Positions 1-64,000 of a stretch of DNA of 64,000 bases are shown here, piece by piece. Within the stretch, counting starts at the first letter, position 1. Each line of letters starts with the position of its first letter. This DNA comes from Candidatus Methanodesulfokora washburnensis (GTDB taxonomy: Archaea; Korarchaeota; Korarchaeia; Korarchaeales; Korarchaeaceae): contig NZ_RCOS01000062.1 in the NCBI RefSeq assembly GCF_003947435.1, forward strand, positions 62,001 to 126,000, given 5' to 3'. The position numbers and the translations under genes were made by a program. The notes under the pieces were generated by a model. It did no database searches, had not been told where the DNA came from, and was given only the letters and a program-made list of their open reading frames with translations.

Positions 1-444
1 TATCAACTGCATCCCCACTTTATAGGCCCTCCTCTTGAGGTCCTCCACTGCATTTCTGTCCTCTCCATACATCTTAGCTGGTGCCCCGAATGACAGGTAA
101 ACCTTGTCAACATAATCTATCAGCTCATCTATGCTGCTTCCCACAACCTCTGCAAGATCCCCTCCGACCTCCCTGGAGAGATTCAGCTTCCCATCGCTGA
201 AAGCCCCGGCTCCTCCAAATCCTGAGACTATGCTACAGGGATTGCACATTATGCATGCTCCTCTCTCTTTTCTAGGACATTTTCTGCTCTCTAAATCATT
301 TCCCATCTCTATTATCAATACATCAGCATTGGGAACAATTTTCTTTATCTCATATGCTGCAAAAAGCCCTGTAGGTCCAGCCCCAATTATTATTACATCC
401 CATTCATCCTGCAATGCTAGTTCCCTAGTTTTGATAGGGCTCAA
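1..444 (-). CDS. FAD-dependent dehydrogenase (COG2509-like), 3' end outside window
   Basis: This gene is absent from the ORF track because it runs off the window; I translated the minus strand by hand. Near the N-terminus is a dinucleotide-binding motif (IIIGAGPTGLFAAYEI), followed by a Cys-containing stretch (KCPRKERGACIMCNPC) and a glycine-rich FGGAGAFSDGKLN segment. This is the pattern of the archaeal and bacterial FAD-dependent dehydrogenases of COG2509; the substrate is unknown. No ATG is available. TTG codons at 444 and 414 are both possible starts, and I list the longer one. The metallophosphoesterase lies 17 bp upstream on the same strand, so the two probably form an operon. The plus-strand ORF 131-517 is a shadow of this gene. 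Confidence 0.75.
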   Translation of the reverse strand, partial: MSPIKTRELALQDEWDVIIIGAGPTGLFAAYEIKKIVPNADVLIIEMGNDLESRKCPRKERGACIMCNPCSIVSGFGGAGAFSDGKLNLSREVGGDLAEVVGSSIDELIDYVDKVYLSFGAPAKMYGEDRNAVEDLKRRAYKVGMQLI

Positions 445-461
445 AGTTCTAGGTAAAAACT

Positions 462-1205
462 TTACTGCTGAATATATAGATCAGATAGCCTTCCCAAATA
501 GAATCCATCCAAGGTGAATATATCTGATTCCCTGAGATCTATTGTTCCATGGGAGAAAATAGGCCCTCTGTAGTTTTTGGGCACCTCTCCTTTGTTCAGC
601 AGAGCACTTCCCAAAAATTTGTTAAACGCTGGCATTATAATAGCTCTCTTCTTTTCCCTCCTCCCATGAAGTTTTACCCTTGAGAAAACAAAGACCCTGA
701 CTAACTCTCTCAAATTCTCATCTTCCATCAAAACTGCTGGATGAAGATGAGCCATTATCAAATACCTTGAGTTCAATACATCATCGGAAGGCCAAGAGTG
801 ACCATGAAATAGCCCTACTCCCTCTATCACCGTTCCTTGGCTTCCCACAACTTCTACTTCTCTCGGAACCATCCTCTCCAAGAGCCCATCATGATTTCCT
901 TTTATCACTATTATCCTGTCGAAGAACTGAAGCCATAATGAGATAGCTTGATTTATCCTCTCCTCAGTCCTTTTATGAGAGCCTATTCTCTCCTTCAGAT
1001 CTCCGAGGACTATCAATTTCTTGGCATCACAACTCCTAGCTATATTCACCGCATCCATCGCCAAATCCCTGCTCTGATCGGGTATATATATGCCCTTTTT
1101 CCTCAGATTCTCCTCAAAACCTAGATGAAGGTCTGCTATCAACAGATACCTCTCATCTCCATCTATCAGAAGAGAGGGAAAACCCCACACAGGTCTTATC
1201 TGCAA
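462..1205 (-). CDS. Archaeal ICC-like metallophosphoesterase
   Basis: A 247-residue calcineurin-like phosphoesterase. The metal-binding motifs appear in order: ADLHLG (near residue 25), GDLKE (near 68), GNHDG (near 103), HGHSWP (near 135) and AHLHP (near 152). It resembles the archaeal phosphoesterase family related to SbcD (COG1407). The real substrate of this family is not established; a nucleotide or nucleic-acid phosphodiester is likely. It is probably cytoplasmic, with no signal peptide or membrane helix. It is the first gene of a minus-strand pair with the FAD-dependent dehydrogenase. Confidence 0.8.
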   Translation of the reverse strand: MQIRPVWGFPSLLIDGDERYLLIADLHLGFEENLRKKGIYIPDQSRDLAMDAVNIARSCDAKKLIVLGDLKERIGSHKRTEERINQAISLWLQFFDRIIVIKGNHDGLLERMVPREVEVVGSQGTVIEGVGLFHGHSWPSDDVLNSRYLIMAHLHPAVLMEDENLRELVRVFVFSRVKLHGRREKKRAIIMPAFNKFLGSALLNKGEVPKNYRGPIFSHGTIDLRESDIFTLDGFYLGRLSDLYIQQ

Positions 1206-1258
1206 CTCTAGTTTTCGAGCAGCAATGCTTTTAGCCTTTTACCCATACATTCAATAAA

Positions 1259-1600
1259 ATGATACCTGCAAAATATAGTTTTCTCAGAAAGGAGCTCCCA
1301 AAAAGAAGCATCAGAAAGCTTATAGATGTGGTTTACAGGAGAAAAGTGGAGAGACACATATTTCTTCCGAGTGGATTCTCATTTTATCTTGTAAGAGGAA
1401 GAGAGGGTGCATATATAGTGTTCGATAGGAACTACTGCAGCTGCATAGATTTTCTTCTGAGCGTTATCATTAGGGAGGAGAGGAAGCTCTGCTACCACAT
1501 AGCTGCCGTTATGATGGCGGAGGACATGAACTTGGTAAGGACAATAGAGCATAAAGATGATGAGCTTGAGACTGTTCTCAGGGAAATTTTCATGCAATAA
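1259..1600 (+). CDS. Small SWIM-type zinc finger protein
   Basis: A 113-residue protein with the spacing of a SWIM zinc finger: a CSC pair near residue 60 and CYH near residue 80. SWIM domains bind nucleic acid or protein. Archaeal stand-alone versions are poorly characterised, and some act with recombination proteins. It starts with ATG 54 bp from the divergent phosphoesterase start, so the short gap holds both promoters. A bidirectional minus-strand ORF over the same DNA is a shadow. Confidence 0.65.
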   Translation: MIPAKYSFLRKELPKRSIRKLIDVVYRRKVERHIFLPSGFSFYLVRGREGAYIVFDRNYCSCIDFLLSVIIREERKLCYHIAAVMMAEDMNLVRTIEHKDDELETVLREIFMQ

Positions 1601-1650
1601 AAGAATGCTTATATAGTGAAGCTCTCAGCATCATTAGGTGACTGTCGAGG

Positions 1651-2406
1651 TTGGTGGAGATAAAGGACGAGGAAGAGATAGAGCCGATGTCATATCATAG
1701 GAGAGTTCTGAAGGAGATGGTCGCTAAAAAGATAGCAGGAGACATTCTCTACTCATCAAACATAGGATTGGCTATGAAAAAGTGGAGAGAGTACTTCGGA
1801 GTGAAGCAGAGCGAGCTTGCAAAGATGCTGGGAATATCGGCATCTGTGATATCGGACTATGAGTCGGGCAGGAGGAGAAGCCCGGGGTCCTACGTTCTCA
1901 AGAGATTCATACAGGCTATAATAGCGAAAGATGAGGAAACCGGAGGAAATAAGCTGAAGGTTCTCGCAAAGTCCATGGGAATCGGGTTGCTTCTCTCAAG
2001 CGTGATAGATATGGCCGAGATGACGATTCCAGTGGAGCTGGAGAAGTTTATTGAGTGGATTGATGGCGAGCTTATTGTTCCGGGCAATACATTAATACAC
2101 GGCTATACCGTCATAGATAGCATAAGAGCGATAGAGAACCTTTCAGGAACAGATTTCATGAAGCTATTCGGCTCATCGACAGAGAGAGCTCTCATATTCA
2201 CGAGAGTTGGAACAGGAAGGAGCCCGATGGTGGCCCTGAAGGTCTTCGACATAAGACCAAGTCTTGTTGTGCTGCATGGACTCAAGCCAGATTCGGTAGA
2301 TAGACTTGGAATAAGACTTGCTGAGATAATGGGTGTTCCTCTGGCAGTTTCTAAGATGGAAAGTGTGAGAGACATGGTGGAATCCCTGAGAAAAAGGCTC
2401 GAGTGA
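1651..2406 (+). CDS. XRE-family transcriptional regulator, COG1709 type
   Basis: A 251-residue predicted DNA-binding regulator. The helix-turn-helix lies near residues 45-85 (KQSELAKMLGISASVISDYE), and a C-terminal domain of about 130 residues may sense a ligand. The start is a TTG just after GTCGAGG. It lies immediately upstream of the HMG-CoA synthase/thiolase/DUF35 operon. In several archaea such regulators sit beside this mevalonate-pathway cluster, so control of isoprenoid synthesis is a reasonable inference but is not shown by the sequence. Confidence 0.75.
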   Translation: MVEIKDEEEIEPMSYHRRVLKEMVAKKIAGDILYSSNIGLAMKKWREYFGVKQSELAKMLGISASVISDYESGRRRSPGSYVLKRFIQAIIAKDEETGGNKLKVLAKSMGIGLLLSSVIDMAEMTIPVELEKFIEWIDGELIVPGNTLIHGYTVIDSIRAIENLSGTDFMKLFGSSTERALIFTRVGTGRSPMVALKVFDIRPSLVVLHGLKPDSVDRLGIRLAEIMGVPLAVSKMESVRDMVESLRKRLE

Positions 2407-2528
2407 GGTTAGTCTTTAGACGATTCTCTTATAGCCATTAAACTAAACTTTAAATTGCACCTTCTTGCTAGCTTGTCACCTTTCGCATCTGTTGTCAACT
2501 TTATTACAATATACTGGAGGTGATGTTA

Positions 2529-3614
2529 TTGAGACCTGATAGACAAGTTGGGATAGTAGGATGGGGAGTTTATGTTCCCATGTACAGGATAAGATCTGAG
2601 GAACTTGCCAGAGCTTGGGGAAGAGATTGGAAAAGGCATGCTGCAGGGATAATGGTGGAGGAGAAGAGTGTCCCCGGGATAGATGAGGACACATTCACCA
2701 TAGCCTACGAAGCAGCTTCAAATGCAATTAGAAGGGCTAGGATAGATCCCTCTAAGATAAATGCTGTTTATGTCGGGACGGAATCAAAACCCTATGCTGT
2801 AAAGCCTACGTCCACAATATTGGCTGAGGCACTGGGAATAGGTGGTCAGAAAAGGGCCACAACAGGAGCAGATTTCGAGTTTGCATGCAAAGCAGGGACT
2901 GAGGCGATGCAGGCAGTTATAGGTTTAGTTGGGTCCAACATGATAGATTATGGCCTTGTTGTAGGGGCTGATACAGCCCAGGGAGCACCGGGAGATGCCC
3001 TAGAATATACTGCGTCCTCAGGAGGTGCTGCGTTTGTAATAGGTCCGGCAGAGGAGTCTGTTGCTATTATAAAAGCGAGCTGCTCGTATGTGACAGATAC
3101 TCCAGACTTCTGGAGAAGGCAGCATGAGAGATATCCCGCGCACACAAGGGCTTTTACAGGAGAGCCTGCCTACTTCCACCACATAATAGGGGCTGCAAGG
3201 ATGTTAATGGAGGAAATTGGGACCAAACCCGAGGACTATGATTATGCTGTCTTTCACCAGCCAAATGGAAAGTTTCCGCTTAGAGTGGGCCAACGCTTAG
3301 GCTTCCCTCCGGAGAAGATAAAACCAGGGTTGATTACACCATATATAGGGAATACATACAGCGGCTCATCTCTTATAGGACTTTCAGCAATCTTGGACAT
3401 AGCTTCCCCCGGCCAGAGGATATTAGTGGTCTCATTTGGCTCTGGAGCTGGGAGTGATGCATTTCATATAGAGGTGACTGACAAAGTTGAGGAAGTCAGG
3501 GATCTAGCACCGAAGGTGATGGACTATGTCAATAGAAAGAAGTATGTTGATTACACCATATATGCAAGAAACAGAAGGATGATAACCCTCCTGAAGGACT
3601 TCAGCGGATATTGA
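2529..3614 (+). CDS. Hydroxymethylglutaryl-CoA synthase (archaeal type)
   Basis: Condenses acetyl-CoA with acetoacetyl-CoA to HMG-CoA in the mevalonate route to archaeal lipids. The nucleophilic cysteine is in [13 protein letters not shown], and histidines occur in YFHHIIG and FHQPNGKFP; length (about 360 residues) fits archaeal HMGS. The ORF is open from GTG 2520, but a strong GGAGGTGAT site at 2516-2524 best fits the TTG at 2529. The thiolase and DUF35 genes follow almost without gaps, consistent with the thiolase-DUF35-HMGS complex known from a methanogen, where DUF35 links the two enzymes. Confidence 0.93.
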
Positions 3615-3624
3615 GGTGATTCAA

Positions 3625-4746
3625 TTGGCATCCATAATAGGTGCTGGTTTGGTGAAAGTGTCCAATCACTGGAACATGTCAATAGAGGATCTGGCTTATG
3701 AAGCAGCTGAGCAGGCCATGAAAGATATAAATTCGGAGAGAATAGATGCTATAATAGTGGCAAATGCCTTTTCAGGCGTGGCTAATGGTCAGGAGAACCT
3801 TGCAGCTCATATAGCATCGAGTCTAGGCATGGCAAGGAAGCCATCTTTCAAGGTTGAGCTTGAAGGAGCTTCCGGAGGTGCTGCTCTGCTGGCTGCATGC
3901 TCAATGCTAAGCAGATATGAAAGGATACTGATCGTAGGAGTGGAGAAGTTGAGCGATGTGACATCGCTCGAGGACATTACATCCGTTGTATCGAGCTCAA
4001 TAAACAGGGAGCATGAGGGAATCCTTGGAGCAACAATATACTCACATCATGCCCTCATGATGAGGGAATACATGAGGAGGTATAAGTTGGAGGAGAGGGA
4101 TTTCGGCTACTTTCCAATTATGATGCATGAGAATGCAGTTAACGTCCCTCATGCGCAGTTGAGGTTCAAGGTGAGCATGGAGGACTATATAGAATCCCCG
4201 TATGTTTCAACTCCATTGAAGCTCATGGACGTGCCTTCTGAAGCAGATGGTGCAGCAGCAATAGTAATAAGCAGATCTGATGGACCTGTAAAGGTATCTG
4301 GCATTGGATTTAGCGGAAATGAAGCTGTTATAACGCATAGAATTGATCAGCTTGACATGGAAAATATAACAGCTGCATTCAGCAGTGCCATGAGGGAAGC
4401 GGGCATCGATACCAAGGACTTGGACTTCGTCCAGATCCATGACACAAGCAGCGTGCTCGCATACCTGCAGATAGAATCATTGGGTCTTTCTGATAAAGGA
4501 AAGGCACCTAAGGACACCGAAAGCGGGAAGTTTAGGAGAGATGGGGAGATTCCCATAAATCCTGAGGGGGGAATGAAAGCTAGAGGCTATCCTGTGGGAG
4601 CAAGCGGTGTGTATCAGCTAGCTGAGTCATATATGCAGTTGCAGGGAACTGCAGATGGCTACCAAGTTCAGGGAGCGAAGAACTGTGCTGTTGTCAGTTT
4701 AGGAGGGCTGGCTAGCAGTTGTGTTGTTGCTGTGTTGAGGAGGTGA
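3625..4746 (+). CDS. Acetyl-CoA acetyltransferase-like protein (thiolase fold), atypical active site
   Basis: A thiolase-superfamily protein between HMGS and DUF35, where acetoacetyl-CoA thiolase is expected. The fold is clear along its length (ENLAAHIASSLG, VGVEKLSDV, SEADGAAA, NPEGGMKARG). Two residues usually essential differ: the nucleophile region reads ELEGASGGAAL where homologues have EAACASGG (Cys to Gly), and GYPVGASG stands where GHPVGATG is usual (His to Tyr). The histidine of IHDTSS is kept. It may be inactive, structural, or mechanistically different. The start is TTG 3625, preceded by GAGGTGAT overlapping the HMGS stop; the track start GTG 3616 lies inside that site. Confidence 0.85.
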   Translation: MASIIGAGLVKVSNHWNMSIEDLAYEAAEQAMKDINSERIDAIIVANAFSGVANGQENLAAHIASSLGMARKPSFKVELEGASGGAALLAACSMLSRYERILIVGVEKLSDVTSLEDITSVVSSSINREHEGILGATIYSHHALMMREYMRRYKLEERDFGYFPIMMHENAVNVPHAQLRFKVSMEDYIESPYVSTPLKLMDVPSEADGAAAIVISRSDGPVKVSGIGFSGNEAVITHRIDQLDMENITAAFSSAMREAGIDTKDLDFVQIHDTSSVLAYLQIESLGLSDKGKAPKDTESGKFRRDGEIPINPEGGMKARGYPVGASGVYQLAESYMQLQGTADGYQVQGAKNCAVVSLGGLASSCVVAVLRR

Positions 4747-4750
4747 TCCC

Positions 4751-5158
4751 ATGTACAGTTGGCTAAATGTCCCATCTTATTGGAGGAACAAGTCCAGAAG
4801 ATACATGCTTATAGGAGGGAAATGTAGGGATTGCGGGCATAAGTTCTTCCCATTTAGAAGAACATGTCCGAAATGCGGATCTCGCTCTGTGATAGAGGAA
4901 AAACTGCCGAGAAGAGGAAGGGTTCTGGAGCACACTGTGGTGCACAATCCTCCCAGAGGATATGAGTATTACACTCCCTACGTTCTAGCACTTGTCGAGC
5001 TGGAGGATGGAGCCAAGGTTTTAGCCCAGCTCACGGATGTGGATCCAGAGGAAGTCAAGGAGGGAATGGAAGTGGAGATGTCGCTGAGAATACTGAGAGT
5101 ATGCGGGGAGTCGGGCTTCATAGCTTACGGTTATAAGTTCAGGCCTGCTACGAAATAA
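4751..5158 (+). CDS. DUF35 OB-fold/zinc-ribbon scaffold protein
   Basis: A 135-residue protein with an N-terminal rubredoxin-like zinc ribbon (CRDCGHKFF, CPKCGSR) and a C-terminal OB fold. In archaea this family bridges thiolase and HMG-CoA synthase and passes acetoacetyl-CoA between them. It ends the three-gene operon. An excellent GGAGGTGATCCC site precedes the ATG. Confidence 0.9.
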   Translation: MYSWLNVPSYWRNKSRRYMLIGGKCRDCGHKFFPFRRTCPKCGSRSVIEEKLPRRGRVLEHTVVHNPPRGYEYYTPYVLALVELEDGAKVLAQLTDVDPEEVKEGMEVEMSLRILRVCGESGFIAYGYKFRPATK

Positions 5159-5353
5159 ATATCTTTATTTTTTACTTTTTTAATATGTATGAGAGAACCA
5201 TTGGAGGAGAATGACTTTACAGGGAAAGAGGTTCTCTCGAGCTCTCAACTGCGAATAATCGAGCTTAAAAATTATCGTTCAAGAAACAGTTCTTTACTTG
5301 AATGCGCTGTTATAAACAGCCATGTTTTTATCCATCAGCCGACATCATAGATC
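5159..5353 (+). terminator. T-rich terminator region after the HMGS operon
   Basis: The gap between DUF35 and gatD begins with the T-rich run TCTTTATTTTTTACTTTTTT (5163-5182), typical of archaeal T-tract termination. The rest holds a possible 7-bp stem (GAGAACC/GGTTCTC) but no convincing gene. Confidence 0.35.
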
Positions 5354-6685
5354 ATGCCCCTGTCCTATGCGGGTAAAGCATACGCCCTTCTAGAGAGATA
5401 TAACGTTGAGGACTACGATTTAGTTAAGATAATAACTGAAAAGGGAGAGATTGTGGGAAGAATAATGCCTAGACCAAGCATATTTGACGATGAACATGTG
5501 ATAATAAAATTGCCGAATGGATACAATATAGGCGTTAACATAGGAAAGATAAGTGAAATCAAGGTTCTGGAGAAAGCATATCAGAGAGAGGAGGCCATAC
5601 CAGAGGTTGAATTCAGGGAAAATCTTCCTTACATCCCTTTTATTGTCACTGGAGGCACCATATCCTCTAGAGTTGATTACAGAACTGGAGCTGTGAGAGC
5701 ATATGAGAAACCAGAGGAACTTCTAGACCTGATACCAGAGCTTGCGGACATCGCTAACATAAAATACAAGCCAATTTTCGCTGAGTTTAGTGAGAACCTC
5801 ACCCCAAGTCACTGGAAAAAGATGGCAGAGAGAGCATCAGAGGAGCTAAACAGCGGAGCTAGAGGTGTCGTGATAGCGCATGGTACTGATACAATGCATT
5901 ACTCAGCAGCAGCTCTTTCCTTCATGCTGATGAACTTGAGAAAACCGGTGGTTTTTGTTGGATCCCAGAGATCCATAGATAGACCATCTACTGATGCTGT
6001 GCTCAACTTAATAGCTGCAGTTAAGGTAGCAGCACAATCCGACATAGGAGAGGTTGTGATAACAATGCATGGAAGTCCATCTGATGAGTTTGCATGGGTT
6101 TTAAGAGGAGTAAAAGCAAGAAAAATGCACACATCTAGAAGAGATGCGTTTATACCAGTCAACTCCCCTCCTATAGCCAAGGTCACAAGGGAAAAGATAG
6201 AGATAATGTCGAAGTACAGAAAAGCTGATGAGAGCTCGAGAGTTGAGTTCGATGGAAGGATTGATGAAAGAGTGTTTCTCCTTTATACTTGGCCTGGGAT
6301 GAGTCCTGATATAATAGAGAGCATAAGATCTCTTGGCTACAGAGGTCTGGTTATAGCAGGAACAGGTCTGGGGCACACCCCATCCCGCATAATACCGAGT
6401 ATAGAAAGGCTTGTCAGGGATGGTGTGCCCGTTGTTATGACATCTCAGACCATTTTTGGAAGAGTAAACCTCAGAGTGTACGAAACTGGCAGGCTTCTTC
6501 TGAAAGCCGGAGTAATTCCTGGAGAGGACATGCTTCCCGAGGTTGCTTTGGTCAAGCTGATGTTTGTGCTGGGTCACTGCAATGAGATGGAGTGCATAAG
6601 AGAGATGATGCTTAGAAACATCGCAGGCGAGATATCAAGCTCGATAAGCATGAGGGATTTCCCTCCGTGCTGGGTGATGCGATGA
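5354..6685 (+). CDS. gatD: Glutamyl-tRNA(Gln) amidotransferase subunit D
   Basis: The asparaginase-like subunit of the archaeal GatDE enzyme. It releases ammonia from glutamine (or asparagine) for conversion of Glu-tRNA(Gln) to Gln-tRNA(Gln). After an N-terminal barrel domain of about 90 residues come the asparaginase threonine motif FIVTGGTISS (near 95) and the second motif IAHGTDTMHYSAAALS (near 175). The length of 443 residues is normal. Its stop overlaps the gatE start in an ATGA arrangement, implying translational coupling. Confidence 0.95.
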   Translation: MPLSYAGKAYALLERYNVEDYDLVKIITEKGEIVGRIMPRPSIFDDEHVIIKLPNGYNIGVNIGKISEIKVLEKAYQREEAIPEVEFRENLPYIPFIVTGGTISSRVDYRTGAVRAYEKPEELLDLIPELADIANIKYKPIFAEFSENLTPSHWKKMAERASEELNSGARGVVIAHGTDTMHYSAAALSFMLMNLRKPVVFVGSQRSIDRPSTDAVLNLIAAVKVAAQSDIGEVVITMHGSPSDEFAWVLRGVKARKMHTSRRDAFIPVNSPPIAKVTREKIEIMSKYRKADESSRVEFDGRIDERVFLLYTWPGMSPDIIESIRSLGYRGLVIAGTGLGHTPSRIIPSIERLVRDGVPVVMTSQTIFGRVNLRVYETGRLLLKAGVIPGEDMLPEVALVKLMFVLGHCNEMECIREMMLRNIAGEISSSISMRDFPPCWVMR

Positions 6686-8568
6686 AAGAAATTAAAGTTG
6701 GTTTGGAGATACATCAGAGGCTTAGAACACACAAGCTCTTCTGCAACTGTCCATCCACCTTGATGGAGATGGAGCCGGATTGTTGGATAATGAGAATGAT
6801 GGGTGTTTCAAGAAGCGAGCTTGGATCAATAGATCCTGCTGCTAGATTTGAGCTTCTGAGACAGAGAAAGTTTCTGTACGGTACCTACTTTGATGGAACA
6901 TGCGAGGTTGAGCTTGATGAATCTCCTCCTCTTGAGATGAACAGAGAAGCTGTTGAAATAGCGATAAAAATAGCTAAAATGCTGAACATGGATGTAGTTG
7001 ATGAGATACACACGATGAGAAAGATAGTTGTCGACGGAAGCAACACAACAGGCTTTCAGAGGACTGCTCTTATCGCTATAGGAGATGAAAAAAGCATGAT
7101 AAGGACAGATCAAGGAGATGTTAGGATAGCCACTCTCTGCTTGGAGGAGGAGTCTGCTTTCATAGCTGAGACCGGTCCTGACTTCGTCAAGTATAGGCTG
7201 GACAGACTTGGAATTCCCCTAGTTGAGATAGCCACTTATCCTGATATAAAAAGTCCAGAACAGGCAAAAGAGGTTGCTTTGAAGATAGGAAGGATATTAA
7301 GGGCTACTGGAAAGGTGATGAGAGGTATTGGGACGATAAGACAGGATATAAATGTGAGCATAGAGGGAGGAGCTAGGCAGGAGATAAAAGGAGTTCAGGA
7401 GCCAGATCTAATCCCTATTGTAATATCAAGAGAGGTGGATAGACAGCTAAATCTCCTGAAAATAAGGGATGAGATCCTTGAAAGAGGAATTACAGAGGAG
7501 GATATAGGGGGATTTTTTGACCTTACTGATGTGTTAAAGAGGGCAGAAAAAGGATTTGTGAGGAAAGCTATTGATTCTGGCGGATCTGCATTTGCAATAT
7601 ATGCCAGAAAAATGAAAGGATTGATAGGAAGAGAGATACAGCCAGGAAGAAGGCTTGGGACAGAGCTTGCCAGTTATGCAAAGGTTTTTGCCGGCGTTAA
7701 GGGAATAATACACTCAGATGAACTTCCTAACTACGGAATAAGCTCAGATCTTGTGGCTGAGATCAGGAAGAGGTTGGAAATAGGAGAGGAGGATGGATTC
7801 ATTCTAGTGATATCCGATAGAAGAACAGCTGAGATAGCGCTAAAATCCGTAGCTGATAGGCTTAGATATGCCATCAAAGGGGTTCCTGAGGAGACAAGAA
7901 GGGCATTGGAGGACGGAAATACAGAGTTCATGAGACCGATGCCCGGATCTGCTAGGATGTATCCTGAGACAGATGTACTTCCCGTCTTATCCTATCCATT
8001 TCTCAAAGCACTGGAGGGATGGAAACCGGAGTTTCCAGAGGATATAATAGGCAGGCTGGTGTCCTATGGGATAAGCAGAGATCAGGCTGAGGAGATATTT
8101 GATGAGGAGAAGGTGGAGCTTTTTGAGAGGACATCCTGCTTGTGCAAAAACCTTTCAAGAGGATTTATAGCAAGCACACTGACATCCATGATGAAATATC
8201 TGAGGAGAGAAGGGGTTAAGGTGGAGCTAATTCCGGAGGACAAGCTCATTGAGACACTTCTCATGGTTGATCAAGGAGCTCTGGCTAAGGAAGCTGTTGA
8301 GAATGTGATCAGAGATCTGGCAGAAGATCCGAATGCTGATGTCAAGGAGATAGCAAGAAGATATAGCATGAGCCAGGAGGAGCTGGAGAAGCTGATAGAT
8401 GATGTGATATCCTTGCACAAGGATGAGCTGATGAGAGCTGGGGAAAAAGCCTTCAGCATGCTAATGGGCGAGGTGATGAAGAAGGTCAGGGGAAAGGTGG
8501 ATGGAAGAATAGTGAGCTCCAAGCTCAGAGAAAGAATCAAGAAGGAGATATCACAGAAATCCCTCTAA
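6682..8568 (+). CDS. gatE: Glutamyl-tRNA(Gln) amidotransferase subunit E
   Basis: The tRNA-binding and kinase-like subunit of GatDE. It begins KVGLEIHQRLRTHKLFCNCPS, carries the GatB/E core with a long inserted AspRS-like region, and ends in a helical YqeY-like tail (about residues 500-628). I place the start at ATG 6682 (the gatD TGA is 6683-6685) rather than the track GTG at 6667. The 3' end overlaps the convergent DNA polymerase gene by 18 bp. Confidence 0.95.
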   Translation: MKEIKVGLEIHQRLRTHKLFCNCPSTLMEMEPDCWIMRMMGVSRSELGSIDPAARFELLRQRKFLYGTYFDGTCEVELDESPPLEMNREAVEIAIKIAKMLNMDVVDEIHTMRKIVVDGSNTTGFQRTALIAIGDEKSMIRTDQGDVRIATLCLEEESAFIAETGPDFVKYRLDRLGIPLVEIATYPDIKSPEQAKEVALKIGRILRATGKVMRGIGTIRQDINVSIEGGARQEIKGVQEPDLIPIVISREVDRQLNLLKIRDEILERGITEEDIGGFFDLTDVLKRAEKGFVRKAIDSGGSAFAIYARKMKGLIGREIQPGRRLGTELASYAKVFAGVKGIIHSDELPNYGISSDLVAEIRKRLEIGEEDGFILVISDRRTAEIALKSVADRLRYAIKGVPEETRRALEDGNTEFMRPMPGSARMYPETDVLPVLSYPFLKALEGWKPEFPEDIIGRLVSYGISRDQAEEIFDEEKVELFERTSCLCKNLSRGFIASTLTSMMKYLRREGVKVELIPEDKLIETLLMVDQGALAKEAVENVIRDLAEDPNADVKEIARRYSMSQEELEKLIDDVISLHKDELMRAGEKAFSMLMGEVMKKVRGKVDGRIVSSKLRERIKKEISQKSL

Positions 8569-11118
8569 GCTTTCTGATGTCTTTCCCTTCGCAAGAGAGT
8601 CAAAATCCAAGTCTAAAGCATCAAGTATCTGCTGAAAGGTGCTCCTCATTATCTCTATATACTTATCCACATCCACTTCCTGCTTGCCTGCTAGCTCAAC
8701 GGGCTTCACTCCCTCCCTCCCAGTCACCTTCACGTATGATATCACATCTCCAGGCACTATCCTCATGTTAAGCCTTTCCTCGAGCAATCTAGCTGCTTTA
8801 ACATGCTGAGGAGTGGTCTTCACATAATCCCCAAGCCTCTTATTTAGTGTTGATCTAAAGCAGACCTCCTCCATCTCAAATTCCCTGCTCCTCAGCCTAT
8901 TCACATACTTCTTTATTATCTCCCCTATCTTCTTCTTGCTCTCCTCAAACTCCTCCTTGTTTCTAGCCCTGCTGAGCTCATCCAACGTCTCGAAGAAGGC
9001 CTTCTTCACTATATCAGGTATGTTCCTCTTCTTCCCCAAAAGACCCTTGACATCAACATGGCCGTCCTCGGTCACGCCCAAGTAGTTCTTCTTGAGCTTG
9101 GAGAGAACTACATATCTGTATACCTTGTCAAGCTCCAAGTCTATTCCCAAACTAGCTTCCACCCTCCTCTCAAGCTCCTGTAGCTTCTCTATTGGGGCAT
9201 CCTCTATGAAAAGGGAGTCTGTATCCCCGTATATAACGCTCATGCTCATGTTTTCAGCCTCTCTGACAGCTGACATTATGGCCTTCCTCGCTATAGCTGT
9301 TATCATCTCAGCTGCAGGTGGGGAATATAGAGGAAATTCCTCGAATCCAAAAACACCATATGAAGCATTCAGAAGAACCTTTAAGCTGTTTTGCACGGTA
9401 TCAAACCAGTTTCTTTCCTCCTCACTGAACCTCTCATTTTTTGCCATCTTCTTATACATCTTTACCCTCAGATCCCTCAAAACCCCTATTATCTCCGGGA
9501 CTATTCCTACTCCTTTGCTGCACACCCAGTGAGGTAGTTCCTCCACAGGTTTGTTCATCTTGCACTCCTCATGAGGACAGTTTATCGTCTCAAAGCTTAT
9601 CCTCCACCTCTTTATTATGCTGGGATACATGCTTGCAAAATCAAGTACAGCTGCCTTAAAGTGAACTCCAGGCCTCGGAGCCAAGACTATTGCTCCCATG
9701 TATTTCTTCCCCTTTATAATAGCTCTGCTAAACGTTTTAGATCCCCTTATCCTTGTCACATCCTCGCTGTTCGGTATGAGCCAGTTCCTCCTTCTGTACA
9801 TGCTGTATATCATGCTCTTTATCCACTGAGAAATCCCATGCCTTGATACCTCCTCAAGCGACATCCTGGATATCCTTGAGAAGATGAAAAGGAGCTTGAG
9901 AAGTCCATTATCCAGCAGATTTGCAAGAGAGAAGGTAAGTTTTGCGTCCTGAATGCAGTATCTTGCGAGCTTGTCAGGAGGGAGATTCGCTATATCGTGA
10001 GATCCTATGTCGACTTTCTTCTCCCCGAGAAGGCCTTCAGACACCTCATCCAGTGTGTATCCAAGGTACCTGTTCTTGAAAACATATACCTGTATCGATC
10101 TATTGCTGAAGAGTTTGTAGAGATCTATGTGAATTCCCTCATCAAGCAGAGCTCTGTCGGTCTCAAGCCTTATCCCGGTGTTAGTTATCCCAAGTTCCTT
10201 GGCCCTTTTTGCTAGATAGGGGAGATCGAAGTTGTCTCCATTAAATGTATATATAACTGCATACTTCTTTATTTCATTAATAAATTCTCTTATAAGAGAT
10301 ATCTCGTCCTCATGCTGGATCACCTCAAAGTCCTCACTTAACACAACATCAGAGCCTCTTTTCAGCAGATAAACCCTCTTTATATCATCTCCAACTATGG
10401 CTGCAGCTATTATGGGTCTTTTTGGCTCAGAAGGGGATGGAACTTGAAAAGCAGGTGCTGCTACCTCTATATCTATGGCTGCACATTTCATCTTTGGTAC
10501 TGGATGTCTCAGCATCGAGGCCATTTCAAAAGCTATCTCCAGAACTTTCTCCCCCTCCTCCCCGAATATCTTCTCTATCTCCCTCTTCTCCTCCTCATTC
10601 ATGCTTGCAACTGGCTCTATTTGATCTCCCTTTATCCTGTACGGCATCCCGGGTATGAGGCCGATGTCATAAGTGTAGCTATCATAGTATTTTATATTTG
10701 CCTCCCATACATTAAAGCCGGCCTCCTTCAGCATGGTTCTCAGATCCTTTGGCTTCGCTCCACCTATGGCAAGGGGATCTGATACCTCCACCTTTGTCAA
10801 AACCAGTTTTCTATCGCTTAAAACATCGTATTTCTCAACTCTCTCTGCTTTAAGAACTCTGTGCTTAAAGTTCTCAGGAACAATTCTCTCAACATCCTCG
10901 GGACTAGCATCAGTGAGAAGATATGGCTTATGACCTGTTTTATCCTGAATAAACTCCATTTTCCCTGTGTTTGGATTGTAAAACCTGAGAACAGCGCTTT
11001 TCTTCTCTCCATCATAGATAACAGAGATCAGATATAGGATTTTCCCCTCTTCAGATGGTCTTTCCTCATAAGAACTTGCTGAAGCTTCGCTCAAGACTGA
11101 AATTGAGTTTATCGACAT
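8551..11118 (-). CDS. polB: Family B DNA polymerase
   Basis: An 855-residue replicative-type polymerase with 3'-5' exonuclease. Exonuclease motifs are CAAIDIEVAAP, YTFNGDNFDLPYL and YCIQDAKLTF. Polymerase motifs are DFASMYPSIIKRW (A), LKVLLNASYGVFGF (B) and IYGDTDSLFIED (C), all with intact acidic residues. The length is in the range of archaeal PolB enzymes and no intein is present. It converges on gatE with an 18-bp overlap and diverges from the surface-protein gene. Confidence 0.95.
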   Translation of the reverse strand: MSINSISVLSEASASSYEERPSEEGKILYLISVIYDGEKKSAVLRFYNPNTGKMEFIQDKTGHKPYLLTDASPEDVERIVPENFKHRVLKAERVEKYDVLSDRKLVLTKVEVSDPLAIGGAKPKDLRTMLKEAGFNVWEANIKYYDSYTYDIGLIPGMPYRIKGDQIEPVASMNEEEKREIEKIFGEEGEKVLEIAFEMASMLRHPVPKMKCAAIDIEVAAPAFQVPSPSEPKRPIIAAAIVGDDIKRVYLLKRGSDVVLSEDFEVIQHEDEISLIREFINEIKKYAVIYTFNGDNFDLPYLAKRAKELGITNTGIRLETDRALLDEGIHIDLYKLFSNRSIQVYVFKNRYLGYTLDEVSEGLLGEKKVDIGSHDIANLPPDKLARYCIQDAKLTFSLANLLDNGLLKLLFIFSRISRMSLEEVSRHGISQWIKSMIYSMYRRRNWLIPNSEDVTRIRGSKTFSRAIIKGKKYMGAIVLAPRPGVHFKAAVLDFASMYPSIIKRWRISFETINCPHEECKMNKPVEELPHWVCSKGVGIVPEIIGVLRDLRVKMYKKMAKNERFSEEERNWFDTVQNSLKVLLNASYGVFGFEEFPLYSPPAAEMITAIARKAIMSAVREAENMSMSVIYGDTDSLFIEDAPIEKLQELERRVEASLGIDLELDKVYRYVVLSKLKKNYLGVTEDGHVDVKGLLGKKRNIPDIVKKAFFETLDELSRARNKEEFEESKKKIGEIIKKYVNRLRSREFEMEEVCFRSTLNKRLGDYVKTTPQHVKAARLLEERLNMRIVPGDVISYVKVTGREGVKPVELAGKQEVDVDKYIEIMRSTFQQILDALDLDFDSLAKGKTSESLEGFL

Positions 11119-11162
11119 CTCAGATTAGATGTCGGTGTGAGAATATAAGGATGCCTAAGGAA

Positions 11163-11170
11163 GTTTATAT
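11163..11170 (+). promoter_or_regulatory. TATA box for the following surface protein
   Basis: TTTATATA lies 23-30 nt before GTG 11193. This is the normal archaeal distance to a transcription start at or beside the start codon, so a leaderless mRNA is predicted. It supports GTG 11193 over the longer track ORF. Confidence 0.5.
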
Positions 11171-11192
11171 ATGGTGGACCTGTTGTCACTGG

Positions 11193-12077
11193 GTGATAAG
11201 CCTGAGACATGCAATAACACTGCTGATGCTGGTCATTTTCACCCTTCAGCCTGTTCTCGCAGCACAAAATGTTTCAACTATTGGGATAAAATTTGGGGAT
11301 GACTTCTCAGCATATCTAAACTCTGACATAATCAGGATAATACATCAGGAGGATCTGCAGTGGGTTCAGGGAGTTGTGGGAGCTCCTCTGATACCTGAGC
11401 TTTACTACAGCGGAGAATTGATAATAGGACCTCAGAAAACAGGCGTTGCGAGGATGGCTATAATACCAACGCTGGAGGACAAGAAGGCAGTTGTCAGCTA
11501 CTTGATAAATAAGAGTATAATAAGTCCTATAACTCTTCACACGCTCATGACCTTCATTTTCCCTGATGGAATCGTCATAACAAATGTGAGATATGATGTG
11601 GGCAAGAATGGGACGATGATAATCGTCCAAGCAGATGCTCAGATGAACAATCCCTACATAAAGCTGTACAACCTGACCTTTTACACTACCACAATCGGCA
11701 AAACTATAAATATAAACTATGCTGTTAAAGCAAACTTGTCATCCCTGAAAGGATATATCATCCAGAAAGGGGATTATGAAGCAATATCTCTATCTCCTAT
11801 TCTCACACTTCTCCCCAAAGATGTTGTCGGCATAATTGATGTCGCATTTCCGGAGCAGCTCCACATAACAGGAGGAAGCCCTGCACCAAAGCAGATAATA
11901 TGGAATGAGGCAAAATGGCAGTATTCATCGAACCTCATGGGAAAGGACATAGAGGTGTACTTCTCTGAGATAGCCCCTCCTCCAAACCAGATCCTCTTAT
12001 GGTTTGTCGCCATGATACCTCCCATTCTAATAGGGCTTTTTGTAGCATGGAAGATCAGGAAGAATAAGAGGGGGTAA
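11193..12077 (+). CDS. Membrane-anchored extracellular protein of unknown function
   Basis: I do not recognise the family. From GTG 11193 the product has an N-terminal signal sequence (ITLLMLVIFTLQPVLA), a predicted extracellular beta-rich region with several N-glycosylation sequons (NVS, NGT, NLT, NLS), and a C-terminal helix (LWFVAMIPPILIGLFVAW) followed by a positively charged tail. That is the layout of a surface protein anchored at its C-terminus. The track ORF begins at 11055 inside the divergent polB gene, but the TATA box and signal peptide argue for 11193. Confidence 0.6.
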   Translation: MISLRHAITLLMLVIFTLQPVLAAQNVSTIGIKFGDDFSAYLNSDIIRIIHQEDLQWVQGVVGAPLIPELYYSGELIIGPQKTGVARMAIIPTLEDKKAVVSYLINKSIISPITLHTLMTFIFPDGIVITNVRYDVGKNGTMIIVQADAQMNNPYIKLYNLTFYTTTIGKTININYAVKANLSSLKGYIIQKGDYEAISLSPILTLLPKDVVGIIDVAFPEQLHITGGSPAPKQIIWNEAKWQYSSNLMGKDIEVYFSEIAPPPNQILLWFVAMIPPILIGLFVAWKIRKNKRG

Positions 12078-12078
12078 A

Positions 12079-12489
12079 TCAGTCTATCTCCGATATCTCC
12101 ACTTCTTTCACAAAATCCAGCTTTTTTATCTCCTCAACAAGCTCAGATATGCTTTTGCAATTAGTTAAGTCTGCTATTATCACCCATTCGGCAAGTTCTC
12201 CTCTTCTGACAGTCCTAGATTCTGTCAAAAGGAGGTCTACATTGTTATCAGCCAATATGGTCGCAACTCTGGCCAGAACACCAGGCCTGTCGGCCATCAA
12301 TACCCTCAACTTGTTCACCTTTGCCTGAACTCCAACAAGGGGAATTATCCTTATCTCCTTTCTGCTGGAGTTGGCTGTTATCATGAGCTTCATTCCCTCC
12401 CTTATCCCGAGCAGCCTCCTTATCCTGAGAGGTATTGTTATCCTACTTTTAGAATCAACAACTACGAAATCATATATATCAGTCCCCAT
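12079..12489 (-). CDS. AbrB/SpoVT domain-ACT domain regulator
   Basis: A 136-residue protein. The N-terminal swapped-hairpin AbrB domain (VVDSKSRITIPLRIRRLLGI) binds DNA, and the C-terminal ACT domain (LRVLMADRPGVLARVATIL) usually binds an amino acid. It is divergent from the amino-acid ABC transporter, with about 80 bp between the starts, so feedback control of that transporter by an amino acid is an attractive inference. The 3' end abuts the convergent surface-protein gene (1 bp apart). Confidence 0.75.
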   Translation of the reverse strand: MGTDIYDFVVVDSKSRITIPLRIRRLLGIREGMKLMITANSSRKEIRIIPLVGVQAKVNKLRVLMADRPGVLARVATILADNNVDLLLTESRTVRRGELAEWVIIADLTNCKSISELVEEIKKLDFVKEVEISEID

Positions 12490-12570
12490 TGTCCCACTTA
12501 TGAGGGATTTGAGGGGAAAAGCTTATAAAGTCAAGCGATTTCTCCCACCAATGTGGGAGGTGGGTAAGAA

Positions 12571-13395
12571 GTGGGAAAAATAGAAATAGCAGCTGTCTGC
12601 ATAATAGCAGGCCTCCTTCTCGGGTTATTTCTCGGAATAGGATACAAGAAACCGGAACAACAGAAATGTGCATACACTGTTGGAAAATTCACGGAACAAC
12701 CTAAACAGGAGGTTGTGATAGTGTATGGATTTGATGCAAACTACCCTCCGTTCACCTTTCTGCTGCCAAATGGAACTCCGGCTGGATTCGATGTCGATGT
12801 AATAAATTTGATAGCTAAAAAATATGGTTGGAAAGTAGTGTACAAGCCGTGGGACTGGTCAACGATAGTCACAGCTCTGGAGAGAGGGGACATAGATATA
12901 ATAGCCTCAGGAATGACCTTCACTGCTGCTAGATCTGAGAAGATCTGGTTTTCTGTTCCCTACTACTCATATGTGCATGAGCTTGTTGTAAGGGCTGGTG
13001 AGAAGAGATCTGCTGAGAAGATACTCAACTCCGGTGAGTACATAGCTGTCCAGACAGGCTCCACATCAGATGAGTGGGCCAACAGATTGATCTCTCAGGG
13101 ATACAACTTCAAGAAACTGGGCTTGGATTCCTATGTCTCTGCATTGCAGGCACTTCTTGATGGCAGGGCAACTGCATTGATAACAGATTCTGCATTTTTC
13201 GAGCCATATCTGAAGAAAAATCCGGAACTAGCAGGTAAACTGAAGGTCGTTGAGACATTGGGCGCACCTCAATGCTATGCGATAGCCACTAGGCCTGAGG
13301 ACAAATGGCTCAGGGACATGATCAACAGCGCTTTAGAGGAGCTGATGAACAGCCCTGATTGGAACAGGCTTCTTGATAAATGGGGCCTCGGGTGA
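12571..13395 (+). CDS. Polar amino-acid ABC transporter, substrate-binding protein
   Basis: A 274-residue bacterial-type extracellular solute-binding protein family 3 member. It has an N-terminal membrane anchor (AAVCIIAGLLLGLFLGIGY) and family motifs YPPFTFLLPNGTPAGFDVD and IASGMTFTAARSEKIWFS. It binds a polar amino acid outside the cell and delivers it to the two permeases encoded downstream. GTG start with GGAGGTGGG upstream. First gene of a four-gene transporter operon. Confidence 0.9.
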   Translation: MGKIEIAAVCIIAGLLLGLFLGIGYKKPEQQKCAYTVGKFTEQPKQEVVIVYGFDANYPPFTFLLPNGTPAGFDVDVINLIAKKYGWKVVYKPWDWSTIVTALERGDIDIIASGMTFTAARSEKIWFSVPYYSYVHELVVRAGEKRSAEKILNSGEYIAVQTGSTSDEWANRLISQGYNFKKLGLDSYVSALQALLDGRATALITDSAFFEPYLKKNPELAGKLKVVETLGAPQCYAIATRPEDKWLRDMINSALEELMNSPDWNRLLDKWGLG

Positions 13396-13399
13396 GCAG

Positions 13400-14068
13400 A
13401 TGACCTCCTACTCTTTTTTCCTCAGCTACATTCCCTTTATAGCAGAAGGAGCCTTATGGACGATATGCTTAGTGGGAGGAGGTATTGGCCTTGGATTCAT
13501 CATAGGGATACCTGTCGCCCTAGGCCAGGTATATGGTGGAAGAACGCTCAGATATGTAATAGAGCCATACCTTTGGTTCTTCAGAGGAGTTCCTCTTCTC
13601 GTGCAGTTGTTCCTCTTCTACTGGGGATTGCTTCCCTCAATTGGATTTAAGCTAGATCCTCTTGAGACCAGCATTTTAGTGCTGGGATTGAGGAGCGGGG
13701 CATATCAATCACAGATATTTCGTAGTGCAATGGAGTCTGTTGAGAAGGGCCAATTCCTTGCAGCTATGTCCATAGGAATGTCAAGGGGGCAAGCAATGCT
13801 TTATATAATACTCCCTCAGGCATTGAGGATCTCTATTCCAGGATGGGCCAATGAATACGCCATAATGCTGAAGGACTCAGCCATATGTTTCTCCCTTGGC
13901 GTGATGGAAATTCTAACAAGGGCTAGATATACAGCGATAGCAACAGGCATGGCCTTACTTCCCTATCTATTTGCTGGCATTTTCTTCATACTTCTCACCA
14001 ATTTAGGAACGGGAATACTAAACACGGCATATAAGAGGCTTAGAATACCTGGATCAATTGGGGTGTAG
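13400..14068 (+). CDS. Polar amino-acid ABC transporter, permease 1
   Basis: HisM/HisQ-type permease of about 222 residues with several membrane helices and an EAA-type cytoplasmic loop near AAMSIGMSRGQAMLYIILPQA. ATG 13400 gives the usual N-terminus; the longer track start at 13373 lies in the upstream gene. It pairs with permease 2 (14798) to form the channel. Confidence 0.88.
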   Translation: MTSYSFFLSYIPFIAEGALWTICLVGGGIGLGFIIGIPVALGQVYGGRTLRYVIEPYLWFFRGVPLLVQLFLFYWGLLPSIGFKLDPLETSILVLGLRSGAYQSQIFRSAMESVEKGQFLAAMSIGMSRGQAMLYIILPQALRISIPGWANEYAIMLKDSAICFSLGVMEILTRARYTAIATGMALLPYLFAGIFFILLTNLGTGILNTAYKRLRIPGSIGV

Positions 14069-14070
14069 CC

Positions 14071-14814
14071 ATGCTCGAGGTGGAAAATATATATAAGAGC
14101 TATGGGAATGTAAAAGCATTAAATGGCGTCACATTTAGCTTGGAAAAAGGGGAAACGAAGGTTATAGCAGGACCGAGCGGGGCTGGAAAGAGCACGCTGC
14201 TCAAGTGCATAAACCTGCTTATAAAGCCGGATAGAGGCAGGATATTCCTGGAGGGGGAGGAGATAACAAGCCCAAACACGAATATAAGTAAGGTGAGGCA
14301 GAAAATTGGATTTGTATTTCAAGAGTTTAATTTATTCAACCATTTGACTGTATTGGGAAACGTCATGATAGGGCTGACGAAAGTGAAAAAGATGCCGAAA
14401 GAAGAAGCCCTGAGAAGAGCTAAGGAGGCTCTGGAAATGGTGCATATAGGGGAGGATCTGTGGAACAGGTATCCATCACAGATTTCAGGAGGAGAAAAGC
14501 AGAGAACTGCAATAGCCAGGGCTTTGGCGATGGATCCTGTCCTAATGCTTTATGATGAGCCCACATCCGCCTTAGATCCGAATCTGGCAGCTGAGGTACT
14601 TCAGGTGATAAAGGAGCTCTCTAGATCGGGCATGACAAGCCTCATCGTGACTCATGAGATGAGCTTCGCCCTAGAAGTGGCTGATGAGATGCTCTTCATG
14701 TTTGATGGAAGAATAGTTCATGCTGCATCTCCTGTGGAGTTGCTCTCAAATCCAAAGCACGAGCTGGCATCCAGATTTCTCAGGTTGGGTGGAGGAAATG
14801 GATTTCTGGGTTGA
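14071..14814 (+). CDS. Polar amino-acid ABC transporter, ATPase
   Basis: A 247-residue ATP-binding subunit. Walker A is GPSGAGKST, the Q-loop is FVFQEFNLF, the signature is ISGGEKQR, and Walker B is VLMLYDEPTSALDP, with the switch histidine in IVTHEM. It powers uptake through the flanking permeases. The 3' end overlaps the second permease by 17 bp. Confidence 0.93.
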   Translation: MLEVENIYKSYGNVKALNGVTFSLEKGETKVIAGPSGAGKSTLLKCINLLIKPDRGRIFLEGEEITSPNTNISKVRQKIGFVFQEFNLFNHLTVLGNVMIGLTKVKKMPKEEALRRAKEALEMVHIGEDLWNRYPSQISGGEKQRTAIARALAMDPVLMLYDEPTSALDPNLAAEVLQVIKELSRSGMTSLIVTHEMSFALEVADEMLFMFDGRIVHAASPVELLSNPKHELASRFLRLGGGNGFLG

Positions 14815-15442
14815 ATTTCTGGGATCTCTGCTGAATGGTCTGCTGACAACACTGCAGATGGTGCTCATAGCAGCGCCAGCGGGAGTTATTATGGGCTTAC
14901 TCCTTGGAACAATGCGGGTATATGGTGGAAGAATAATCTCATCAATATCCTTCGCTATAACAGCTGTCTTCAGAGGATTTCCCCTTTTAGTCACACTTTT
15001 CATCCTGTTTTTTGGCCTTCCAGAGGTTGGAATATATATCTCCCCGTTTTGGGCTGCAGTAACAGGCTTTGTGCTCTGTAGCGGAGCATATATATCTGAG
15101 TACGTGAGAGGCTCCATTCTATCTGTGGAGGAAGGACAGTCGCTAGCAGCCAGATCTATTGGAATGACAAAGTTCCAAGAAATTCTGTACATAATACTTC
15201 CTCAGGCCATCAGAAGGGCCATTCCGAGCATATCAAACGAGATAGCATACATGATCCAGTACTCCTCATTGGCCTTTGCGATAGGAGTTCAGGAGATGTT
15301 TTCTGTATCAAAGACTTTTAATTCTATATACTTTAGATCTGTGGAGATATTTTCTGCGCTGGCCATAACGTATCTCGCAATCGAGGGAATTGCAACATAC
15401 ATATTCAAAATAATAGAAAAAAGATTTCGAGTGCCACCGTAA
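14798..15442 (+). CDS. Polar amino-acid ABC transporter, permease 2
   Basis: Second HisM/HisQ-type permease (about 214 residues), with the EAA-loop pattern AARSIGMTKFQEILYIILPQA. ATG 14798 with GGAGG just upstream is preferred to the track start at 14720, which lies deep in the ATPase gene. About 150 bp without a gene follow before L22. Confidence 0.87.
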   Translation: MDFWVEFLGSLLNGLLTTLQMVLIAAPAGVIMGLLLGTMRVYGGRIISSISFAITAVFRGFPLLVTLFILFFGLPEVGIYISPFWAAVTGFVLCSGAYISEYVRGSILSVEEGQSLAARSIGMTKFQEILYIILPQAIRRAIPSISNEIAYMIQYSSLAFAIGVQEMFSVSKTFNSIYFRSVEIFSALAITYLAIEGIATYIFKIIEKRFRVPP

Positions 15443-15613
15443 TTTCTGAGGTGAAAAATTGTTGTGAAGTTCATTTATAACAACGTCTATGCTTCAAAAT
15501 TGAAAGGATCATGCCTGCAGCTACTTTATACATTTGTACCCTCTGGGGAAAATATTTTAATTCTCGTTCCACAGGACAGGGTATAAGGATAAATGTGGTG
15601 TGTGGTGATTGGA

Positions 15614-16078
15614 TTGCCCGACTTCGGCTACTCTTATGGAGCTGAGCTGAGGGAGAATGAAGCCAGAGCATCAGGCAGAGACCTGAGAGTCTCCTTCAAG
15701 GAGATGGTGGAACTAGCCAGAGCGATAAAGGGAATGAAGCTATCTGAGGCAAAGGCTCTGCTAGAGGAGGTAATTGCTATGAAGAGGCCCATACCGTTCA
15801 AAAGGTATAAGAAGGGCGTAGGCCACAGAAAACAGCTCTCTGGATGGAAGATAGGGAGATATCCCGTGAAGGCCTCAAAGTTGATGCTCAAAATTCTGAC
15901 AAATGCGGAGTACAATGCAATACAAAAGGGTCTAGATGCGGATTCCCTCTATATAAAGCATGTGGCTGCTCAGCAGGGACCAAAGCTGAGAAGAATATTC
16001 TACAGAGCAATGGGAAGAGCTACCCCTAGGATAGAGCAGCTTACTCATGTTGAAGTTGTTGTGGAGGAGAGAGGATGA
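15614..16078 (+). CDS. rpl22: 50S ribosomal protein L22 (uL22)
   Basis: uL22, about 154 residues, lining the exit tunnel. Recognised by RASGRDLRVSFKEM and the C-terminal GRATPRIEQLTHVEVVV. The ORF is open from ATG 15593, but GGTGATT before TTG 15614 matches the start context of other genes here. First gene of the L22-S3-L29-Rnp1-S17 run, which in most archaea continues directly from S19. Confidence 0.93.
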   Translation: MPDFGYSYGAELRENEARASGRDLRVSFKEMVELARAIKGMKLSEAKALLEEVIAMKRPIPFKRYKKGVGHRKQLSGWKIGRYPVKASKLMLKILTNAEYNAIQKGLDADSLYIKHVAAQQGPKLRRIFYRAMGRATPRIEQLTHVEVVVEERG

Positions 16079-16791
16079 GCGTCAGCAAGAATCTTCCTGT
16101 TTACAAGAGGATAATTCAGGAGGGATGGAGAAAAGCTGCTCTGAAGGAGTTTCTTAGCAAATATCTGGAAAGGGCTGGATTTCATGATGTGAAGCTTGTG
16201 GAGACATCCCTAAGGGAGATAATAACTATATATGTGGAGAGACCTGGGATAGTTATAGGGAAATCCGGAAAGCTAAGCAAAAAGCTAACAGACATCCTTA
16301 AGGAGAGATTTGGGTTTGAAAATCCCTACATAAGGGCTGAGAAAGTTGAGGAACCGTTCCTCTCAGCTAGGATAATAGCTCATTTCATCGCATCTAGGAT
16401 AATGAGGGGCGAGAAACACAGAAGAGTGGCATTCATGGCTATAAACAGAGCCCTATCCTCTGGAGCAAGGGGAATAGAGATAAAAATAGCAGGAAAGTTT
16501 GGAAGCCAGAGGGCTAGGGAGGAGAGGTTTAGGGCGGGAGTGATTTACAGGTGCGGCGAGGATGTGATGAGCCATGTCGATTACGCCGTTGAGCACATTC
16601 TTCTCCCTCAGGGAGTGATGGGAGTCAGAGTTAGATTGGTCAAGCCGATAGAATCGATGCCGGATAGAGTTCTGATAAAAGAGGAGAAGATAGCCGAGAT
16701 CCTCGAGAGGATCAAGGCGGAGAAGGAAAAGGAGGAGGTTGAGAAAGTTGACCATGAAGAAAATGTCAGTCCTGAGGGAAATGAGCAATGA
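16075..16791 (+). CDS. rps3: 30S ribosomal protein S3 (uS3)
   Basis: uS3, 238 residues, with the N-terminal KH domain (ERPGIVIGKSGKLSKKLT) and a charged C-terminal tail. The start overlaps the L22 stop (ATGA), and the tail overlaps the L29 start region. Confidence 0.95.
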   Translation: MSVSKNLPVYKRIIQEGWRKAALKEFLSKYLERAGFHDVKLVETSLREIITIYVERPGIVIGKSGKLSKKLTDILKERFGFENPYIRAEKVEEPFLSARIIAHFIASRIMRGEKHRRVAFMAINRALSSGARGIEIKIAGKFGSQRAREERFRAGVIYRCGEDVMSHVDYAVEHILLPQGVMGVRVRLVKPIESMPDRVLIKEEKIAEILERIKAEKEKEEVEKVDHEENVSPEGNEQ

Positions 16792-16957
16792 GGAACTGCT
16801 TAACAGGTTAAGTGAGCTGAGAAAGGAGCTCTTCCTGCAGAGGTACAAGCTCTCAACAGGAGGAACTGGAGGAGAGAAAACTCACTTAAGAAGGGAGATA
16901 AGAAGGGAGATTGCAAGAATTCTCACTGTGTTGAGGGAGAGAGGAATAACAAGATGA
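16754..16957 (+). CDS. rpl29: 50S ribosomal protein L29 (uL29)
   Basis: Short two-helix protein of the exit-tunnel rim (LREMSNEELLNRLSELRKEL and RREIRREIARILTVL). The start is uncertain: ATG 16754, TTG 16748 or TTG 16739. The GGAGGAGG site at 16731-16738 is best spaced for 16748 or 16754. It lies inside the end of rps3 and is translationally coupled. Confidence 0.9.
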   Translation: MKKMSVLREMSNEELLNRLSELRKELFLQRYKLSTGGTGGEKTHLRREIRREIARILTVLRERGITR

Positions 16958-17217
16958 GGAAGGGAAGCAACATACTGTATCATGAGATAATAGGTCTGGA
17001 GGTGGAAGTTGTGTTCTCGCCAAATCCATATGAAATTGGGATGAGGGGGAGAGTTGTGGATGAGACGATGAACCTTTTAATACTTGACACAAGAAGAGGA
17101 AGAAAGAAGGTGGAGAAAAGGGATAGGGTGTTCAGAATGAAGCTTGATGATGGTGTCTTTGATGTTTATGGCACAAAGTTGATAGGAAGACCTGAGGAGA
17201 GGGTGAAAAGGATATGA
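16954..17217 (+). CDS. rnp1: RNase P protein component 1 (Rpp29/Pop4 homologue)
   Basis: An 87-residue Sm-like barrel protein of archaeal RNase P, needed with the RNA for 5' maturation of tRNAs. The motifs HEIIGLEVEVV and GMRGRVVDETMNLL are typical. It is coupled to L29 by ATGA. The eIF1/Sui1 gene sometimes found before Rnp1 in archaeal clusters is absent. Confidence 0.9.
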   Translation: MRKGSNILYHEIIGLEVEVVFSPNPYEIGMRGRVVDETMNLLILDTRRGRKKVEKRDRVFRMKLDDGVFDVYGTKLIGRPEERVKRI

Positions 17218-17555
17218 GCCTGAGAAAGCTCCCTGATTACATTGTTAGGGATGTAAATCCCCCTTCTTCTGAATGCAATGATAAGAACTGCCCTTGGCAT
17301 GGGAAAATAAGTTTAAGAAAGGGAATTCTTGAGGGCGAGGTGGTCTCAACTAGGATGACAGGAACTGTCACAGTTCTCGTGGAGTACCTCCTTTACTCCA
17401 AGAAATACAACAGGTATGAGAGGAGGACATCAAAGATACATGCTCATCTACCTCCTTGCATAACTGTGAAAGAGGGGGATAAGGTGAGAATAGCAGAGGT
17501 TAGAAGACTGGCAAAGACCGTCAGCCATGTGGTGATCGGGACTTTGAACAAGTAG
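17214..17555 (+). CDS. rps17: 30S ribosomal protein S17 (uS17)
   Basis: uS17, 113 residues, with the archaeal N-terminal extension carrying a possible metal-binding CNDKNCPWHG, and the OB-fold core (GTVTVLVEYLLYSKKYNRYE). It ends the ribosomal run, coupled to rnp1 by ATGA; L14 and later genes are not next to it. Converges with gcvT, 2 bp apart. Confidence 0.95.
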   Translation: MSLRKLPDYIVRDVNPPSSECNDKNCPWHGKISLRKGILEGEVVSTRMTGTVTVLVEYLLYSKKYNRYERRTSKIHAHLPPCITVKEGDKVRIAEVRRLAKTVSHVVIGTLNK

Positions 17556-17557
17556 AA

Positions 17558-18664
17558 CTAGCTTTTGGTCCTCCTCCAGCCATATTTACTCGTGTCATAA
17601 AACGGCATCTCCGAAACAACAACATCTATCAGATCCCCTTTTACATCAACTTGAAGAGCTGTCCCCACTGAGGAGAGATCGGGTCTTAGATATGCCATCC
17701 CTATTCCTGAGTTTACAGTCGGGCTATATGTTCCGCTTGTGACATATCCGACAGCCTCTCCATTTTTTATCACTTTTGCTCCATGTCTGGGACTTCTTCT
17801 GCTAGTGCTCTTTATTCCAACCCTTATCTTATCAGGAACTCTGTTTAAAAGTGCCTCTTTTCCTATGAACTCCTTTTCATAGCTGACAACCGCTTCCAAT
17901 GCTGCCTCCTTTGGTGTGGTGCTTTCGTCCATGTCCTGGCCATATAGGCACATTCCTGCCTCCAGCCTGAGTATGTCCCTGGCCCCCAGCCCGCAGGGCT
18001 TTGCCCCTCTTTTCACAATCTCTCTGAAGAATAGGATGCCTTTTTTCACATCCCTGAATATGACCTCATATCCATCCTCCCCTGTGTATCCAGATCTGCT
18101 GACAAGAACAGGCAAGCCATTGAATGAGCTTTCAGCCATCCTGTACCTCTTTATATCGAGCTTTCCCAGAAGATCCTCAGTTATCTCCCTGCTCCTCGGT
18201 CCCTGAACTGCTACCATCACTGTCTTCATAGTTTCATCCTCTATCTCAACATCAAAGCCCCTTTCCTCCTTCACTCTGTTGAGCCAAGAGAGTATTTTAT
18301 CCCTGCTTCCAGCGTTCACAACCATGAGGAATCTGTCATCAGAAAGTCTGAAAACAGTATCATCATCCATTATGCCAGCTCTATCATTTAGTATCAGTGT
18401 GTATCTCCCTCTTCCTATCTCCACATCTACATCATTTGTGCAGACAAGCTGGAGAAATCTGAGGGAGTCCTTTCCTGATATGAAGAGCCTGCCCATGTGG
18501 GATACATCGAATACTCCTACATCATTTCTCACGGAGAGGGTCTCCTCTATTGAGCTAGTGTACTTAAGTGGCATCTCCCATCCATTGAATATTGTGAAAG
18601 TTGCACCGAGAGAGGCATGATCCTCATACAAGGGGGTCCTCAAGTGCATATTCAGCTGTGCCAC
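17558..18664 (-). CDS. gcvT: Glycine cleavage system T protein (aminomethyltransferase)
   Basis: A 368-residue tetrahydrofolate- or methanopterin-dependent aminomethyltransferase. Typical motifs are FNGWEMPLKYTSSIEE, GVFDVSHMGRLFISG, SRSGYTGEDGYEVIF and a C-terminal GYVTSGTYSPTV. No other glycine-cleavage genes are in the window. The start is GTG 18664; an ATG 15 nt in is also possible. Confidence 0.93.
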   Translation of the reverse strand: MAQLNMHLRTPLYEDHASLGATFTIFNGWEMPLKYTSSIEETLSVRNDVGVFDVSHMGRLFISGKDSLRFLQLVCTNDVDVEIGRGRYTLILNDRAGIMDDDTVFRLSDDRFLMVVNAGSRDKILSWLNRVKEERGFDVEIEDETMKTVMVAVQGPRSREITEDLLGKLDIKRYRMAESSFNGLPVLVSRSGYTGEDGYEVIFRDVKKGILFFREIVKRGAKPCGLGARDILRLEAGMCLYGQDMDESTTPKEAALEAVVSYEKEFIGKEALLNRVPDKIRVGIKSTSRRSPRHGAKVIKNGEAVGYVTSGTYSPTVNSGIGMAYLRPDLSSVGTALQVDVKGDLIDVVVSEMPFYDTSKYGWRRTKS

Positions 18665-18772
18665 AGCAAGCTCTTAACTTTATCTGAAAACGAGGGAAAC
18701 TTTTATATTTTTCCTCCAGTAATTTAATGTCTACCAACGATAACATTGTTTCTAATTGTCCGGTGATTCTAG

Positions 18773-20080
18773 ATGCTTGAGAGCGAGGGAGGCAATATAT
18801 TGTCATCTGATGTAGACCTTATATCTTACTCCTACACGATGTTCAACAACTTCAGTAAACCGGATGCCATCATAAGACCTTCTGATCCGGAGGAGGTATC
18901 ATCTATCCTGAAAAGCTTATCTGATGAGAGAAAAAAGGTGTTTGTTAGGGGAAATGGGACTTCTTTTGTGGGATGCCCGGCTGAGGGAGGAGTTCTGATA
19001 GAGACAAGGAGGATGGGTGAAATTCTCGAGATAGATGAGGAGGATCTCACAGCAACAGTTGAATCAGGAGTTCAGATCGGCAATCTCCTGAAAAATCTTC
19101 CAAAGGATCTCTTCTTCCCAATAGATCCAGATGGACTCTCCCTCTCGACATTTGGAGGGGTTATAGCAGAGGATTCAGCTTCCCCCTTATCTCTCGCATA
19201 TGGCACAGCCGGAAGCACATTGCTGGGCTTAGAAGTTGTTTTGCCAGATGGAAGCTTAATGGAGCTGGGATCAACCACAATAGGGGCTAGAGGGATTGAG
19301 AGCTTATTTATTGGAACAGAGGGATCCCTTGGTGTAATAACAAAAGTTAAGATAAGGCTTTACAGGAGACCTGAGAGACTATTGCTCTACGAAATAGATG
19401 TGCCCCATGTAGAGGATGCCATTGAGATGCACTCCCTTGTCGACGCATCTGGCATTCCATTGCTTGGATTTGAGTTCTACTACAGGGATTTATTTGAGTT
19501 GGGAGGAAAAGAGGTTAGTATGGGAGCTAGAGTTCACATGCTGCTCAAAGCACCTCAAAGAGAGGATGAAATACATAAGAAGATAGAATCCATAGCTGAA
19601 AGAGAGGGAGCCCTGAAAATCGATGTTGAGGAATATGACCCAATGTACCTCCCGAAATGGAAGGGAAGGGGATATCTGATAGAGGGATTGAAATCCACAT
19701 GCAGAACTGCTAGCTTTCTCAGCTTTACCGTGCCAAGGGACAGCATATTTGAGTCCATAAGCAGGATAGATGCAATAGGATCGAGGATGAAACTTGAGAC
19801 AGTTACCATGGTGAATCCCGGCATGAACTGGATCTTAACCGGGTTCACATATGACTTCTCTGATGAAAAAGAGATGAAAAGAGCTGAAAGAGCATTGAAA
19901 ATGGCAATAGATCAGTTATCTGAGATACAAGCTATTTTCGGTTTCGGCACAGGAACAGGAACAAATATGGCCGGTTTGAAGCTCAAAAGCCTGGATAACA
20001 GGGAGCTTTTCGAGAGAGTGAAGAGATGCATTGATCCAAACTTCATGATGAACCCTATTTTCATGCCAGAGGAGGAGTGA
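18773..20080 (+). CDS. FAD-binding oxidase, GlcD/D-lactate dehydrogenase type
   Basis: A 435-residue FAD-linked oxidoreductase of the VAO family. The FAD-binding part is at residues 1-180 (KVFVRGNGTSFVGCPAEGG, STFGGVIAEDSAS, GTEGSLGVITKVKI) and the C-terminal cap ends GFGTGTGTNMAGLK and RCIDPNFMMNP. The likely substrate is glycolate, D-lactate or another 2-hydroxyacid. It forms an operon with the Fe-S subunit that follows, as GlcD does with GlcF. Confidence 0.85.
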   Translation: MLESEGGNILSSDVDLISYSYTMFNNFSKPDAIIRPSDPEEVSSILKSLSDERKKVFVRGNGTSFVGCPAEGGVLIETRRMGEILEIDEEDLTATVESGVQIGNLLKNLPKDLFFPIDPDGLSLSTFGGVIAEDSASPLSLAYGTAGSTLLGLEVVLPDGSLMELGSTTIGARGIESLFIGTEGSLGVITKVKIRLYRRPERLLLYEIDVPHVEDAIEMHSLVDASGIPLLGFEFYYRDLFELGGKEVSMGARVHMLLKAPQREDEIHKKIESIAEREGALKIDVEEYDPMYLPKWKGRGYLIEGLKSTCRTASFLSFTVPRDSIFESISRIDAIGSRMKLETVTMVNPGMNWILTGFTYDFSDEKEMKRAERALKMAIDQLSEIQAIFGFGTGTGTNMAGLKLKSLDNRELFERVKRCIDPNFMMNPIFMPEEE

Positions 20081-20082
20081 TC

Positions 20083-21129
20083 ATGCTCTCCGAGGGAACT
20101 TGGAGGGAGATATCGAGATGCATTTCATGTGGGGCATGTAATGAGGGCTGTTCCTTGTTTCATGCATCTGAGAGAAAGGAGAGCTTGGGTCCAAGATCGA
20201 GGATTAACATTGTCAGGGCCATAAACACCAAAGTCGCACAGCTCTCAATAAACTCAATAGAGCATCTTTATCTGTGCGGCTCATGTACTGTATGCAACAA
20301 ATATTGCCCGCTGAACATAGACATAGCAGGCTTGATGATCAGGATAAGGGAGGAGCTTATCAGAGCTGGATATGTGCCTCCATACAATATAGCCCGAATG
20401 AGAAGGAACATAGAGGTAAATGATCATCCATGGGATTCTTGGGACAAGGGAAAGTGGATCCAAGTGAGGAGATCAGCCAGGCCAAAGAAACATCTTTTCT
20501 TCGCTGGATGCTGGACAACAAGGTCTCAGGATATGGCTAATTCAGCATATATGGTGGCAAAGAAAGTTGTTAAAGATGATCTAGGCCTTTTAGAATCAGC
20601 TGAACCATGTTGTGGTTATCCTCTGAAGATAGCTGGACATGTGGATGCATATAAGGAGGTTCTCATGAGAGCAAGATCCAAGATAGAGGGTTTTGAGGAC
20701 ATAGTCACTCCATGTATCTCGTGCAAAGAGAGCTTTAAGGAGTCTGGATTGAGCTCCCATTATCTCCTTGAGATGGTACCTGAGGATCTAGAGGCAATAA
20801 AGAGGAGGTCAGGAAAAGCAGCTCTTATAGGATCGTGCAGGGATTCCTTTACAGATAAGGCGAGGAACATACTAGAGATTGCCGGATATGATGTTGTTGA
20901 TCTGCCCGATTGGTGTTGCATGGACTGCGGATTTTCCCTTGCATACACGATATCTCAAGACTTGATGAAATCCGTCGCATCTAAAATCATGGAAACTGCC
21001 TCTGATCTCGGAGCAGATATGCTAGTGATTGTTGATCCATTTTCCTATTACCTTTTCTCGAGCATAGAAGGGGGAAAGATCGAGATTCGGGATATCTACA
21101 GCATCTTACTTGACTCCTTCAGGCTATAA
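20083..21129 (+). CDS. Fe-S/CCG-domain oxidoreductase subunit, GlcF-like
   Basis: A 348-residue partner of the FAD oxidase. Two [4Fe-4S] ferredoxin motifs are at the N-terminus (CISCGACNEGC and CGSCTVCNKYCPL). Two cysteine-rich CCG domains follow (FFAGCWTT with PCCGYPLK; GSCRDSF with WCCMDCGFS), as in GlcF and heterodisulfide reductase subunits. It would pass electrons from the flavin to a membrane carrier. AGGAGGAGTGA favours ATG 20083 over the track GTG 20077. Confidence 0.85.
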   Translation: MLSEGTWREISRCISCGACNEGCSLFHASERKESLGPRSRINIVRAINTKVAQLSINSIEHLYLCGSCTVCNKYCPLNIDIAGLMIRIREELIRAGYVPPYNIARMRRNIEVNDHPWDSWDKGKWIQVRRSARPKKHLFFAGCWTTRSQDMANSAYMVAKKVVKDDLGLLESAEPCCGYPLKIAGHVDAYKEVLMRARSKIEGFEDIVTPCISCKESFKESGLSSHYLLEMVPEDLEAIKRRSGKAALIGSCRDSFTDKARNILEIAGYDVVDLPDWCCMDCGFSLAYTISQDLMKSVASKIMETASDLGADMLVIVDPFSYYLFSSIEGGKIEIRDIYSILLDSFRL

Positions 21130-21133
21130 ATCT

Positions 21134-22504
21134 TTAAACTTCTCCTGATAGACCTTTATGAGGATATATCTTTTCCATCCTCTTAATTGCAGGATATGGA
21201 ATAGGTAAGCCCACTCCTATGTATATAACACCCTTTTTATCTTGATGTCTTAAAATTCCCGTGGCATCGAACAGGATCAAGTTATCCTTCCCAGAAAGGG
21301 ATCTTATTCTGGATATCTCGAGATCTCTGAACTCTGGATGACCTACCAGAAGAGCAACACAATCCGATCCAGATATTGCTTCCTCTATGCTCCCTGCCCT
21401 AGCTCCCCCAAATGTCTCATCTGATCTGGGATCGTACACCACCACATCATATCCTTTCTCTAAGAAGAACTTTATGAATTTCTCCGATGGGCTCTCCCTT
21501 GTGTCGGATACCCCTTCCTTGTATGTGACACCTAGGACAGCTATCCTCCTTCTTCCATTGCACCCAACGAGATCCATGACCTCGTGAACTATTCTAGCAT
21601 ATCTGTAGGGGCCGGAATCATTCACATTTCTGGCCTCAAATATCATGAGGGGCTCATATCCCAACTTCCTCCCAGCATGATAGAGAAAGAGAGGATCCTT
21701 TGTCAGGCAGGGTCCTCCAACTCCCAGTCCAGCTCTTAGGAGATTAACTCTTGGGTGTCTGTTTGCAAGCTCCATGACCTCCCAGAAGTCTACCCCGAGC
21801 AATTCGCATATTCTGGCAACCTCATTGGAGAAAGCTATGTTCACATCCCTGTATGCATTTTCCACCAATTTGACTACCTCTGCTGTCCTGAAGGATGTGT
21901 GAACTATGTCTCCCCTGATAAAAAGCCTGTAAAGATCCTCTGCAGCTCTTGCTGCCTCAAGAGAGTCAGCTCCTATTATCCTAGTGTTTCCAGTTATCTC
22001 CTCTATCAATCTGCCGGGCAGTGCCCTCTCAGGGCAGTATGCTATCATCAGATCGCTTCTCTCCTCCTGCTTGAGCCAGTTCATTATCATCCCACTTGAG
22101 CCCGGAGGAAGCGTGCTCTCCACAACTATCAGCCCATTTTTTCCCACATAACGGGCTGCTGTCCTTATTGCATCCTCTAAAAAGCTCAGATCCGGATTTC
22201 CATCCGAGAACTTTGGTGTTGGAACGGCTATTATTGCTGCATCTATCCCCATTAAGTCCTCTTTTTTGTAACTCGGCCTGTATTTTCCGGTCGATATCGC
22301 CTTTTTCAGAAGGTCTTTCAGATCCCTCTCATTTAATCTTGTTATTCCCTTTCTGAGCTCCTCAACGAGCGATCTATCCACATCATATCCAACTACCTCT
22401 ACGCCAGAGTTAGCTAAGAGGACAGCTATTGGCAAGCCTATGTATCCCTGACCGATCACTCCAACTCTTCTGAACCTCAATTGCCACACCACATTCACAT
22501 GCAT
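21134..22504 (-). CDS. UDP-N-acetyl-D-mannosamine dehydrogenase-like nucleotide-sugar dehydrogenase
   Basis: A 456-residue NAD-dependent UDP-sugar dehydrogenase. The NAD site is GVIGQGYIGLPIAVLLA, and the catalytic cysteine is in GVGGPCLTKDPLFLY. The C-terminal UDP-binding domain holds VLGVTYKEGVSDTRESP. The closest role is the WecC-type conversion of UDP-ManNAc to the uronic acid for surface glycans or N-glycosylation; a UDP-glucose enzyme cannot be excluded. It stands alone, converging on the oxidase operon. Confidence 0.85.
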   Translation of the reverse strand: MHVNVVWQLRFRRVGVIGQGYIGLPIAVLLANSGVEVVGYDVDRSLVEELRKGITRLNERDLKDLLKKAISTGKYRPSYKKEDLMGIDAAIIAVPTPKFSDGNPDLSFLEDAIRTAARYVGKNGLIVVESTLPPGSSGMIMNWLKQEERSDLMIAYCPERALPGRLIEEITGNTRIIGADSLEAARAAEDLYRLFIRGDIVHTSFRTAEVVKLVENAYRDVNIAFSNEVARICELLGVDFWEVMELANRHPRVNLLRAGLGVGGPCLTKDPLFLYHAGRKLGYEPLMIFEARNVNDSGPYRYARIVHEVMDLVGCNGRRRIAVLGVTYKEGVSDTRESPSEKFIKFFLEKGYDVVVYDPRSDETFGGARAGSIEEAISGSDCVALLVGHPEFRDLEISRIRSLSGKDNLILFDATGILRHQDKKGVIYIGVGLPIPYPAIKRMEKIYPHKGLSGEV

Positions 22505-22778
22505 CCTCGAGTAGAAAAGCCCTTCTGATGGAATTGTTGAAATCGAGGAAAATGACCATGAAAGATCTCAAAACCCATAGTTTTATAACTTAGTTCAGCC
22601 TGTGCATGTGATTGTTGCTGCTGATAGTTTTTGGGGAGAGATAACATAATTCTTGGAATGAGGAACAAAACTGCTTAGCAAGACTTCGAAGAGGCAAAAG
22701 ATGAAGCAGTTATCTTAAGGGATATCTAAAATTTGCTTAAAGAGATAACTCAGGATTCCTTTCAATTTGATAGAGAGA
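22505..22778. other. Intergenic stretch without a recognisable gene
   Basis: AT-rich spacer between S17e and the nucleotide-sugar dehydrogenase. Six-frame reading gives only short broken frames. I see no tRNA, C/D box pair or strong hairpin. Confidence 0.4.
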
Positions 22779-22982
22779 TTAGACTAGGGTTCCTCTTATC
22801 TCCCTGACCTTCAGCCTTGTTATATGGCCTGCTATTCTGTTCCTGTACACCTTTGACTTTATTTCAGCTATCTCATTGAGAATCCTTTTATTGTGCTCAA
22901 AATCCGTTGTCCACAGGTCAGAGTACTCCTTCACCAGCTTGTATGCGATCCTCTTTATGTTCTTCTCCTTTACTGTTCCCAT
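22779..22982 (-). CDS. rps17e: 30S ribosomal protein S17e (eS17)
   Basis: A 67-residue archaeal/eukaryal ribosomal protein. It starts GTVKEKNIKRIAYKLV and contains the family signature FEHNKRILNEIAEI followed by RNRIAGHITRL. GGTGGTGAC lies just before the ATG. Monocistronic as far as can be seen. Confidence 0.92.
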   Translation of the reverse strand: MGTVKEKNIKRIAYKLVKEYSDLWTTDFEHNKRILNEIAEIKSKVYRNRIAGHITRLKVREIRGTLV

Positions 22983-23132
22983 GTCACCACCTGCTACTGC
23001 ACGCCCCTACTGTCTAAGCAGTATTTAACTTTTAATGTCCATGGGAGCTTCTATTTGTCAAGAATTTTTAAAAATAATAATTTAAATTTCATCTAAAGCA
23101 AAGCTTTTTAGAAAGTTATGATCGTTTAACGT

Positions 23133-23591
23133 GTGAGAAACTCTGATATAACACCAGGACTGCAGGAATACCTTACATCAATATATAGACTGAAGAAAAG
23201 CGGGAAAAAGGAGATTAGAATAGGAGATCTTGCCAGAGAGAGAAATGTGAGGCTTCCTAGTGTGACAGGTGCGATGAAAAGGCTCGCCAAGATGAACTTA
23301 GTCAAGTATAGCAGATATGGAAGCATTGAGCTAACGGAGGATGGGGAGAGAATAGCAGAAGTTCTGGACAGAATAGAGAGGGATTTCTACTCATTCCTTG
23401 TGAACTTTCTTGGTGTGCCGGAGGATGAGGCCAGAGAGGAGGCATGCCATGTGGAGCATGGGGTAAACGTGGAGACAGCTAAAAGGCTGGTTGCATTCAT
23501 GGATTATCTGAACAAATGCCTACCGGAGGAGGAGAGAAGAAGGATAAAGGAGTATATTGAGGAAAGAGCAGATCTGAAGTGTAGTACTTAA
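23133..23591 (+). CDS. DtxR/MntR-type metal-dependent transcriptional regulator
   Basis: A 152-residue protein with a winged helix (EYLTSIYRLKKSGKKEIRIG, VRLPSVTGAMKRLAKMNLV) and a dimerisation/metal-binding domain with the EACHVEHG pattern. It lacks the C-terminal SH3-like domain of DtxR, so it resembles the short MntR type. It probably represses metal uptake when iron or manganese is plentiful. The start is GTG with an AT-rich box about 25 nt upstream, so it may be leaderless. A ferredoxin gene follows 67 bp later. Confidence 0.85.
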   Translation: MRNSDITPGLQEYLTSIYRLKKSGKKEIRIGDLARERNVRLPSVTGAMKRLAKMNLVKYSRYGSIELTEDGERIAEVLDRIERDFYSFLVNFLGVPEDEAREEACHVEHGVNVETAKRLVAFMDYLNKCLPEEERRRIKEYIEERADLKCST

Positions 23592-23658
23592 CTGTGAAGC
23601 ATATTTGCAGCAAGAAAAAGTTAAAATATTTATCCCAGCAATGAGCGGTGGTGATCAT

Positions 23659-23886
23659 ATGGCCAAGTACAAGATAGTTCAGGATAGAGAGAGCTGCATA
23701 GCTGATGGTGTTTGTGCATCCCTTTGCCCCGATAACTGGTACATAGCTGATGATGGTCTTGCCTCTCCAGTCAAGACGGAGCTGGATGACCTGGGATGCA
23801 ACATGGATGCTGCGCAGGCCTGTCCTGTGAATATAATTCACATATATGAGATAAAGGAGGATGGGTCTCAGAAACAGCTGATATGA
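23659..23886 (+). CDS. Single-cluster ferredoxin, Pyrococcus type
   Basis: A 75-residue ferredoxin with CIADGVCASLCPDNW and CNMDAAQACPV. The second usual cysteine of the first motif is Asp (CxxDxxCxxxCP), as in Pyrococcus furiosus ferredoxin, whose cluster converts easily between [4Fe-4S] and [3Fe-4S]. GGTGGTGATCAT places the start at ATG 23659, not the longer track ORF. A T-rich terminator follows the stop. Confidence 0.93.
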   Translation: MAKYKIVQDRESCIADGVCASLCPDNWYIADDGLASPVKTELDDLGCNMDAAQACPVNIIHIYEIKEDGSQKQLI

Positions 23887-23905
23887 CCCTCTCTTTTTTA
23901 TTTTT
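23887..23905 (+). terminator. T-rich terminator after ferredoxin
   Basis: CCCTCTCTTTTTTATTTTT directly follows the ferredoxin stop codon. Such T-tracts end transcription in archaea without needing a hairpin. Confidence 0.45.
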
Positions 23906-23963
23906 GCGCTCAGAGTGAGTTGGGCACCTCACTCATCGGTCGATGCTCGTATCATCATCGCGC
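23906..23963 (-). ncRNA. Candidate C/D box guide sRNA
   Basis: On the minus strand, a 58-nt segment reads GCGC, then a perfect C box (GATGATGA), 38 nt containing a possible C'-like GATGA, then a perfect D box (CTGA), then GCGC. The two GCGC ends pair as a short terminal stem. Size and box order fit an archaeal 2'-O-methylation guide. The candidate antisense element next to the D box is the roughly 12 nt GCCCAACTCACT. The D' box is not clear. An internal perfect hairpin (GAGTGAG/CTCACTC) is an alternative explanation. Confidence 0.5.
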
Positions 23964-23970
23964 ATTATGA

Positions 23971-24002
23971 GCTGCCCACAGCTGAGCCTGTGGGCTTCCA
24001 GC
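23971..24002. other. Strong GC-rich hairpin beside the sRNA candidate
   Basis: GCTG-CCCACAG, loop CTGAGC, CTGTGGG-CTTC-CAGC forms an 11-bp interrupted stem in otherwise AT-rich DNA, followed by the GC-rich CCCGGGGAGGGGG. It lies in a 295-bp gap with no ORF, between two T-rich tracts. It may be part of a second small RNA; its strand cannot be told. Confidence 0.35.
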
Positions 24003-24181
24003 ATTTGCCCGGGGAGGGGGAACATCCCAAAGCAACAGGACTTTCTTATTTTTAAGCTTTTCACCACTTACTATGAATAGCGTGGTTTTTCCGGCGAAAT
24101 TTGATAATAGCTATAACTGTTATAAAGCTTGAATCAAGATTGTTTTTAAGATGCACTGACCAAAGGGATAGGAGGTGGTCC

Positions 24182-25654
24182 TTGATAGAAGTTCCTTATG
24201 CAACTGTTGCGCAGAGGCTTATGGCCGGTATCATAGATCTCATGATAATCTCCGTCATCAGCATGCCTATATTCATTTTTACGGCCAAATACTCTCTTTT
24301 TGTGCAGTTCTCTTTAGCGACATCCTCTGCTGTTGTGCTGACGACTCTATATTATTCGCTGACCGAGGGAGCTCTTTCAACAAGTCCTGGAAAAAAGATG
24401 ATGAACTTATATATCCTAGATTCTGACTCCTTTAGGCCAATTAGTTACAGACAGGCACTTGTGAGGAACATAATCAGGATGGCAGACGCCTCCCTTCTCT
24501 ACCTTCCCATGGTGCTGAACAAGGACAAGAGGAGAATCGGCGATGGAGCAGCTGGAACCATTGTTGTCTCAAAGAGGAGGCTTTCTGTAAGAGTAATAAG
24601 CCCTGAGGAGTACAAAAAGAGGAAAATGGTAGAAGGTGGAGCATATTCAATGGATTTAGCTGTTGCTGAAGCCCTTATAGATAAGATAAAGGAGAAAGCA
24701 AGTACATTTCCAGCAGAAAAACTGGAAAATACAATAAAGTATATAGAAAGGGGGGTAAAAATCGATGAGATAAAGAGGAGATCTATGGAGACAATTGGCA
24801 GCGATGATCCATGCTCCATTTTAGCTTTTTCTGTGCTGGCTGGATACATCCCAGCAAGAAGTATTCTCTCTCAGCAGGACTTCGTCGATATACTGGAAAA
24901 AGCATCCCTATTTGCCTTTTCCCAAGAGGAAAGACGATCCCTTTCCATCAAAGCAGGAGTGCTCAGGGGAATAGATGAAGCTGAGAGATATACCAAGCCC
25001 TTTAGACTTAACATTCTTTTGAGGTCAATGTGGGACTCTCCAAGGCTGTTCAGGGAGATAACACCGTTCTTTCTGGCATCTTTTTTCATCCTGTTGTTTT
25101 CAGCATTCTTTGCCATGTGGATGCCGAGCGATATAGTGAGCCAGCTGAAGGAGCTCATGGGAAAAGAGAACATAAGCATGCCAGGTCCATTTGTAACAGC
25201 GATTATGATAATTTTAAATAATATTAAAGTATGGTTGCTTTTGTATGGAGGAGGTCCCCTTATCATAGCCTCCCCTTCCGTTACAGCGATTAACGGAGTG
25301 ATACTGGGCAGCGTGGGAGGTCTGCTAATGAGAGAGGGCAGAGCCCTTGATTTCCTCTCCGCGGTGCTCCCACATGGCGTGATGGAGGTGACAGCCATAC
25401 TGATAGCAAGCTCTATCGGCATAAAGATGGGCCTCTCATTGATATTTCCTGGAGAAAAAAGCAGATATGAGTCATTAAAGGAGGTGGCAATGAGATATTC
25501 TGATTTAGTAGTGCTATCTGCAGTCCTCTTGTTTATAGCAGGATTTGTGGAAGCATTCATAACTCCCATTTTAATGCATGAACACAGCATAGCTATAACT
25601 GTATCAATATTAGAGATTATAGTCCTTTATTTATTTTTATTAAAATCTAAGTAG
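24182..25654 (+). CDS. RDD domain-SpoIIM domain fusion membrane protein
   Basis: About 490 residues. The N-terminal RDD domain has the motif QRLMAGIIDLMI and several helices (about residues 10-135). A soluble helical linker follows (about 150-300). The C-terminal part resembles stage II sporulation protein M/DUF95 integral membrane proteins, with PHGVMEVTAILIASSIGIKM. The function is unknown; in prokaryotes both families are membrane proteins often linked with AAA/vWA modules. AGGAGGTGG before TTG 24182 marks a later start than the track (24101). It overlaps the convergent prenyltransferase by 8 bp. Confidence 0.75.
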   Translation: MIEVPYATVAQRLMAGIIDLMIISVISMPIFIFTAKYSLFVQFSLATSSAVVLTTLYYSLTEGALSTSPGKKMMNLYILDSDSFRPISYRQALVRNIIRMADASLLYLPMVLNKDKRRIGDGAAGTIVVSKRRLSVRVISPEEYKKRKMVEGGAYSMDLAVAEALIDKIKEKASTFPAEKLENTIKYIERGVKIDEIKRRSMETIGSDDPCSILAFSVLAGYIPARSILSQQDFVDILEKASLFAFSQEERRSLSIKAGVLRGIDEAERYTKPFRLNILLRSMWDSPRLFREITPFFLASFFILLFSAFFAMWMPSDIVSQLKELMGKENISMPGPFVTAIMIILNNIKVWLLLYGGGPLIIASPSVTAINGVILGSVGGLLMREGRALDFLSAVLPHGVMEVTAILIASSIGIKMGLSLIFPGEKSRYESLKEVAMRYSDLVVLSAVLLFIAGFVEAFITPILMHEHSIAITVSILEIIVLYLFLLKSK

Positions 25655-26471
25655 ATATATAAGAAAACAATAAGCTCAGCACTTCTGTTGCCCTAGAGGA
25701 GGGAAGTTTTTCAAGGATATAGATAGTCTCCTCCCTTATCTCGTCTATCTTCCTCGATATAACAGTCCTGGGATCTGAAGAATCTATTAGATGGGATAGC
25801 TCCTCTTTTCTCTCCCAATCGTTGAGGTCGTCTCTCATCTGGTATATCAGGCCCATGTTCCTTCCTATCAATGCAAGATCCTCGGCCAGCCTTTCCTTTG
25901 CGGAGAGCATGCCGCCTATCCTCAGGGCTGTCTCAAAAAGTATTGCTGTCTTTCCATATATTATATCCATATATCTCTCAAATGATATTATCTCCTTTTT
26001 TCTAACTAATTGACTCTCCTCAGCCTCCTTCTCGCTCATGAGCCTCGTTGCAGCAGCGACTATATCGCTTATATCGCAGCCATACATCGAGCTTATCCTC
26101 AGAACAATTGATAAAATGAAATCAGCTATCAATATGGAGAGCTCCAGCCCATATCTCCTGTGAAAGGAGGGAAATCCCCTCCTAGATTGATCTCCATCTA
26201 TTATATCATCATGTATTAAGGATGCTGTGTGCAGAAGTTCCACCATTGCAGCTGCAGGATCCGGATCTCTTCTGGGCCCGCCTATCTCATTTCCCAGGTA
26301 GAGGAGCACAGGTCTTATCATCTTTCCTCCTCTTGTTGCCTCGAGAAGTGGTTCATAGAAGATGGATCCTCTGTATTCGGAGAGCACGTTAAGCAATGCT
26401 CTTGATCCCCTGTTGACGTATGGAGATATGAGCTCTTTTACCCTTTCCTCAAGCTGAGCGCTGTAGATCAA
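25647..26471 (-). CDS. Geranylgeranyl/farnesyl diphosphate synthase (polyprenyl synthetase family)
   Basis: About 275 residues; makes the C20 (or C15/C20) prenyl diphosphate for archaeal membrane lipids. First aspartate-rich motif LIHDDIIDGDQSRRG, second QMRDDLNDWERKEE, with the KTAILFE motif between. The track start is GTG 26480; the GGTG just upstream places TTG 26471 equally well. It complements HMGS and the UbiA-type enzyme elsewhere in the window. Confidence 0.88.
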   Translation of the reverse strand: MIYSAQLEERVKELISPYVNRGSRALLNVLSEYRGSIFYEPLLEATRGGKMIRPVLLYLGNEIGGPRRDPDPAAAMVELLHTASLIHDDIIDGDQSRRGFPSFHRRYGLELSILIADFILSIVLRISSMYGCDISDIVAAATRLMSEKEAEESQLVRKKEIISFERYMDIIYGKTAILFETALRIGGMLSAKERLAEDLALIGRNMGLIYQMRDDLNDWERKEELSHLIDSSDPRTVISRKIDEIREETIYILEKLPSSRATEVLSLLFSYIST

Positions 26472-26540
26472 ATTCCACACCTATCCCCTTGCCACCAGAG
26501 ATCTTAATAATAATTTCTTCATTTTATAACATGATATTTT

Positions 26541-26550
26541 CTTTTATACC
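26541..26550 (+). promoter_or_regulatory. Probable TATA box of the EF-1alpha operon
   Basis: CTTTTATACC lies about 75 bp before ATG 26623 in AT-rich DNA and is the best TATA-like element in the gap. It would give a leader of roughly 45-50 nt containing GAGGTG before the start codon. Confidence 0.4.
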
Positions 26551-26622
26551 TTTCCACAAAGGTTAAAAATGTGGGCACTGCCTATCGCTGGGAAAAGTTG
26601 GTGATTGTGAAGAGGTGTCTGG

Positions 26623-27888
26623 ATGCCTGAGAAGGAGCATATTAACCTGATCTTCGTCGGACATGTGGACCATGGAAAATCCACCCTAGTCGGAAGAATA
26701 CTCCTTGACCTCGGTTTGGTCAAGGAGCTTCCTCCAGCAGAGGTAGCTGGAGAGGCACAGCTGGCATGGCTTGCAGATAGGTTGAAGGAGGAGAGGGAGA
26801 GAGGAGTCACAATAGATCTGGCTCACATGAAGATAGAGACTCCTCATAAGATGATAACAGTGATAGATGCTCCTGGACACAGGGACTTCGTGAAGAACAT
26901 GATAACAGGCGCAAGCCAAGCTGATGCAGCTGTTTTAGTTGTAAGCGCTAAACATGGAGAGGGAGTTCAGGCACAGACGATAGAACATGCATTCCTCCTA
27001 AAGACACTGGGTGTAAATCAGCTTGTAGTTGCTATAAACAAGATGGACGACCAGACCGTTAACTACAGCAAGGAGAAATATGAAGAGGTAAAGGCAAAAG
27101 TTGCTGATCTGCTGAAGAAAGTTGGATATGACCCCTCAAAGATCCACTTCGTCCCGACAAGCGGGTGGAAAGGGGACAATGTGACAAAAAAGAGCGATAA
27201 GACCCCATGGTACGATGGACCGACTCTGTATGAAGTATTTGACACTTTCACCTCGCCTCCAAAGCCTCTAGACAAGCCTCTAAGGCTTCCAGTTCAGGAT
27301 GTCTTCAGCATAAAGGGAGTCGGAACTGTGATAGTCGGCAGAGTTGAGACAGGAGTTCTCAAGCCTGGAGACAGCATAATAATAGAGCCTCTTGGCAAAA
27401 CAGCTGAGGTGAAGAGCATAGAGATGCATCATGAGCCGTTGCAGAAGGCTGAACCAGGTGATAACATAGGGATAAACGTGAAAGGAGTTGAGAGAAATGA
27501 GGTAAGGAGAGGGGATGTGATAGGGCATGTGAACAATCCTCCGACTGTTGTGAAGGAGTTCACAGCTCAAATAGTGGTTCTGCAGCACCCAACAGCGATA
27601 GCTCCGGGCTATACCCCTGTCATTCATGCTCACACAGGGCACATGGCGTGCAAGTTAGTGGCTATAGAGAAGAAGATAGACCCAAGGACAGGACAGGTCT
27701 TAGAGGAGAATCCCGCATTTATAAAGAGAGGAGATGCTGCTGTGGTCAGATTTCAGCCTCTCAAGCCTTTTGTCATAGAGAGATTCAAGGACTTTCCACC
27801 TCTAGGCAGATTTGCTGTCAGGGACATGGGAATAACGGTAGCTGCTGGGATAGTATTGGATGTAGTGCCAATGGAGAAGAAGAAATAA
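26623..27888 (+). CDS. tuf: Translation elongation factor EF-1alpha (aEF1A)
   Basis: GTPase that brings aminoacyl-tRNA to the ribosome. G1 [10 protein letters not shown]3 DAPGH, G4 NKMD, switch I region [15 protein letters not shown]; domains 2 and 3 follow. At 421 residues it is slightly short. The region after G1 is compressed, and after G3 the sequence reads [14 protein letters not shown], lacking the longer insert (GEFEAG...) typical of many crenarchaeal and eukaryal EF-1alpha proteins. S10 follows 29 bp later, as in many archaea. Confidence 0.97.
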
Positions 27889-27917
27889 ACTCTCTCCTTT
27901 TTTGATCAGGTGATTCA

Positions 27918-28232
27918 ATGGATACCCTGAGGGTTGAGCTCATCAGCACAAACCCAAGGAGCTTAGAAGAGGTATCTAGACAGTTAAAAGACATAGCCGA
28001 GAAAATGGGGATAAGAATTAAGGGCCCGATTCCTCTGCCCACAAAGAGGTTGAGAGTGACTACATTGAAGAACCCCTCAGGTGAGGGAACAAGCACATAC
28101 CATAAGTTTGAGATGAGAATCCATAAAAGGATAATAGACATACCAAATCCAGACAACAGATTTGTCAGAAGGATGATGGAAATCTCCCTGCCGGAGGATG
28201 TGAAAATAAGCATAGTGATGCTGTCTAAGTGA
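27918..28232 (+). CDS. rps10: 30S ribosomal protein S10 (uS10)
   Basis: 104-residue uS10 with RIKGPIPLPTKRLRVTT and the KFEMRIHKRIIDI segment. CAGGTGATTCA precedes the ATG. Cotranscribed with EF-1alpha. The stretch from 28233 to 28387 is AT-rich and empty; the element begins shortly after. Confidence 0.96.
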   Translation: MDTLRVELISTNPRSLEEVSRQLKDIAEKMGIRIKGPIPLPTKRLRVTTLKNPSGEGTSTYHKFEMRIHKRIIDIPNPDNRFVRRMMEISLPEDVKISIVMLSK

Positions 28233-28387
28233 TTGTTATTTCTCCTGCATGAAGAAGCCGAAGTTAACAGTTCTGGTGTATAAGTTTTATAGTACCTTTA
28301 TTTTGGGTTATATTAAAAAGGAATTTTTGATAAATTAATTAGAGGAAAGTTACTGGGATAATGATATCACTCCTCCATAAACTCAGA

Positions 28388-28410
28388 ACCCGGAGCCAAT
28401 GGCTCCGGGT
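28388..28410. terminator. Perfect 10-bp hairpin next to attL
   Basis: ACCCGGAGCC, loop AAT, GGCTCCGGGT. It touches the left att repeat on the chromosome side. Before integration it would have stood directly after the 3' end of the minus-strand tRNA-Ser, so it may have been the processing or termination hairpin of the S19-tRNA transcript. There is no T-run. It could equally serve the end of the S10 transcript. Confidence 0.4.
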
Positions 28411-28469
28411 ATACGCCGGGGGTGGGATTTGAACCCACGAGGCCCGATTGGGCCACCGGCTCTCAAGGC
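28411..28469. repeat. attL: 59-bp copy of the tRNA-Ser 3' half
   Basis: Identical to 53020-53078. On the minus strand it runs from the anticodon stem-loop (GCCTTGAGAGCCGG) through the variable arm and T arm to just past the acceptor end. It is a tRNA fragment, not a functional gene: the sequence left of it (ACCCGGAGCC...) and right of it (TTCCCCC) does not complete the cloverleaf. Confidence 0.92.
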
Positions 28470-29372
28470 TTCCCCCTTATGAAAAATGGAGAATCTAAAG
28501 GCTCTAAAATCCGTGAGGGACTTCACGACTTGAGAATTGAGAATGATGAGAATAAGAGAATATTAGATGATTTCAGAGATTATTTGCTGATAGACAGGCA
28601 GCTGGAAGAAGGAACTGTTGAGAGGCACATTTTGGAGATAAAGAGACTATTTAAGAACTCAGATTTCAACCCTCTTCAAGCTGAAAGGTCTGATATAAGG
28701 AGATATTTGATGAGATTCAAGGATCTATCCCCCTACAGCTATGCAAACATCTTAAAGGCACTGAGGATCTTTTACAGGGATTACTTGGGAAAGCCAGAGG
28801 TCATTCAGGGGTTCAAATTCCCAAGCAGACCCTACAAATTGGTCAAGATTCCCCCGAAGAAAGATCTCAAGGAATTTTACAGCTGGCTGAAGGAGCCCTT
28901 AGCCAAAGCGATGTTTTTGATCTACGCCACAACTGGACTTAGGAGAAAGGAGGTTCTTTCACTCAAAATTGGGGATATAGATTTTGAGAGGAGGATGATA
29001 ATTCCAAGAGGGGGATCGAGGACGAAGAAGACATGGATTACCTTCTACAACTATGAGGCAGAAGAGGCCTTGAAAGAGTGCTTGGGATCTTTTTCCAATT
29101 TAAAAGGAGAGGAAAAGCTCTTTCCATTCGGCGAGCACTATTTCAGGAATAGATGCAAGCAGTTTGAGAGAGAAAGGGGAGTAAAAATAACCCCTCAGGT
29201 GCTGAGGGAGTGGTTTGCCTGCGAAATGGGAAGGCTGGGAGTTCCTGATAGGTATGTCGATGCTTTCTGCGGAAGGGTTCCAAGGAGCGTTTTGGCAAGG
29301 CACTATACAGACTTCAGCCCAGAAAAGCTAAAGGAAATATACGATAAAGCCAATCTCAAAGTTTTGAGCTAA
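28422..29372 (+). CDS. SSV-type tyrosine integrase, C-terminal part Int(C)
   Basis: Tyrosine recombinase with an N-terminal SAM-like core-binding region and the catalytic domain. Catalytic motifs: ATTGLRRKEVLSL (Arg), a beta-hairpin Lys in SRTKKTW, VLREWFACEMGRLG (Arg), and LARHYTDFS with the nucleophilic Tyr. Box residues Gln/Trp replace the usual His, as is common in archaeal integrases. The frame is open from the att repeat (GTG 28422, reading VGFEPTRPD); the first ATG after the repeat is 28479. Codon-by-codon, the frame continues from Int(N) at the right end, so this is the 3' portion of an integrase gene split by integration. Confidence 0.88.
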   Translation: MGFEPTRPDWATGSQGFPLMKNGESKGSKIREGLHDLRIENDENKRILDDFRDYLLIDRQLEEGTVERHILEIKRLFKNSDFNPLQAERSDIRRYLMRFKDLSPYSYANILKALRIFYRDYLGKPEVIQGFKFPSRPYKLVKIPPKKDLKEFYSWLKEPLAKAMFLIYATTGLRRKEVLSLKIGDIDFERRMIIPRGGSRTKKTWITFYNYEAEEALKECLGSFSNLKGEEKLFPFGEHYFRNRCKQFERERGVKITPQVLREWFACEMGRLGVPDRYVDAFCGRVPRSVLARHYTDFSPEKLKEIYDKANLKVLS

Positions 29373-29451
29373 AAGCTTAAATATTCTTTTAACTGTGAAC
29401 TTAAGATGACTTATGTGGTGGATGAAGATTTAGAAACCCTAAGGTGAGAAT

Positions 29452-29815
29452 ATGCCGACATTTAAAAAACATGAAATGCACTGTAGAATAATCGGTTTAC
29501 CCAAAGAAATTTGCAAAGCAGTAAACCGATCTACCATCCCAATGAATTCCAGGATGTAGACATCGGGAACTCCGACATCAGCTGAGCGACTGCGACTCAA
29601 TTGCTCAAAGCTTTAAGTATAAAGCATTAGCTGAGGGTAAAAGTGAATCAGAAGCTTCAAGAATTTCTGATCAAGCAAGGTCAGCTTGCATGCTACACAT
29701 TCGGGATGATTGTGAGGAAGGTAGCGAGGTCTGCAAAAAGAGTTTGCCATGCGAAGAAGTAAAAGAAGAATTATACAGGCTTATTTTAAGGGCGAAGCTG
29801 GGTTATAAGGGCTAA
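29452..29815 (+). pseudogene. Decayed small gene of unknown family
   Basis: From ATG 29452 a frame reads MPTFKKHEMHCRIIGLPKEI and stops at 29557. A second frame then reads codingly (YKALAEGKSESEASRISDQA ... EEVKEELYRLILRAKLGYKG) to TAA 29813 but has no start codon. The two halves look like one roughly 120-residue protein broken by frameshifts. I cannot name the family. A short regular protein fits the charge pattern of the second half. Confidence 0.45.
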
Positions 29816-29869
29816 GGATTCAAAGATGATATTTATCCTTTTAAGGGATAGAAATCCTACAAAAACCTA

Positions 29870-29881
29870 CCTTTACCCCAT
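29870..29881. repeat. 12-bp direct repeat, left copy (serine recombinase unit)
   Basis: CCTTTACCCCAT occurs here and at 31820-31831, bracketing the serine recombinase and its partner gene (1.95 kb). Sequence beyond the repeat is also similar (GAAAACCCTAAAT against AAAATCCCAATT). It may be a recombination site or a target duplication. Confidence 0.4.
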
Positions 29882-29894
29882 GAAAACCCTAAAT

Positions 29895-31553
29895 TTAGCT
29901 GTGGGCTTGCAACAACTGCTTAACTTGTTTTATAATCAATTCGGGACATTCGATTTCATCTATCCATTTTAGAGTTCTAAAATCGTCCCAAGCTCTCCGC
30001 CAAACAGGACAAACAGGGGATTTTACCCCTGTTTTTGAGTTCATTTTTAGTGGTTCGAATTTTTCAGATGAAATTTGAGGAGAGATTTCAATTTTCGAAC
30101 TGTTTGTCTCTTTAACAGCTTTTGATATGAGCTCAAATGGCTTTGTGTAGGTAAAAGCGAGTTTATTCCCATTTAAGAAAAGCTCCTTGAAAACAAGCCT
30201 TATTAATTGTCTTTTCTCTTCAAGATTGGCTTTTAGATAGATTTCTTTTGCTCTTTGGGATAATTCGTAGAGGTTTAATCCGAGCTCATAGTACTTCAAG
30301 TTGGCCCTCTCATGCCTTTTGATTGCAGATTCAATTTCCTCTTTCTCCTTTGAATACTGCTTAAGCTTCCTCTCGTAGAATTCTTCAGATATCTTTCCAT
30401 CCAGCTTATCATCGTAGAGCCTGTCTAACCTATTCAAAATCATCTCATACCTTCTTTTAAGCTCGTTTAAACATGCTTCACGGTAGGCGATTTCGTCTCT
30501 GTGGCTGTCCTTTAGGGCTTTGTGAACCCACTCCATTAACCGTTTATTCTTTATCTCAAGGTTTCCGAAGGCCTCTAAAACCTGCTTTTCTACTTCATTC
30601 TCTTTAACCCAAGTCTTCTGAGCACATCTTCTGTATTGGCTACAATGGCCGTAAACAATTCCCTTGTGTTTTTCCCAAGTGATGAGCCTCTTGCATTCAC
30701 CGCACCTAATTAATCCCTTGAAAAGCCAGAGGTGCTTTCTGTATTTTGGGGTAGTCTTCCCATTTAACACTCTCTGGGCTCTATCGAATAATTCTTTTGA
30801 AATTATGGGTTGATGCTTTCCGTCATAAAGCTTTCCATTCCATCTAATCTTCCCGTAGTAGAATGGATGTGATAGGAGAGAAGCCATCCTAGACTTACAG
30901 AGCTTATTACCTTTTTTCGTCCTCAAACCTTCTTTCCACATCACTTCAACAAGTTTTTCCAGAGAATAATTTCCAGTAGCATAAAGCTCAAACATCTTCC
31001 TAATTAAGGGAGCTTTCTCCTCATCGATCACCGGAATTTTGTGTCCTTCGCTCCCAACAAGCTTATAACCCAATGGCGGAACTCCGGGAAGCCAACCTTG
31101 ACTTATTTTCTCCATCTGTCCCTTCTTTATCTCCTCAGAGAGGTTTTCAATGTAGTTTTTAGCTAAAATAACCCTTATTCCCCAATTTAACTTCTCTTGA
31201 GACCTAGAGTTTTTGTGGAGGACCAATGAATCTTTGACTAAGTGGACCTGCCTTTCAGGATCTTTCTCAAGCCATTCATCAATTAAAACAGCATCCTTTA
31301 AATTTCTAGTTAACCTATCAACCTTTTCGCAGAGAATGATCTTAATGTCGTTTCTCTTTACAAAAGAGAGCATCTCCTTGAAAATTTCTCTTTGTCGTTT
31401 CCCGCTTGCAGATTCAGAGACTGAGAAAATCCTTGCAACTTCAAAACCCTTCCTTTCAGCATACTCTCTGAGGAGTTTCTCTTGAGCAGGTAAGGAATAA
31501 CCAGTTTCCTCCTGCTCCCTTGAACTAACTCTCGCATAGATTACTGCCTTCAT
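29895..31553 (-). CDS. Large serine recombinase
   Basis: A 552-residue recombinase. The resolvase catalytic domain has the nucleophilic serine in YARVSSREQEE near residue 10, with KVDRLTRN near 100. A recombinase domain follows (residues 170-270), then a zinc beta-ribbon (CGECKRLITWEKHKGIVYGHC), then a coiled coil (about 360-450). It breaks and rejoins DNA through a serine linkage and can integrate, excise or resolve DNA. From memory the sequence style is like recombinases of Patescibacteria, not typical archaeal enzymes. A database search would be needed to confirm. It is the second recombinase of the element. Confidence 0.88.
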   Translation of the reverse strand: MKAVIYARVSSREQEETGYSLPAQEKLLREYAERKGFEVARIFSVSESASGKRQREIFKEMLSFVKRNDIKIILCEKVDRLTRNLKDAVLIDEWLEKDPERQVHLVKDSLVLHKNSRSQEKLNWGIRVILAKNYIENLSEEIKKGQMEKISQGWLPGVPPLGYKLVGSEGHKIPVIDEEKAPLIRKMFELYATGNYSLEKLVEVMWKEGLRTKKGNKLCKSRMASLLSHPFYYGKIRWNGKLYDGKHQPIISKELFDRAQRVLNGKTTPKYRKHLWLFKGLIRCGECKRLITWEKHKGIVYGHCSQYRRCAQKTWVKENEVEKQVLEAFGNLEIKNKRLMEWVHKALKDSHRDEIAYREACLNELKRRYEMILNRLDRLYDDKLDGKISEEFYERKLKQYSKEKEEIESAIKRHERANLKYYELGLNLYELSQRAKEIYLKANLEEKRQLIRLVFKELFLNGNKLAFTYTKPFELISKAVKETNSSKIEISPQISSEKFEPLKMNSKTGVKSPVCPVWRRAWDDFRTLKWIDEIECPELIIKQVKQLLQAHS

Positions 31554-31571
31554 GTTAAGGAATAAATTATT

Positions 31572-31781
31572 CTACAACCCTTTTGCTAATGAGTCAAATT
31601 TTATTTCCTCTTCAACTTTCCGAAGGTCTTTTAGATTCTCTCTCGCATAAATCTTGGCCAGCAATTCAAAATAAGAGAGAAGATTTTCTCCAAACTCAAA
31701 CAATTCCTTGTCGCTGAGCTCTTTTCCAAGATCTTCCCTAACTATTTCCCTTAATTCTTCTAGGAGTTCTTGGCTCAACAT
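31572..31781 (-). CDS. Small helical partner protein of the serine recombinase
   Basis: A 69-residue acidic helical protein 18 bp upstream of the recombinase gene on the same strand. AAGGAC precedes the ATG. Short proteins of this kind often precede serine recombinase genes in bacteria; the role is unknown, possibly directing recombination. I infer an operon from spacing only. Confidence 0.6.
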   Translation of the reverse strand: MLSQELLEELREIVREDLGKELSDKELFEFGENLLSYFELLAKIYARENLKDLRKVEEEIKFDSLAKGL

Positions 31782-31819
31782 GTCCTTAATTTTCTTTGCG
31801 CGAAAATGCCTTTAAACCG

Positions 31820-31831
31820 CCTTTACCCCAT
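31820..31831. repeat. 12-bp direct repeat, right copy (serine recombinase unit)
   Basis: Second CCTTTACCCCAT, paired with 29870-29881. It lies 39 bp upstream of the small partner gene start. Confidence 0.4.
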
Positions 31832-31848
31832 AAAATCCCAATTAAAAT

Positions 31849-32130
31849 TCAGGGTCTGAGCCTAACAAAAGGCTCCATTATCTTGAGGATTTCCTCTTTA
31901 GTCTTTAAAATGATTTCGGCTACTTCCTTTAAGCTCTTATTCTTCCCATCAGCTAGCCTCTTTCTACACAAATACTCAAAGATCTCCTGAAAACACATAT
32001 CCAGAGTAGGGAAATACCAACTTTCTTGCTTATCAAGCCTCTGATCTGGCCTTGATCTAATCTTAACTACAAACTGGTTCTCATCAGCATAAATTGAAAT
32101 CCTCTCATTTATCTTTGTTACTAGCTTCAT
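31849..32130 (-). CDS. Small protein of unknown function under a repressor-type promoter
   Basis: About 93 residues from ATG 32130 (KLVTKINERISIYADENQFV ... EIFEYLCRKRLADG). No family recognised and no membrane helix. The track start at 32187 is a TTG that coincides with the -35 hexamer of a bacterial-type promoter, so the ATG just after the second operator-like palindrome is the better start. It has the same promoter/operator unit as two other places in the element. Confidence 0.6.
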   Translation of the reverse strand: MKLVTKINERISIYADENQFVVKIRSRPDQRLDKQESWYFPTLDMCFQEIFEYLCRKRLADGKNKSLKEVAEIILKTKEEILKIMEPFVRLRP

Positions 32131-32187
32131 AATCGTAAAACTATGATTTTCTTTATCCAGTCTATATCGGGCGAATACGATTGTCAA
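32130..32187 (-). promoter_or_regulatory. Sigma-70-like promoter with twin operators (copy 1)
   Basis: Minus strand: TTGACA (32187-32182), a spacer containing AATCGTATTCGCCCGAT, then TATAGA with a 15-bp spacer, then a second palindrome ATCATAGTTTTACGAT just before ATG 32130. It aligns with the units at 38640-38690 and 40369-40418. The palindromes are probably repressor sites, perhaps for the XRE protein encoded at 33353-33703. Confidence 0.5.
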
Positions 32188-32253
32188 GAGGAAAATAAAA
32201 AGAGGCTTGTCTTTTCTTCTCTTAAGAATTAGAACTCAGCGATTGTTTTGTTT

Positions 32254-32874
32254 CTACAGCACAGTTTCTCTCCATCTGGCTAAAAGTTCCTTCCACTTAG
32301 AAGGCTCAAAGTTCTTTGCCAGTGAAGGAAGTATTTTTCTTCCTACGAAGTCCTTATCTGTGGCCGGATATTTATCTAATTCTTTAAAATACTTTCTCTC
32401 GTTTGTATAAGAAATTTCTGCAACAGCCATCAGTATATCTTTTGCAAATTCCTCATTCAGGTTTTCTTCTACTTTAACAGTGAGTACTTTTATTAAATAT
32501 GGATCTAGCCGATAGAACAAAAACCAATAATAACTATCATATATCACATAATACCATACATTCAACTTCTCTGCGTAATTTTTAACCTTCTTTGAATAAG
32601 CTGCTAGGCTTTTTCCTGGCTGATTAAAAACTCTTCGTTTAGTTTCAATTATGAGCTTTGGTTTTAAACTCCCATACTCTTTAGAGAAGATAACAAGGTC
32701 CGCTCTTTCTTCCTTTCTCTCCTTAATTTTTATTGGAACCTCGGGTATAACCTCTGAAAAAACTTCTTTATAGGAGTCTTTTGAATATTCCACTCCATAT
32801 TTGATTGCATTCTTAAAGACTCTGTATACTTCGCATTGTACATAACTCTCCTTTTTTAACTCTTCTAATCTCAT
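32254..32874 (-). CDS. PD-(D/E)XK nuclease-like protein, HsdR N-terminal type
   Basis: A 206-residue protein resembling the nuclease domain at the N-terminus of type I restriction HsdR subunits, without the helicase. The probable active site is RADLVIF with LIIETKRR (D...ExK). It is the last gene of an operon with ImmA/IrrE-like and XRE genes; overlap with the former is 4 bp. It could be a defence or toxin-like nuclease, or a DNA-processing enzyme of the element. Confidence 0.65.
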   Translation of the reverse strand: MRLEELKKESYVQCEVYRVFKNAIKYGVEYSKDSYKEVFSEVIPEVPIKIKERKEERADLVIFSKEYGSLKPKLIIETKRRVFNQPGKSLAAYSKKVKNYAEKLNVWYYVIYDSYYWFLFYRLDPYLIKVLTVKVEENLNEEFAKDILMAVAEISYTNERKYFKELDKYPATDKDFVGRKILPSLAKNFEPSKWKELLARWRETVL

Positions 32875-33356
32875 CCAGTTTTTTCTAAGGATTTGAATTT
32901 AAGCCTTTTCCTCATGAAGTTTTCTGAGACCTGAAACTCTTCAGCTAGTTCTGAAACAGGGTCTAGGGATTCTTGAACCCATTCTTCCTTCAATTTCTCA
33001 TTTAACTTATCCTCCGGAATTAAAAGGTAGGCTGCAAATACTTCAGCTTCCTTCTCCTGTCTTCTCTGCTTCCAGTAGTTGAACCTGTCATCTCTTTCAT
33101 CCAGAAAGTAGTTCACTCTTGTGTTTCTGTGGAATAGGTGATGAGCTAGGCCATGAGCAATTAAATGCCTCTTCTTATAAGGATGCAAATTCGGATCTAT
33201 CACGATAACACCTTCATCCTTTATGTAAACCTCCTTGATTATCTTCCCTAAGGGGATTTCTATAACTTCTGCTCCCAATTTTGAAGCCAAAAGCTCAAGG
33301 TCATCTATTCCATACTTTTCCCTTATCTCATTTGCTTTCTCAATTATGTGCCTCAT
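32871..33356 (-). CDS. ImmA/IrrE-family protein with altered HExxH motif
   Basis: A 161-residue protein like the zinc peptidases that cut XRE-type repressors on mobile elements. The metal motif reads HGLAHHLFH instead of HELxHHLLH, so both histidines remain but the catalytic Glu is Gly. The third ligand region is present (EKEAEVFAAYLLIP). It may bind the XRE protein without cleaving it, or use another base. It overlaps the XRE gene by 4 bp. Confidence 0.8.
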   Translation of the reverse strand: MRHIIEKANEIREKYGIDDLELLASKLGAEVIEIPLGKIIKEVYIKDEGVIVIDPNLHPYKKRHLIAHGLAHHLFHRNTRVNYFLDERDDRFNYWKQRRQEKEAEVFAAYLLIPEDKLNEKLKEEWVQESLDPVSELAEEFQVSENFMRKRLKFKSLEKTG

Positions 33357-33703
33357 GTTTTCTTTTTCCTCATTCTTCTCTCTTTAACCTTTAAGTAGGC
33401 ATTAATTATAGCCCTTTTATCTCTTTCTGGCAAGCTCGGAATATCCTTGAATAAGCTCAAAAGCTCAGGCTCCTTTATTCCTAAGGCCTCAAGTTTTGAC
33501 TCCAAAAGCATGTCCTCAAGCACTTTAAACGGAACATCCAAAGCCTTAGCGATCTTCTTCAACTTTTCCCTTGATGGGATGAAGTGCCCGCTCTCAACAT
33601 CAGAAATATAGCTGTTTGTCTTATAGCCAAGCCTCTCAGCCAACTGTTGCTGAGTTAATCCCTTCTGTATTCTCAGTTGTTTCAATTTTTGGCCAAAATT
33701 CAT
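33353..33703 (-). CDS. XRE-family repressor
   Basis: A 116-residue protein with a clean HTH_3 domain (LRIQKGLTQQQLAERLGYKT, SYISDVESGHFIPSREKL) and a helical C-terminus. ATG 33703 is the real start, 15 nt downstream of the -10 box; the track start 33727 lies inside the promoter. With the ImmA-like protein and the nuclease it forms a typical mobile-element control operon. It is the best candidate for the repressor acting on the repeated promoter units. Confidence 0.85.
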   Translation of the reverse strand: MNFGQKLKQLRIQKGLTQQQLAERLGYKTNSYISDVESGHFIPSREKLKKIAKALDVPFKVLEDMLLESKLEALGIKEPELLSLFKDIPSLPERDKRAIINAYLKVKERRMRKKKT

Positions 33704-33717
33704 ATCGCCTATAGATG

Positions 33718-33746
33718 ATATTAGCAAAAGCGAAAATTATTGTCAA
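33718..33746 (-). promoter_or_regulatory. Consensus sigma-70-like promoter of the XRE operon
   Basis: Minus strand: TTGACA (33746-33741), exactly 17 bp, TAATAT (33723-33718), then ATG 33703. This is an almost perfect bacterial promoter. No archaeal TATA/BRE pair is as well placed. An imperfect palindrome (ATATC...GATAT) spans from the -10 to the start codon and could be an autoregulatory site. Confidence 0.6.
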
Positions 33747-33884
33747 GCTAAGCAGTTAAAAAAGACTTTGACCTTTCTGCTAAAAGCATGTAACAAATTT
33801 ATTAATTTCTATCCTTTCTCATTTACTTGCAAGTTCCAATATAGGCCAAGGTTATTTTTAAAAATTTAGACTTTAACCTGTCTT

Positions 33885-34010
33885 TGAGGTTACAGGGGAT
33901 TAGGTATAGATAAGCGGATTTACGATAAAGGCGCGCGCCGCCCTTCAAGTAACAACTATGGCATCTACGGTAGCGGTATATTTTGGGCTATTAGACTATA
34001 CGGTCTATAG
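33885..34010 (+). pseudogene. Short coding-like remnant in a 400-bp gap
   Basis: Between the XRE promoter and the SH3 protein gene (33747-34150) no intact gene is found. One plus-strand frame reads GYRGLGIDKRIYDKG and NNYGIYGSGIFWAIRLYGL before TAG, 41 codons without a plausible start. The Gly/Tyr-rich end resembles the tails of some bacterial secreted proteins. A remnant of a surface-protein gene is possible. Confidence 0.25.
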
Positions 34011-34150
34011 CTATGTACCAAAAGTTTAAAAATGGATTTATTCAAGCTAAAATAAAAATTATTCCATTAATAATTGAGGAGCCTCAACTTTGTATTCATC
34101 ATGACCTCTATTTAAAATCTATTCTCTAAAAATTATATAGGAAATCTATT

Positions 34151-35074
34151 TTATTTTCCTGATCCTGTAGTAAAGGTAGTCCAATTAGAGCGAGAGCTTG
34201 TTCCACTAGTATCCATATAGAGCACACACCATTCGTATTCGGTATTTGGCTGGAGTATCCCGGAAGGGACTTTAGTGCTTGTCAGATCATAGGTGCGCCA
34301 TCCGCTGTTCCAAACCAATTTTTTGTCTTTTTCTACAAGTATTACCCACATAGTTTTCAAGTGAGAATCTCCATCCGGATCGCTGAAGGGTGATGCACGT
34401 AGGGTTGGGGTTAAAGAAACACCCGTTGTCCCATTCGGTGGTTCCAGATTAGAAGGTTTATTGGGGAACCTATTGTCTATTTTCTCCTTAATGAGAACCC
34501 CACCATTTGTTTCAGCGACCCAGCCGGCAGATTGCGGAAATATCACAAACCACCAAGTTAATCCCCCTGCGTATTCGGGTCCTCCAGTAACTGTGCCTAT
34601 CTCACCCGCATGCACTGTGCCTTTTACTTCCCCATTAGGCTGTTTAAAAACATCCACAGTCTGAGCCACAACCTCTATGATATCTCCTCGATTGATCTTG
34701 CCATCAATGCTCTTACGTGGTTTCTTGAAGATGCAACCATTCTCCAATATGATCTCATTTTTTCCTATCTTCCCCCTATAAACAGCTTTGGTGCCAAAGG
34801 TTTCTATGATGAGTGTTATCTTATCTCCTTCGATCTCGTACTTTCCAGCAACAGTGTACTCTCCAGTGTAAGTGTACTTACCTGATGTATAATAGAGCTC
34901 TCCATTTGGTCTGAATTCAAGGGTGTTCCCTATTTCACACTGTTCGTCCTTAACAACGCAGAGATATTCCCCGATAAGTCCCCCTCTTGAAATTGGCGGT
35001 AAGAGAATGTAATAAACCAGACCACCTATGATAACTACCAGAATCACAGCCAGCAGCCACTTCATATACGACAT
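34151..35074 (-). CDS. Membrane-anchored SH3-like/Fn3-like surface protein
   Basis: About 307 residues. One N-terminal helix (WLLAVILVVIIGGLVYYIL), then a beta-rich segment, then an SH3-like domain (near residues 130-190: VDVFKQPNGEVKGTVHAGE ... AGWVAE), then a Fn3/Ig-like domain (NKPSNLEPPNGTTGVSLTP). Bacterial SH3 domains of this sort bind cell walls. Start chosen at ATG 35074 after GGTGGATCC; the ORF is open to 35116. It belongs to a block of surface genes with the GH25 protein. Confidence 0.65.
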   Translation of the reverse strand: MSYMKWLLAVILVVIIGGLVYYILLPPISRGGLIGEYLCVVKDEQCEIGNTLEFRPNGELYYTSGKYTYTGEYTVAGKYEIEGDKITLIIETFGTKAVYRGKIGKNEIILENGCIFKKPRKSIDGKINRGDIIEVVAQTVDVFKQPNGEVKGTVHAGEIGTVTGGPEYAGGLTWWFVIFPQSAGWVAETNGGVLIKEKIDNRFPNKPSNLEPPNGTTGVSLTPTLRASPFSDPDGDSHLKTMWVILVEKDKKLVWNSGWRTYDLTSTKVPSGILQPNTEYEWCVLYMDTSGTSSRSNWTTFTTGSGK

Positions 35075-35262
35075 AGGATCCACCGCATTTCGAAAGAGTG
35101 CCCAAAATATAAACATATCTCCGTATTAGTGAAATAGGGAGGGCCTTTATAACAGGGGGCTTGCAATTATTCTTATCGAACTGAACAAAAAATACCTCTT
35201 TTTCGCAGGTGGTACAGAACTTTGCCTCTGGTTCCGACTCTACCCCACAACCCGGGCAGTAC

Positions 35263-35844
35263 TCACCTTTCTTCAGGTGATTTAGCTTCTGCTATCTTGG
35301 AACCACAGTAGGGACAAAATAACGAGCCGTTGGGTACTTTTTTCCCACAATTAGGACAGGTATCAAATTCTCCGGATATTTCACTAATTCCTTTGTGCAA
35401 TAGGGTAGTCCATTTCTCGATGCTACCTAATAGGGTGCTTGCTATTCTAATCGCTGGCAAAATTGCGACAGCCAAGAAGATAAGCGAGTAAACCCAGGTA
35501 GCTCCTATTAAGAATGGATAACACATACCTTTGAATGAAGCATATGCTATCCATATCGCTCCAAGGTAAGCTAAATTCGAAGCAATAACAGCGACTTCAG
35601 GAAAGGTTGGGAAGGTACTTTTAATGGAGGAACTGATTTCATATCCAAATCTCAAGACTATGGTTATCATCATTACGGCAATTATTGCAGTGACGATATC
35701 AGGAATCCCAAAGGGTATTCCGGGAATCGGAACTTCCATGCCAGGCAATCTGACTGCAATAGCATTGATTATTCCTAAGACTATCAGGGAAATTACTAGT
35801 TTAATAATGGGCCTGTAAATTCCAGAAATTTTTCCAAGAGACAT
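35263..35844 (-). CDS. Membrane protein with C-terminal zinc ribbon
   Basis: 193 residues, about four membrane helices (residues 10-135), then a zinc ribbon (CPNCGKKVPNGSLFCPYCGSK). Function unknown. Just after the stop, the +1 frame encodes a second zinc ribbon (YCPGCGVESEPEAKFCTTC) down to about 35205, so the gene may once have ended in two ribbons and been cut by a frameshift near CCTGAAGAAAGG. It lies 23 bp downstream of the GH25-vWA gene on the same strand. Confidence 0.65.
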   Translation of the reverse strand: MSLGKISGIYRPIIKLVISLIVLGIINAIAVRLPGMEVPIPGIPFGIPDIVTAIIAVMMITIVLRFGYEISSSIKSTFPTFPEVAVIASNLAYLGAIWIAYASFKGMCYPFLIGATWVYSLIFLAVAILPAIRIASTLLGSIEKWTTLLHKGISEISGEFDTCPNCGKKVPNGSLFCPYCGSKIAEAKSPEER

Positions 35845-35867
35845 TTTCCTCCCTCCTTATTTTTTTG

Positions 35868-37637
35868 CTAAAGCTTGTTATTTAAACTTTTCTTTGATAT
35901 GGAGCGCCATGTGAAAATTCCTATTAATAAAAAGATCAAACTTAATATAAGTAATGGAACGTATCCATGGATGGAGAAAGCTTGAGCTGAAGGTAAGACG
36001 TATGTTGAGATCCATACATAATATTCCTCTTTTTGAGGAACTATTTTTCCATAAACTTTCACAGTCCAAGGACCTGCCAAGGGATTCTTTATTATGACAT
36101 ACTCTGGTTTAACATCCCCTGAGTAAATAACGTTAGGCGCTGTGAAATTAATTTCTTTTCCTAATGGATCATAAATTTTTAAATCTAAATTGCTTCCTTT
36201 CCAGTTTAAAACCACCCTGATAGAATCTGTACCAAAGGCAACATTAAACGTTCCTGCTTTTACTATTTCTCCCTCCTTAACACTTCCCGTGAATGTAGAT
36301 TCAATCTTCCATCCAGTTGTTCTCAGCCCACTCTCTATGAAGATGTTTTCAAGCTTGAAAGAATCCGAAGCATAATAATATTTTCCTCCAGTACTTTCTG
36401 CCATTTTTCTGAGAAATTCTTCACGAAGATAGCTTGGATCTCCATAGCCAATAGTATAAATTTTTATTTTCTTATCTATTGCTTCTTTAACAGGCCCCTC
36501 TAAAACATCTTCTTCCTTCATCCCTGTTGTAATATGCCCATCGGTAAAGAAGACTATGGCTTTCATAACGCCAATTCCAGTTTCAAGTTCATTTAATGCC
36601 TCCTTTAAAGCCTCACCTATGTTCGTGTATCCACCCGGCCATGCTTTACTGATGGCATTTTTAACAGCATCGAAATTTGAAGTTAAATGGACATCAACAT
36701 GGGCATCAGTAGCAAACGTTATAAGAGCAATTCTATTTCCCGGCAATATTACATTAATGAGAGCCTCTGCTGATTTCTTAGCTGAATCAATCTTCATCTC
36801 TCCTTGCCATATATCTCCCATACTTCCTGAACGATCAATCACAAGGACTATGTCAAAATTCTTCGCAGGAGTTATAATGAATTTTCGCAATTCAGTTTCA
36901 TCGCCATTAAACAAATTTAGATCTGCCTTTCCATTAGCAAGATTAACGTCCCGTTGATATTGCCAAAATGCCCAAGTCTTCCATCCTCCTGTCTCAGGAA
37001 AATCGATAGAAGTGGGTTCCCTATTTATGGGATCGGCAATCCAAATATCGTACTGATCAACTATGGTAGAATCTCTTAAAAAGTAAAATAGAAACGAATT
37101 CATATATAAAATAGGTCTTACGCCGGTTTTCCCCTCTACAGTGTCCATCCACTCCTTTATCCACTGTGCAAGTTTTTCCTTACCTAGTAGTTCTGGATGT
37201 AGTTCTCCAAGTTTTGGATGCTTTATATCTTCAATATCTAAAGCAGGTCTGAGGTATCCCTCCTTAAGATAATTTCCAGCAAGTTGAAGGAAACTTTCTG
37301 CTTCATCTTTAGCTTTGTTAAGTGGGTTTCCTTCTTTATCCACAGGAAGTCCAAAATGATAAACACCTACTAAAAAACCTGCTCTGCGAGCATCCTCTAC
37401 CCTCTTTTCAAAACCTGGTTTTGCCCAATTTACTCCTTCAGTGGCCTTGACAAATACAAATCTATAACCTAAGTGGTACACTTCTGACCAATTTATATCC
37501 TCTCTTACATCAATTCCTTTTACTCTTTTACTTGATTGAGCTAAAACTTCAACCCGAGGAATATGTCCACTCAAGATTATGCTGGCCATCATCAAGCCTA
37601 TAAATAGAAGGACAGAAAATTCTTTCTTCAATTTCAT
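35868..37637 (-). CDS. Secreted GH25 muramidase-von Willebrand A fusion, membrane anchored
   Basis: 589 residues. Signal peptide (LLFIGLMMASIILSG), then a GH25 lysozyme-type domain at about 40-255: KGIDVREDINWSEV, FVFVKATEGVNW, VGVYHFG, the DxE motif in PALDIEDIK, and WAFWQYQRDVN. A vWA domain with full MIDAS follows at about 260-430: VIDRSGSMG, GGYTNIG, FFTDG. A beta-rich region leads to a C-terminal helix (LLILSLIFLLIGIFTW). GH25 enzymes cut bacterial peptidoglycan, which archaea lack. It could be an antibacterial or bacterium-binding surface protein, or a wall-passage factor inherited from a bacterial host. Confidence 0.85.
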   Translation of the reverse strand: MKLKKEFSVLLFIGLMMASIILSGHIPRVEVLAQSSKRVKGIDVREDINWSEVYHLGYRFVFVKATEGVNWAKPGFEKRVEDARRAGFLVGVYHFGLPVDKEGNPLNKAKDEAESFLQLAGNYLKEGYLRPALDIEDIKHPKLGELHPELLGKEKLAQWIKEWMDTVEGKTGVRPILYMNSFLFYFLRDSTIVDQYDIWIADPINREPTSIDFPETGGWKTWAFWQYQRDVNLANGKADLNLFNGDETELRKFIITPAKNFDIVLVIDRSGSMGDIWQGEMKIDSAKKSAEALINVILPGNRIALITFATDAHVDVHLTSNFDAVKNAISKAWPGGYTNIGEALKEALNELETGIGVMKAIVFFTDGHITTGMKEEDVLEGPVKEAIDKKIKIYTIGYGDPSYLREEFLRKMAESTGGKYYYASDSFKLENIFIESGLRTTGWKIESTFTGSVKEGEIVKAGTFNVAFGTDSIRVVLNWKGSNLDLKIYDPLGKEINFTAPNVIYSGDVKPEYVIIKNPLAGPWTVKVYGKIVPQKEEYYVWISTYVLPSAQAFSIHGYVPLLILSLIFLLIGIFTWRSISKKSLNNKL

Positions 37638-37894
37638 TCCCTCTCGCCCCTATTGTTTTTCCTGATGCACTCTTCTAAATAAATTTTTCGTCATTGCCAT
37701 TCTGTATCTTCTTTAATAAAGTTCAAGGACTTAATGGTAAAAAGTTACACAAGCTCTTTCCGATGTTTGTTGATTTAGATAAATCCCAATTTCTTTATTT
37801 TTAACTCTAAAATAATTATTTAAGAGAGATAGCTCCTTCTTTACTTTTCGTTGTTAAAGTTGATATTAAATATTCAAGTAAAATTTAAGTGTTT

Positions 37895-38569
37895 TCACTT
37901 AAAGAATCTAAAGGTGGAGAGCATTTTATTAAAGGTTTCTTTTTCTTTAATTTCATCAAATTCTTTCAATGGGCCTTTATAATCGGGGGTATAAATTACA
38001 CCACTATAATAAAGTTCAAAGGTGAGATGGAAACAGTAATCATTGTGATAAGTACTAAAGTATTGGGTAATAATACAACTACCCATTCCGCAATCCCCTA
38101 CTTCTTTCTTGTAAAAGACTACTTTATTAAAGATCACTCTTTCTGATTTTAGTTCCTCTAGAGTACCGGGAGCACGAGTATATTCAGGAGCAGGGTCGGA
38201 GCATTCTTCACGATTCTTATTATCTATAAAAATTTTTAAATACTTTCCAGTTAGGTTTGTACCGGGGGTAAGTGGAAGATCTATTACGATGCTTTTCCCA
38301 ACCTTTCCCACTTTTGAGTCTTTTGGATATTTCACTTCAAATCCATACTCTTCATTTGTATAAGTCTTCCAATCAGAGACATCAACTTCTTCCAGCTCGG
38401 TAGGAGCGGGTTCTTTTGGCATTTCTTTTTTAGGCTCTTCCTTAGATGCTTCGGGTTTTTCCATAACTGGAGCTGGTTTTTGTTTTACATAGAAAATGCT
38501 TATTCCTATTGTCCCAGCTACAAAGAGAACTAATGCTCCTATTAGAACCCATTTTAATCTATTGAGCAT
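37895..38569 (-). CDS. Membrane-anchored protein with a PsbP-like motif
   Basis: About 224 residues. An N-terminal helix (VLIGALVLFVAGTIGISIF), a Pro/Glu/Lys-rich linker, then WKTYTNEEYGFEVKYPKDSK, a motif common in secreted bacterial proteins of the PsbP-like type, and a Cys-containing beta domain. I prefer ATG 38569; the track start is TTG 38593, only a few bases beyond an extended -10 box. A decayed paralogue lies at 39887-40331. The gap 37638-37894 upstream of GH25 holds no gene. Confidence 0.65.
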   Translation of the reverse strand: MLNRLKWVLIGALVLFVAGTIGISIFYVKQKPAPVMEKPEASKEEPKKEMPKEPAPTELEEVDVSDWKTYTNEEYGFEVKYPKDSKVGKVGKSIVIDLPLTPGTNLTGKYLKIFIDNKNREECSDPAPEYTRAPGTLEELKSERVIFNKVVFYKKEVGDCGMGSCIITQYFSTYHNDYCFHLTFELYYSGVIYTPDYKGPLKEFDEIKEKETFNKMLSTFRFFK

Positions 38570-38603
38570 GATCTTAAAGAATCTATTTTTCAACCTTTAC
38601 ACA

Positions 38604-38690
38604 ATTATATCAAAATTTCTAATAATCCACAGCTAGGTTCTTAGCAATTGTATTTGAACGATCAAAATGGAATGAGGTATCGTAATTATG
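38604..38690. promoter_or_regulatory. Divergent bacterial-type promoter/operator unit (copy 2, decayed rightward)
   Basis: Leftward: extended -10 TGATATAAT (38612-38604) for the membrane protein gene. Rightward: TTAGCA...CAAAATGG with an AATTGTATTTGAACGATC palindrome in the spacer and a second half-palindrome ATCGTAATTATG. It aligns over about 85 bp with 40330-40418. The -35 is degenerate here, and the rightward gene is a pseudogene. Confidence 0.5.
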
Positions 38691-38698
38691 TAATTAAT

Positions 38699-38887
38699 AT
38701 GCAGAGCAAAAGCCAAAACAGGATAAAAGACTACGAAAAGAAAGCAGGTTAAGCCGGTCTGATTTAGCTGAAAAGATCGGGATTTTTAATCTGAGATTTC
38801 TAAGATTAGGACTGGCGAAAGGAAGTCCAATATTTATTTAGCAAAGAAGATAGCAGAACCTTAGGGTTAGCATTAATAAATTTTTGA
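38699..38887 (+). pseudogene. Frameshifted XRE-family HTH gene
   Basis: Three frames read in turn: MQSKSQNRIKDYEKKAG, then LSRSDLAEKIGI, then SEISKIRTGERKSNIYLAKK, then LGLALINF and TGA 38885. Together they make a clear HTH_3 domain interrupted by at least three single-base indels. It was probably the repressor driven by the adjacent promoter. Confidence 0.6.
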
Positions 38888-38948
38888 CTTGAAAAATTAG
38901 ATTTCTACTATTATAGCTAGGAAAAAGAAAAAGTCAATCTGTGAAAAT

Positions 38949-39845
38949 ATGCGCGCGCATAAAGAAAAGGGAGCAGATGTATGGATTAGAGTCAGTGATT
39001 ATATCCTACGCCCGGCAAGCATTCTTTGCTCTTTTACCGACAAAAAAGAAGTGGCTTCATTAGAGAAAGGAGAAGTAATAGCAGTGATGGGGAAAAACAA
39101 GGGTTTAGAAGAAACACAGTTTGGAGGCTCATATCTACACTTCGAAGATTGCCATCTGCGAAGGATTGAAGAGCTAAAGGAATTTAAAGCAGAATTTGAA
39201 AAAGAAACCGGAATTCTCAAAATCAAAAACTTCGGCTATGATTTAGAGGTGAAAGTAAGATCGCCCGAAGGGGAGCTCTTACCCGAAGCAACCCTCTTTA
39301 TTCCATCAGTTAAGTATTATGAGACTCTCCAAATAGTTAAAGTATTCGATATTCTTACAGGACTTCTTACCAACCCGAAAGGCCCGAGGCCAGGAGAATA
39401 TTCTGTACTCGTTAGAGAGATAGACAACAAAAATTTATTGTATGAGGAGAAATTCAGCATAGGTGGGCCAGAAAAGGCTAAAATGGAAATAGAAATTCAA
39501 GGGAGCTGGGAAAAGGCATGGGAAGGATACGAGTATTATATAAAAGGAATGAAAGTAACGTTCGTAAACTCCGAAAAAATTCCAATAATAATAAGATCGC
39601 CTCATGTGGGGATATATAAAGATGATACAAGTTTGTGCTCTTGCTCTCAGTGGTTTGGGGAGCTAGAAACTACGATACTCCAGCCAGGAGAGAACAAAAC
39701 ATATATTCTTACACTCTGCTCCGCCTTCTATCCTGTAACTACTGATGCAAAAGGGGGAGAATATAAATTAACTCTTAAAATCTATATCCGCGGTGAAATA
39801 ATAAAAGAATTGGAGACTACTCTTAAAGTACCACCTCTATCATAA
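38949..39845 (+). CDS. Protein of unknown function, possible OB-like N-terminus
   Basis: 298 residues. The first 75 residues (SILCSFTDKKEVASLEKGEV ... LHFEDCHLRRI) resemble the OB-fold tRNA_anti-like family of small bacterial proteins. The rest is beta-rich, with no clear family. There is no signal peptide from this ATG, whereas family relatives are often secreted, so the 5' end may be lost. Followed by a decayed region to 40331. Confidence 0.5.
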   Translation: MRAHKEKGADVWIRVSDYILRPASILCSFTDKKEVASLEKGEVIAVMGKNKGLEETQFGGSYLHFEDCHLRRIEELKEFKAEFEKETGILKIKNFGYDLEVKVRSPEGELLPEATLFIPSVKYYETLQIVKVFDILTGLLTNPKGPRPGEYSVLVREIDNKNLLYEEKFSIGGPEKAKMEIEIQGSWEKAWEGYEYYIKGMKVTFVNSEKIPIIIRSPHVGIYKDDTSLCSCSQWFGELETTILQPGENKTYILTLCSAFYPVTTDAKGGEYKLTLKIYIRGEIIKELETTLKVPPLS

Positions 39846-39886
39846 ATAAAATGTTCTTTATGATCAGAATAAATCACAAAGATTTT

Positions 39887-40331
39887 TTAATTTAAAAAAC
39901 CTTCTTTAATAAGTTCGTCAGGAATTTCTTCTAACTCCCTTTTGGAATGTCCTCAATAGGCACCAAGGTAGGAAGGAGAATAGAAATATTTTCTACACAG
40001 CGATTTTTAGACTTAGAGATATAAATACAACTTTTCTCAAGTTCATTTGCCTCTTTTGGGTGTCTTATCTCGAATCCAAATTCTTCATCTCTAAAAATTT
40101 TCCAGTTGGAAGTATCAACTTCTTTAATAAAGGTTTCCTTTTGTTTTCCGGAAATCTCTATTTTAAGTTGCTCAATATTTTCTTTGAGAGCTTTTATTTC
40201 TTTTCTAATTTCCTCAATTTCTCTATTAAATTTTTCTTCGATTAAAGAGAATCTTCTTGTAGTATAAGTACCTAATCCTACTACTCCAAAAACAAGAGTT
40301 AAGAATATTCCGATTAAAAGCCATTTTTAAT
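39887..40331 (-). pseudogene. Decayed paralogue of the PsbP-like membrane protein
   Basis: Minus-strand translation gives KWLLIGIFLTLVFGVVGLG (membrane helix), a coiled coil (IEEIRKEIKALKENIEQLK), then TSNWKIFRDEEFGFEIRHP, matching WKTYTNEEYGFEVKYP in the gene at 37895-38569. There is no start codon before the helix (TAA two codons upstream). After IEDIPKGS a stop occurs, and the neighbouring frame continues KRELEEIPDELIKEGFLN. So it is truncated at the start and frameshifted. Confidence 0.6.
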
Positions 40332-40418
40332 TATATCAGAAATTCCCAGTTATCCACAGCTCAGGGTCTTGACAATCGTGTTTGGACGATTAAAATGGAA
40401 TTAAGTATCGTAGTTTTG
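40330..40418. promoter_or_regulatory. Divergent bacterial-type promoter/operator unit (copy 3, intact)
   Basis: Rightward: TTGACA (40369-40374), 16 bp, TAAAAT (40391-40396). The spacer contains a perfect palindrome AATCGT-GTTTGG-ACGATT, and ATCGTAGTTTTGTGAT follows. Leftward: extended -10 TGATATAAT (40338-40330) reading into the decayed paralogue. The rightward transcript would have a leader of about 200 nt before the replication-type genes starting at 40606; that stretch holds no intact ORF. Confidence 0.6.
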
Positions 40419-40605
40419 TGATGAATTCATAAAGGTTGCACTCAAGATGGGATTGAGAAAGAGAGGAAGCTAGGATTGATTGTCTTGACTGAGTGTTCGG
40501 CATCTTTCGAGCAGAGTTAAGAGTAGAAAGAGCGTTTAATTGAGAGGGGGTTGCTGGAAATGGTTGCCTATTTATTTTGCCTTGAATTATCGCATTTTAA
40601 CGATT

Positions 40606-40914
40606 ATGGCTTACACGAAGATTGAAAACAAAATACTGGATAAGATCTTGACCTCAAACTTCACTAAAAGACAGCTAAAGATTCTTCTTTTCATAATCAG
40701 GTTTTCCTATGGATTGGGAAGAAAGTATGCTGTTTTGAAGAAGAGAGATTTTTATTTTACGGGCATTCTCCCCTATTATGTTGAAGAAGAACTGAAAAAG
40801 TTGATTCTTAGAGGAGTCATAAAGTGGAATCCAAAGCTCGGAATCTCCTGGATCAACAGGAACTTGAAAGAATGGGTCGATAAGGGGCAGAAGGTAGATT
40901 TGTTTAAAGGCTGA
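40606..40914 (+). CDS. Phage replication protein O-like DNA-binding protein
   Basis: About 102 residues from ATG 40606 (AYTKIENKILDKILTSNFTK, RQLKILLFIIRFSYG). This matches the N-terminal origin-binding winged helix of lambda O-type replication proteins. The longer track frame from 40540 has no support. Together with the next gene it probably starts replication of the element. Confidence 0.7.
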   Translation: MAYTKIENKILDKILTSNFTKRQLKILLFIIRFSYGLGRKYAVLKKRDFYFTGILPYYVEEELKKLILRGVIKWNPKLGISWINRNLKEWVDKGQKVDLFKG

Positions 40915-40915
40915 T

Positions 40916-41638
40916 ATGGAAATACGGAATCAAAAAATTGAGATTAGGAGTATCGGAGATGGAGATTGGTACTGGATCCCAAGGGTTATTTTTGAAGATT
41001 ACACTCCAAAGATAGGTGTGATAGGTTTGGCTTTGTACAATGCCTATTCCTCATACGCAAGGGATAAGGGTGTAGCATTTCCATCTCAGAGAACTTTAGC
41101 TGAAAAGCTTGGAGTAAGCATCAAGACGATAATCAAGTATAACAGGGTATTGGAAGCTAATGGTTTAATTAAGGTTGAGAGGAAAAAAGGTAAGGGGAAA
41201 ACTAACCTAGTTACACTTTTGAAGGTTGAAAATGTGAAGCAGGTTCAGACCCATCCTGTAACAGGTTCAGTTAAGGTAGTGAAAGAGGTTCAGACAAAAG
41301 AAAATAATATGAAAGAAAACACTATAGAAGTGGATGCTAAAGCATCTCCAATAGATGTAATTGATTACTTTAAAAAGAGGGTAAAGGAGTTAAAGGGATT
41401 TTGCTCTGAGATTGATTACGGAAAGGATGGAAGACTTGCTAAGGAGAGGCTTAAGAAATACTCCTTTGATGAGATCAAAAATTTAATAGATTGGTACCTG
41501 AATTCGGAGAATTTTGAGAAGTTTGGAGCTTCACTGTCGGTTTGTCTATCGAATTTCATCGTCAACTTATGGAAGGCTAAAAAGGTTGGGGAGAGGAACA
41601 TCGAGAGCCTTTACCCATTATGGCGAGAGGGAAGTTAA
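40916..41638 (+). CDS. HTH_36/replication-initiator-like protein
   Basis: 240 residues. A winged helix at about 40-100 (IGLALYNAYSSYARDKGVAF, RTLAEKLGVSIKTIIKYNRV) and a C-terminal helical domain rich in Phe and Lys. Such proteins are replication initiators or DnaD-like loaders of plasmids and phages. It begins 1 bp after the Rep O-like gene and its end overlaps the next gene by 19 bp. Confidence 0.65.
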   Translation: MEIRNQKIEIRSIGDGDWYWIPRVIFEDYTPKIGVIGLALYNAYSSYARDKGVAFPSQRTLAEKLGVSIKTIIKYNRVLEANGLIKVERKKGKGKTNLVTLLKVENVKQVQTHPVTGSVKVVKEVQTKENNMKENTIEVDAKASPIDVIDYFKKRVKELKGFCSEIDYGKDGRLAKERLKKYSFDEIKNLIDWYLNSENFEKFGASLSVCLSNFIVNLWKAKKVGERNIESLYPLWREGS

Positions 41639-41913
41639 AATCACCATACAGGAAGGGATATTTGAAAGAGCTTGAGGTAATGAGGATTCTGAGGAATTCA
41701 GGAAAGTTTGATGTTGTCTTCAGATCGGCAGCTTCCCACTCGCCATTCGACATAGTTGCGATTTCGAAATCAAAAGTCCTTCTTTTGCAGGTTAAAACTG
41801 GAAGCTTCAACTTAAAGAGAGAAATTGAGAAGTTGAGAGAAATTAAGACGCCAAGAAGTGTTGAGAAGCAGCTTTGGATCTTAAACAAGAACTGGAAGAT
41901 AATCAGATGCTAA
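41620..41913 (+). CDS. Holliday junction resolvase-like nuclease (Hjc-like)
   Basis: 97 residues with the Hjc pattern: RKGYLKELEVMRILRNSG, VVFRSAASHSPFDIVAI, and VLLLQVKTGSF. The Glu, Asp and QxK active-site residues of the PD-(D/E)XK fold are in place. It would resolve branched DNA during replication or recombination of the element. It overlaps the upstream gene. Confidence 0.8.
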   Translation: MARGKLKSPYRKGYLKELEVMRILRNSGKFDVVFRSAASHSPFDIVAISKSKVLLLQVKTGSFNLKREIEKLREIKTPRSVEKQLWILNKNWKIIRC

Positions 41914-41914
41914 T

Positions 41915-42148
41915 ATGCTTGAGAGAAACTTCAAGTTAATAATTCTTGAGCTTCAGATAATTCTTGAGAAAGCAAGGGACAAAAGCCTCTCTGAAAGGGA
42001 GAGAGAGGAAATTAGGAATTGGTTAGAGAAAATAGAGGGAACTTTAAACAGAATAAAGGAAGTTTGCAGAATTGAGAGGGAAAATTTGAGTATCTTTTCA
42101 AATAAATTGACTGAGAAAATAGTTAGCGATGCTACACAGAGGGACTGA
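41915..42148 (+). CDS. Small helical protein of unknown function
   Basis: 77 residues, mostly helical and charged (LIILELQIILEKARDKSLSE, REEIRNWLEKIEGTLNRIKE), with coiled-coil character. It begins 1 bp after the Hjc-like gene, so is likely part of the same transcript. No family recognised. Confidence 0.55.
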   Translation: MLERNFKLIILELQIILEKARDKSLSEREREEIRNWLEKIEGTLNRIKEVCRIERENLSIFSNKLTEKIVSDATQRD

Positions 42149-42272
42149 AAACAAAAGATCTTAGAATTTGAAGCAAATATATCAATTATGGAAGGAAAAT
42201 GAACAAAAAAGAACCTTAAAACTCAAAATGGAAGGAAATGGATGACTTTCTCTTCGTCGCCTTCGGCTCGCT

Positions 42273-42334
42273 CGCTCCGTGAACCCAGATCCTGAGAATT
42301 CGGGATCTAGGTTGGCGGAGCGAAAAAGCTCCGC
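42273..42334 (+). promoter_or_regulatory. Competing-hairpin leader before the DUF932 gene
   Basis: CGCTCCG (42273-42279) pairs with CGGAGCG (42316-42322) around an inner stem AGATCC/GGATCT. The same CGGAGC also pairs with GCTCCGC (42328-42334) across a GAAAAA loop. The two stems exclude each other. GGGAGGTGAGAG and ATG 42349 follow directly, so the fold could control translation or transcription of the DUF932 gene. The rest of the 200-bp gap holds no ORF. Confidence 0.45.
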
Positions 42335-42348
42335 TGGGAGGTGAGAGA

Positions 42349-43338
42349 ATGAATTTGGTTGATTTGGTGAGAGAACTTGAGAGGCAGAAGAGGAACAGAT
42401 TGGATCTTATTGTGGAGAGCACCACATTAAAAGCAGTACCCGACGAGGGAGATGGGATAAGGTTAGAGATACCTGAATACGGAGAGTTTCCTCTAACGGA
42501 ATGGGCTCACGGACAATTAGCAGATAAGCTGGAAATTCCTAGGAGATACTACGAGAGAATGAGAAATTCAGGGAAATCAGAACTTTTAGCTGAGAATGTG
42601 AATGCATGGCTTGGAGAAAGGGAGAGAAGGTTAATAAGGATTTTGGACGGGAGAATAAGAGCCATACTATCGGATAGATACAGGATGATGGACAACTATG
42701 ACCTTATCTTTCTAGCCCTAGATGAGTTCAAAAAGAAAGAAACTGTTGAAATCTACAGGATAGATTTGACTGAGACAATGCTCTATCTGAAAGCTGTAGA
42801 CAGGACACTAGCAGAATCGATAAGGGAGGGAGATGTGGTTCATGGTGGAATAATCATAAGGAACTCTGAGGTCGGTGCCTCAGCTTTAAGAATAGAGCCT
42901 TTCATACTGAGGAGAGTATGCGGAAATGGCCTAATCCTCCAGCAGTCATTAAAGAAGATACATTTAGGAAGAGAGACATTGGAAATAGGGGAGATAAACT
43001 GGTCCCATGAGACAAGGGAGCTTGAGGACAGAGCTATTTGGGCAAAGATAAGGGATATAATCAGGGCTACATTTGATAAACAGATATTCCAGTCATGGGT
43101 CAAAAAGCTAAGGGAGAGCACTCAAGTGAAAATTGAAAAGCCAATTGAGGCAGTTGAAAACATTGTGGGGCATCTGAACTTAAGCGAGGAGCAAAAACAG
43201 AGACTTTTAATGCACTTTTCAGAGCCAACAAAATATGGGCTGATAAATGCAGTGGCAAATCTGGCAGGAGAGTTAAAAGACGTTGAGGAACAGGTAAAAC
43301 TTGAGGAATTCGCAGGGGAAATGCTGGAAGGTGAGTGA
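42349..43338 (+). CDS. DUF932 phage/plasmid-type protein
   Basis: 329 residues with the DUF932 features WAHGQLADKLEIPRRYYERM, RAILSDRYRMMDNYDL and RRVCGNGLI. These proteins are common in phages and plasmids of bacteria and archaea; their role is unknown but linked with element replication or host takeover. A strong GGGAGGTGA site lies before the ATG. The stop abuts the next start. Confidence 0.75.
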   Translation: MNLVDLVRELERQKRNRLDLIVESTTLKAVPDEGDGIRLEIPEYGEFPLTEWAHGQLADKLEIPRRYYERMRNSGKSELLAENVNAWLGERERRLIRILDGRIRAILSDRYRMMDNYDLIFLALDEFKKKETVEIYRIDLTETMLYLKAVDRTLAESIREGDVVHGGIIIRNSEVGASALRIEPFILRRVCGNGLILQQSLKKIHLGRETLEIGEINWSHETRELEDRAIWAKIRDIIRATFDKQIFQSWVKKLRESTQVKIEKPIEAVENIVGHLNLSEEQKQRLLMHFSEPTKYGLINAVANLAGELKDVEEQVKLEEFAGEMLEGE

Positions 43339-43968
43339 ATGTCTGCCTCAGAAAAATGCATTGAAAAACTTTTCATCGATATGAAGCAAAAATACATTGA
43401 AGAAAGAGAGAAAACAAGGGAGAAGTTCAAAAGAGAGGGAAAGCAGGTAATTTTTGTCCATGAGCTCTGTGAGTGCCCAGAGAAGAGGAGAATGAGGCAG
43501 AGGTTTCCGGATATAGAAAGAGCAGAAATTTACAATCCAAGATTTGCTGTTGGACAGCTGATAGAGGAAGCTTTGAGGCAGAGATTCAGGGGAGAGGAAA
43601 GGAAATGCACTAAAGAATTGACAGTTGATGGAAAGCCCTATTTAATAAGCGGAACGATAGACATAGTTGAGCCAGAAACAAAAATCCCAATAGAGGTTAA
43701 GTACCAAACCTCAATTCAGGACAAACCCTTTGAGCACCACATCTTGCAGCTCAGATTCTACCTCTGGCTAATTGGTTCTGAGAGAGGAGAATTGCTCTAC
43801 GTGAGCCCGGAGGGATTGAAATTCTTCATTATAAGGAAGCCGTTAACCGATAGAGAGGTAATCGAGCTAATAAAAGATGAGAAATCTCCCAGATGGCCAG
43901 AATGGGAGTGCCAGTACTGTCCATACAGGCAGTTCTGTAGCAAAAGCAACTGCAAACACAGAAAATAG
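43339..43968 (+). CDS. Cas4-like PD-(D/E)XK nuclease with Fe-S cysteines
   Basis: 209 residues. FVHELCECPEKRRMR supplies the first cysteine, ISGTIDIV and IPIEVKYQT give the nuclease Asp and ExK, and CQYCPYRQFC gives the C-terminal cysteines. This is the Cas4/AddB-type architecture with a [4Fe-4S] cluster. No CRISPR array or cas1/cas2 is present, so a role in element DNA end processing is more likely than adaptation. A terminator hairpin follows. Confidence 0.78.
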   Translation: MSASEKCIEKLFIDMKQKYIEEREKTREKFKREGKQVIFVHELCECPEKRRMRQRFPDIERAEIYNPRFAVGQLIEEALRQRFRGEERKCTKELTVDGKPYLISGTIDIVEPETKIPIEVKYQTSIQDKPFEHHILQLRFYLWLIGSERGELLYVSPEGLKFFIIRKPLTDREVIELIKDEKSPRWPEWECQYCPYRQFCSKSNCKHRK

Positions 43969-43988
43969 CTCTTTTCAGTTCTTTTAAT

Positions 43989-44024
43989 GCCAAAGGGGCA
44001 AAATACCCCTTTGGCTTCTTTTTT
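43989..44024 (+). terminator. Intrinsic (Rho-independent type) terminator
   Basis: GCCAAAGGGG, 7-nt loop, CCCCTTTGGC, then TTCTTTTTT. A perfect 10-bp stem with a T-run is the bacterial form and unlike the plain T-tracts after host genes. It closes the replication/DUF932/Cas4-like block. Confidence 0.7.
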
Positions 44025-44077
44025 AGCTTCAATAAAAAGCAAAATCTTTTATTTAGGTTTAAACACAAAGAATTAAA

Positions 44078-44314
44078 ATGGAGAAAAACATTAAAACACT
44101 TGAAGAGGAGCTGAACTCAATAATTGAGATCTGTGATGAGAAGATAAAGCATTATAGAGCCTTAGTTGAGGAATATCAGATGATAAAAGGCTCTGCTTTA
44201 TCACTGCTTAATTTGAACAACGACACAAAGAGAAAGGCCGTTTCCCTTATAGATGCCTTAAAGAGAATAAAGTATGCACTTTACGCCTTAATGGAGAGCG
44301 AAAATGAGGATTAA
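44078..44314 (+). CDS. Small helical protein of unknown function
   Basis: 78 residues, helical (KTLEEELNSIIEICDEKIKH), no family recognised. A TATA-like CTTTTATTTAGG lies about 25 nt before the ATG, so it may be leaderless. The end overlaps the next gene by 11 bp. Confidence 0.5.
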   Translation: MEKNIKTLEEELNSIIEICDEKIKHYRALVEEYQMIKGSALSLLNLNNDTKRKAVSLIDALKRIKYALYALMESENED

Positions 44315-44654
44315 AGTTAAAAACATCCTTTGCCCAATCTGCCACAGCAGAACCTATTTTACTGGAAAAGTGGTTTATGAAAACGAGAGAACTGAGGTAA
44401 TAGAGTGGAAGTGTTCCGAATGCGGTGCAATTATGAAATCGAGGCATGACAAGCTAGGAAAGAAATACAGCAAAATTGCAGGTAAAAGAATACTGAGTTC
44501 AAGACCTGCAATCTGGATCAGAAAGGGAGGCTATTGGGATTTGTTATTCTTTGAGGTCGGGAAGAAACTCTATGCTTTCCGTTCAATTGATGTAGAGAGG
44601 TTAGAAAGGGATGAGATTCTAGCAATACCTGTTTATCAGGTTATAGCGAAATGA
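44304..44654 (+). CDS. Zinc-ribbon protein of unknown function
   Basis: 116 residues with two CxxC pairs (CPICHSRTYF and CSECGAIMKS) forming a zinc ribbon, then a basic stretch (RHDKLGKKYSK) and a beta-rich end. Probably nucleic-acid binding. Coupled to the upstream small gene. Confidence 0.55.
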   Translation: MRIKVKNILCPICHSRTYFTGKVVYENERTEVIEWKCSECGAIMKSRHDKLGKKYSKIAGKRILSSRPAIWIRKGGYWDLLFFEVGKKLYAFRSIDVERLERDEILAIPVYQVIAK

Positions 44655-44958
44655 AAAAAGATTTTCTTTTATAAAATCTATTTTCTGAAAATATTCGATA
44701 ATACTTTAAAAAAAGGGACATGTTTGTTTTCATGTCCCCTAAATACTACTCTCCTTCTATTTAAAAATCTTTCGGTGCATCTCTTGGATGCGACAACATA
44801 GGAAGCCTACGATTATTAAGCCGTTAGGTTCCATACTTTTGAAAAATAATATTACCTCTCTCTTTTTATAAGGTATTATGGAAATATAGAATTAACTACA
44901 ACGGATTAAAATTATAGTTTTATTTTAGTTATAGTGATATATTTCAAATTTTATTTCA
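44655..44958. other. Gap with one hairpin, no gene
   Basis: AT-rich spacer between a plus-strand operon and the end of the minus-strand TPR gene. It contains GGGACATG, loop TTTGTTTT, CATGTCCC (44715-44738), which may end the plus-strand transcript. No ORF or RNA gene is recognised. Confidence 0.4.
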
Positions 44959-46038
44959 CTAGTTTTCTTCAATATTACTTTGAAGTTGTTTTTTACATTC
45001 TGCAATTAAGTTAGGAATATCCTCACTAGCAGGTAATTGAAGAAGTTTGGGTGCCTTCTTCCAGGATATTTCGAGATCTGAAAGTGCTTCACTAAGAAAC
45101 CTTTTGTATTCCTCCCGAGATTGTTCCTTTAAAAGAAGTGCGTACTTTTTCTTAGCATAACCTAATCGCCACCAGTTTGCAAAATTTTCCGGTTCTTCGT
45201 TGCATGCCATTTCAAGCCAATAAATTGCATCTTCGTAACGATCGAATTCAAGGTAAAAAACTCCTATTTTGTAAGGAATCTCCCCTGCTGAGAATTTTTC
45301 CTGTCTTGCCTTTTTAAATTTTCTTGCTATTTTTTCAGCTTTTTCGAGTTTCTTCTTTGCATCTTCTTCTTTTCCTTCTTCCTTCAAAGTAATACTTAAA
45401 AAAACTAGAGCCATATAATGTAGATTATTGATTTTAAAGGCCTTTCTAAATTTTTCCTCTGCCTTTTTAAGTTTTTCCATGCGCTCTATACTAGAAGGTT
45501 CCATAGTCATTGCTTGACCAAGAAGCATTTGGCCGTAAGTAAAATATATGCTGCTTTTCGTTTCAGGATTTGTTTTAATTTTAAGTAAGTTTTCATAGAT
45601 TTTCTGAGCCTCATCAAAACGCTTTTCTGTCGCAAGATACTTCGCGAAATCTCTAATCACTCGAGGATTACCCTCAGCAGAATTGATATAGCTGTACCCA
45701 AGTTGCGTAACTAAGTCAGTATCTATCTTAATATTTATCCCAGTTTTTTTAATTTTTAAAATAACTGTTATATAGTTATCAAATAAGGGAATAGGACCGA
45801 ATTGCTTCATCCACTTCTCTGCATCCTCTAAAGCCACCTTAATATCTTCCAGATTGAAAAAACCCTTCTCTGTGATGAAACTTAAATAGGCTTGGCGTAC
45901 AACTTTATCTTCTGGATGACTTTGTAAATATGCCCAAATTCTTATTATTGCGTTCTTTATTCTTTCTTTATCATTTGCATACTTCTTTTCTGAAGATAGA
46001 TATCGTACAAGTATCTCAGGATCCTCTATCCCCTCCAT
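44959..46038 (-). CDS. TPR-repeat protein
   Basis: 359 residues of helical repeats. Clear TPR pairs occur near residues 125-160 (FAKYLATEKRFDEAQKIYEN), 195-235, 250-280 (YKIGVFYLEFDRYEDAIYWLEMA) and after. No catalytic domain is seen. It may be a sensor or adaptor partner of the STAND NTPase encoded at 46686-49826, which ends in similar repeats; that link is an inference from position and repeat type. Confidence 0.7.
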   Translation of the reverse strand: MEGIEDPEILVRYLSSEKKYANDKERIKNAIIRIWAYLQSHPEDKVVRQAYLSFITEKGFFNLEDIKVALEDAEKWMKQFGPIPLFDNYITVILKIKKTGINIKIDTDLVTQLGYSYINSAEGNPRVIRDFAKYLATEKRFDEAQKIYENLLKIKTNPETKSSIYFTYGQMLLGQAMTMEPSSIERMEKLKKAEEKFRKAFKINNLHYMALVFLSITLKEEGKEEDAKKKLEKAEKIARKFKKARQEKFSAGEIPYKIGVFYLEFDRYEDAIYWLEMACNEEPENFANWWRLGYAKKKYALLLKEQSREEYKRFLSEALSDLEISWKKAPKLLQLPASEDIPNLIAECKKQLQSNIEEN

Positions 46039-46139
46039 TCTAACTATTCACCCGTAAATCTCAATGGGCTTTTGGCAAATTATAAATTTTTCGGATATCT
46101 CTAAAGATGAATAATAGTATATATTTATGCAAAAAGCTC

Positions 46140-46168
46140 TTGACAAATTCTTGATAATTTGGTAAAAT
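46140..46168 (+). promoter_or_regulatory. Consensus sigma-70-like promoter
   Basis: TTGACA (46140-46145), exactly 17 bp, TAAAAT (46163-46168). GGTGAAAG then precedes ATG 46186. This is textbook bacterial promoter spacing and lies immediately before a small gene. Confidence 0.6.
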
Positions 46169-46185
46169 GTCTATGGTGAAAGAAA

Positions 46186-46635
46186 ATGCTCATTAAAAAA
46201 GTAACTGGGTGCAGCTACAGAGAAATTGAAAGGCTAGCTAAAGAAGTGGATGTAGTAATTAGGGAAACATGGACTTATACGTATAAGGACGATAAGTCAT
46301 ACTCAGAATTTCTAAAAGCATTTGCTGCAAATCCATCGTATACCTATACGCATCCGCCCCTTCAAGGCTTACTGTTTGATTATGAAATATGGACTTCGAA
46401 TAGAGAATTAGCAAAAAGGATTCAAAAGACTTTTGGATGGCTTTCGATTGGAAAACCCCTAACGATTGGAGAATGGATCGGTAGGTTTATCGAGAGGGTT
46501 TGGACCAAAATTAGAAGAGGGCCTAGAAACATCCCTGCCTTTGAGACTTTGTATTGCCTATGGACAACTGCAGAGAGGGGTGAAGTCGAAAGAAAGCTAG
46601 CTAGCCTTTCAAAGAAGTCACAGGGCCCAATCTAA
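46186..46635 (+). CDS. Protein of unknown function between two TPR genes
   Basis: 149 residues, no family recognised. It begins LIKKVTGCSYREIERLAKEV and is rich in Trp, Tyr and Arg, with no signal peptide or clear membrane helix. It has its own bacterial-type promoter and is transcribed opposite to the flanking TPR and STAND genes. Confidence 0.55.
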   Translation: MLIKKVTGCSYREIERLAKEVDVVIRETWTYTYKDDKSYSEFLKAFAANPSYTYTHPPLQGLLFDYEIWTSNRELAKRIQKTFGWLSIGKPLTIGEWIGRFIERVWTKIRRGPRNIPAFETLYCLWTTAERGEVERKLASLSKKSQGPI

Positions 46636-46685
46636 TATTATTTCCCCCTTTCTCCTTTTTTTAATTTATATATTAACTAAGGGGG

Positions 46686-49600
46686 TTATTTTTCTATATT
46701 CTTATACATAAACCAATATATTGTTTCAGCAACTATTTTCTCGTAGCCAGTAGTTTCATCCTTTATTTTTTCATATATTCTTAGTGCTTCTTCCTTTTTT
46801 CCTAGTGCCCAAAATGCGTCTCCGATAAACCTGTAGGCCAAAATGTCAGATTCACTTCTAAACCGTTGTTTCTCCAATATAGCCAAGGCAATTGAGTAAT
46901 ACTTTAAGGCTTTCTCGTTATTTCCTTTTAACTCTTCTTGAACAGCAAGATCTAACAAATCTTCTACTTTGTAAAAGTCAGGAATTTTTTGCGTACTTTT
47001 GCACTTCTGCTGTAAGAAGGAAAGTGCTATTTCATCTCTCAAATCTTTTCTAATGGAGAGAGCGCGTTTGAGACATATTTTGGCTTCATTCCATTTTTGA
47101 AGTTGATAACTTACATGTGCAAACTGACTGAGGTTTTGTGCATTATTGGAATCTATTCTAATATACTTTAAAAAACATTCTCTTGCTTCAGATAGTTTAT
47201 GATATTTCACTAGCCTGTTTCCTACAAAATTCCACTCTTTGATATCTTTCAAATAGTATGCTACATCAGCGTAATACTTCCAAAATATTGACATCTCACT
47301 TTTCCCTAATTTTTCATAACTTACTGCTACATACAATAATATATCCGGTATAAAAGAAAATACCTTTTCTTTTTCCTTCATCTTAGATGTAAGAAAACTC
47401 TCTTTAAACTTCTCAAATGCATTAATAGTTTCTTGGTACTCATTTATTTTATACATCCAATTAATTAAGTTAAAATAGCTTATGGGGGGATTCTCTATTT
47501 CTGCGATTTTGAATAGGAATTCTTTTGCCTTTGGAATGTTTCCCATGCGTCTGTAGCATAGTCCAATTCTTCCATAAAACCAACTGAGATGCACTCTTTT
47601 TTCTACATCACCTAGATTATTTGATTTAAGGAGAAGATTAATCCCCCTTTCTAATATGGGTATTGCATCTTCGGGTTTTTCCATCACCAAGAGATCTTCT
47701 CCATAGTCTCCACAATTCTTCCAGTTATCTGGATTGAGCTGATACGCCTTTTCGGAACACTCAATGCGAGCCTGAACACATTTATAATAAAGATCAGGCT
47801 TGGTTCTTTTCTTAATCCCAGTTTCCTTCATTAATTCCACGATATAATTTCTTACAGTGCCATATCCTATTGAAGTGTTTTCGACTCTTGCGGATTGAAG
47901 ATAATTATCCAAGGCATTTTCTAGATCTTCAATTTTGCCTGTTACTTGGTAAGACAGCTTATAAGAATCGGCCAGCGTAAGGTAGGTTATGTAGTCTTTT
48001 ATTCCCTGCTCTTTCTGATACTTTATGACCTCCTTGTGTAAACTTTCGATTTTTTCCTTCCAACGCTGAAATTCCTGTGTGCCATGTTTGTATTTTGGCA
48101 AAATGCGTTTTTGTAAGTAATGAGCGTAACTAACAAGTGATCTTAAATGAGTTCTCACTCCCAACTTATCGAGGGCATTTTCGTAACAATAAATTACTTT
48201 TTCATCATCATAAACTGCTTTATATTTTCTCGCTAGGCTCTCCCATAATTCAAAAAGTTCTTCCCGCACATAATCAATGTAATCTTTTGGAAGTTTTGAT
48301 GATTGCCATAATTCACAAAAGTATTTAGTGGCATCGTCAAGATATTCCTCACCCATCTTGGCGAGATCAACGCATAAGAAAACATCTGCTTTATCTTTGA
48401 ACCCATTTCGAAGGTGATTTCTTAGACTTATGGCAATATCTTCTTTCATACGTTGAAATTGCATGTCATTTATTTGTTTATAGAACTCAACTATATCTTT
48501 AAGTGAATAATCAATTTTTTCGGGTTGAGTTAGTCCTATACTAAGGCTTTCCCTCAAATGACTATCCATTGAAAAAAATTCCACATCTTTAAAAACAGAG
48601 CATTGAAGAAGAGATCTTAGATTTTTAATTTTGGTTTTAATATCCTTTTTCATTTCTTTCTGGACTAGTTTATCTATAACGAAATTGAAAAAGTAAGAGG
48701 AAAAATCTTGGCTCATGTGGAGGAGCAAAAGAAGTAAAAAGGGAATGACATTGTCCTCATATACATAATACCCTCTTTTTATTGTTTGCCACATAAGATT
48801 GGCAATTCCTTGGGGGAACTGACTAAGAGTTTCCTCTGAAAAACTTCTATTATTTGATTTCAGATCAGTGACTATGTAGCGGATGTAAATAGGTTTTCCT
48901 TCACTTTTAGAAGCCAATAGGTTCATAACTATTTTTTCTCTATCAGAAGGAACCTCGTACTGAATCTTATAAGAGTTTAAGTATTTCTTAAGAATTGCTT
49001 CAGGGTTTAATTTTTGAGGAGTAATCTCATATACAAAATAATTCTCAGGATTCTCAAATATTGGTGCAAATTCCTTTTGCTCCCTAAGATAACCATATTC
49101 ATCATCTCTTATTGTAATGAGCACTTTAAAAGGACCGACTACTCCTTCCTCTGTTTTTCCTTCTGCAGCAGTTAATTCTCCGATGGCTAATTTAAATAAA
49201 TAAAAGCATCGTTTCTTAAAAACTTCATCACCATCTCCTCGTTGCGGTGCATCAAGAACAAGAAGTGTTTCCTCTGGTTTATACTTAAATAAATCTTCTG
49301 CCCATAACTCATAACCATTCGGGTTAAGAAAAATAATTCTTTTAAAAGGTCTAAGTTTACTTTGTAAGAGTTCATCGAGCCTCCAGAGCATATATGTAGT
49401 TTTTCCCATCCCGGCTTTTCCTGTAATTATAAATATTCTGTAAGGATCAGATAAATTGAGAGGTTGAAGCATAGAAAAATCTACTTCTTTTTTAATGTCA
49501 CTCCAGCTCCTTCTTAATATTGCTTCACCCTTAATGAATTTTCCGAGAAAGGGATCCTCTATGAAAGGTTTCGTATTAACCACTTTTTCTAGGTCCTTAG

Positions 49601-49826
49601 CATTTTTCACTTCATAAGTTGCTTTTATTTTTATTTTCGGGAGCCTTCTTTGGGATTTATACCTGAAACAAAGATCAAGAATTGGAGGAAGAATCTGTAG
49701 AATGATTATTAATACCGACAGAATAGACACTAATATTTGCCATGACAGGATAGTTGGGAAAAACAATGCTATTCCAACTAACATGATTATCGTTGTGACT
49801 ATCGTAATCAACGTTCTTCTTTTCAT
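46686..49826 (-). CDS. Membrane-anchored STAND-type P-loop NTPase with TPR repeats
   Basis: About 1046 residues. Two N-terminal membrane helices (TIVTTIIMLVGIALFFPTIL; LVSILSVLIIILQILPPIL), then an NTPase with Walker A IITGKAGMGKTTYM and Walker B TLLVLDAPQ, an RDDEY sensor-like segment, a helical region, then about ten TPR-type repeats to the end. STAND NTPases with C-terminal repeats are often signalling or anti-phage defence proteins in which the repeats sense a target. Start set at ATG 49826 (MKRRTL). It lies just downstream of the coupling ATPase gene. Confidence 0.75.
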   Translation of the reverse strand: MKRRTLITIVTTIIMLVGIALFFPTILSWQILVSILSVLIIILQILPPILDLCFRYKSQRRLPKIKIKATYEVKNAKDLEKVVNTKPFIEDPFLGKFIKGEAILRRSWSDIKKEVDFSMLQPLNLSDPYRIFIITGKAGMGKTTYMLWRLDELLQSKLRPFKRIIFLNPNGYELWAEDLFKYKPEETLLVLDAPQRGDGDEVFKKRCFYLFKLAIGELTAAEGKTEEGVVGPFKVLITIRDDEYGYLREQKEFAPIFENPENYFVYEITPQKLNPEAILKKYLNSYKIQYEVPSDREKIVMNLLASKSEGKPIYIRYIVTDLKSNNRSFSEETLSQFPQGIANLMWQTIKRGYYVYEDNVIPFLLLLLLHMSQDFSSYFFNFVIDKLVQKEMKKDIKTKIKNLRSLLQCSVFKDVEFFSMDSHLRESLSIGLTQPEKIDYSLKDIVEFYKQINDMQFQRMKEDIAISLRNHLRNGFKDKADVFLCVDLAKMGEEYLDDATKYFCELWQSSKLPKDYIDYVREELFELWESLARKYKAVYDDEKVIYCYENALDKLGVRTHLRSLVSYAHYLQKRILPKYKHGTQEFQRWKEKIESLHKEVIKYQKEQGIKDYITYLTLADSYKLSYQVTGKIEDLENALDNYLQSARVENTSIGYGTVRNYIVELMKETGIKKRTKPDLYYKCVQARIECSEKAYQLNPDNWKNCGDYGEDLLVMEKPEDAIPILERGINLLLKSNNLGDVEKRVHLSWFYGRIGLCYRRMGNIPKAKEFLFKIAEIENPPISYFNLINWMYKINEYQETINAFEKFKESFLTSKMKEKEKVFSFIPDILLYVAVSYEKLGKSEMSIFWKYYADVAYYLKDIKEWNFVGNRLVKYHKLSEARECFLKYIRIDSNNAQNLSQFAHVSYQLQKWNEAKICLKRALSIRKDLRDEIALSFLQQKCKSTQKIPDFYKVEDLLDLAVQEELKGNNEKALKYYSIALAILEKQRFRSESDILAYRFIGDAFWALGKKEEALRIYEKIKDETTGYEKIVAETIYWFMYKNIEK

Positions 49827-49831
49827 TGTTA

Positions 49832-52048
49832 TCAACCCCTGACTTCGAACCAACCCTTGAATTGATTTTGTTTCAATTCGTCGATGTTGGCTATTTTAAC
49901 TTTCAGATCTTTTCCTGGTTTCTCCTTTTTAAGCCTAAATATTGTTCTTAAGGCAACTTGAATGACTTTTCTCTTTGCGGCATCATCGCTAGCAATAATG
50001 TAGAGAGTATCTGAGTACTCTAGGTTTTTCCTTATGTTCGTCTCTACCTGTTGTTTTGGTGATCTATGCTCTATTTCAATCCTCAAGATTTCTCCGTTTT
50101 TCTCTGCGACCAAATCTGTGTAGCCCCTGTGGCTCTCAGTTAAATCTGTCTCTATCTTCTCCTCTGCCTTTACTTTATATCCTTCTGGCTCAAGCCATTC
50201 TTTAATAACCTCCAATGCCACTGCTTTAGATGGCTTCCCTCCTCCAAGCTCGTTTATAGCCCTATCTGAAGGAATTCCGAATTTCTCAGCAAAGGCAATT
50301 TCTCCCCACTTTGAGAGCCAATAGCAAAAACTTCTTCCAAGCTTTGTGAACTCTATCAATCCCTTTCCTCCATCTTTGGGTAATTTGGCGAATTCATAGA
50401 GCTTTTCCTTGAATTCTTTGTATTTCCTCGTTGAGCATCCCCATTCCTTAAGTTTTTTATTTCCCTCCTCATAGATATCCGCTGAGCTGTAGTTTCCAAC
50501 CCCAACAGCCCACAGAATAGCCTTTTCTAATGGATTTAGGGTTGCAATAATCTCCTCCAGTGCTGTTAACTTCTCTTTTTCTTCCTCAGGTTTTACTTTT
50601 TCCTTTTTAACTTCCTTTGGCTTTCTCTCCAGAAGATATTTCCTTCCAAAAACTATTTCTCCCATTAGCTTTTCAAACTCCTCTTTCTCAATTCCGAACT
50701 CCTCATAAGCTGGCAAAACTTCAGCAGTGTAAAGGGGTAAAACCCCTCCTTCAATCTTGTGCTTTGCGAAAAAGCACCTGTTTGGAAGCTGTTCAAGCTC
50801 CTGAATGTATCTCTCCCACTCCTCCTGATAAGTGAACCAATCGTAATCTGAATATTCTCTATTGAGCTTTACTGCTTTTACTTCTAATCCAGTTGTCTCA
50901 AATGCCTCCTTTGCTAAAATCTCAGCATCCCTCCTGCATACCCTGAAGTAGCACTGGATCCCGCAGTTTGTCAGAATTGAGTCCTGTAAATTCTTTGGCA
51001 ACTGAGATAGGTTCTGATGGGCTAGAATTAAAACCAAACCGTATTTCCTAGCCTCTGATAGGGTGTCGATGAATTCTTCAGTTGCAAAGTTCTGAAACTC
51101 ATCGATGTAGAGGTAGAATGGAACTCTTTTCTCCCTCGGTATATTAGACCTTGAGAATGCCGCCATCCTTATTTTCGTCATTAAAAGAGAGCCAAGCAGA
51201 TCCCCATTCTCCTTGAGCCTTCCCCTGTCCAACTTAACTAATAAGATCTTCTTGGTGTCCATTATCTCTCTCAGATTGAATGATGACTTTTGATGGGAGA
51301 ATATCTCCCTGATCCTGTCATCGGATAAAAAGGCATTGACCTTATTCAATGTCGATTCAATCCATTCCTCTCTGGTCTTAGGAGTTAAAGCATTGAACCT
51401 CTGAAAATACCTCTTTGCTATTGGATGAGTAACTCTCTCAAGGACATTATCCCTGAAATCATCATCTATTAAAAAGCGGGGCAAATTGTCCAAGGTTAGA
51501 TCAGCCTCTATCAAAGCTATAAGTGTGTTTCTGAGAAGATCCTCCATCCTAGCTCCCCATGAATCAATCCAGATCTTCTTGAATGCCTCTACCAATTCGG
51601 CTGCAATTTCAGCAGATGAAACTCCTTCAATTTTCTCCAGAGGATTGAAAGCAACAGTGTACCTCTCATCAGTGGGATCTATTAAAACAACTCTCTCCTC
51701 AATTTCCTCTCTTGGCAAAGCTAAGGCCAAATAGCCCTTAACATCCTCAATTAAGTCTCCATGTGGATCAATAACTCCAAAGCCATTTCCCTTTTGAATA
51801 TCCTGCCTTATAAGGAACTCAAGAAACTTTGATTTCCCAGTTCCTGAGGCACCGACAACATAAAAGTGGATTTTTCTATCCTCATCCTTTATCTTTGCCA
51901 TCTGCCACTCCTTCTTATTCTCAGAGTAGTACCAGCCCAAGTTTAGGGTCTCAACTTCCTCGTATTGTCCTACTGATTCCTGTTTTGCTTCTGCTTTTTT
52001 CCCCGTTTTCTCATCCTTCTTCCCAAATATCCTGTTTAAAAATTCCAT
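49832..52048 (-). CDS. TraG/VirD4-like coupling ATPase with extra C-terminal domain
   Basis: 738 residues. Walker A VVGASGTGKSKFLEFLI, then GVIDPHGDLIEDV and the Walker B YLYIDEFQNFATEEF, as in type IV coupling proteins and the TrwB AAD-binding family. The C-terminal 130 residues read like a PD-(D/E)XK fold (TDLVAEKNGEILRIEIEHRS). It would move or pump element DNA. No membrane helices are evident in this protein; the gene upstream, joined by ATGA, encodes a two-helix protein that may anchor it. Confidence 0.78.
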   Translation of the reverse strand: MEFLNRIFGKKDEKTGKKAEAKQESVGQYEEVETLNLGWYYSENKKEWQMAKIKDEDRKIHFYVVGASGTGKSKFLEFLIRQDIQKGNGFGVIDPHGDLIEDVKGYLALALPREEIEERVVLIDPTDERYTVAFNPLEKIEGVSSAEIAAELVEAFKKIWIDSWGARMEDLLRNTLIALIEADLTLDNLPRFLIDDDFRDNVLERVTHPIAKRYFQRFNALTPKTREEWIESTLNKVNAFLSDDRIREIFSHQKSSFNLREIMDTKKILLVKLDRGRLKENGDLLGSLLMTKIRMAAFSRSNIPREKRVPFYLYIDEFQNFATEEFIDTLSEARKYGLVLILAHQNLSQLPKNLQDSILTNCGIQCYFRVCRRDAEILAKEAFETTGLEVKAVKLNREYSDYDWFTYQEEWERYIQELEQLPNRCFFAKHKIEGGVLPLYTAEVLPAYEEFGIEKEEFEKLMGEIVFGRKYLLERKPKEVKKEKVKPEEEKEKLTALEEIIATLNPLEKAILWAVGVGNYSSADIYEEGNKKLKEWGCSTRKYKEFKEKLYEFAKLPKDGGKGLIEFTKLGRSFCYWLSKWGEIAFAEKFGIPSDRAINELGGGKPSKAVALEVIKEWLEPEGYKVKAEEKIETDLTESHRGYTDLVAEKNGEILRIEIEHRSPKQQVETNIRKNLEYSDTLYIIASDDAAKRKVIQVALRTIFRLKKEKPGKDLKVKIANIDELKQNQFKGWFEVRG

Positions 52049-52737
52049 CAGGATACACCCAAGAACCCTCTAGATCTCCTGTTTATCTTAGATGGATCCT
52101 GATTCAAGCTGAGCATCAGCTTCTCAACAGCCTTCAGCAAAGAGTGATGGCAGTTTGTTGCATAAGCAGAGAGATCTTGGAGCTCAAAAAGATCAAGATC
52201 TTTCGGAGTTTTAAGTCCAAATCTTCCCAGCGTCAGAAGGTAGACCAAAGCATCGATTAGAGATGGAGTGAATGTCAAATACCATGACACATCCAAGTTT
52301 TCTCCGTAGTCCCTTGCTCCTATGAATATATTGTAAGGGTGCAAGCTTGCGCTCCTCTCTCTGACCTTTAAAAATTCTCTCTCAGCTCCAATAATCCACT
52401 TCATTACTCCCGGAGCTATTTTTGTCCTCTCTGCCTCAACGTTTGGCGCCTTGCTTTCCTTTAAGAAGTTTTCAGTGTCCTTGAAGATCTCCTCTGATTT
52501 CCCACTACCCTTTTCAATTAAGATGCCCCAGCTATCGAGAACCTGCTCCTTCCTCAATATCCCTCCTGGCATCAATGCCAGAAATATGCTGGAGATTATC
52601 ATCAGGATTCCTAGGCCATAAAGCCATCCTGTGTTCACAAATCCAAAGGTCAGGAGCTGAATTAGGAAGGCAAAAATGATGAATAAAACTCCCAGAATTA
52701 GAACAAGGAACACTAACGATCTTGAAACTGGAGCCAT
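52048..52737 (-). CDS. Two-helix membrane protein, probable partner of the coupling ATPase
   Basis: 229 residues. Two N-terminal membrane helices (LVFLVLILGVLFIIFAFLI; WLYGLGILMIISSIFLALM), then a soluble domain with no recognised family. Its stop overlaps the ATPase start (ATGA), so the two are translationally coupled and likely act together at the membrane. Confidence 0.6.
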   Translation of the reverse strand: MAPVSRSLVFLVLILGVLFIIFAFLIQLLTFGFVNTGWLYGLGILMIISSIFLALMPGGILRKEQVLDSWGILIEKGSGKSEEIFKDTENFLKESKAPNVEAERTKIAPGVMKWIIGAEREFLKVRERSASLHPYNIFIGARDYGENLDVSWYLTFTPSLIDALVYLLTLGRFGLKTPKDLDLFELQDLSAYATNCHHSLLKAVEKLMLSLNQDPSKINRRSRGFLGVS

Positions 52738-52841
52738 GGATTACCCTCCATTTGAATTTGAACAAAAAGTTATTTAAAAACTTTATTCTCAATATTCTCA
52801 ACATTCTCCATTCTCAAGTCGCCGGCTCTGCTCACGAAATC

Positions 52842-52873
52842 CTTAAATAGGAAAACCACATAATTTCATGTGG
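52842..52873 (+). promoter_or_regulatory. TATA box and palindromic operator of Int(N)
   Basis: CTTAAATA (52842-52849) is followed by the perfect palindrome CCACAT-AATTTC-ATGTGG (52856-52873), directly before ATG 52878. The palindrome covers the expected transcription start. The gene encodes a ribbon-helix-helix-like domain, and such proteins usually bind short palindromes, so autoregulation is likely. Confidence 0.5.
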
Positions 52874-52877
52874 GATT

Positions 52878-53099
52878 ATGGGAAAACGCGTGAATGTTAC
52901 AATTTATGTGGATAAAGATGTAGTTAGAGAAGCAAAGGAAGTGGGCTTAAACATTTCAAAAGTCTGTGAAAATGCCTTAAAAGATGCAATAAGAAGGCTA
53001 AAGAGTGAAAACTGCAAAAATACGCCGGGGGTGGGATTTGAACCCACGAGGCCCGATTGGGCCACCGGCTCTCAAGGCCGGCGCCTTGGTCCGGACTAG
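52878..53099 (+). CDS. SSV-type integrase N-terminal part Int(N), ribbon-helix-helix-like
   Basis: 73 codons. The first 45 residues (KRVNVTIYVDKDVVREAKEV, ISKVCENALKDAIRRL) have the beta-helix-helix pattern of CopG/CcdA-type DNA-binding domains. It then runs through the att repeat (TPGVGFEPTRPDWATGSQG) and stops in the tRNA D-arm (RRLGPD). Codons 1-67 join Int(C) in frame if the two repeats are recombined, giving a 367-residue integrase. The part after codon 67 is host sequence. Confidence 0.8.
   Translation: MGKRVNVTIYVDKDVVREAKEVGLNISKVCENALKDAIRRLKSENCKNTPGVGFEPTRPDWATGSQGRRLGPD
53020..53078. repeat. attR: 59-bp repeat within intact tRNA-Ser
   Basis: Identical to 28411-28469. It covers the 3' half of tRNA-Ser(UGA) from the anticodon stem-loop to three bases beyond the discriminator. 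Sequence identity ends at 53079, in the anticodon stem. Confidence 0.92.
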
Positions 53100-53110
53100 G
53101 CTACCCCGGC
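53023..53110 (-). tRNA. tRNA-Ser(UGA)
   Basis: Minus strand, 88 nt: acceptor stem GCCGGGG/CCCCGGC with discriminator G, D arm, anticodon stem CCGGC/GCCGG with loop CTTGAGA (anticodon TGA), a class II long variable arm (TGGCCCAATCGGGCCTC), and T arm GTGGG-TTCAAAT-CCCAC. No intron, and no CCA encoded. It starts 4 nt after the S19 stop, so it is probably cotranscribed with the ribosomal operon and cut out by RNase P. It is the integration target of the element. Confidence 0.97.
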
Positions 53111-53114
53111 CAGA

Positions 53115-53510
53115 TCACTTAAGAGGAAGGAACTTACTTGACCTTGTTGCTCCTTTTCCTGGTTTGCTGTGCTTCACTATCCTGTTTGTCATCGCAAATT
53201 CGCCAAGATAATGTCCTATCATCTCAGGAGTTATCTCAACTTCCACGAACTCCTTTCCATTGTGAACAGCTATTTTCATCCCTACCATGCTGGGCAGGAC
53301 TATCATATCCCTCCTATGAGTTCTTATCACCTTGTTTATCCCGAGCTTCTTGTATTTCTCTATCTTCTCGAGCAACTTTTTGTTCTCAGGAGAAAGACCC
53401 CTTTTCAGAGTTCTTCTAGCCCTAGCATTTAGTAAAGGTGCTAGATCGTATATTGACATTTTCTGCAGCTGATCTAATGTATATCCCCTTAGGGTGAACT
53501 CCTTGGACAT
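53115..53510 (-). CDS. rps19: 30S ribosomal protein S19 (uS19)
   Basis: 131-residue archaeal uS19. Motifs [25 protein letters not shown], and [20 protein letters not shown]. Last protein gene before the tRNA; L22 would normally follow but is 37 kb away. Confidence 0.95.
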
Positions 53511-53557
53511 GACATCATCCTCCCTTCATGAAGGAAGGGACCCGTATAAAAAATCTA

Positions 53558-53923
53558 TCAGAGGAGCTTCTTTAATTTCTCCTCCAGCTCATTAAAATTA
53601 AAATTATCTATTATGATAATACCGGACTCCTTCAGCATGAACTTTATCTCATCGGGAATTTCCCCAGATATCACTATGTAATCTAGGCCCATATCAAGCT
53701 TTTTCAGGCTCAGGCTCATCGCCTTTCTCATGTTGATATCACCATCAAGCACTGATATAGCAATTCTTTTATCGCCTTTTTCCGCTAGAAAATCGATCTG
53801 ATGATAGATCCCTGAGGATCCTCTTATCTTCTCCTCTAGCGTTATGTTAAAACCGATTTTCTGCAGTACCTTCAGTACTTCATCTCTAGGATCGAAGCTT
53901 TTTCCCTTCTTAACAAGCTTCAT
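53558..53923 (-). CDS. Restriction-endonuclease-like protein of unknown function
   Basis: 121 residues inside the ribosomal operon, between L2 and S19. The segment SGIYHQIDFLAEKGDKRIAI resembles the D...(E/x)xK core of PD-(D/E)XK or Mrr-like proteins, but the final Lys context is weak and activity is uncertain. The C-terminal half ends in a charged helix (FNFNELEEKLKKLL). Spacing is 98 bp from L2 and 47 bp from S19. I cannot assign a function. Confidence 0.5.
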   Translation of the reverse strand: MKLVKKGKSFDPRDEVLKVLQKIGFNITLEEKIRGSSGIYHQIDFLAEKGDKRIAISVLDGDINMRKAMSLSLKKLDMGLDYIVISGEIPDEIKFMLKESGIIIIDNFNFNELEEKLKKLL

Positions 53924-54021
53924 GCCGAACTACCTTCTATGATTACAAAGACATCCAGCATATTTAACCTTTCCCATCGAAAAGCTACTTCTTACCGCTG
54001 AAAACTTTAGTTGTATAAAAA

Positions 54022-54756
54022 TCATTTCACTATCCCTGCCCTCTTCTTCCCTCTTCCAGTCTTTCTTGCGGCTATATGACCGACTTTCCTCCCAGGAGGA
54101 GCACCTCTTGCAACAGTAGTCGGTTTTCCTGGTCTCTTATGCGATCCTCCTCCATGTGGATGGGATACTGGATTCATCGCAACTCCTCTGACAACAGGCC
54201 ACCTCTTTGGGTGGACCCTCTCCCTGTAGTACTTTATCCCCGCCTTCAGGAAAGGCTTTTCCATCCTTCCTCCTCCAGCAACTATTCCTATTGTTGCCCT
54301 GTTCTCAGCCGAAACCACTTTCTCCTTTCTGGATGGAAGCCTGAGTATCACATTATTTCCTTCGTGAGAGAAGACAACAGCATATGCCCCGCTCCTTCTC
54401 GCTATCCTGCCGCCATCCCCCTTTCTTATCTCCACATTGCACACTAATGTACCATCTGGTATCCTACTCAAGGGAAGAACGTTCCCAGTTTTAACACTTG
54501 CTTCGGGTCCTATCTCTATTATCTGTCCTATGTGAACTCCTTCAGGTGGCAAATACAGCATTTCTGATCCATCTTCAAGCTCCAGAACTGCAAGAGGGGT
54601 CCATCTCCCGGGTTCATGGAGAAAGGCCTTTATCCTTCCTCTAATTGTCTCCTCCGAAGCTGCAGGATATTTTACATCTCCCAGCTTGAGATGATCCCTC
54701 GCTCTGAACTGTATTCCCCCTCTTCCCTTCCTTTGCACCAGTATTCTCTTTCCCAT
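54022..54756 (-). CDS. rpl2: 50S ribosomal protein L2 (uL2)
   Basis: About 244 residues, with the C-terminal peptidyl-transferase-supporting segment GVAMNPVSHPHGGGSHKRPG. GGGGTGATGTG upstream supports ATG 54756 rather than GTG 54759. It follows L23 with a 4-bp gap. Confidence 0.96.
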   Translation of the reverse strand: MGKRILVQRKGRGGIQFRARDHLKLGDVKYPAASEETIRGRIKAFLHEPGRWTPLAVLELEDGSEMLYLPPEGVHIGQIIEIGPEASVKTGNVLPLSRIPDGTLVCNVEIRKGDGGRIARRSGAYAVVFSHEGNNVILRLPSRKEKVVSAENRATIGIVAGGGRMEKPFLKAGIKYYRERVHPKRWPVVRGVAMNPVSHPHGGGSHKRPGKPTTVARGAPPGRKVGHIAARKTGRGKKRAGIVK

Positions 54757-54760
54757 CACA

Positions 54761-55030
54761 TCACCCCACTGTTATGCCAAGCTGTGCCTCTATATCCGTG
54801 GCCTTGAACTCCGGGCTCAGCCTAACTATTGCTCTCTTCCTGCCATCAGGTGCTATATAAGTGTTCACTTTTATCACCTTTACATTAAAAGCTTTTTCAA
54901 CAGCCTCCTTTATCTCAGGCTTCTTGGCTTTTCTATCAACTATAAAAACAAGTTTGTTCTCAGATTCAGCCATTTTTATGGCTTTCTCTGAAGCAACTGG
55001 TTTTATAAGTATTGAATACGGATCCCTCAT
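54761..55030 (-). CDS. rpl23: 50S ribosomal protein L23 (uL23)
   Basis: 89 residues; KPVASEKAIKMAESENKLVF and VKVIKVNTYIAPDGRKRAIV are typical. It lies at the exit tunnel and binds SRP. ATGA overlap with L4. Confidence 0.96.
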   Translation of the reverse strand: MRDPYSILIKPVASEKAIKMAESENKLVFIVDRKAKKPEIKEAVEKAFNVKVIKVNTYIAPDGRKRAIVRLSPEFKATDIEAQLGITVG

Positions 55031-55821
55031 CCGATCACCCCTATGTTCCTGCTCAGGAACTCCAGAGAGGATCTACTCCATATGGTAAGCCTTCCAGGAA
55101 CCCCTCCAGGGGCTAGATCTATCACGCTAAGATTTCTCACGGGAACAACTTCTACTCCGGGTATGTTCCTAGCTGAAAGCCTCAGAGAAGCATCATCCTT
55201 CAGAACAACAAAGAGAGGACCTCTTGCCCTTTTCCTTATTCTTCCCCTGTACTTCCCCTTTCCAGCTCTTATCTTCTTAAACCTTCTCTTAAGCCTCTCT
55301 AGCTCATTCTGAAGGCCCAATTTTATGAGCAGATCTTCAACATCCTTTGTCTTTTTTATCTCCTCAACTTCATCTGTCATCACTATTGGGACTTCTTTTA
55401 CTCCATTCAGCCTATGCCTTCTTGATACAAGCTCTATTGAAGCTGTTGCAGCTAAAGCTGATATCAGCCCAAGGCGCTTCTCCTTCTTGTTGACTCTCTC
55501 CAGGACAACTTTCTCAACTCTAGGAGCTCCCACTCTCACTCCTTTAACAGCTTGATTCGCTCTTGCTGCCCTTCCTGCAGCTGAATATCCCCTTCCCTTA
55601 ACTCTTGGAACCCTTGCCACTCCATGACCTACCCCCCATGACTCAGCACTTGTCCTCAAGCCTGCATACCTATCCCTTCCTTGTGGTTGTATTGATGCAG
55701 TTAGAATGGAGAGATAAACTCTTCTTATCACATCCGGCCTTATATCAGTTTCAAATAAGCTGGGTAGCTGTACTTCACCGACAACAGAGCCATCTATGCT
55801 GTAAACCTTTCTTACTATCAT
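55027..55821 (-). CDS. rpl4: 50S ribosomal protein L4 (uL4)
   Basis: 264 residues of archaeal/eukaryal L4. The tunnel loop region (GVGHGVARVPRVKGRGYSAA) and the VLKDDASLRLSARNIPGVEV core are clear. ATGA overlaps with both L3 and L23. Confidence 0.96.
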   Translation of the reverse strand: MIVRKVYSIDGSVVGEVQLPSLFETDIRPDVIRRVYLSILTASIQPQGRDRYAGLRTSAESWGVGHGVARVPRVKGRGYSAAGRAARANQAVKGVRVGAPRVEKVVLERVNKKEKRLGLISALAATASIELVSRRHRLNGVKEVPIVMTDEVEEIKKTKDVEDLLIKLGLQNELERLKRRFKKIRAGKGKYRGRIRKRARGPLFVVLKDDASLRLSARNIPGVEVVPVRNLSVIDLAPGGVPGRLTIWSRSSLEFLSRNIGVIG

Positions 55822-56843
55822 GAGGACACCTCCCTTATTGTGCTTATGTGAACTATCTTCGGTTTGCCAAGCTCATAGGAAGGAGGCCTTATTGGATGTC
55901 TCATCATGATGAACCTTCTCGGCGGACCCATGACAGATCCTGATATTATTATACAATCGCTCCTCACAAGACCATAGTTGATAAATCCTCCTGGCGGGTT
56001 CAGATCCTCAACAAGTTTGATCGGAACTCCATTCTCGTATTCCGCTGGCACTATCTTCATTATCCTCTTGTTGTACTCAGTTCTCTTGTGATATCCAAGC
56101 TGTCCTGGCCTCGGCACTCTCCATGTTATGTAAGGTGGATGCCTGGATCCAAGGCTTCCTGGTTTCTTCCTCCCTTTTCCCGCTTTGTGAGGAAGCATCT
56201 CTATTCCAAATCTCTTAACAGCTCCTTGGAATCCCTTTCCCTTTGTCACTCCAGTTATGTCAATTAACTGACCCTCTCTAAAAACATCCATAACTCTGAT
56301 CGCGTTTCCAATGACATTCCTCGCATAATCTATCCTAGATTCAATGCTTCCACCTAAGATCGGAACCTCCAAAAGCTCAGGCACTTTCTTGCTGAGCCCC
56401 CCTGCCATCTGGGGATTGGTCCTCAGGATGAGCCTGAGGGATCCCACTTCCTCCTTCCTCCCTTCTATCGCCTCCATGGCTTTGTCAAAGTTCTTTATCC
56501 CACTTCCTATTGGAAAGAGCCTGGAAAGAGGATCATCCTTTTCAACAATGAGTCCTGTTGCAATAGGCTTTAATCCACTTAGCTCCCTCTTATATGCTCT
56601 TATTCCAACAACATTCACCGGAGGTGTCTCTATGACAGTTGATGGTACTGCAATCTCAGTTCCTGTTGTCGGCCTGCCCGGCCTATCCTCTATCGCTATA
56701 AGATGTAGCATTCCAACTTTATATCCTGGAAATCCTCCAAGCTTCGGTCCTTCCTTCAGCTCAGGGTAACTTCTAAAGCTGACTTTGGTCGTCTCAGCTC
56801 TCTTCCTAGGTCTAAACTGTAGGGATCCATGTCTTCTAGGCAT
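55818..56843 (-). CDS. rpl3: 50S ribosomal protein L3 (uL3)
   Basis: 341 residues, with DITGVTKGKGFQGAVKRFGI and HKAGKGRKKPGSLGSRHPP. First gene of the L3-L4-L23-L2-S19 run. Promoter not obvious; archease lies 81 bp upstream on the same strand. Confidence 0.96.
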   Translation of the reverse strand: MPRRHGSLQFRPRKRAETTKVSFRSYPELKEGPKLGGFPGYKVGMLHLIAIEDRPGRPTTGTEIAVPSTVIETPPVNVVGIRAYKRELSGLKPIATGLIVEKDDPLSRLFPIGSGIKNFDKAMEAIEGRKEEVGSLRLILRTNPQMAGGLSKKVPELLEVPILGGSIESRIDYARNVIGNAIRVMDVFREGQLIDITGVTKGKGFQGAVKRFGIEMLPHKAGKGRKKPGSLGSRHPPYITWRVPRPGQLGYHKRTEYNKRIMKIVPAEYENGVPIKLVEDLNPPGGFINYGLVRSDCIIISGSVMGPPRRFIMMRHPIRPPSYELGKPKIVHISTIREVSS

Positions 56844-56924
56844 CTAGTCCACCCTAAACTTAGGACATCCAACAGTTGAGCTGACAATGTGGTCTATAAA
56901 AACTTTCAAAAACAATTGATAAGA

Positions 56925-57344
56925 TCAGACGTCCAAGATTACCACAGCTTTCCAGCCATCATCCTCAGGCTTCAGCTCTAAGTTATGATAGGTAACTGCT
57001 TTCACTGCTGTTCTAATCTCGTGCAAATCTGGGTTTAGTTTTTCGCCATAGGCCCTGCCCTTTGCCTTAAACTCGCCGTTTTTGCATATCTCAACATCGA
57101 AGGACGAGAAAACAAGTCCCTCCGTATCTGTTATGAAGAGAAGCTCCTCAAGCCAGTGATGAAGAAGTATGTCAAGCTCATTTGCTGACACCTCTATCTC
57201 CTTGTAAATGGACTTCCCAACCCTTGACACATCCACCATCGCATTATACATCGCCAAGCTGGCTGCCCTGAAGAGATCCTCCAAGCTTTTACCCCTAGCA
57301 ACAAAGCCTATATCTCCCTCAACATCCAGATACTCATACTCCAT
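56925..57344 (-). CDS. Archease
   Basis: 139 residues. Archease activates the RNA ligase RtcB for tRNA splicing and RNA repair. Motifs: DVEGDIGFVARG, LLHHWLEELLFI and the C-terminal KAVTYHNLELKPEDDGWKAV with a terminal acidic ILDV. It lies 9 bp after the membrane protein gene and upstream of L3. Confidence 0.9.
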   Translation of the reverse strand: MEYEYLDVEGDIGFVARGKSLEDLFRAASLAMYNAMVDVSRVGKSIYKEIEVSANELDILLHHWLEELLFITDTEGLVFSSFDVEICKNGEFKAKGRAYGEKLNPDLHEIRTAVKAVTYHNLELKPEDDGWKAVVILDV

Positions 57345-57353
57345 GAGGACCCC

Positions 57354-58208
57354 TCATGGAGTGAGGACGATCACATAAACATCATCTACTCTGGCCGTTC
57401 TGGTGACTCTGGGAGGCCTCTCTACAAATATATATGATACTCCACCCTCTTTAATTGAGAATATGTTCACGCCCTCTGATGTCAAGTTGGATCCAAGCTT
57501 CACATCCTCGATCAGGATCTTGAGCATTGAGCCATTGAAGTGGAACTTCAGAAGAGCCTCACCTAGGTATATCTCCTTGGAGCTGTTTCCCTCGAGCGTT
57601 ATGTTGAACCTGCCATATATCTTGCAGGTCCCTCTTTCCATTTTCACATTTGAGTTAAGGAGGCGAATATGCTGCTCAAAAGAGGGGTTTACATAGAGGG
57701 AGATGTTGAACTTATCGTCCTTCAGCTCAACTTCATAACCCCCGATTGTGGTGCTTCCCTCCTTCAAAGACTTGCCTAGCCACAGATCAAGCACATCTGT
57801 CACCTGCAGTGGCCAGCCATGCTTTTCGCCGAGACGGACATATGAGATATTGTAGTCAAGAGCACCGGGACCAGCCACTTTTACCAAGGGACAAATCCCT
57901 GTGCCATTTGCCTCAGCTGTATACACTGTAATCCCTCCTCCAGCTATTGTCAGAAATAGTGACCACATCAGAATGAATCCCAAGAAAGCAGTCCCGGCCC
58001 CTTCCCTGTAGACGCTGTATAGCCCGAGCTCCCTCCTCCCACTACTAAAGTAGAGGAATCCAGTTAAGAAGAGGAGAAGGACAAAGAGAGAAATCCCAAG
58101 ATAGGCGTTTATCTTGAAAATTCCTGCTGCCATGCCTAGAAGGCATGATGCGATTATCTTCACGAAGAATATGGCTTCCTTATCGCTCAATGTATCCACC
58201 CGCCTCAC
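57354..58208 (-). CDS. Membrane protein with EMC6-like N-terminus and extracellular domain
   Basis: 284 residues. Three membrane helices in the first 110 residues, with the pattern FVKIIASCLLGMAAGIFKIN, LLLFLTGFLYF, and YREGAGTAFLGFILMWSLF, resemble archaeal EMC6/Rab5-interacting-like proteins. A beta-rich domain of about 170 residues with N-glycosylation sequons follows, predicted outside. Archaeal EMC6 proteins normally end after the helices, so this may be a fusion. The identification rests on the helix pattern only. Confidence 0.45.
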   Translation of the reverse strand: MRRVDTLSDKEAIFFVKIIASCLLGMAAGIFKINAYLGISLFVLLLFLTGFLYFSSGRRELGLYSVYREGAGTAFLGFILMWSLFLTIAGGGITVYTAEANGTGICPLVKVAGPGALDYNISYVRLGEKHGWPLQVTDVLDLWLGKSLKEGSTTIGGYEVELKDDKFNISLYVNPSFEQHIRLLNSNVKMERGTCKIYGRFNITLEGNSSKEIYLGEALLKFHFNGSMLKILIEDVKLGSNLTSEGVNIFSIKEGGVSYIFVERPPRVTRTARVDDVYVIVLTP

Positions 58209-58443
58209 TATTATAGATAGTTTTTATAACTGTTTCACCTCAGCCTCGAGGACTTCACAGACAATTTTCATCGCTAATTTACGGGAGTTTAGATAAAATC
58301 AGATGTCTTTTCGCTTTTATATCGAATAGAGAAGCAAATTTAGCTACTGGACAACTGAGCTCAGTCCAATCCCTTGGAAAATTCTATTCTTGGTTTTTCT
58401 CTCCTCTCAAATAGTTTTATAACATGCTTGTATTCCTTCCCTG
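58209..58443. other. Divergent promoter gap, no gene
   Basis: Separates the divergent EMC6-like and Rqc2-like genes. TATA-like CTTTTATATC (58314-58323) is too far from either start to be assigned. No RNA gene is seen. Confidence 0.3.
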
Positions 58444-60225
58444 ATGGAGAGGAGATCAAGTCTCACGGGCATAGAGATCAAAGCAATAGTGGATTACCTG
58501 AGCCAGATCACTGGAAGCTATCTGAAGAACTTCTATCATGTTGGAGAGTTTTTCACGATGTCATTCAGCCATGGGATAGGGAGCAGAAAGGAACTAGTCA
58601 TATTGCCAGGAAAAAGCATATTCCTCACGGATAGAGGAATAGAGAAACCAGAGGTCCCAAGCAAGCTGGCTATGGCGGTTAGAAGGAGGATAAAGGGTTC
58701 AAGACTTGTTGAGGTATCTCAGATAGGGATGGAAAGAGTTGTATCCCTTCTTTTCTCGTCGGAGAAGGGGAAGTTCTCAGTAAATATAGAGATTTTCGGC
58801 AGGGGAAACCTCGTGCTTACGAATGAAGATGGGATAATAGAGCTGGCATCAAGCTACAGGAAGTTCAGGGATAGAGAAATAGAAAGAGGAAAGCCTTATT
58901 TAGTCCCAAAGAGCAAATTTGATCTCGATAGCATTGAGCAGATGGATATAGAGATTTGGAAGGCCCTTACCAGCCTTGGTATAGGCCCCCCATATATGAA
59001 CGAAGTTCTCGGCAATACAGGACTTGATCCCATGAGAAAGCTTTCCGAGATGAGCGAGGAGGAGATATCCTTCTTGAAGAAGGAGATTTTAAACCTGTAT
59101 AATGCAATGAGAAACCCCACTCCTGTAATATATTTACAGGATGGAAATTATATAGATTTTTCATTTATAAAATTAAATTATATGAAAAGCAATTATAAGG
59201 AATTCGATGATATTATGAGAATGCTTGAGGAGTACTTCTGGGGATTTTTGGAGGAGAAAAAAGGGGAGAAAAGGGAGGAATCACTGGAGAAAGCGAGGAA
59301 TAGATATCTGGAGGAGGCAAAAAGGATGAGGGAGATGGGAGATTTTATATTCAGCAATATTCCTGCCTTAGATCTCATTCTGGATAAGGTGAGAAAAGGT
59401 CTTGATGATCAAGCTGTCATGAAAATTGATAGAAGCAGAAGGTCCGTTGTCATCTCATTGAATAACATTGAGATAGAGCTTGATTACACGCTTAATGCGG
59501 TTAAGAATGCACAGAAGTACTATGAGATGGCAAAAAAGCTTGAGAGAAAAGCTGAGGGGATTGAGAGAATTAAGGAAGAAAAGGAGGAGAGGGAGGTTCT
59601 GACTTACAGGAAGAGGTGGTATGATGACTTCAGATGGTTTATATCATCGGATGGTCTCATGGTGCTAGCTGGAAGGGACAGGAACACGAACAGGATTCTG
59701 GTGAACAAGCACATGGAGGATGATGACCTGTTCTTCCACGTTGACATGCCAGGAGGGGCCGTTGTCATCGTGAAATGTCATGGAAAGAGCTTTGGAGATG
59801 CCACTATCGAGGAGGCAGCTGTCTTTGCGGCTTGTTTTTCTAGGGCATGGAGGGAAAAGCTCAGCTCAGCTGATGTGTACTATGTCAGAGGTGAGCAGGT
59901 GAGAAAACATCCACCACCCGGCATGTTCATACCCAAGGGATCCTTCTTCATAGAGGGAAAGAGAGAATACAGAAGGGTTGATCTAAGGCTTTCAATAGGA
60001 ATAATAAGGCATGAGGATGAGCTTAGACTTATATCAAGTCCTCCAAGTGCCTCGTGGAGGATGATAGCTCATTTAAATATAAGACCGGGTAATATTACAA
60101 GGGAAAAAGCAGTACAGGTTATTAAGAAGGAGTTGGAGAGAAGGATGGGGGGCATGAAGTTGTCCTTGGATCCAAAGGAGATAATAAGAGCAATGCCTCC
60201 TGGGGACGTGGAGATAGAGGGATGA
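58444..60225 (+). CDS. Rqc2/NEMF homologue (NFACT protein, aRqcH)
   Basis: 593 residues. NFACT-N domain at about 1-200 (GIEIKAIVDYLSQITGSYLK, NIEIFGRGNLVLTNEDG), helix-hairpin-helix and coiled coil to about 385, then the NFACT-R domain (KRWYDDFRWFISSDGLMVLA, DLFFHVDMPGGAVVIV, YYVRGEQVRKHPPPGMFIP). These proteins bind obstructed large subunits and add C-terminal tails to stalled peptides for degradation. The gene is followed by overlapping CBS genes. Confidence 0.92.
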   Translation: MERRSSLTGIEIKAIVDYLSQITGSYLKNFYHVGEFFTMSFSHGIGSRKELVILPGKSIFLTDRGIEKPEVPSKLAMAVRRRIKGSRLVEVSQIGMERVVSLLFSSEKGKFSVNIEIFGRGNLVLTNEDGIIELASSYRKFRDREIERGKPYLVPKSKFDLDSIEQMDIEIWKALTSLGIGPPYMNEVLGNTGLDPMRKLSEMSEEEISFLKKEILNLYNAMRNPTPVIYLQDGNYIDFSFIKLNYMKSNYKEFDDIMRMLEEYFWGFLEEKKGEKREESLEKARNRYLEEAKRMREMGDFIFSNIPALDLILDKVRKGLDDQAVMKIDRSRRSVVISLNNIEIELDYTLNAVKNAQKYYEMAKKLERKAEGIERIKEEKEEREVLTYRKRWYDDFRWFISSDGLMVLAGRDRNTNRILVNKHMEDDDLFFHVDMPGGAVVIVKCHGKSFGDATIEEAAVFAACFSRAWREKLSSADVYYVRGEQVRKHPPPGMFIPKGSFFIEGKREYRRVDLRLSIGIIRHEDELRLISSPPSASWRMIAHLNIRPGNITREKAVQVIKKELERRMGGMKLSLDPKEIIRAMPPGDVEIEG

Positions 60226-60713
60226 AGATGTGGGCTCCAATACCTCCTAAAAAGGAAAAACCTGAGGTTTCCCTTTTCATAGGGGAGATAATGACGAGAA
60301 ATGTGATAACAGCATCTCCCAGCACCTCTGTTGCTGATGTTGCAAGGCTTATGAGGGACAAGAACATAGGATCTGTTGTTGTAATGGAGAATGGAAGAAT
60401 AGCTGGTATAGTTACGGAGAGGGATATAGTCACGAGGTATGTCGCAAATCCCATGGGAAAAAGACCGGAAGAGATTGTCATAGGGGAGATAATGACGAGA
60501 AACCCGATAACAATAAGGGATAATGTGGATGTAATGGAGGCCGCAAGAATAATGGCTGAGAGGAATATAAGGAGGCTGATAGTGGTGAATTCGAGGGGTG
60601 AAATAGTCGGGATAGTTTCATCAAGGGATATAGTGAGAGTTGCCCCTCACATAATCTTCATAGCATCGGAAAAGCTAAGGCAGGCAAGACAGAGGACTGG
60701 ATGGGCTCCATGA
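60222..60713 (+). CDS. Two-CBS-domain protein
   Basis: 163 residues, two CBS motifs (IGEIMTRNVITASPSTSVAD; IGEIMTRNPITIRDNVDVME), a complete Bateman pair. Bateman pairs bind adenine nucleotides or related ligands. Four-bp overlap with the Rqc2 gene. It has no effector domain, so it must act through partners. Confidence 0.88.
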   Translation: MKMWAPIPPKKEKPEVSLFIGEIMTRNVITASPSTSVADVARLMRDKNIGSVVVMENGRIAGIVTERDIVTRYVANPMGKRPEEIVIGEIMTRNPITIRDNVDVMEAARIMAERNIRRLIVVNSRGEIVGIVSSRDIVRVAPHIIFIASEKLRQARQRTGWAP

Positions 60714-60724
60714 GGTGATCCATT

Positions 60725-61561
60725 ATGAAGGTAAAGGATTATATGAGCTCTCCTGTTGTCACAATATCCCCTTATGATACGCTCGGAAAGGCTAGAAATC
60801 TGATGCTTGAGAGAGGAGTTCACAGACTAGTGGTGGTGGATGAAAAAGGCGCTCCGGTGGGAGTGATCTCAATATCTGATATCATAAGAGCTGTGTCATC
60901 GGGAGGTCCCCCTTGGAGGTGGAGGGACAAAAGCTCAGCGCTTTTGATGAGGTACATGAGCAAGGATCCCGTGACAATAGGAGCTGAGGAGACTGTTGCA
61001 GAGGCCGCAAGAATAATGGTGGAGAGAAATGTAAGCTGTCTTCCTGTTATGCTGAACAGGGAGTTAGTTGGGATAATAACAAAAACAGATATGACAAGGC
61101 TTTTCTCGGAGAGGTTTAGAGGGGCACTGAAGGTCAGGGATTTGATGAGAAACCCGACTTTTGTGAGGGAGACTCTTCCTGTCAAGAAGGTTTTAAAGCT
61201 CTTCTCGAAGAAAAGGGAGGATGCTATCGTGGTAGTTGCATCAAAGGAGAGACCTGTTGGATTTCTGACAGAAAGGGATCTGTTTTTCTATGAAACATCG
61301 AGAGCAAAGGGATATTCAGTCATTAACTCTGAGTTTGGAAGGATAAGCGGCGAGATAAAGGAAAGGAGAGTTTCAGAAGTGGCTAGGGAGATAAGGGCAA
61401 CGCTGAATCCAGAGCTTGATGCAGCAAAAGCTGCAAGGATGATGCTGGACTGGGGTGTTACGGGGCTTCCTGTGGCAGATGGAGATAAGCTTATAGGTGT
61501 GCTGACAAAGAGGGATATAGTGAGGGGTGTTTCAATTGTCTCTAGCAGAGAAGAAGGTTGA
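60725..61561 (+). CDS. Four-CBS-domain protein
   Basis: 278 residues, four CBS motifs: VKDYMSSPVVTISPYDT, LMRYMSKDPVTIGAEET, VRDLMRNPTFVRETLPV, and a divergent fourth ending GVLTKRDIVRG. No other domain. Middle member of three consecutive CBS genes; TGAGGTGATCC precedes its start. Confidence 0.88.
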   Translation: MKVKDYMSSPVVTISPYDTLGKARNLMLERGVHRLVVVDEKGAPVGVISISDIIRAVSSGGPPWRWRDKSSALLMRYMSKDPVTIGAEETVAEAARIMVERNVSCLPVMLNRELVGIITKTDMTRLFSERFRGALKVRDLMRNPTFVRETLPVKKVLKLFSKKREDAIVVVASKERPVGFLTERDLFFYETSRAKGYSVINSEFGRISGEIKERRVSEVAREIRATLNPELDAAKAARMMLDWGVTGLPVADGDKLIGVLTKRDIVRGVSIVSSREEG

Positions 61562-62324
61562 GGAGCTGATGACAAGTCCCCCTGTCTGCATATCGAAGGA
61601 TTCCCCTGTAGGAAAGGCATTAAGCCTCATGCTGGATCATGATTTCTCCCATTTAATAGCTGTTGATGGAAAAAGAGTTGCTGGAGTAGTTTCAATGTGG
61701 GATCTAGTTGATGTGCTGGGCTCATCTAGGTTCAGGAATGTACCTGTTAGCAGGATACATGTGAGCGCTGTGATGAGCGAGCCAGCTGTAACAATACAGG
61801 CTGATGATAAGGTGGAAGATGCAAAGAGGATAATGCTGGAGAGGGACTTCAGCTGCCTTCCTGTGATGAGAGGAGACAATTTAGTTGGGATAATAACGGA
61901 GACAGATATAGTCAAGATGCTGAAAGACAGCTCTGCTGTCAGGGATTTGATGAGAAGCTCCTATCCTAAGGTGATGCCGATAGACAGGATAGTTCATGCT
62001 AGGGCCATAATGATAGAGAACGGGGTGAGGGTGATACCAGTTGTTGAAGAGGGAAGACTTGTCGGCATTGTCACGGAAAGAGCTCTTGCAAAGGCCTTTT
62101 ATCATCTTAGAGATGAATCAAGAGTATCCCATATAGAGGAAGCTGTCAGAAGAGTTATAGTTGAGGATGTGATGGAGGAGTCTCCTGAGGTCCTGAGAGA
62201 AGATCAGAGCATAGAGGAAGCAGCGGCTCTATTCTACAAGGCGAGAATACCTGCTCTTCCCGTGATAGAAGGGGATCTAGTGAAAGGAATGCTGGAGAGA
62301 AAGTCCCTCTTGCTCAGAGTGTAG
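61536..62324 (+). CDS. Four-CBS-domain protein
   Basis: About 262 residues, four CBS motifs: VEELMTSPPVCISKDSP, VSAVMSEPAVTIQADDK, VRDLMRSSYPKVMPIDR, VEDVMEESPEVLREDQS. GAGGGGTG before TTG 61536 sets the start, inside the end of the previous gene. The 3' end overlaps the convergent prenyltransferase by 11 bp. Confidence 0.87.
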   Translation: MSLAEKKVEELMTSPPVCISKDSPVGKALSLMLDHDFSHLIAVDGKRVAGVVSMWDLVDVLGSSRFRNVPVSRIHVSAVMSEPAVTIQADDKVEDAKRIMLERDFSCLPVMRGDNLVGIITETDIVKMLKDSSAVRDLMRSSYPKVMPIDRIVHARAIMIENGVRVIPVVEEGRLVGIVTERALAKAFYHLRDESRVSHIEEAVRRVIVEDVMEESPEVLREDQSIEEAAALFYKARIPALPVIEGDLVKGMLERKSLLLRV

Positions 62325-63150
62325 CAGAATCGAGAAGCATTGCAAGAAGGCCGAACAGCATTGAAGCTTTTATCAGAGTGGATGCCCTGCTTGCAGTGCT
62401 CTTGCTTATGTTCCAAGATATAAAAGCTGAGTAGATGAGGATTATAACAGCCAATGTGGAGAGGATCAGGTATATAAAACCTGATAAGCCTAAGATAAAC
62501 GGAATGTATGTGAATAAAATAGCTGAAAGACATGTTATAGAGATTGCAATGCCAGCAGCTCTTTCCCCCCTGGTTGCAGCTATGGTCCTGACTCCTGCAG
62601 CTCTATCTCCATCTATGTCCTCAACTCCTTTTGTTATCTCCCTGGCCAGATTCACCAAGAAGGCTATAATCGAATACATGATGACCTTTTGGCTTAGGGA
62701 GAAAAGCCCTCCGTAGATTATTGTGAATGAAACGCCCAAACTGACCAAGATATTCCCTATAAGCCCCTCTTTCTTCAGTCTGAGGCCGTAGAGATACCAA
62801 GCAACTGAGAAGAAAAGAGCTATTGCAAAGTGAACTATACTTATAAAATATGATAATAGAGTTCCAGCTGCAGACAGCGACAGGTATAGAAGGGCTGCCT
62901 CATTTCTGCTGACAAGCCCGCTTGGTATTGGCCTGTATGGCCTATTTATCCTGTCTATTTCGACATCAAAGAAGTCGTTTATTGCATTTCCTCCCATTAG
63001 AATGAGAGGTGGAACTAAAAGACATATTATAAGACGATCCATTGGATAAAGGGGGATTTTTGCAGATAACCAGCCAACAAGAGCTCCTATCGATGCCAGA
63101 ATTGCATTTTTCGGTCTCAGAAGGAGGACAATTCCCTTCAGCTTTCCCAT
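62314..63150 (-). CDS. UbiA-family prenyltransferase, probable digeranylgeranylglyceryl phosphate synthase
   Basis: About 278 residues, eight to nine membrane helices. First aspartate motif NAINDFFDVEIDRINRP, second KGVEDIDGDRAAGVRT. This subfamily adds the second geranylgeranyl chain to make archaeol precursors. A TATA box centred about 24 nt upstream makes ATG 63150 (MGKLKG) the likely leaderless start rather than TTG 63165. Confidence 0.87.
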   Translation of the reverse strand: MGKLKGIVLLLRPKNAILASIGALVGWLSAKIPLYPMDRLIICLLVPPLILMGGNAINDFFDVEIDRINRPYRPIPSGLVSRNEAALLYLSLSAAGTLLSYFISIVHFAIALFFSVAWYLYGLRLKKEGLIGNILVSLGVSFTIIYGGLFSLSQKVIMYSIIAFLVNLAREITKGVEDIDGDRAAGVRTIAATRGERAAGIAISITCLSAILFTYIPFILGLSGFIYLILSTLAVIILIYSAFISWNISKSTASRASTLIKASMLFGLLAMLLDSATL

Positions 63151-63166
63151 CGGGATAGCAGCCAAG

Positions 63167-63180
63167 TTAAATATATAAAT
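63167..63180. promoter_or_regulatory. Shared divergent TATA element
   Basis: TTAAATATATAAAT is nearly symmetrical and lies about 24 bp from ATG 63150 (minus) and about 27 bp from ATG 63201 (plus). Both genes would be leaderless and served by one TATA region. Confidence 0.5.
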
Positions 63181-63200
63181 GGATGCATCCTCTGGTCTTT

Positions 63201-64000
63201 ATGAGAAGAGCAAAAGTGGGAGTAATTGGCTGCGGATGGTTTGGAACAGCGCATGCCAGAGTGTACAGAGAGATAGGAGATGTTGACCTTATAGCTGTTT
63301 CCGATATAAATCTGGAAAGTGCCAGAAGAGTCGGGGAGATGTACAACGCAAGATATTACGGATCGCCCGAGGATATGCTTGAGAAGGAGGACTTAGATGC
63401 CGTTAGCATAGCAGTAACCCCTCAAAATCTCGCAAAAACAGCAATTTTAGCAGCAGAAAAGGGGATAAACATGCTTGTGGAGAAGCCTGTTGCAACCAGC
63501 AAGCAGGAGCTTGAGGCTCTTATTTCCGCTGTTGAGAAAAGCGGCGTCATATTCATGCCTGGATTCATAGAGATATTCAATCCAGCTATTGAGGAGCTCA
63601 GAAAATGCCTTAAATCAGGAGATATAGGTGATCCCCTTATGATATCATCGGAAAGGATGGGAAGAAACCCAAAGAGGCCCCTTGGCTGGAACATAGGGGT
63701 CTCACTTGATCTGGGAATTCATGAGATGTACGTTCATACATGGCTAATGGGACAGCCTGTGGCTGTGAGATCAATGCTAAGAAGAGGGGAAAATGGGTAC
63801 GATGAGGCAGCTGTCTTCATTCTCTCATTTTCAAACGATGTAATCGGGGTTATATCAACTAACTGGCTCACTCCAGCAGGTGTGAGGAGGATAAGAGTTT
63901 CTGGATCCAAAGGAAGCGCATGGGTGGACTATCTAAACCAGACATTGGTGATAGAGAGGTCCGATCACTCGCTGATGCCCCAGATAAGGAGGAAGGAGCC
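63201..64000 (+). CDS. Gfo/Idh/MocA-family oxidoreductase, cut by window end
   Basis: Absent from the ORF track because it runs off the window; translated by hand. N-terminal NAD(P) fold VGVIGCGWFGTAHARVYREI, then MLVEKPVATSKQELEAL with the conserved EKP, then LDLGIHEMYVHTWLMG, the Gfo/Idh/MocA signature (GxHxxD region). 266 codons are visible. It probably acts on a sugar or inositol-like substrate; the exact reaction cannot be told. Confidence 0.85.
   Translation, partial: MRRAKVGVIGCGWFGTAHARVYREIGDVDLIAVSDINLESARRVGEMYNARYYGSPEDMLEKEDLDAVSIAVTPQNLAKTAILAAEKGINMLVEKPVATSKQELEALISAVEKSGVIFMPGFIEIFNPAIEELRKCLKSGDIGDPLMISSERMGRNPKRPLGWNIGVSLDLGIHEMYVHTWLMGQPVAVRSMLRRGENGYDEAAVFILSFSNDVIGVISTNWLTPAGVRRIRVSGSKGSAWVDYLNQTLVIERSDHSLMPQIRRKE

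Follow-up and report, generated by a model that had tools for sequence, protein, structure and literature searches.

In a 64,000-nucleotide stretch of an archaeal genome (the window), an integrated mobile element encodes a 589-aa protein in which a GH25 muramidase domain of apparently archaeal origin is joined to a von Willebrand A (vWA), PPC and transmembrane (TM) part of host type, and which we think is rather likely to be a surface-held muramidase that attacks nearby bacteria. We favour this explanation because the catalytic chemistry is intact, the domain is related to a bacteria-killing lysozyme, its distribution is patchy and its gene lies on mobile DNA, while a longer branch (1.33), an altered active-site rim and the lack of a recognised peptidoglycan-binding domain weigh against it, as does the membrane tether, which gives the enzyme a short reach. 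The host is taken to be a Korarchaeum-like member of the Korarchaeaceae, presumably also the family of Korarchaeum cryptofilum OPF8. Judged from sequence comparisons, two points appear to be new: how the fusion is built, and that both of its halves come from archaea. The gene and its parts are located as follows:

35868-37637, minus strand: GH25-vWA-PPC-TM protein, 589 aa (open reading frame, Pfam, alignments, AF2 and Foldseek)
36870-37532, minus strand: GH25 domain, residues 36-256, with catalytic D43, D134, E136 and D239 (Pfam, alignments, Foldseek)
36003-36869, minus strand: vWA and PPC region, residues 257-545, 46-47% identical to paralogues in the host genome (sequence comparison)

The preliminary description of this DNA had listed a signal peptide, a GH25 domain with the DxE motif, a vWA domain with a complete MIDAS and a C-terminal membrane anchor; domain searches, hydropathy and structure prediction bore these out, the signal peptide and the anchor as predictions, with the correction that a PPC domain had been overlooked and that the gene lies on the minus strand. 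Pfam places Glyco_hydro_25 at residues 46-232 (E 2.2e-30; PF01183 at 106.8 bits vs a cut-off of 27, covering profile positions 8-176 of 180), VWA at residues 262-433 (E 5e-22) and a weak PPC match, slightly short of the Pfam cut-off, at residues 463-530 (E 4.3e-5). Hydropathy peaks at residues 3-27, the signal-type N-terminus, and at residues 551-582, a predicted TM helix followed by a basic tail, and this fits a secreted, membrane-held protein with its domains presumably outside. All four catalytic acids of the GH25 domain are kept (D43, D134, E136 and D239, equivalent to D9, D98, E100 and D198 in 1jfx, the enzyme from Streptomyces), show little or no variation across 26 aligned bacterial and viral GH25s, and include the DxE motif as D134-I-E136, so that the GH25 assignment survives a careful alignment in which their loss was looked for. 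The AF2 model has a pLDDT mostly above 90 over this domain and was matched by Foldseek to the GH25 muramidases 2x8r, 2wag and 1jfx (TMt 0.78-0.82, with 0.82 for 2x8r), indicating a GH25 barrel fold, and the vWA half, which is the low-confidence half of the model, also matches vWA structures. The MIDAS of the vWA domain is complete (DRSGS...T...FTDG), with DRSGS, TNIG and FFTDG conserved in the host paralogues.

The rim of the GH25 active site departs from the conserved positions: S45R and Y203P are found, the HWQG loop following D43 is deleted, and the glycine preceding D239, present in 62/62 other GH25s, is absent, which suggests that substrate or activity may have shifted. Together with the longer branch of the domain and its fusion to a host-type vWA-PPC-TM part, this would suit a former muramidase which now acts on, or only binds, the surface glycans of its own or other archaea, for remodelling, superinfection exclusion or adhesion; such a change of role is harder to reconcile with the retention of the four acids and most invariant positions, and with nearest kin that include a lysozyme described, in an account of PMC4241558, as killing bacteria, and we give it a small though real chance. 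According to Pfam the 589-aa protein has no recognised peptidoglycan-binding domain, and only vWA and PPC accompany the GH25 domain.

GH25 domains are rare in the sampled archaea: one was found in 6/394 archaeal genomes, and the window gene is the only case among the 29 genomes searched from the host phylum. The best match is L216, from a genome (G878) of the phylum of Aciduliprofundum, with 53% identity; locus L017, which we take to be the GH25 enzyme locus of A. boonei T469, encodes a domain 44% identical to that of the window in the alignment, and GH25s of bacteria, phages and plasmids reach at most 39%. A single-sequence pattern scan of viral contigs and GTDB genomes gave no or only weak close relatives. 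The preliminary description had called for a GH25 phylogeny, and in a 68-row tree, the second one made, to which homologues from the A. boonei phylum were added and in which thermophilic Bacillota are thinly represented among the bacteria, the 19 archaeal GH25s, all others of which come from the Aciduliprofundum phylum, form one clade (support 100/100) with the window domain in a 6-row subclade (98/98). An AU test did not reject a placement of the window domain just outside the archaeal clade (p 0.26). An earlier tree with few archaea had left a direct bacterial origin possible (AU p 0.38-0.44); this origin was set aside, as the fuller tree puts the domain among archaea, with the same AU p of 0.26 for a position outside. 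Membership of an archaeal lysozyme clade and the 53% match to a genome of the Aciduliprofundum phylum thus argue for spread of the domain from archaeon to archaeon, probably with no fresh transfer from bacteria. The preliminary description had pointed to the GH25 transfer from bacteria to Aciduliprofundum, and of this link the kinship to the Aciduliprofundum lysozyme stands (same clade, 44% identity), while the reading as a fresh bacterial transfer probably does not, with the domain nested among archaea. As a separate observation, varied GH25 proteins (L216-L234) occur in about 18/390 genomes of the Aciduliprofundum phylum, which is more than the single A. boonei case, and the other members of the archaeal GH25 clade also differ in domain architecture.

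The vWA-PPC region has its closest counterparts in the same assembly, where two proteins encoded elsewhere (L002 and L003, on other contigs) match it with 46-47% identity; these have a TM helix, an FHA domain and a host-like GC of 0.44, and it is this GC by which their contigs are assigned to the host as against a bin contaminant. Plasmid-record matches to the vWA domain reach about 33% at best. From the likeness to the vWA-PPC-TM-FHA proteins, the fusion probably arose within the lineage of the host, where a GH25 domain would have been placed before a host-type vWA-PPC-TM part and the FHA domain lost. The two halves have nearly the same, element-like GC (0.375 and 0.373), indicating that they were not joined recently. 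A set of 131 GH25 ORFs from bacteria, viruses and archaea contained no second GH25-vWA fusion, among 390 genomes from the A. boonei phylum no match spanned both domains, and a literature search found neither a GH25-vWA fusion nor a korarchaeal lysozyme. The preliminary description had seen the vWA domain as an adhesion-type partner; its joining to the GH25 domain stands, but adhesion to bacteria is a guess, since the vWA part is of the host vWA-PPC-TM-FHA type, in which vWA-PPC sits above a presumably cytoplasmic FHA domain. The same assembly also encodes two surface proteins with vWA-PPC-TM-FHA and WD-like repeats (L060 and L061, on contigs C158 and C67), one of which is followed by a reading frame that appears kinase-like by eye, and a surface-to-cytoplasm signalling system is a possible function for these.

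The preliminary description had placed the gene on an archaeal mobile element, and exact att sites, an integrase and an empty site in a relative now define that element, with the following features:

28411-28469: attL, a 59-bp copy of the 3' part of tRNA-Ser(TGA), identical to 53020-53078
28422-29372, plus strand: tyrosine integrase, whose real start is probably at 28479, past att (Pfam Phage_integrase 5.4e-11, archaeal phage integrase 6.4e-9)
29895-31553, minus strand: large serine recombinase (Pfam Resolvase, Recombinase, Zn_ribbon_recom)
40540-44654, plus strand: replication/recombination module with Phage_rep_O/DnaD-like, HTH_36, Hjc-like, DUF932-like, Cas4-like nuclease and zinc-ribbon proteins
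46686-49853, minus strand: 1055-aa protein with an N-terminal hydrophobic region, a P-loop motif (read from the sequence) and TPR repeats
49832-52048, minus strand: type IV coupling-protein-like ATPase (TrwB/TraG/HerA; TrwB_AAD_bind 5.5e-15, T4SS-DNA_transf 1.2e-11)
53020-53110, minus strand: attR and the intact tRNA-Ser(TGA) gene (53023-53110; ARAGORN, Rfam, repeat and empty-site alignment)

The 59-bp identical repeats at 28411-28469 and 53020-53078 bound an insert of 24,609 bp with a GC of 0.378 vs 0.445 in the flanks. In a genome of the same genus (G002; protein identities to the window host of 98% for EF1A, 95% for S10 and 99% for S8e) the S10 and tRNA-Ser genes are adjacent, and the joined flanks of the window align unbroken across the junction, so that the locus combines what marks a tRNA-integrated archaeal element, i.e. 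att repeats at a tRNA gene, an integrase and an empty site in a relative. This bears directly on whether contaminating bacterial DNA has been misassembled into an archaeal contig, a possibility for which one could cite the large bin (2.94 Mb, where the other 28 genomes from the phylum have 0.5-2.2 Mb) and its contamination of 5.5%. The exact att repeats, the archaeal-type integrase, the empty site with continuous flanks, the archaeal kin of both GH25 and vWA and the relics of the same element in relatives all oppose it, leaving it a negligible probability; we regard contamination and misassembly as ruled out by the att repeats, the empty site and the unbroken flanks, and the archaeal host proposed in the preliminary description as upheld.

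Several properties of the element are recorded here in their own right. It carries both a tyrosine integrase (28422-29372) and a large serine recombinase (29895-31553), and at 32254-33727 one operon encodes an HTH protein, an M78 protein (ImmA/CapP-like, PADLOC capP 1e-18) and a 206-aa protein, which together may form a regulatory or defence module. The gene for the 1055-aa membrane-associated P-loop/TPR protein (46686-49853) overlaps that of the coupling ATPase and its product matched no defence model. At 40540-43968 this archaeal element has replication genes of bacterial-phage type (Phage_rep_O/DnaD-like), and among phage records the DUF932-like protein has its best matches in bacteriophages, no higher than about 33%. 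Between S10 and attL there are about 170 bp (28233-28402), as against about 30 bp at the empty site of G002, perhaps a trace of an earlier event.

The gene content of the element also bears on two further uses of a wall hydrolase. As an endolysin or cell-exit gene of a provirus, the GH25 protein would help release, which its match to a PHROG endolysin (6.2e-35) and the phage-like replication genes might suggest, but searches of the element recognised no gene for a capsid, portal or terminase (one weak terminase match fell on the coupling-protein-like ATPase), murein is absent from the host, and the protein has a membrane anchor and a vWA partner; this we consider very improbable. Alternatively, a surface hydrolase could aid the spread of the element by breaching a mating partner's envelope, which might permit contact with bacteria. 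Conjugative systems of bacteria commonly include wall hydrolases, and the element has integrases and the coupling-protein-like ATPase, the latter matching an NCBIfam VirD4-like model at 2.1e-16, under its cut-off. Of the relaxase, VirB4-type ATPase and coupling protein that mark a self-transmissible conjugative element, only the coupling protein was recognised among the scanned element proteins, although archaeal conjugation systems can lack a recognisable relaxase; as archaeal partners have no murein, and as relics of the element family in relatives lack GH25, a role in spread appears improbable, if less so than one in cell exit.

Other genomes of the phylum contain fragments of the same element family, among them a relic next to a tRNA-Pro gene. 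This relic (L206, G005:C1:216000-235000, positions 8897-9278) has 83% and 78% nucleotide identity, and in it a deletion joins a DUF932 piece to the right end of the element, while in another family of the phylum (genome G027, loci L205 and L209) there are fragments of the coupling ATPase and the DUF932 protein with 55-69% identity. No GH25 was found in these relics. Of the gene set which the preliminary description had proposed to look for in related elements, the Cas4-like, zinc-ribbon and DUF932 parts were matched and the other cargo was not.

Four genes lie close to that of the GH25-vWA protein:

34151-35116, minus strand: 321-aa membrane-anchored protein (TM 11-44) with a possible SH3-like middle and an Ig-like C-terminal domain (Ig_Rha78A_N 8.8e-6, slightly short of the cut-off)
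35263-35844, minus strand: 193-aa hydrophobic membrane protein with a C-terminal zinc ribbon (Zn_Ribbon_1 2e-8; hydrophobic segments)
37895-38593, minus strand: 232-aa protein with an N-terminal TM segment
38949-39845, plus strand: 298-aa protein without a family match

The gene for the 193-aa protein starts 24 bp downstream of the GH25-vWA stop codon and is preceded by a purine-rich site, and from this spacing and site the two genes are probably co-transcribed as one operon. In the 321-aa protein the putative SH3-like domain was not recognised by Pfam; this part has a low-confidence model (pLDDT 49) and shows a weak likeness to the SH3 repeats of A. boonei in a single comparison (BLASTP E 0.007). 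The binding of cell walls which the preliminary description had suggested for this neighbour is therefore conjectural.

On the explanation of a surface-held muramidase, this cargo of a 24.6-kb tRNA-Ser-integrated element would leave the cell of its Korarchaeaceae host by the general secretion route and be anchored to the archaeal membrane through the C-terminal helix, with the GH25 domain facing outwards on a vWA-PPC stalk. It would cut the MurNAc-GlcNAc strands of bacterial peptidoglycan close to the cell surface, so that adjacent bacteria would be weakened or lysed, for competition or for the release of nutrients, while the archaeon would be immune to its own enzyme because it has no murein. 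Through its metal site, the vWA domain would most likely tie the enzyme into a surface assembly or to a ligand. An antibacterial action is likely, with activity and target as predicted from the sequence. The GH25 domain would have come from the archaeal lysozyme lineage common to Aciduliprofundum and relatives, been joined to a host-type vWA-PPC-TM protein with loss of the FHA domain, and evolved further as a fusion inside the element. A more specific proposal, that the element gives the archaeon a membrane-tethered, vWA-guided lysozyme active only on contact with bacteria, which might also open bacterial walls for DNA exchange via the coupling ATPase, is speculative and rather doubtful; if a contact lysozyme were true, it would represent a new architecture for an inter-domain weapon, an archaeal lysozyme domain plus a host surface receptor, built in an archaeon. 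The ways in which archaea fight or feed on bacteria are largely unknown, and the findings suggest that archaea have passed a bacterial-type lysozyme lineage among themselves and refitted it with local surface parts, making the sharing of antibacterial genes among archaea a testable question.

Archaeal GH25 antibacterials were already known before the window protein: the GH25 lysozyme of A. boonei kills Gram-positive bacteria (PMC4241558, as described in PMC12352652), and archaeal peptidoglycan hydrolases have a patchy spread and are enriched on plasmids (PMC12352652). The A. boonei lysozyme (B5ID12) resembles the window protein in its GH25 clade, secreted-type N-terminus, C-terminal TM helix and murein-free archaeal host; thus the surface-bound state proposed in the preliminary description is supported by the predicted anchor, but such anchoring is not new. 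The two differ in architecture, with GH25-Amidase_6-SH3_3 x2-TM in A. boonei and GH25-vWA-PPC-TM in the window protein, which has neither the Amidase_6 nor the SH3_3 that together mark the A. boonei form, and also in location, a chromosomal locus among ordinary genes vs an integrated element. The modular archaeal peptidoglycan hydrolases, e.g. the M23-type Woldo of Halogranum (PMC12352652), are likewise archaeal wall hydrolases with a patchy distribution and a link to mobile DNA, but are defined by a catalytic and a recognised cell-wall-binding domain, so that the window protein, with vWA-PPC and an anchor, falls outside that definition. L002 and L003 share vWA-PPC (46-47%) followed by a TM helix, but differ in their N-terminal regions and carry an FHA domain at the C-terminus, whereas the window protein has GH25 on the N-terminal side and stops behind the TM helix. 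Finally, the L216 protein of G878, which is at least 904 aa (it meets the contig end) and has no vWA match to the window query, has the closest GH25 domain, and shares with the window protein the active-site stretch KEGYLRPALDIE.
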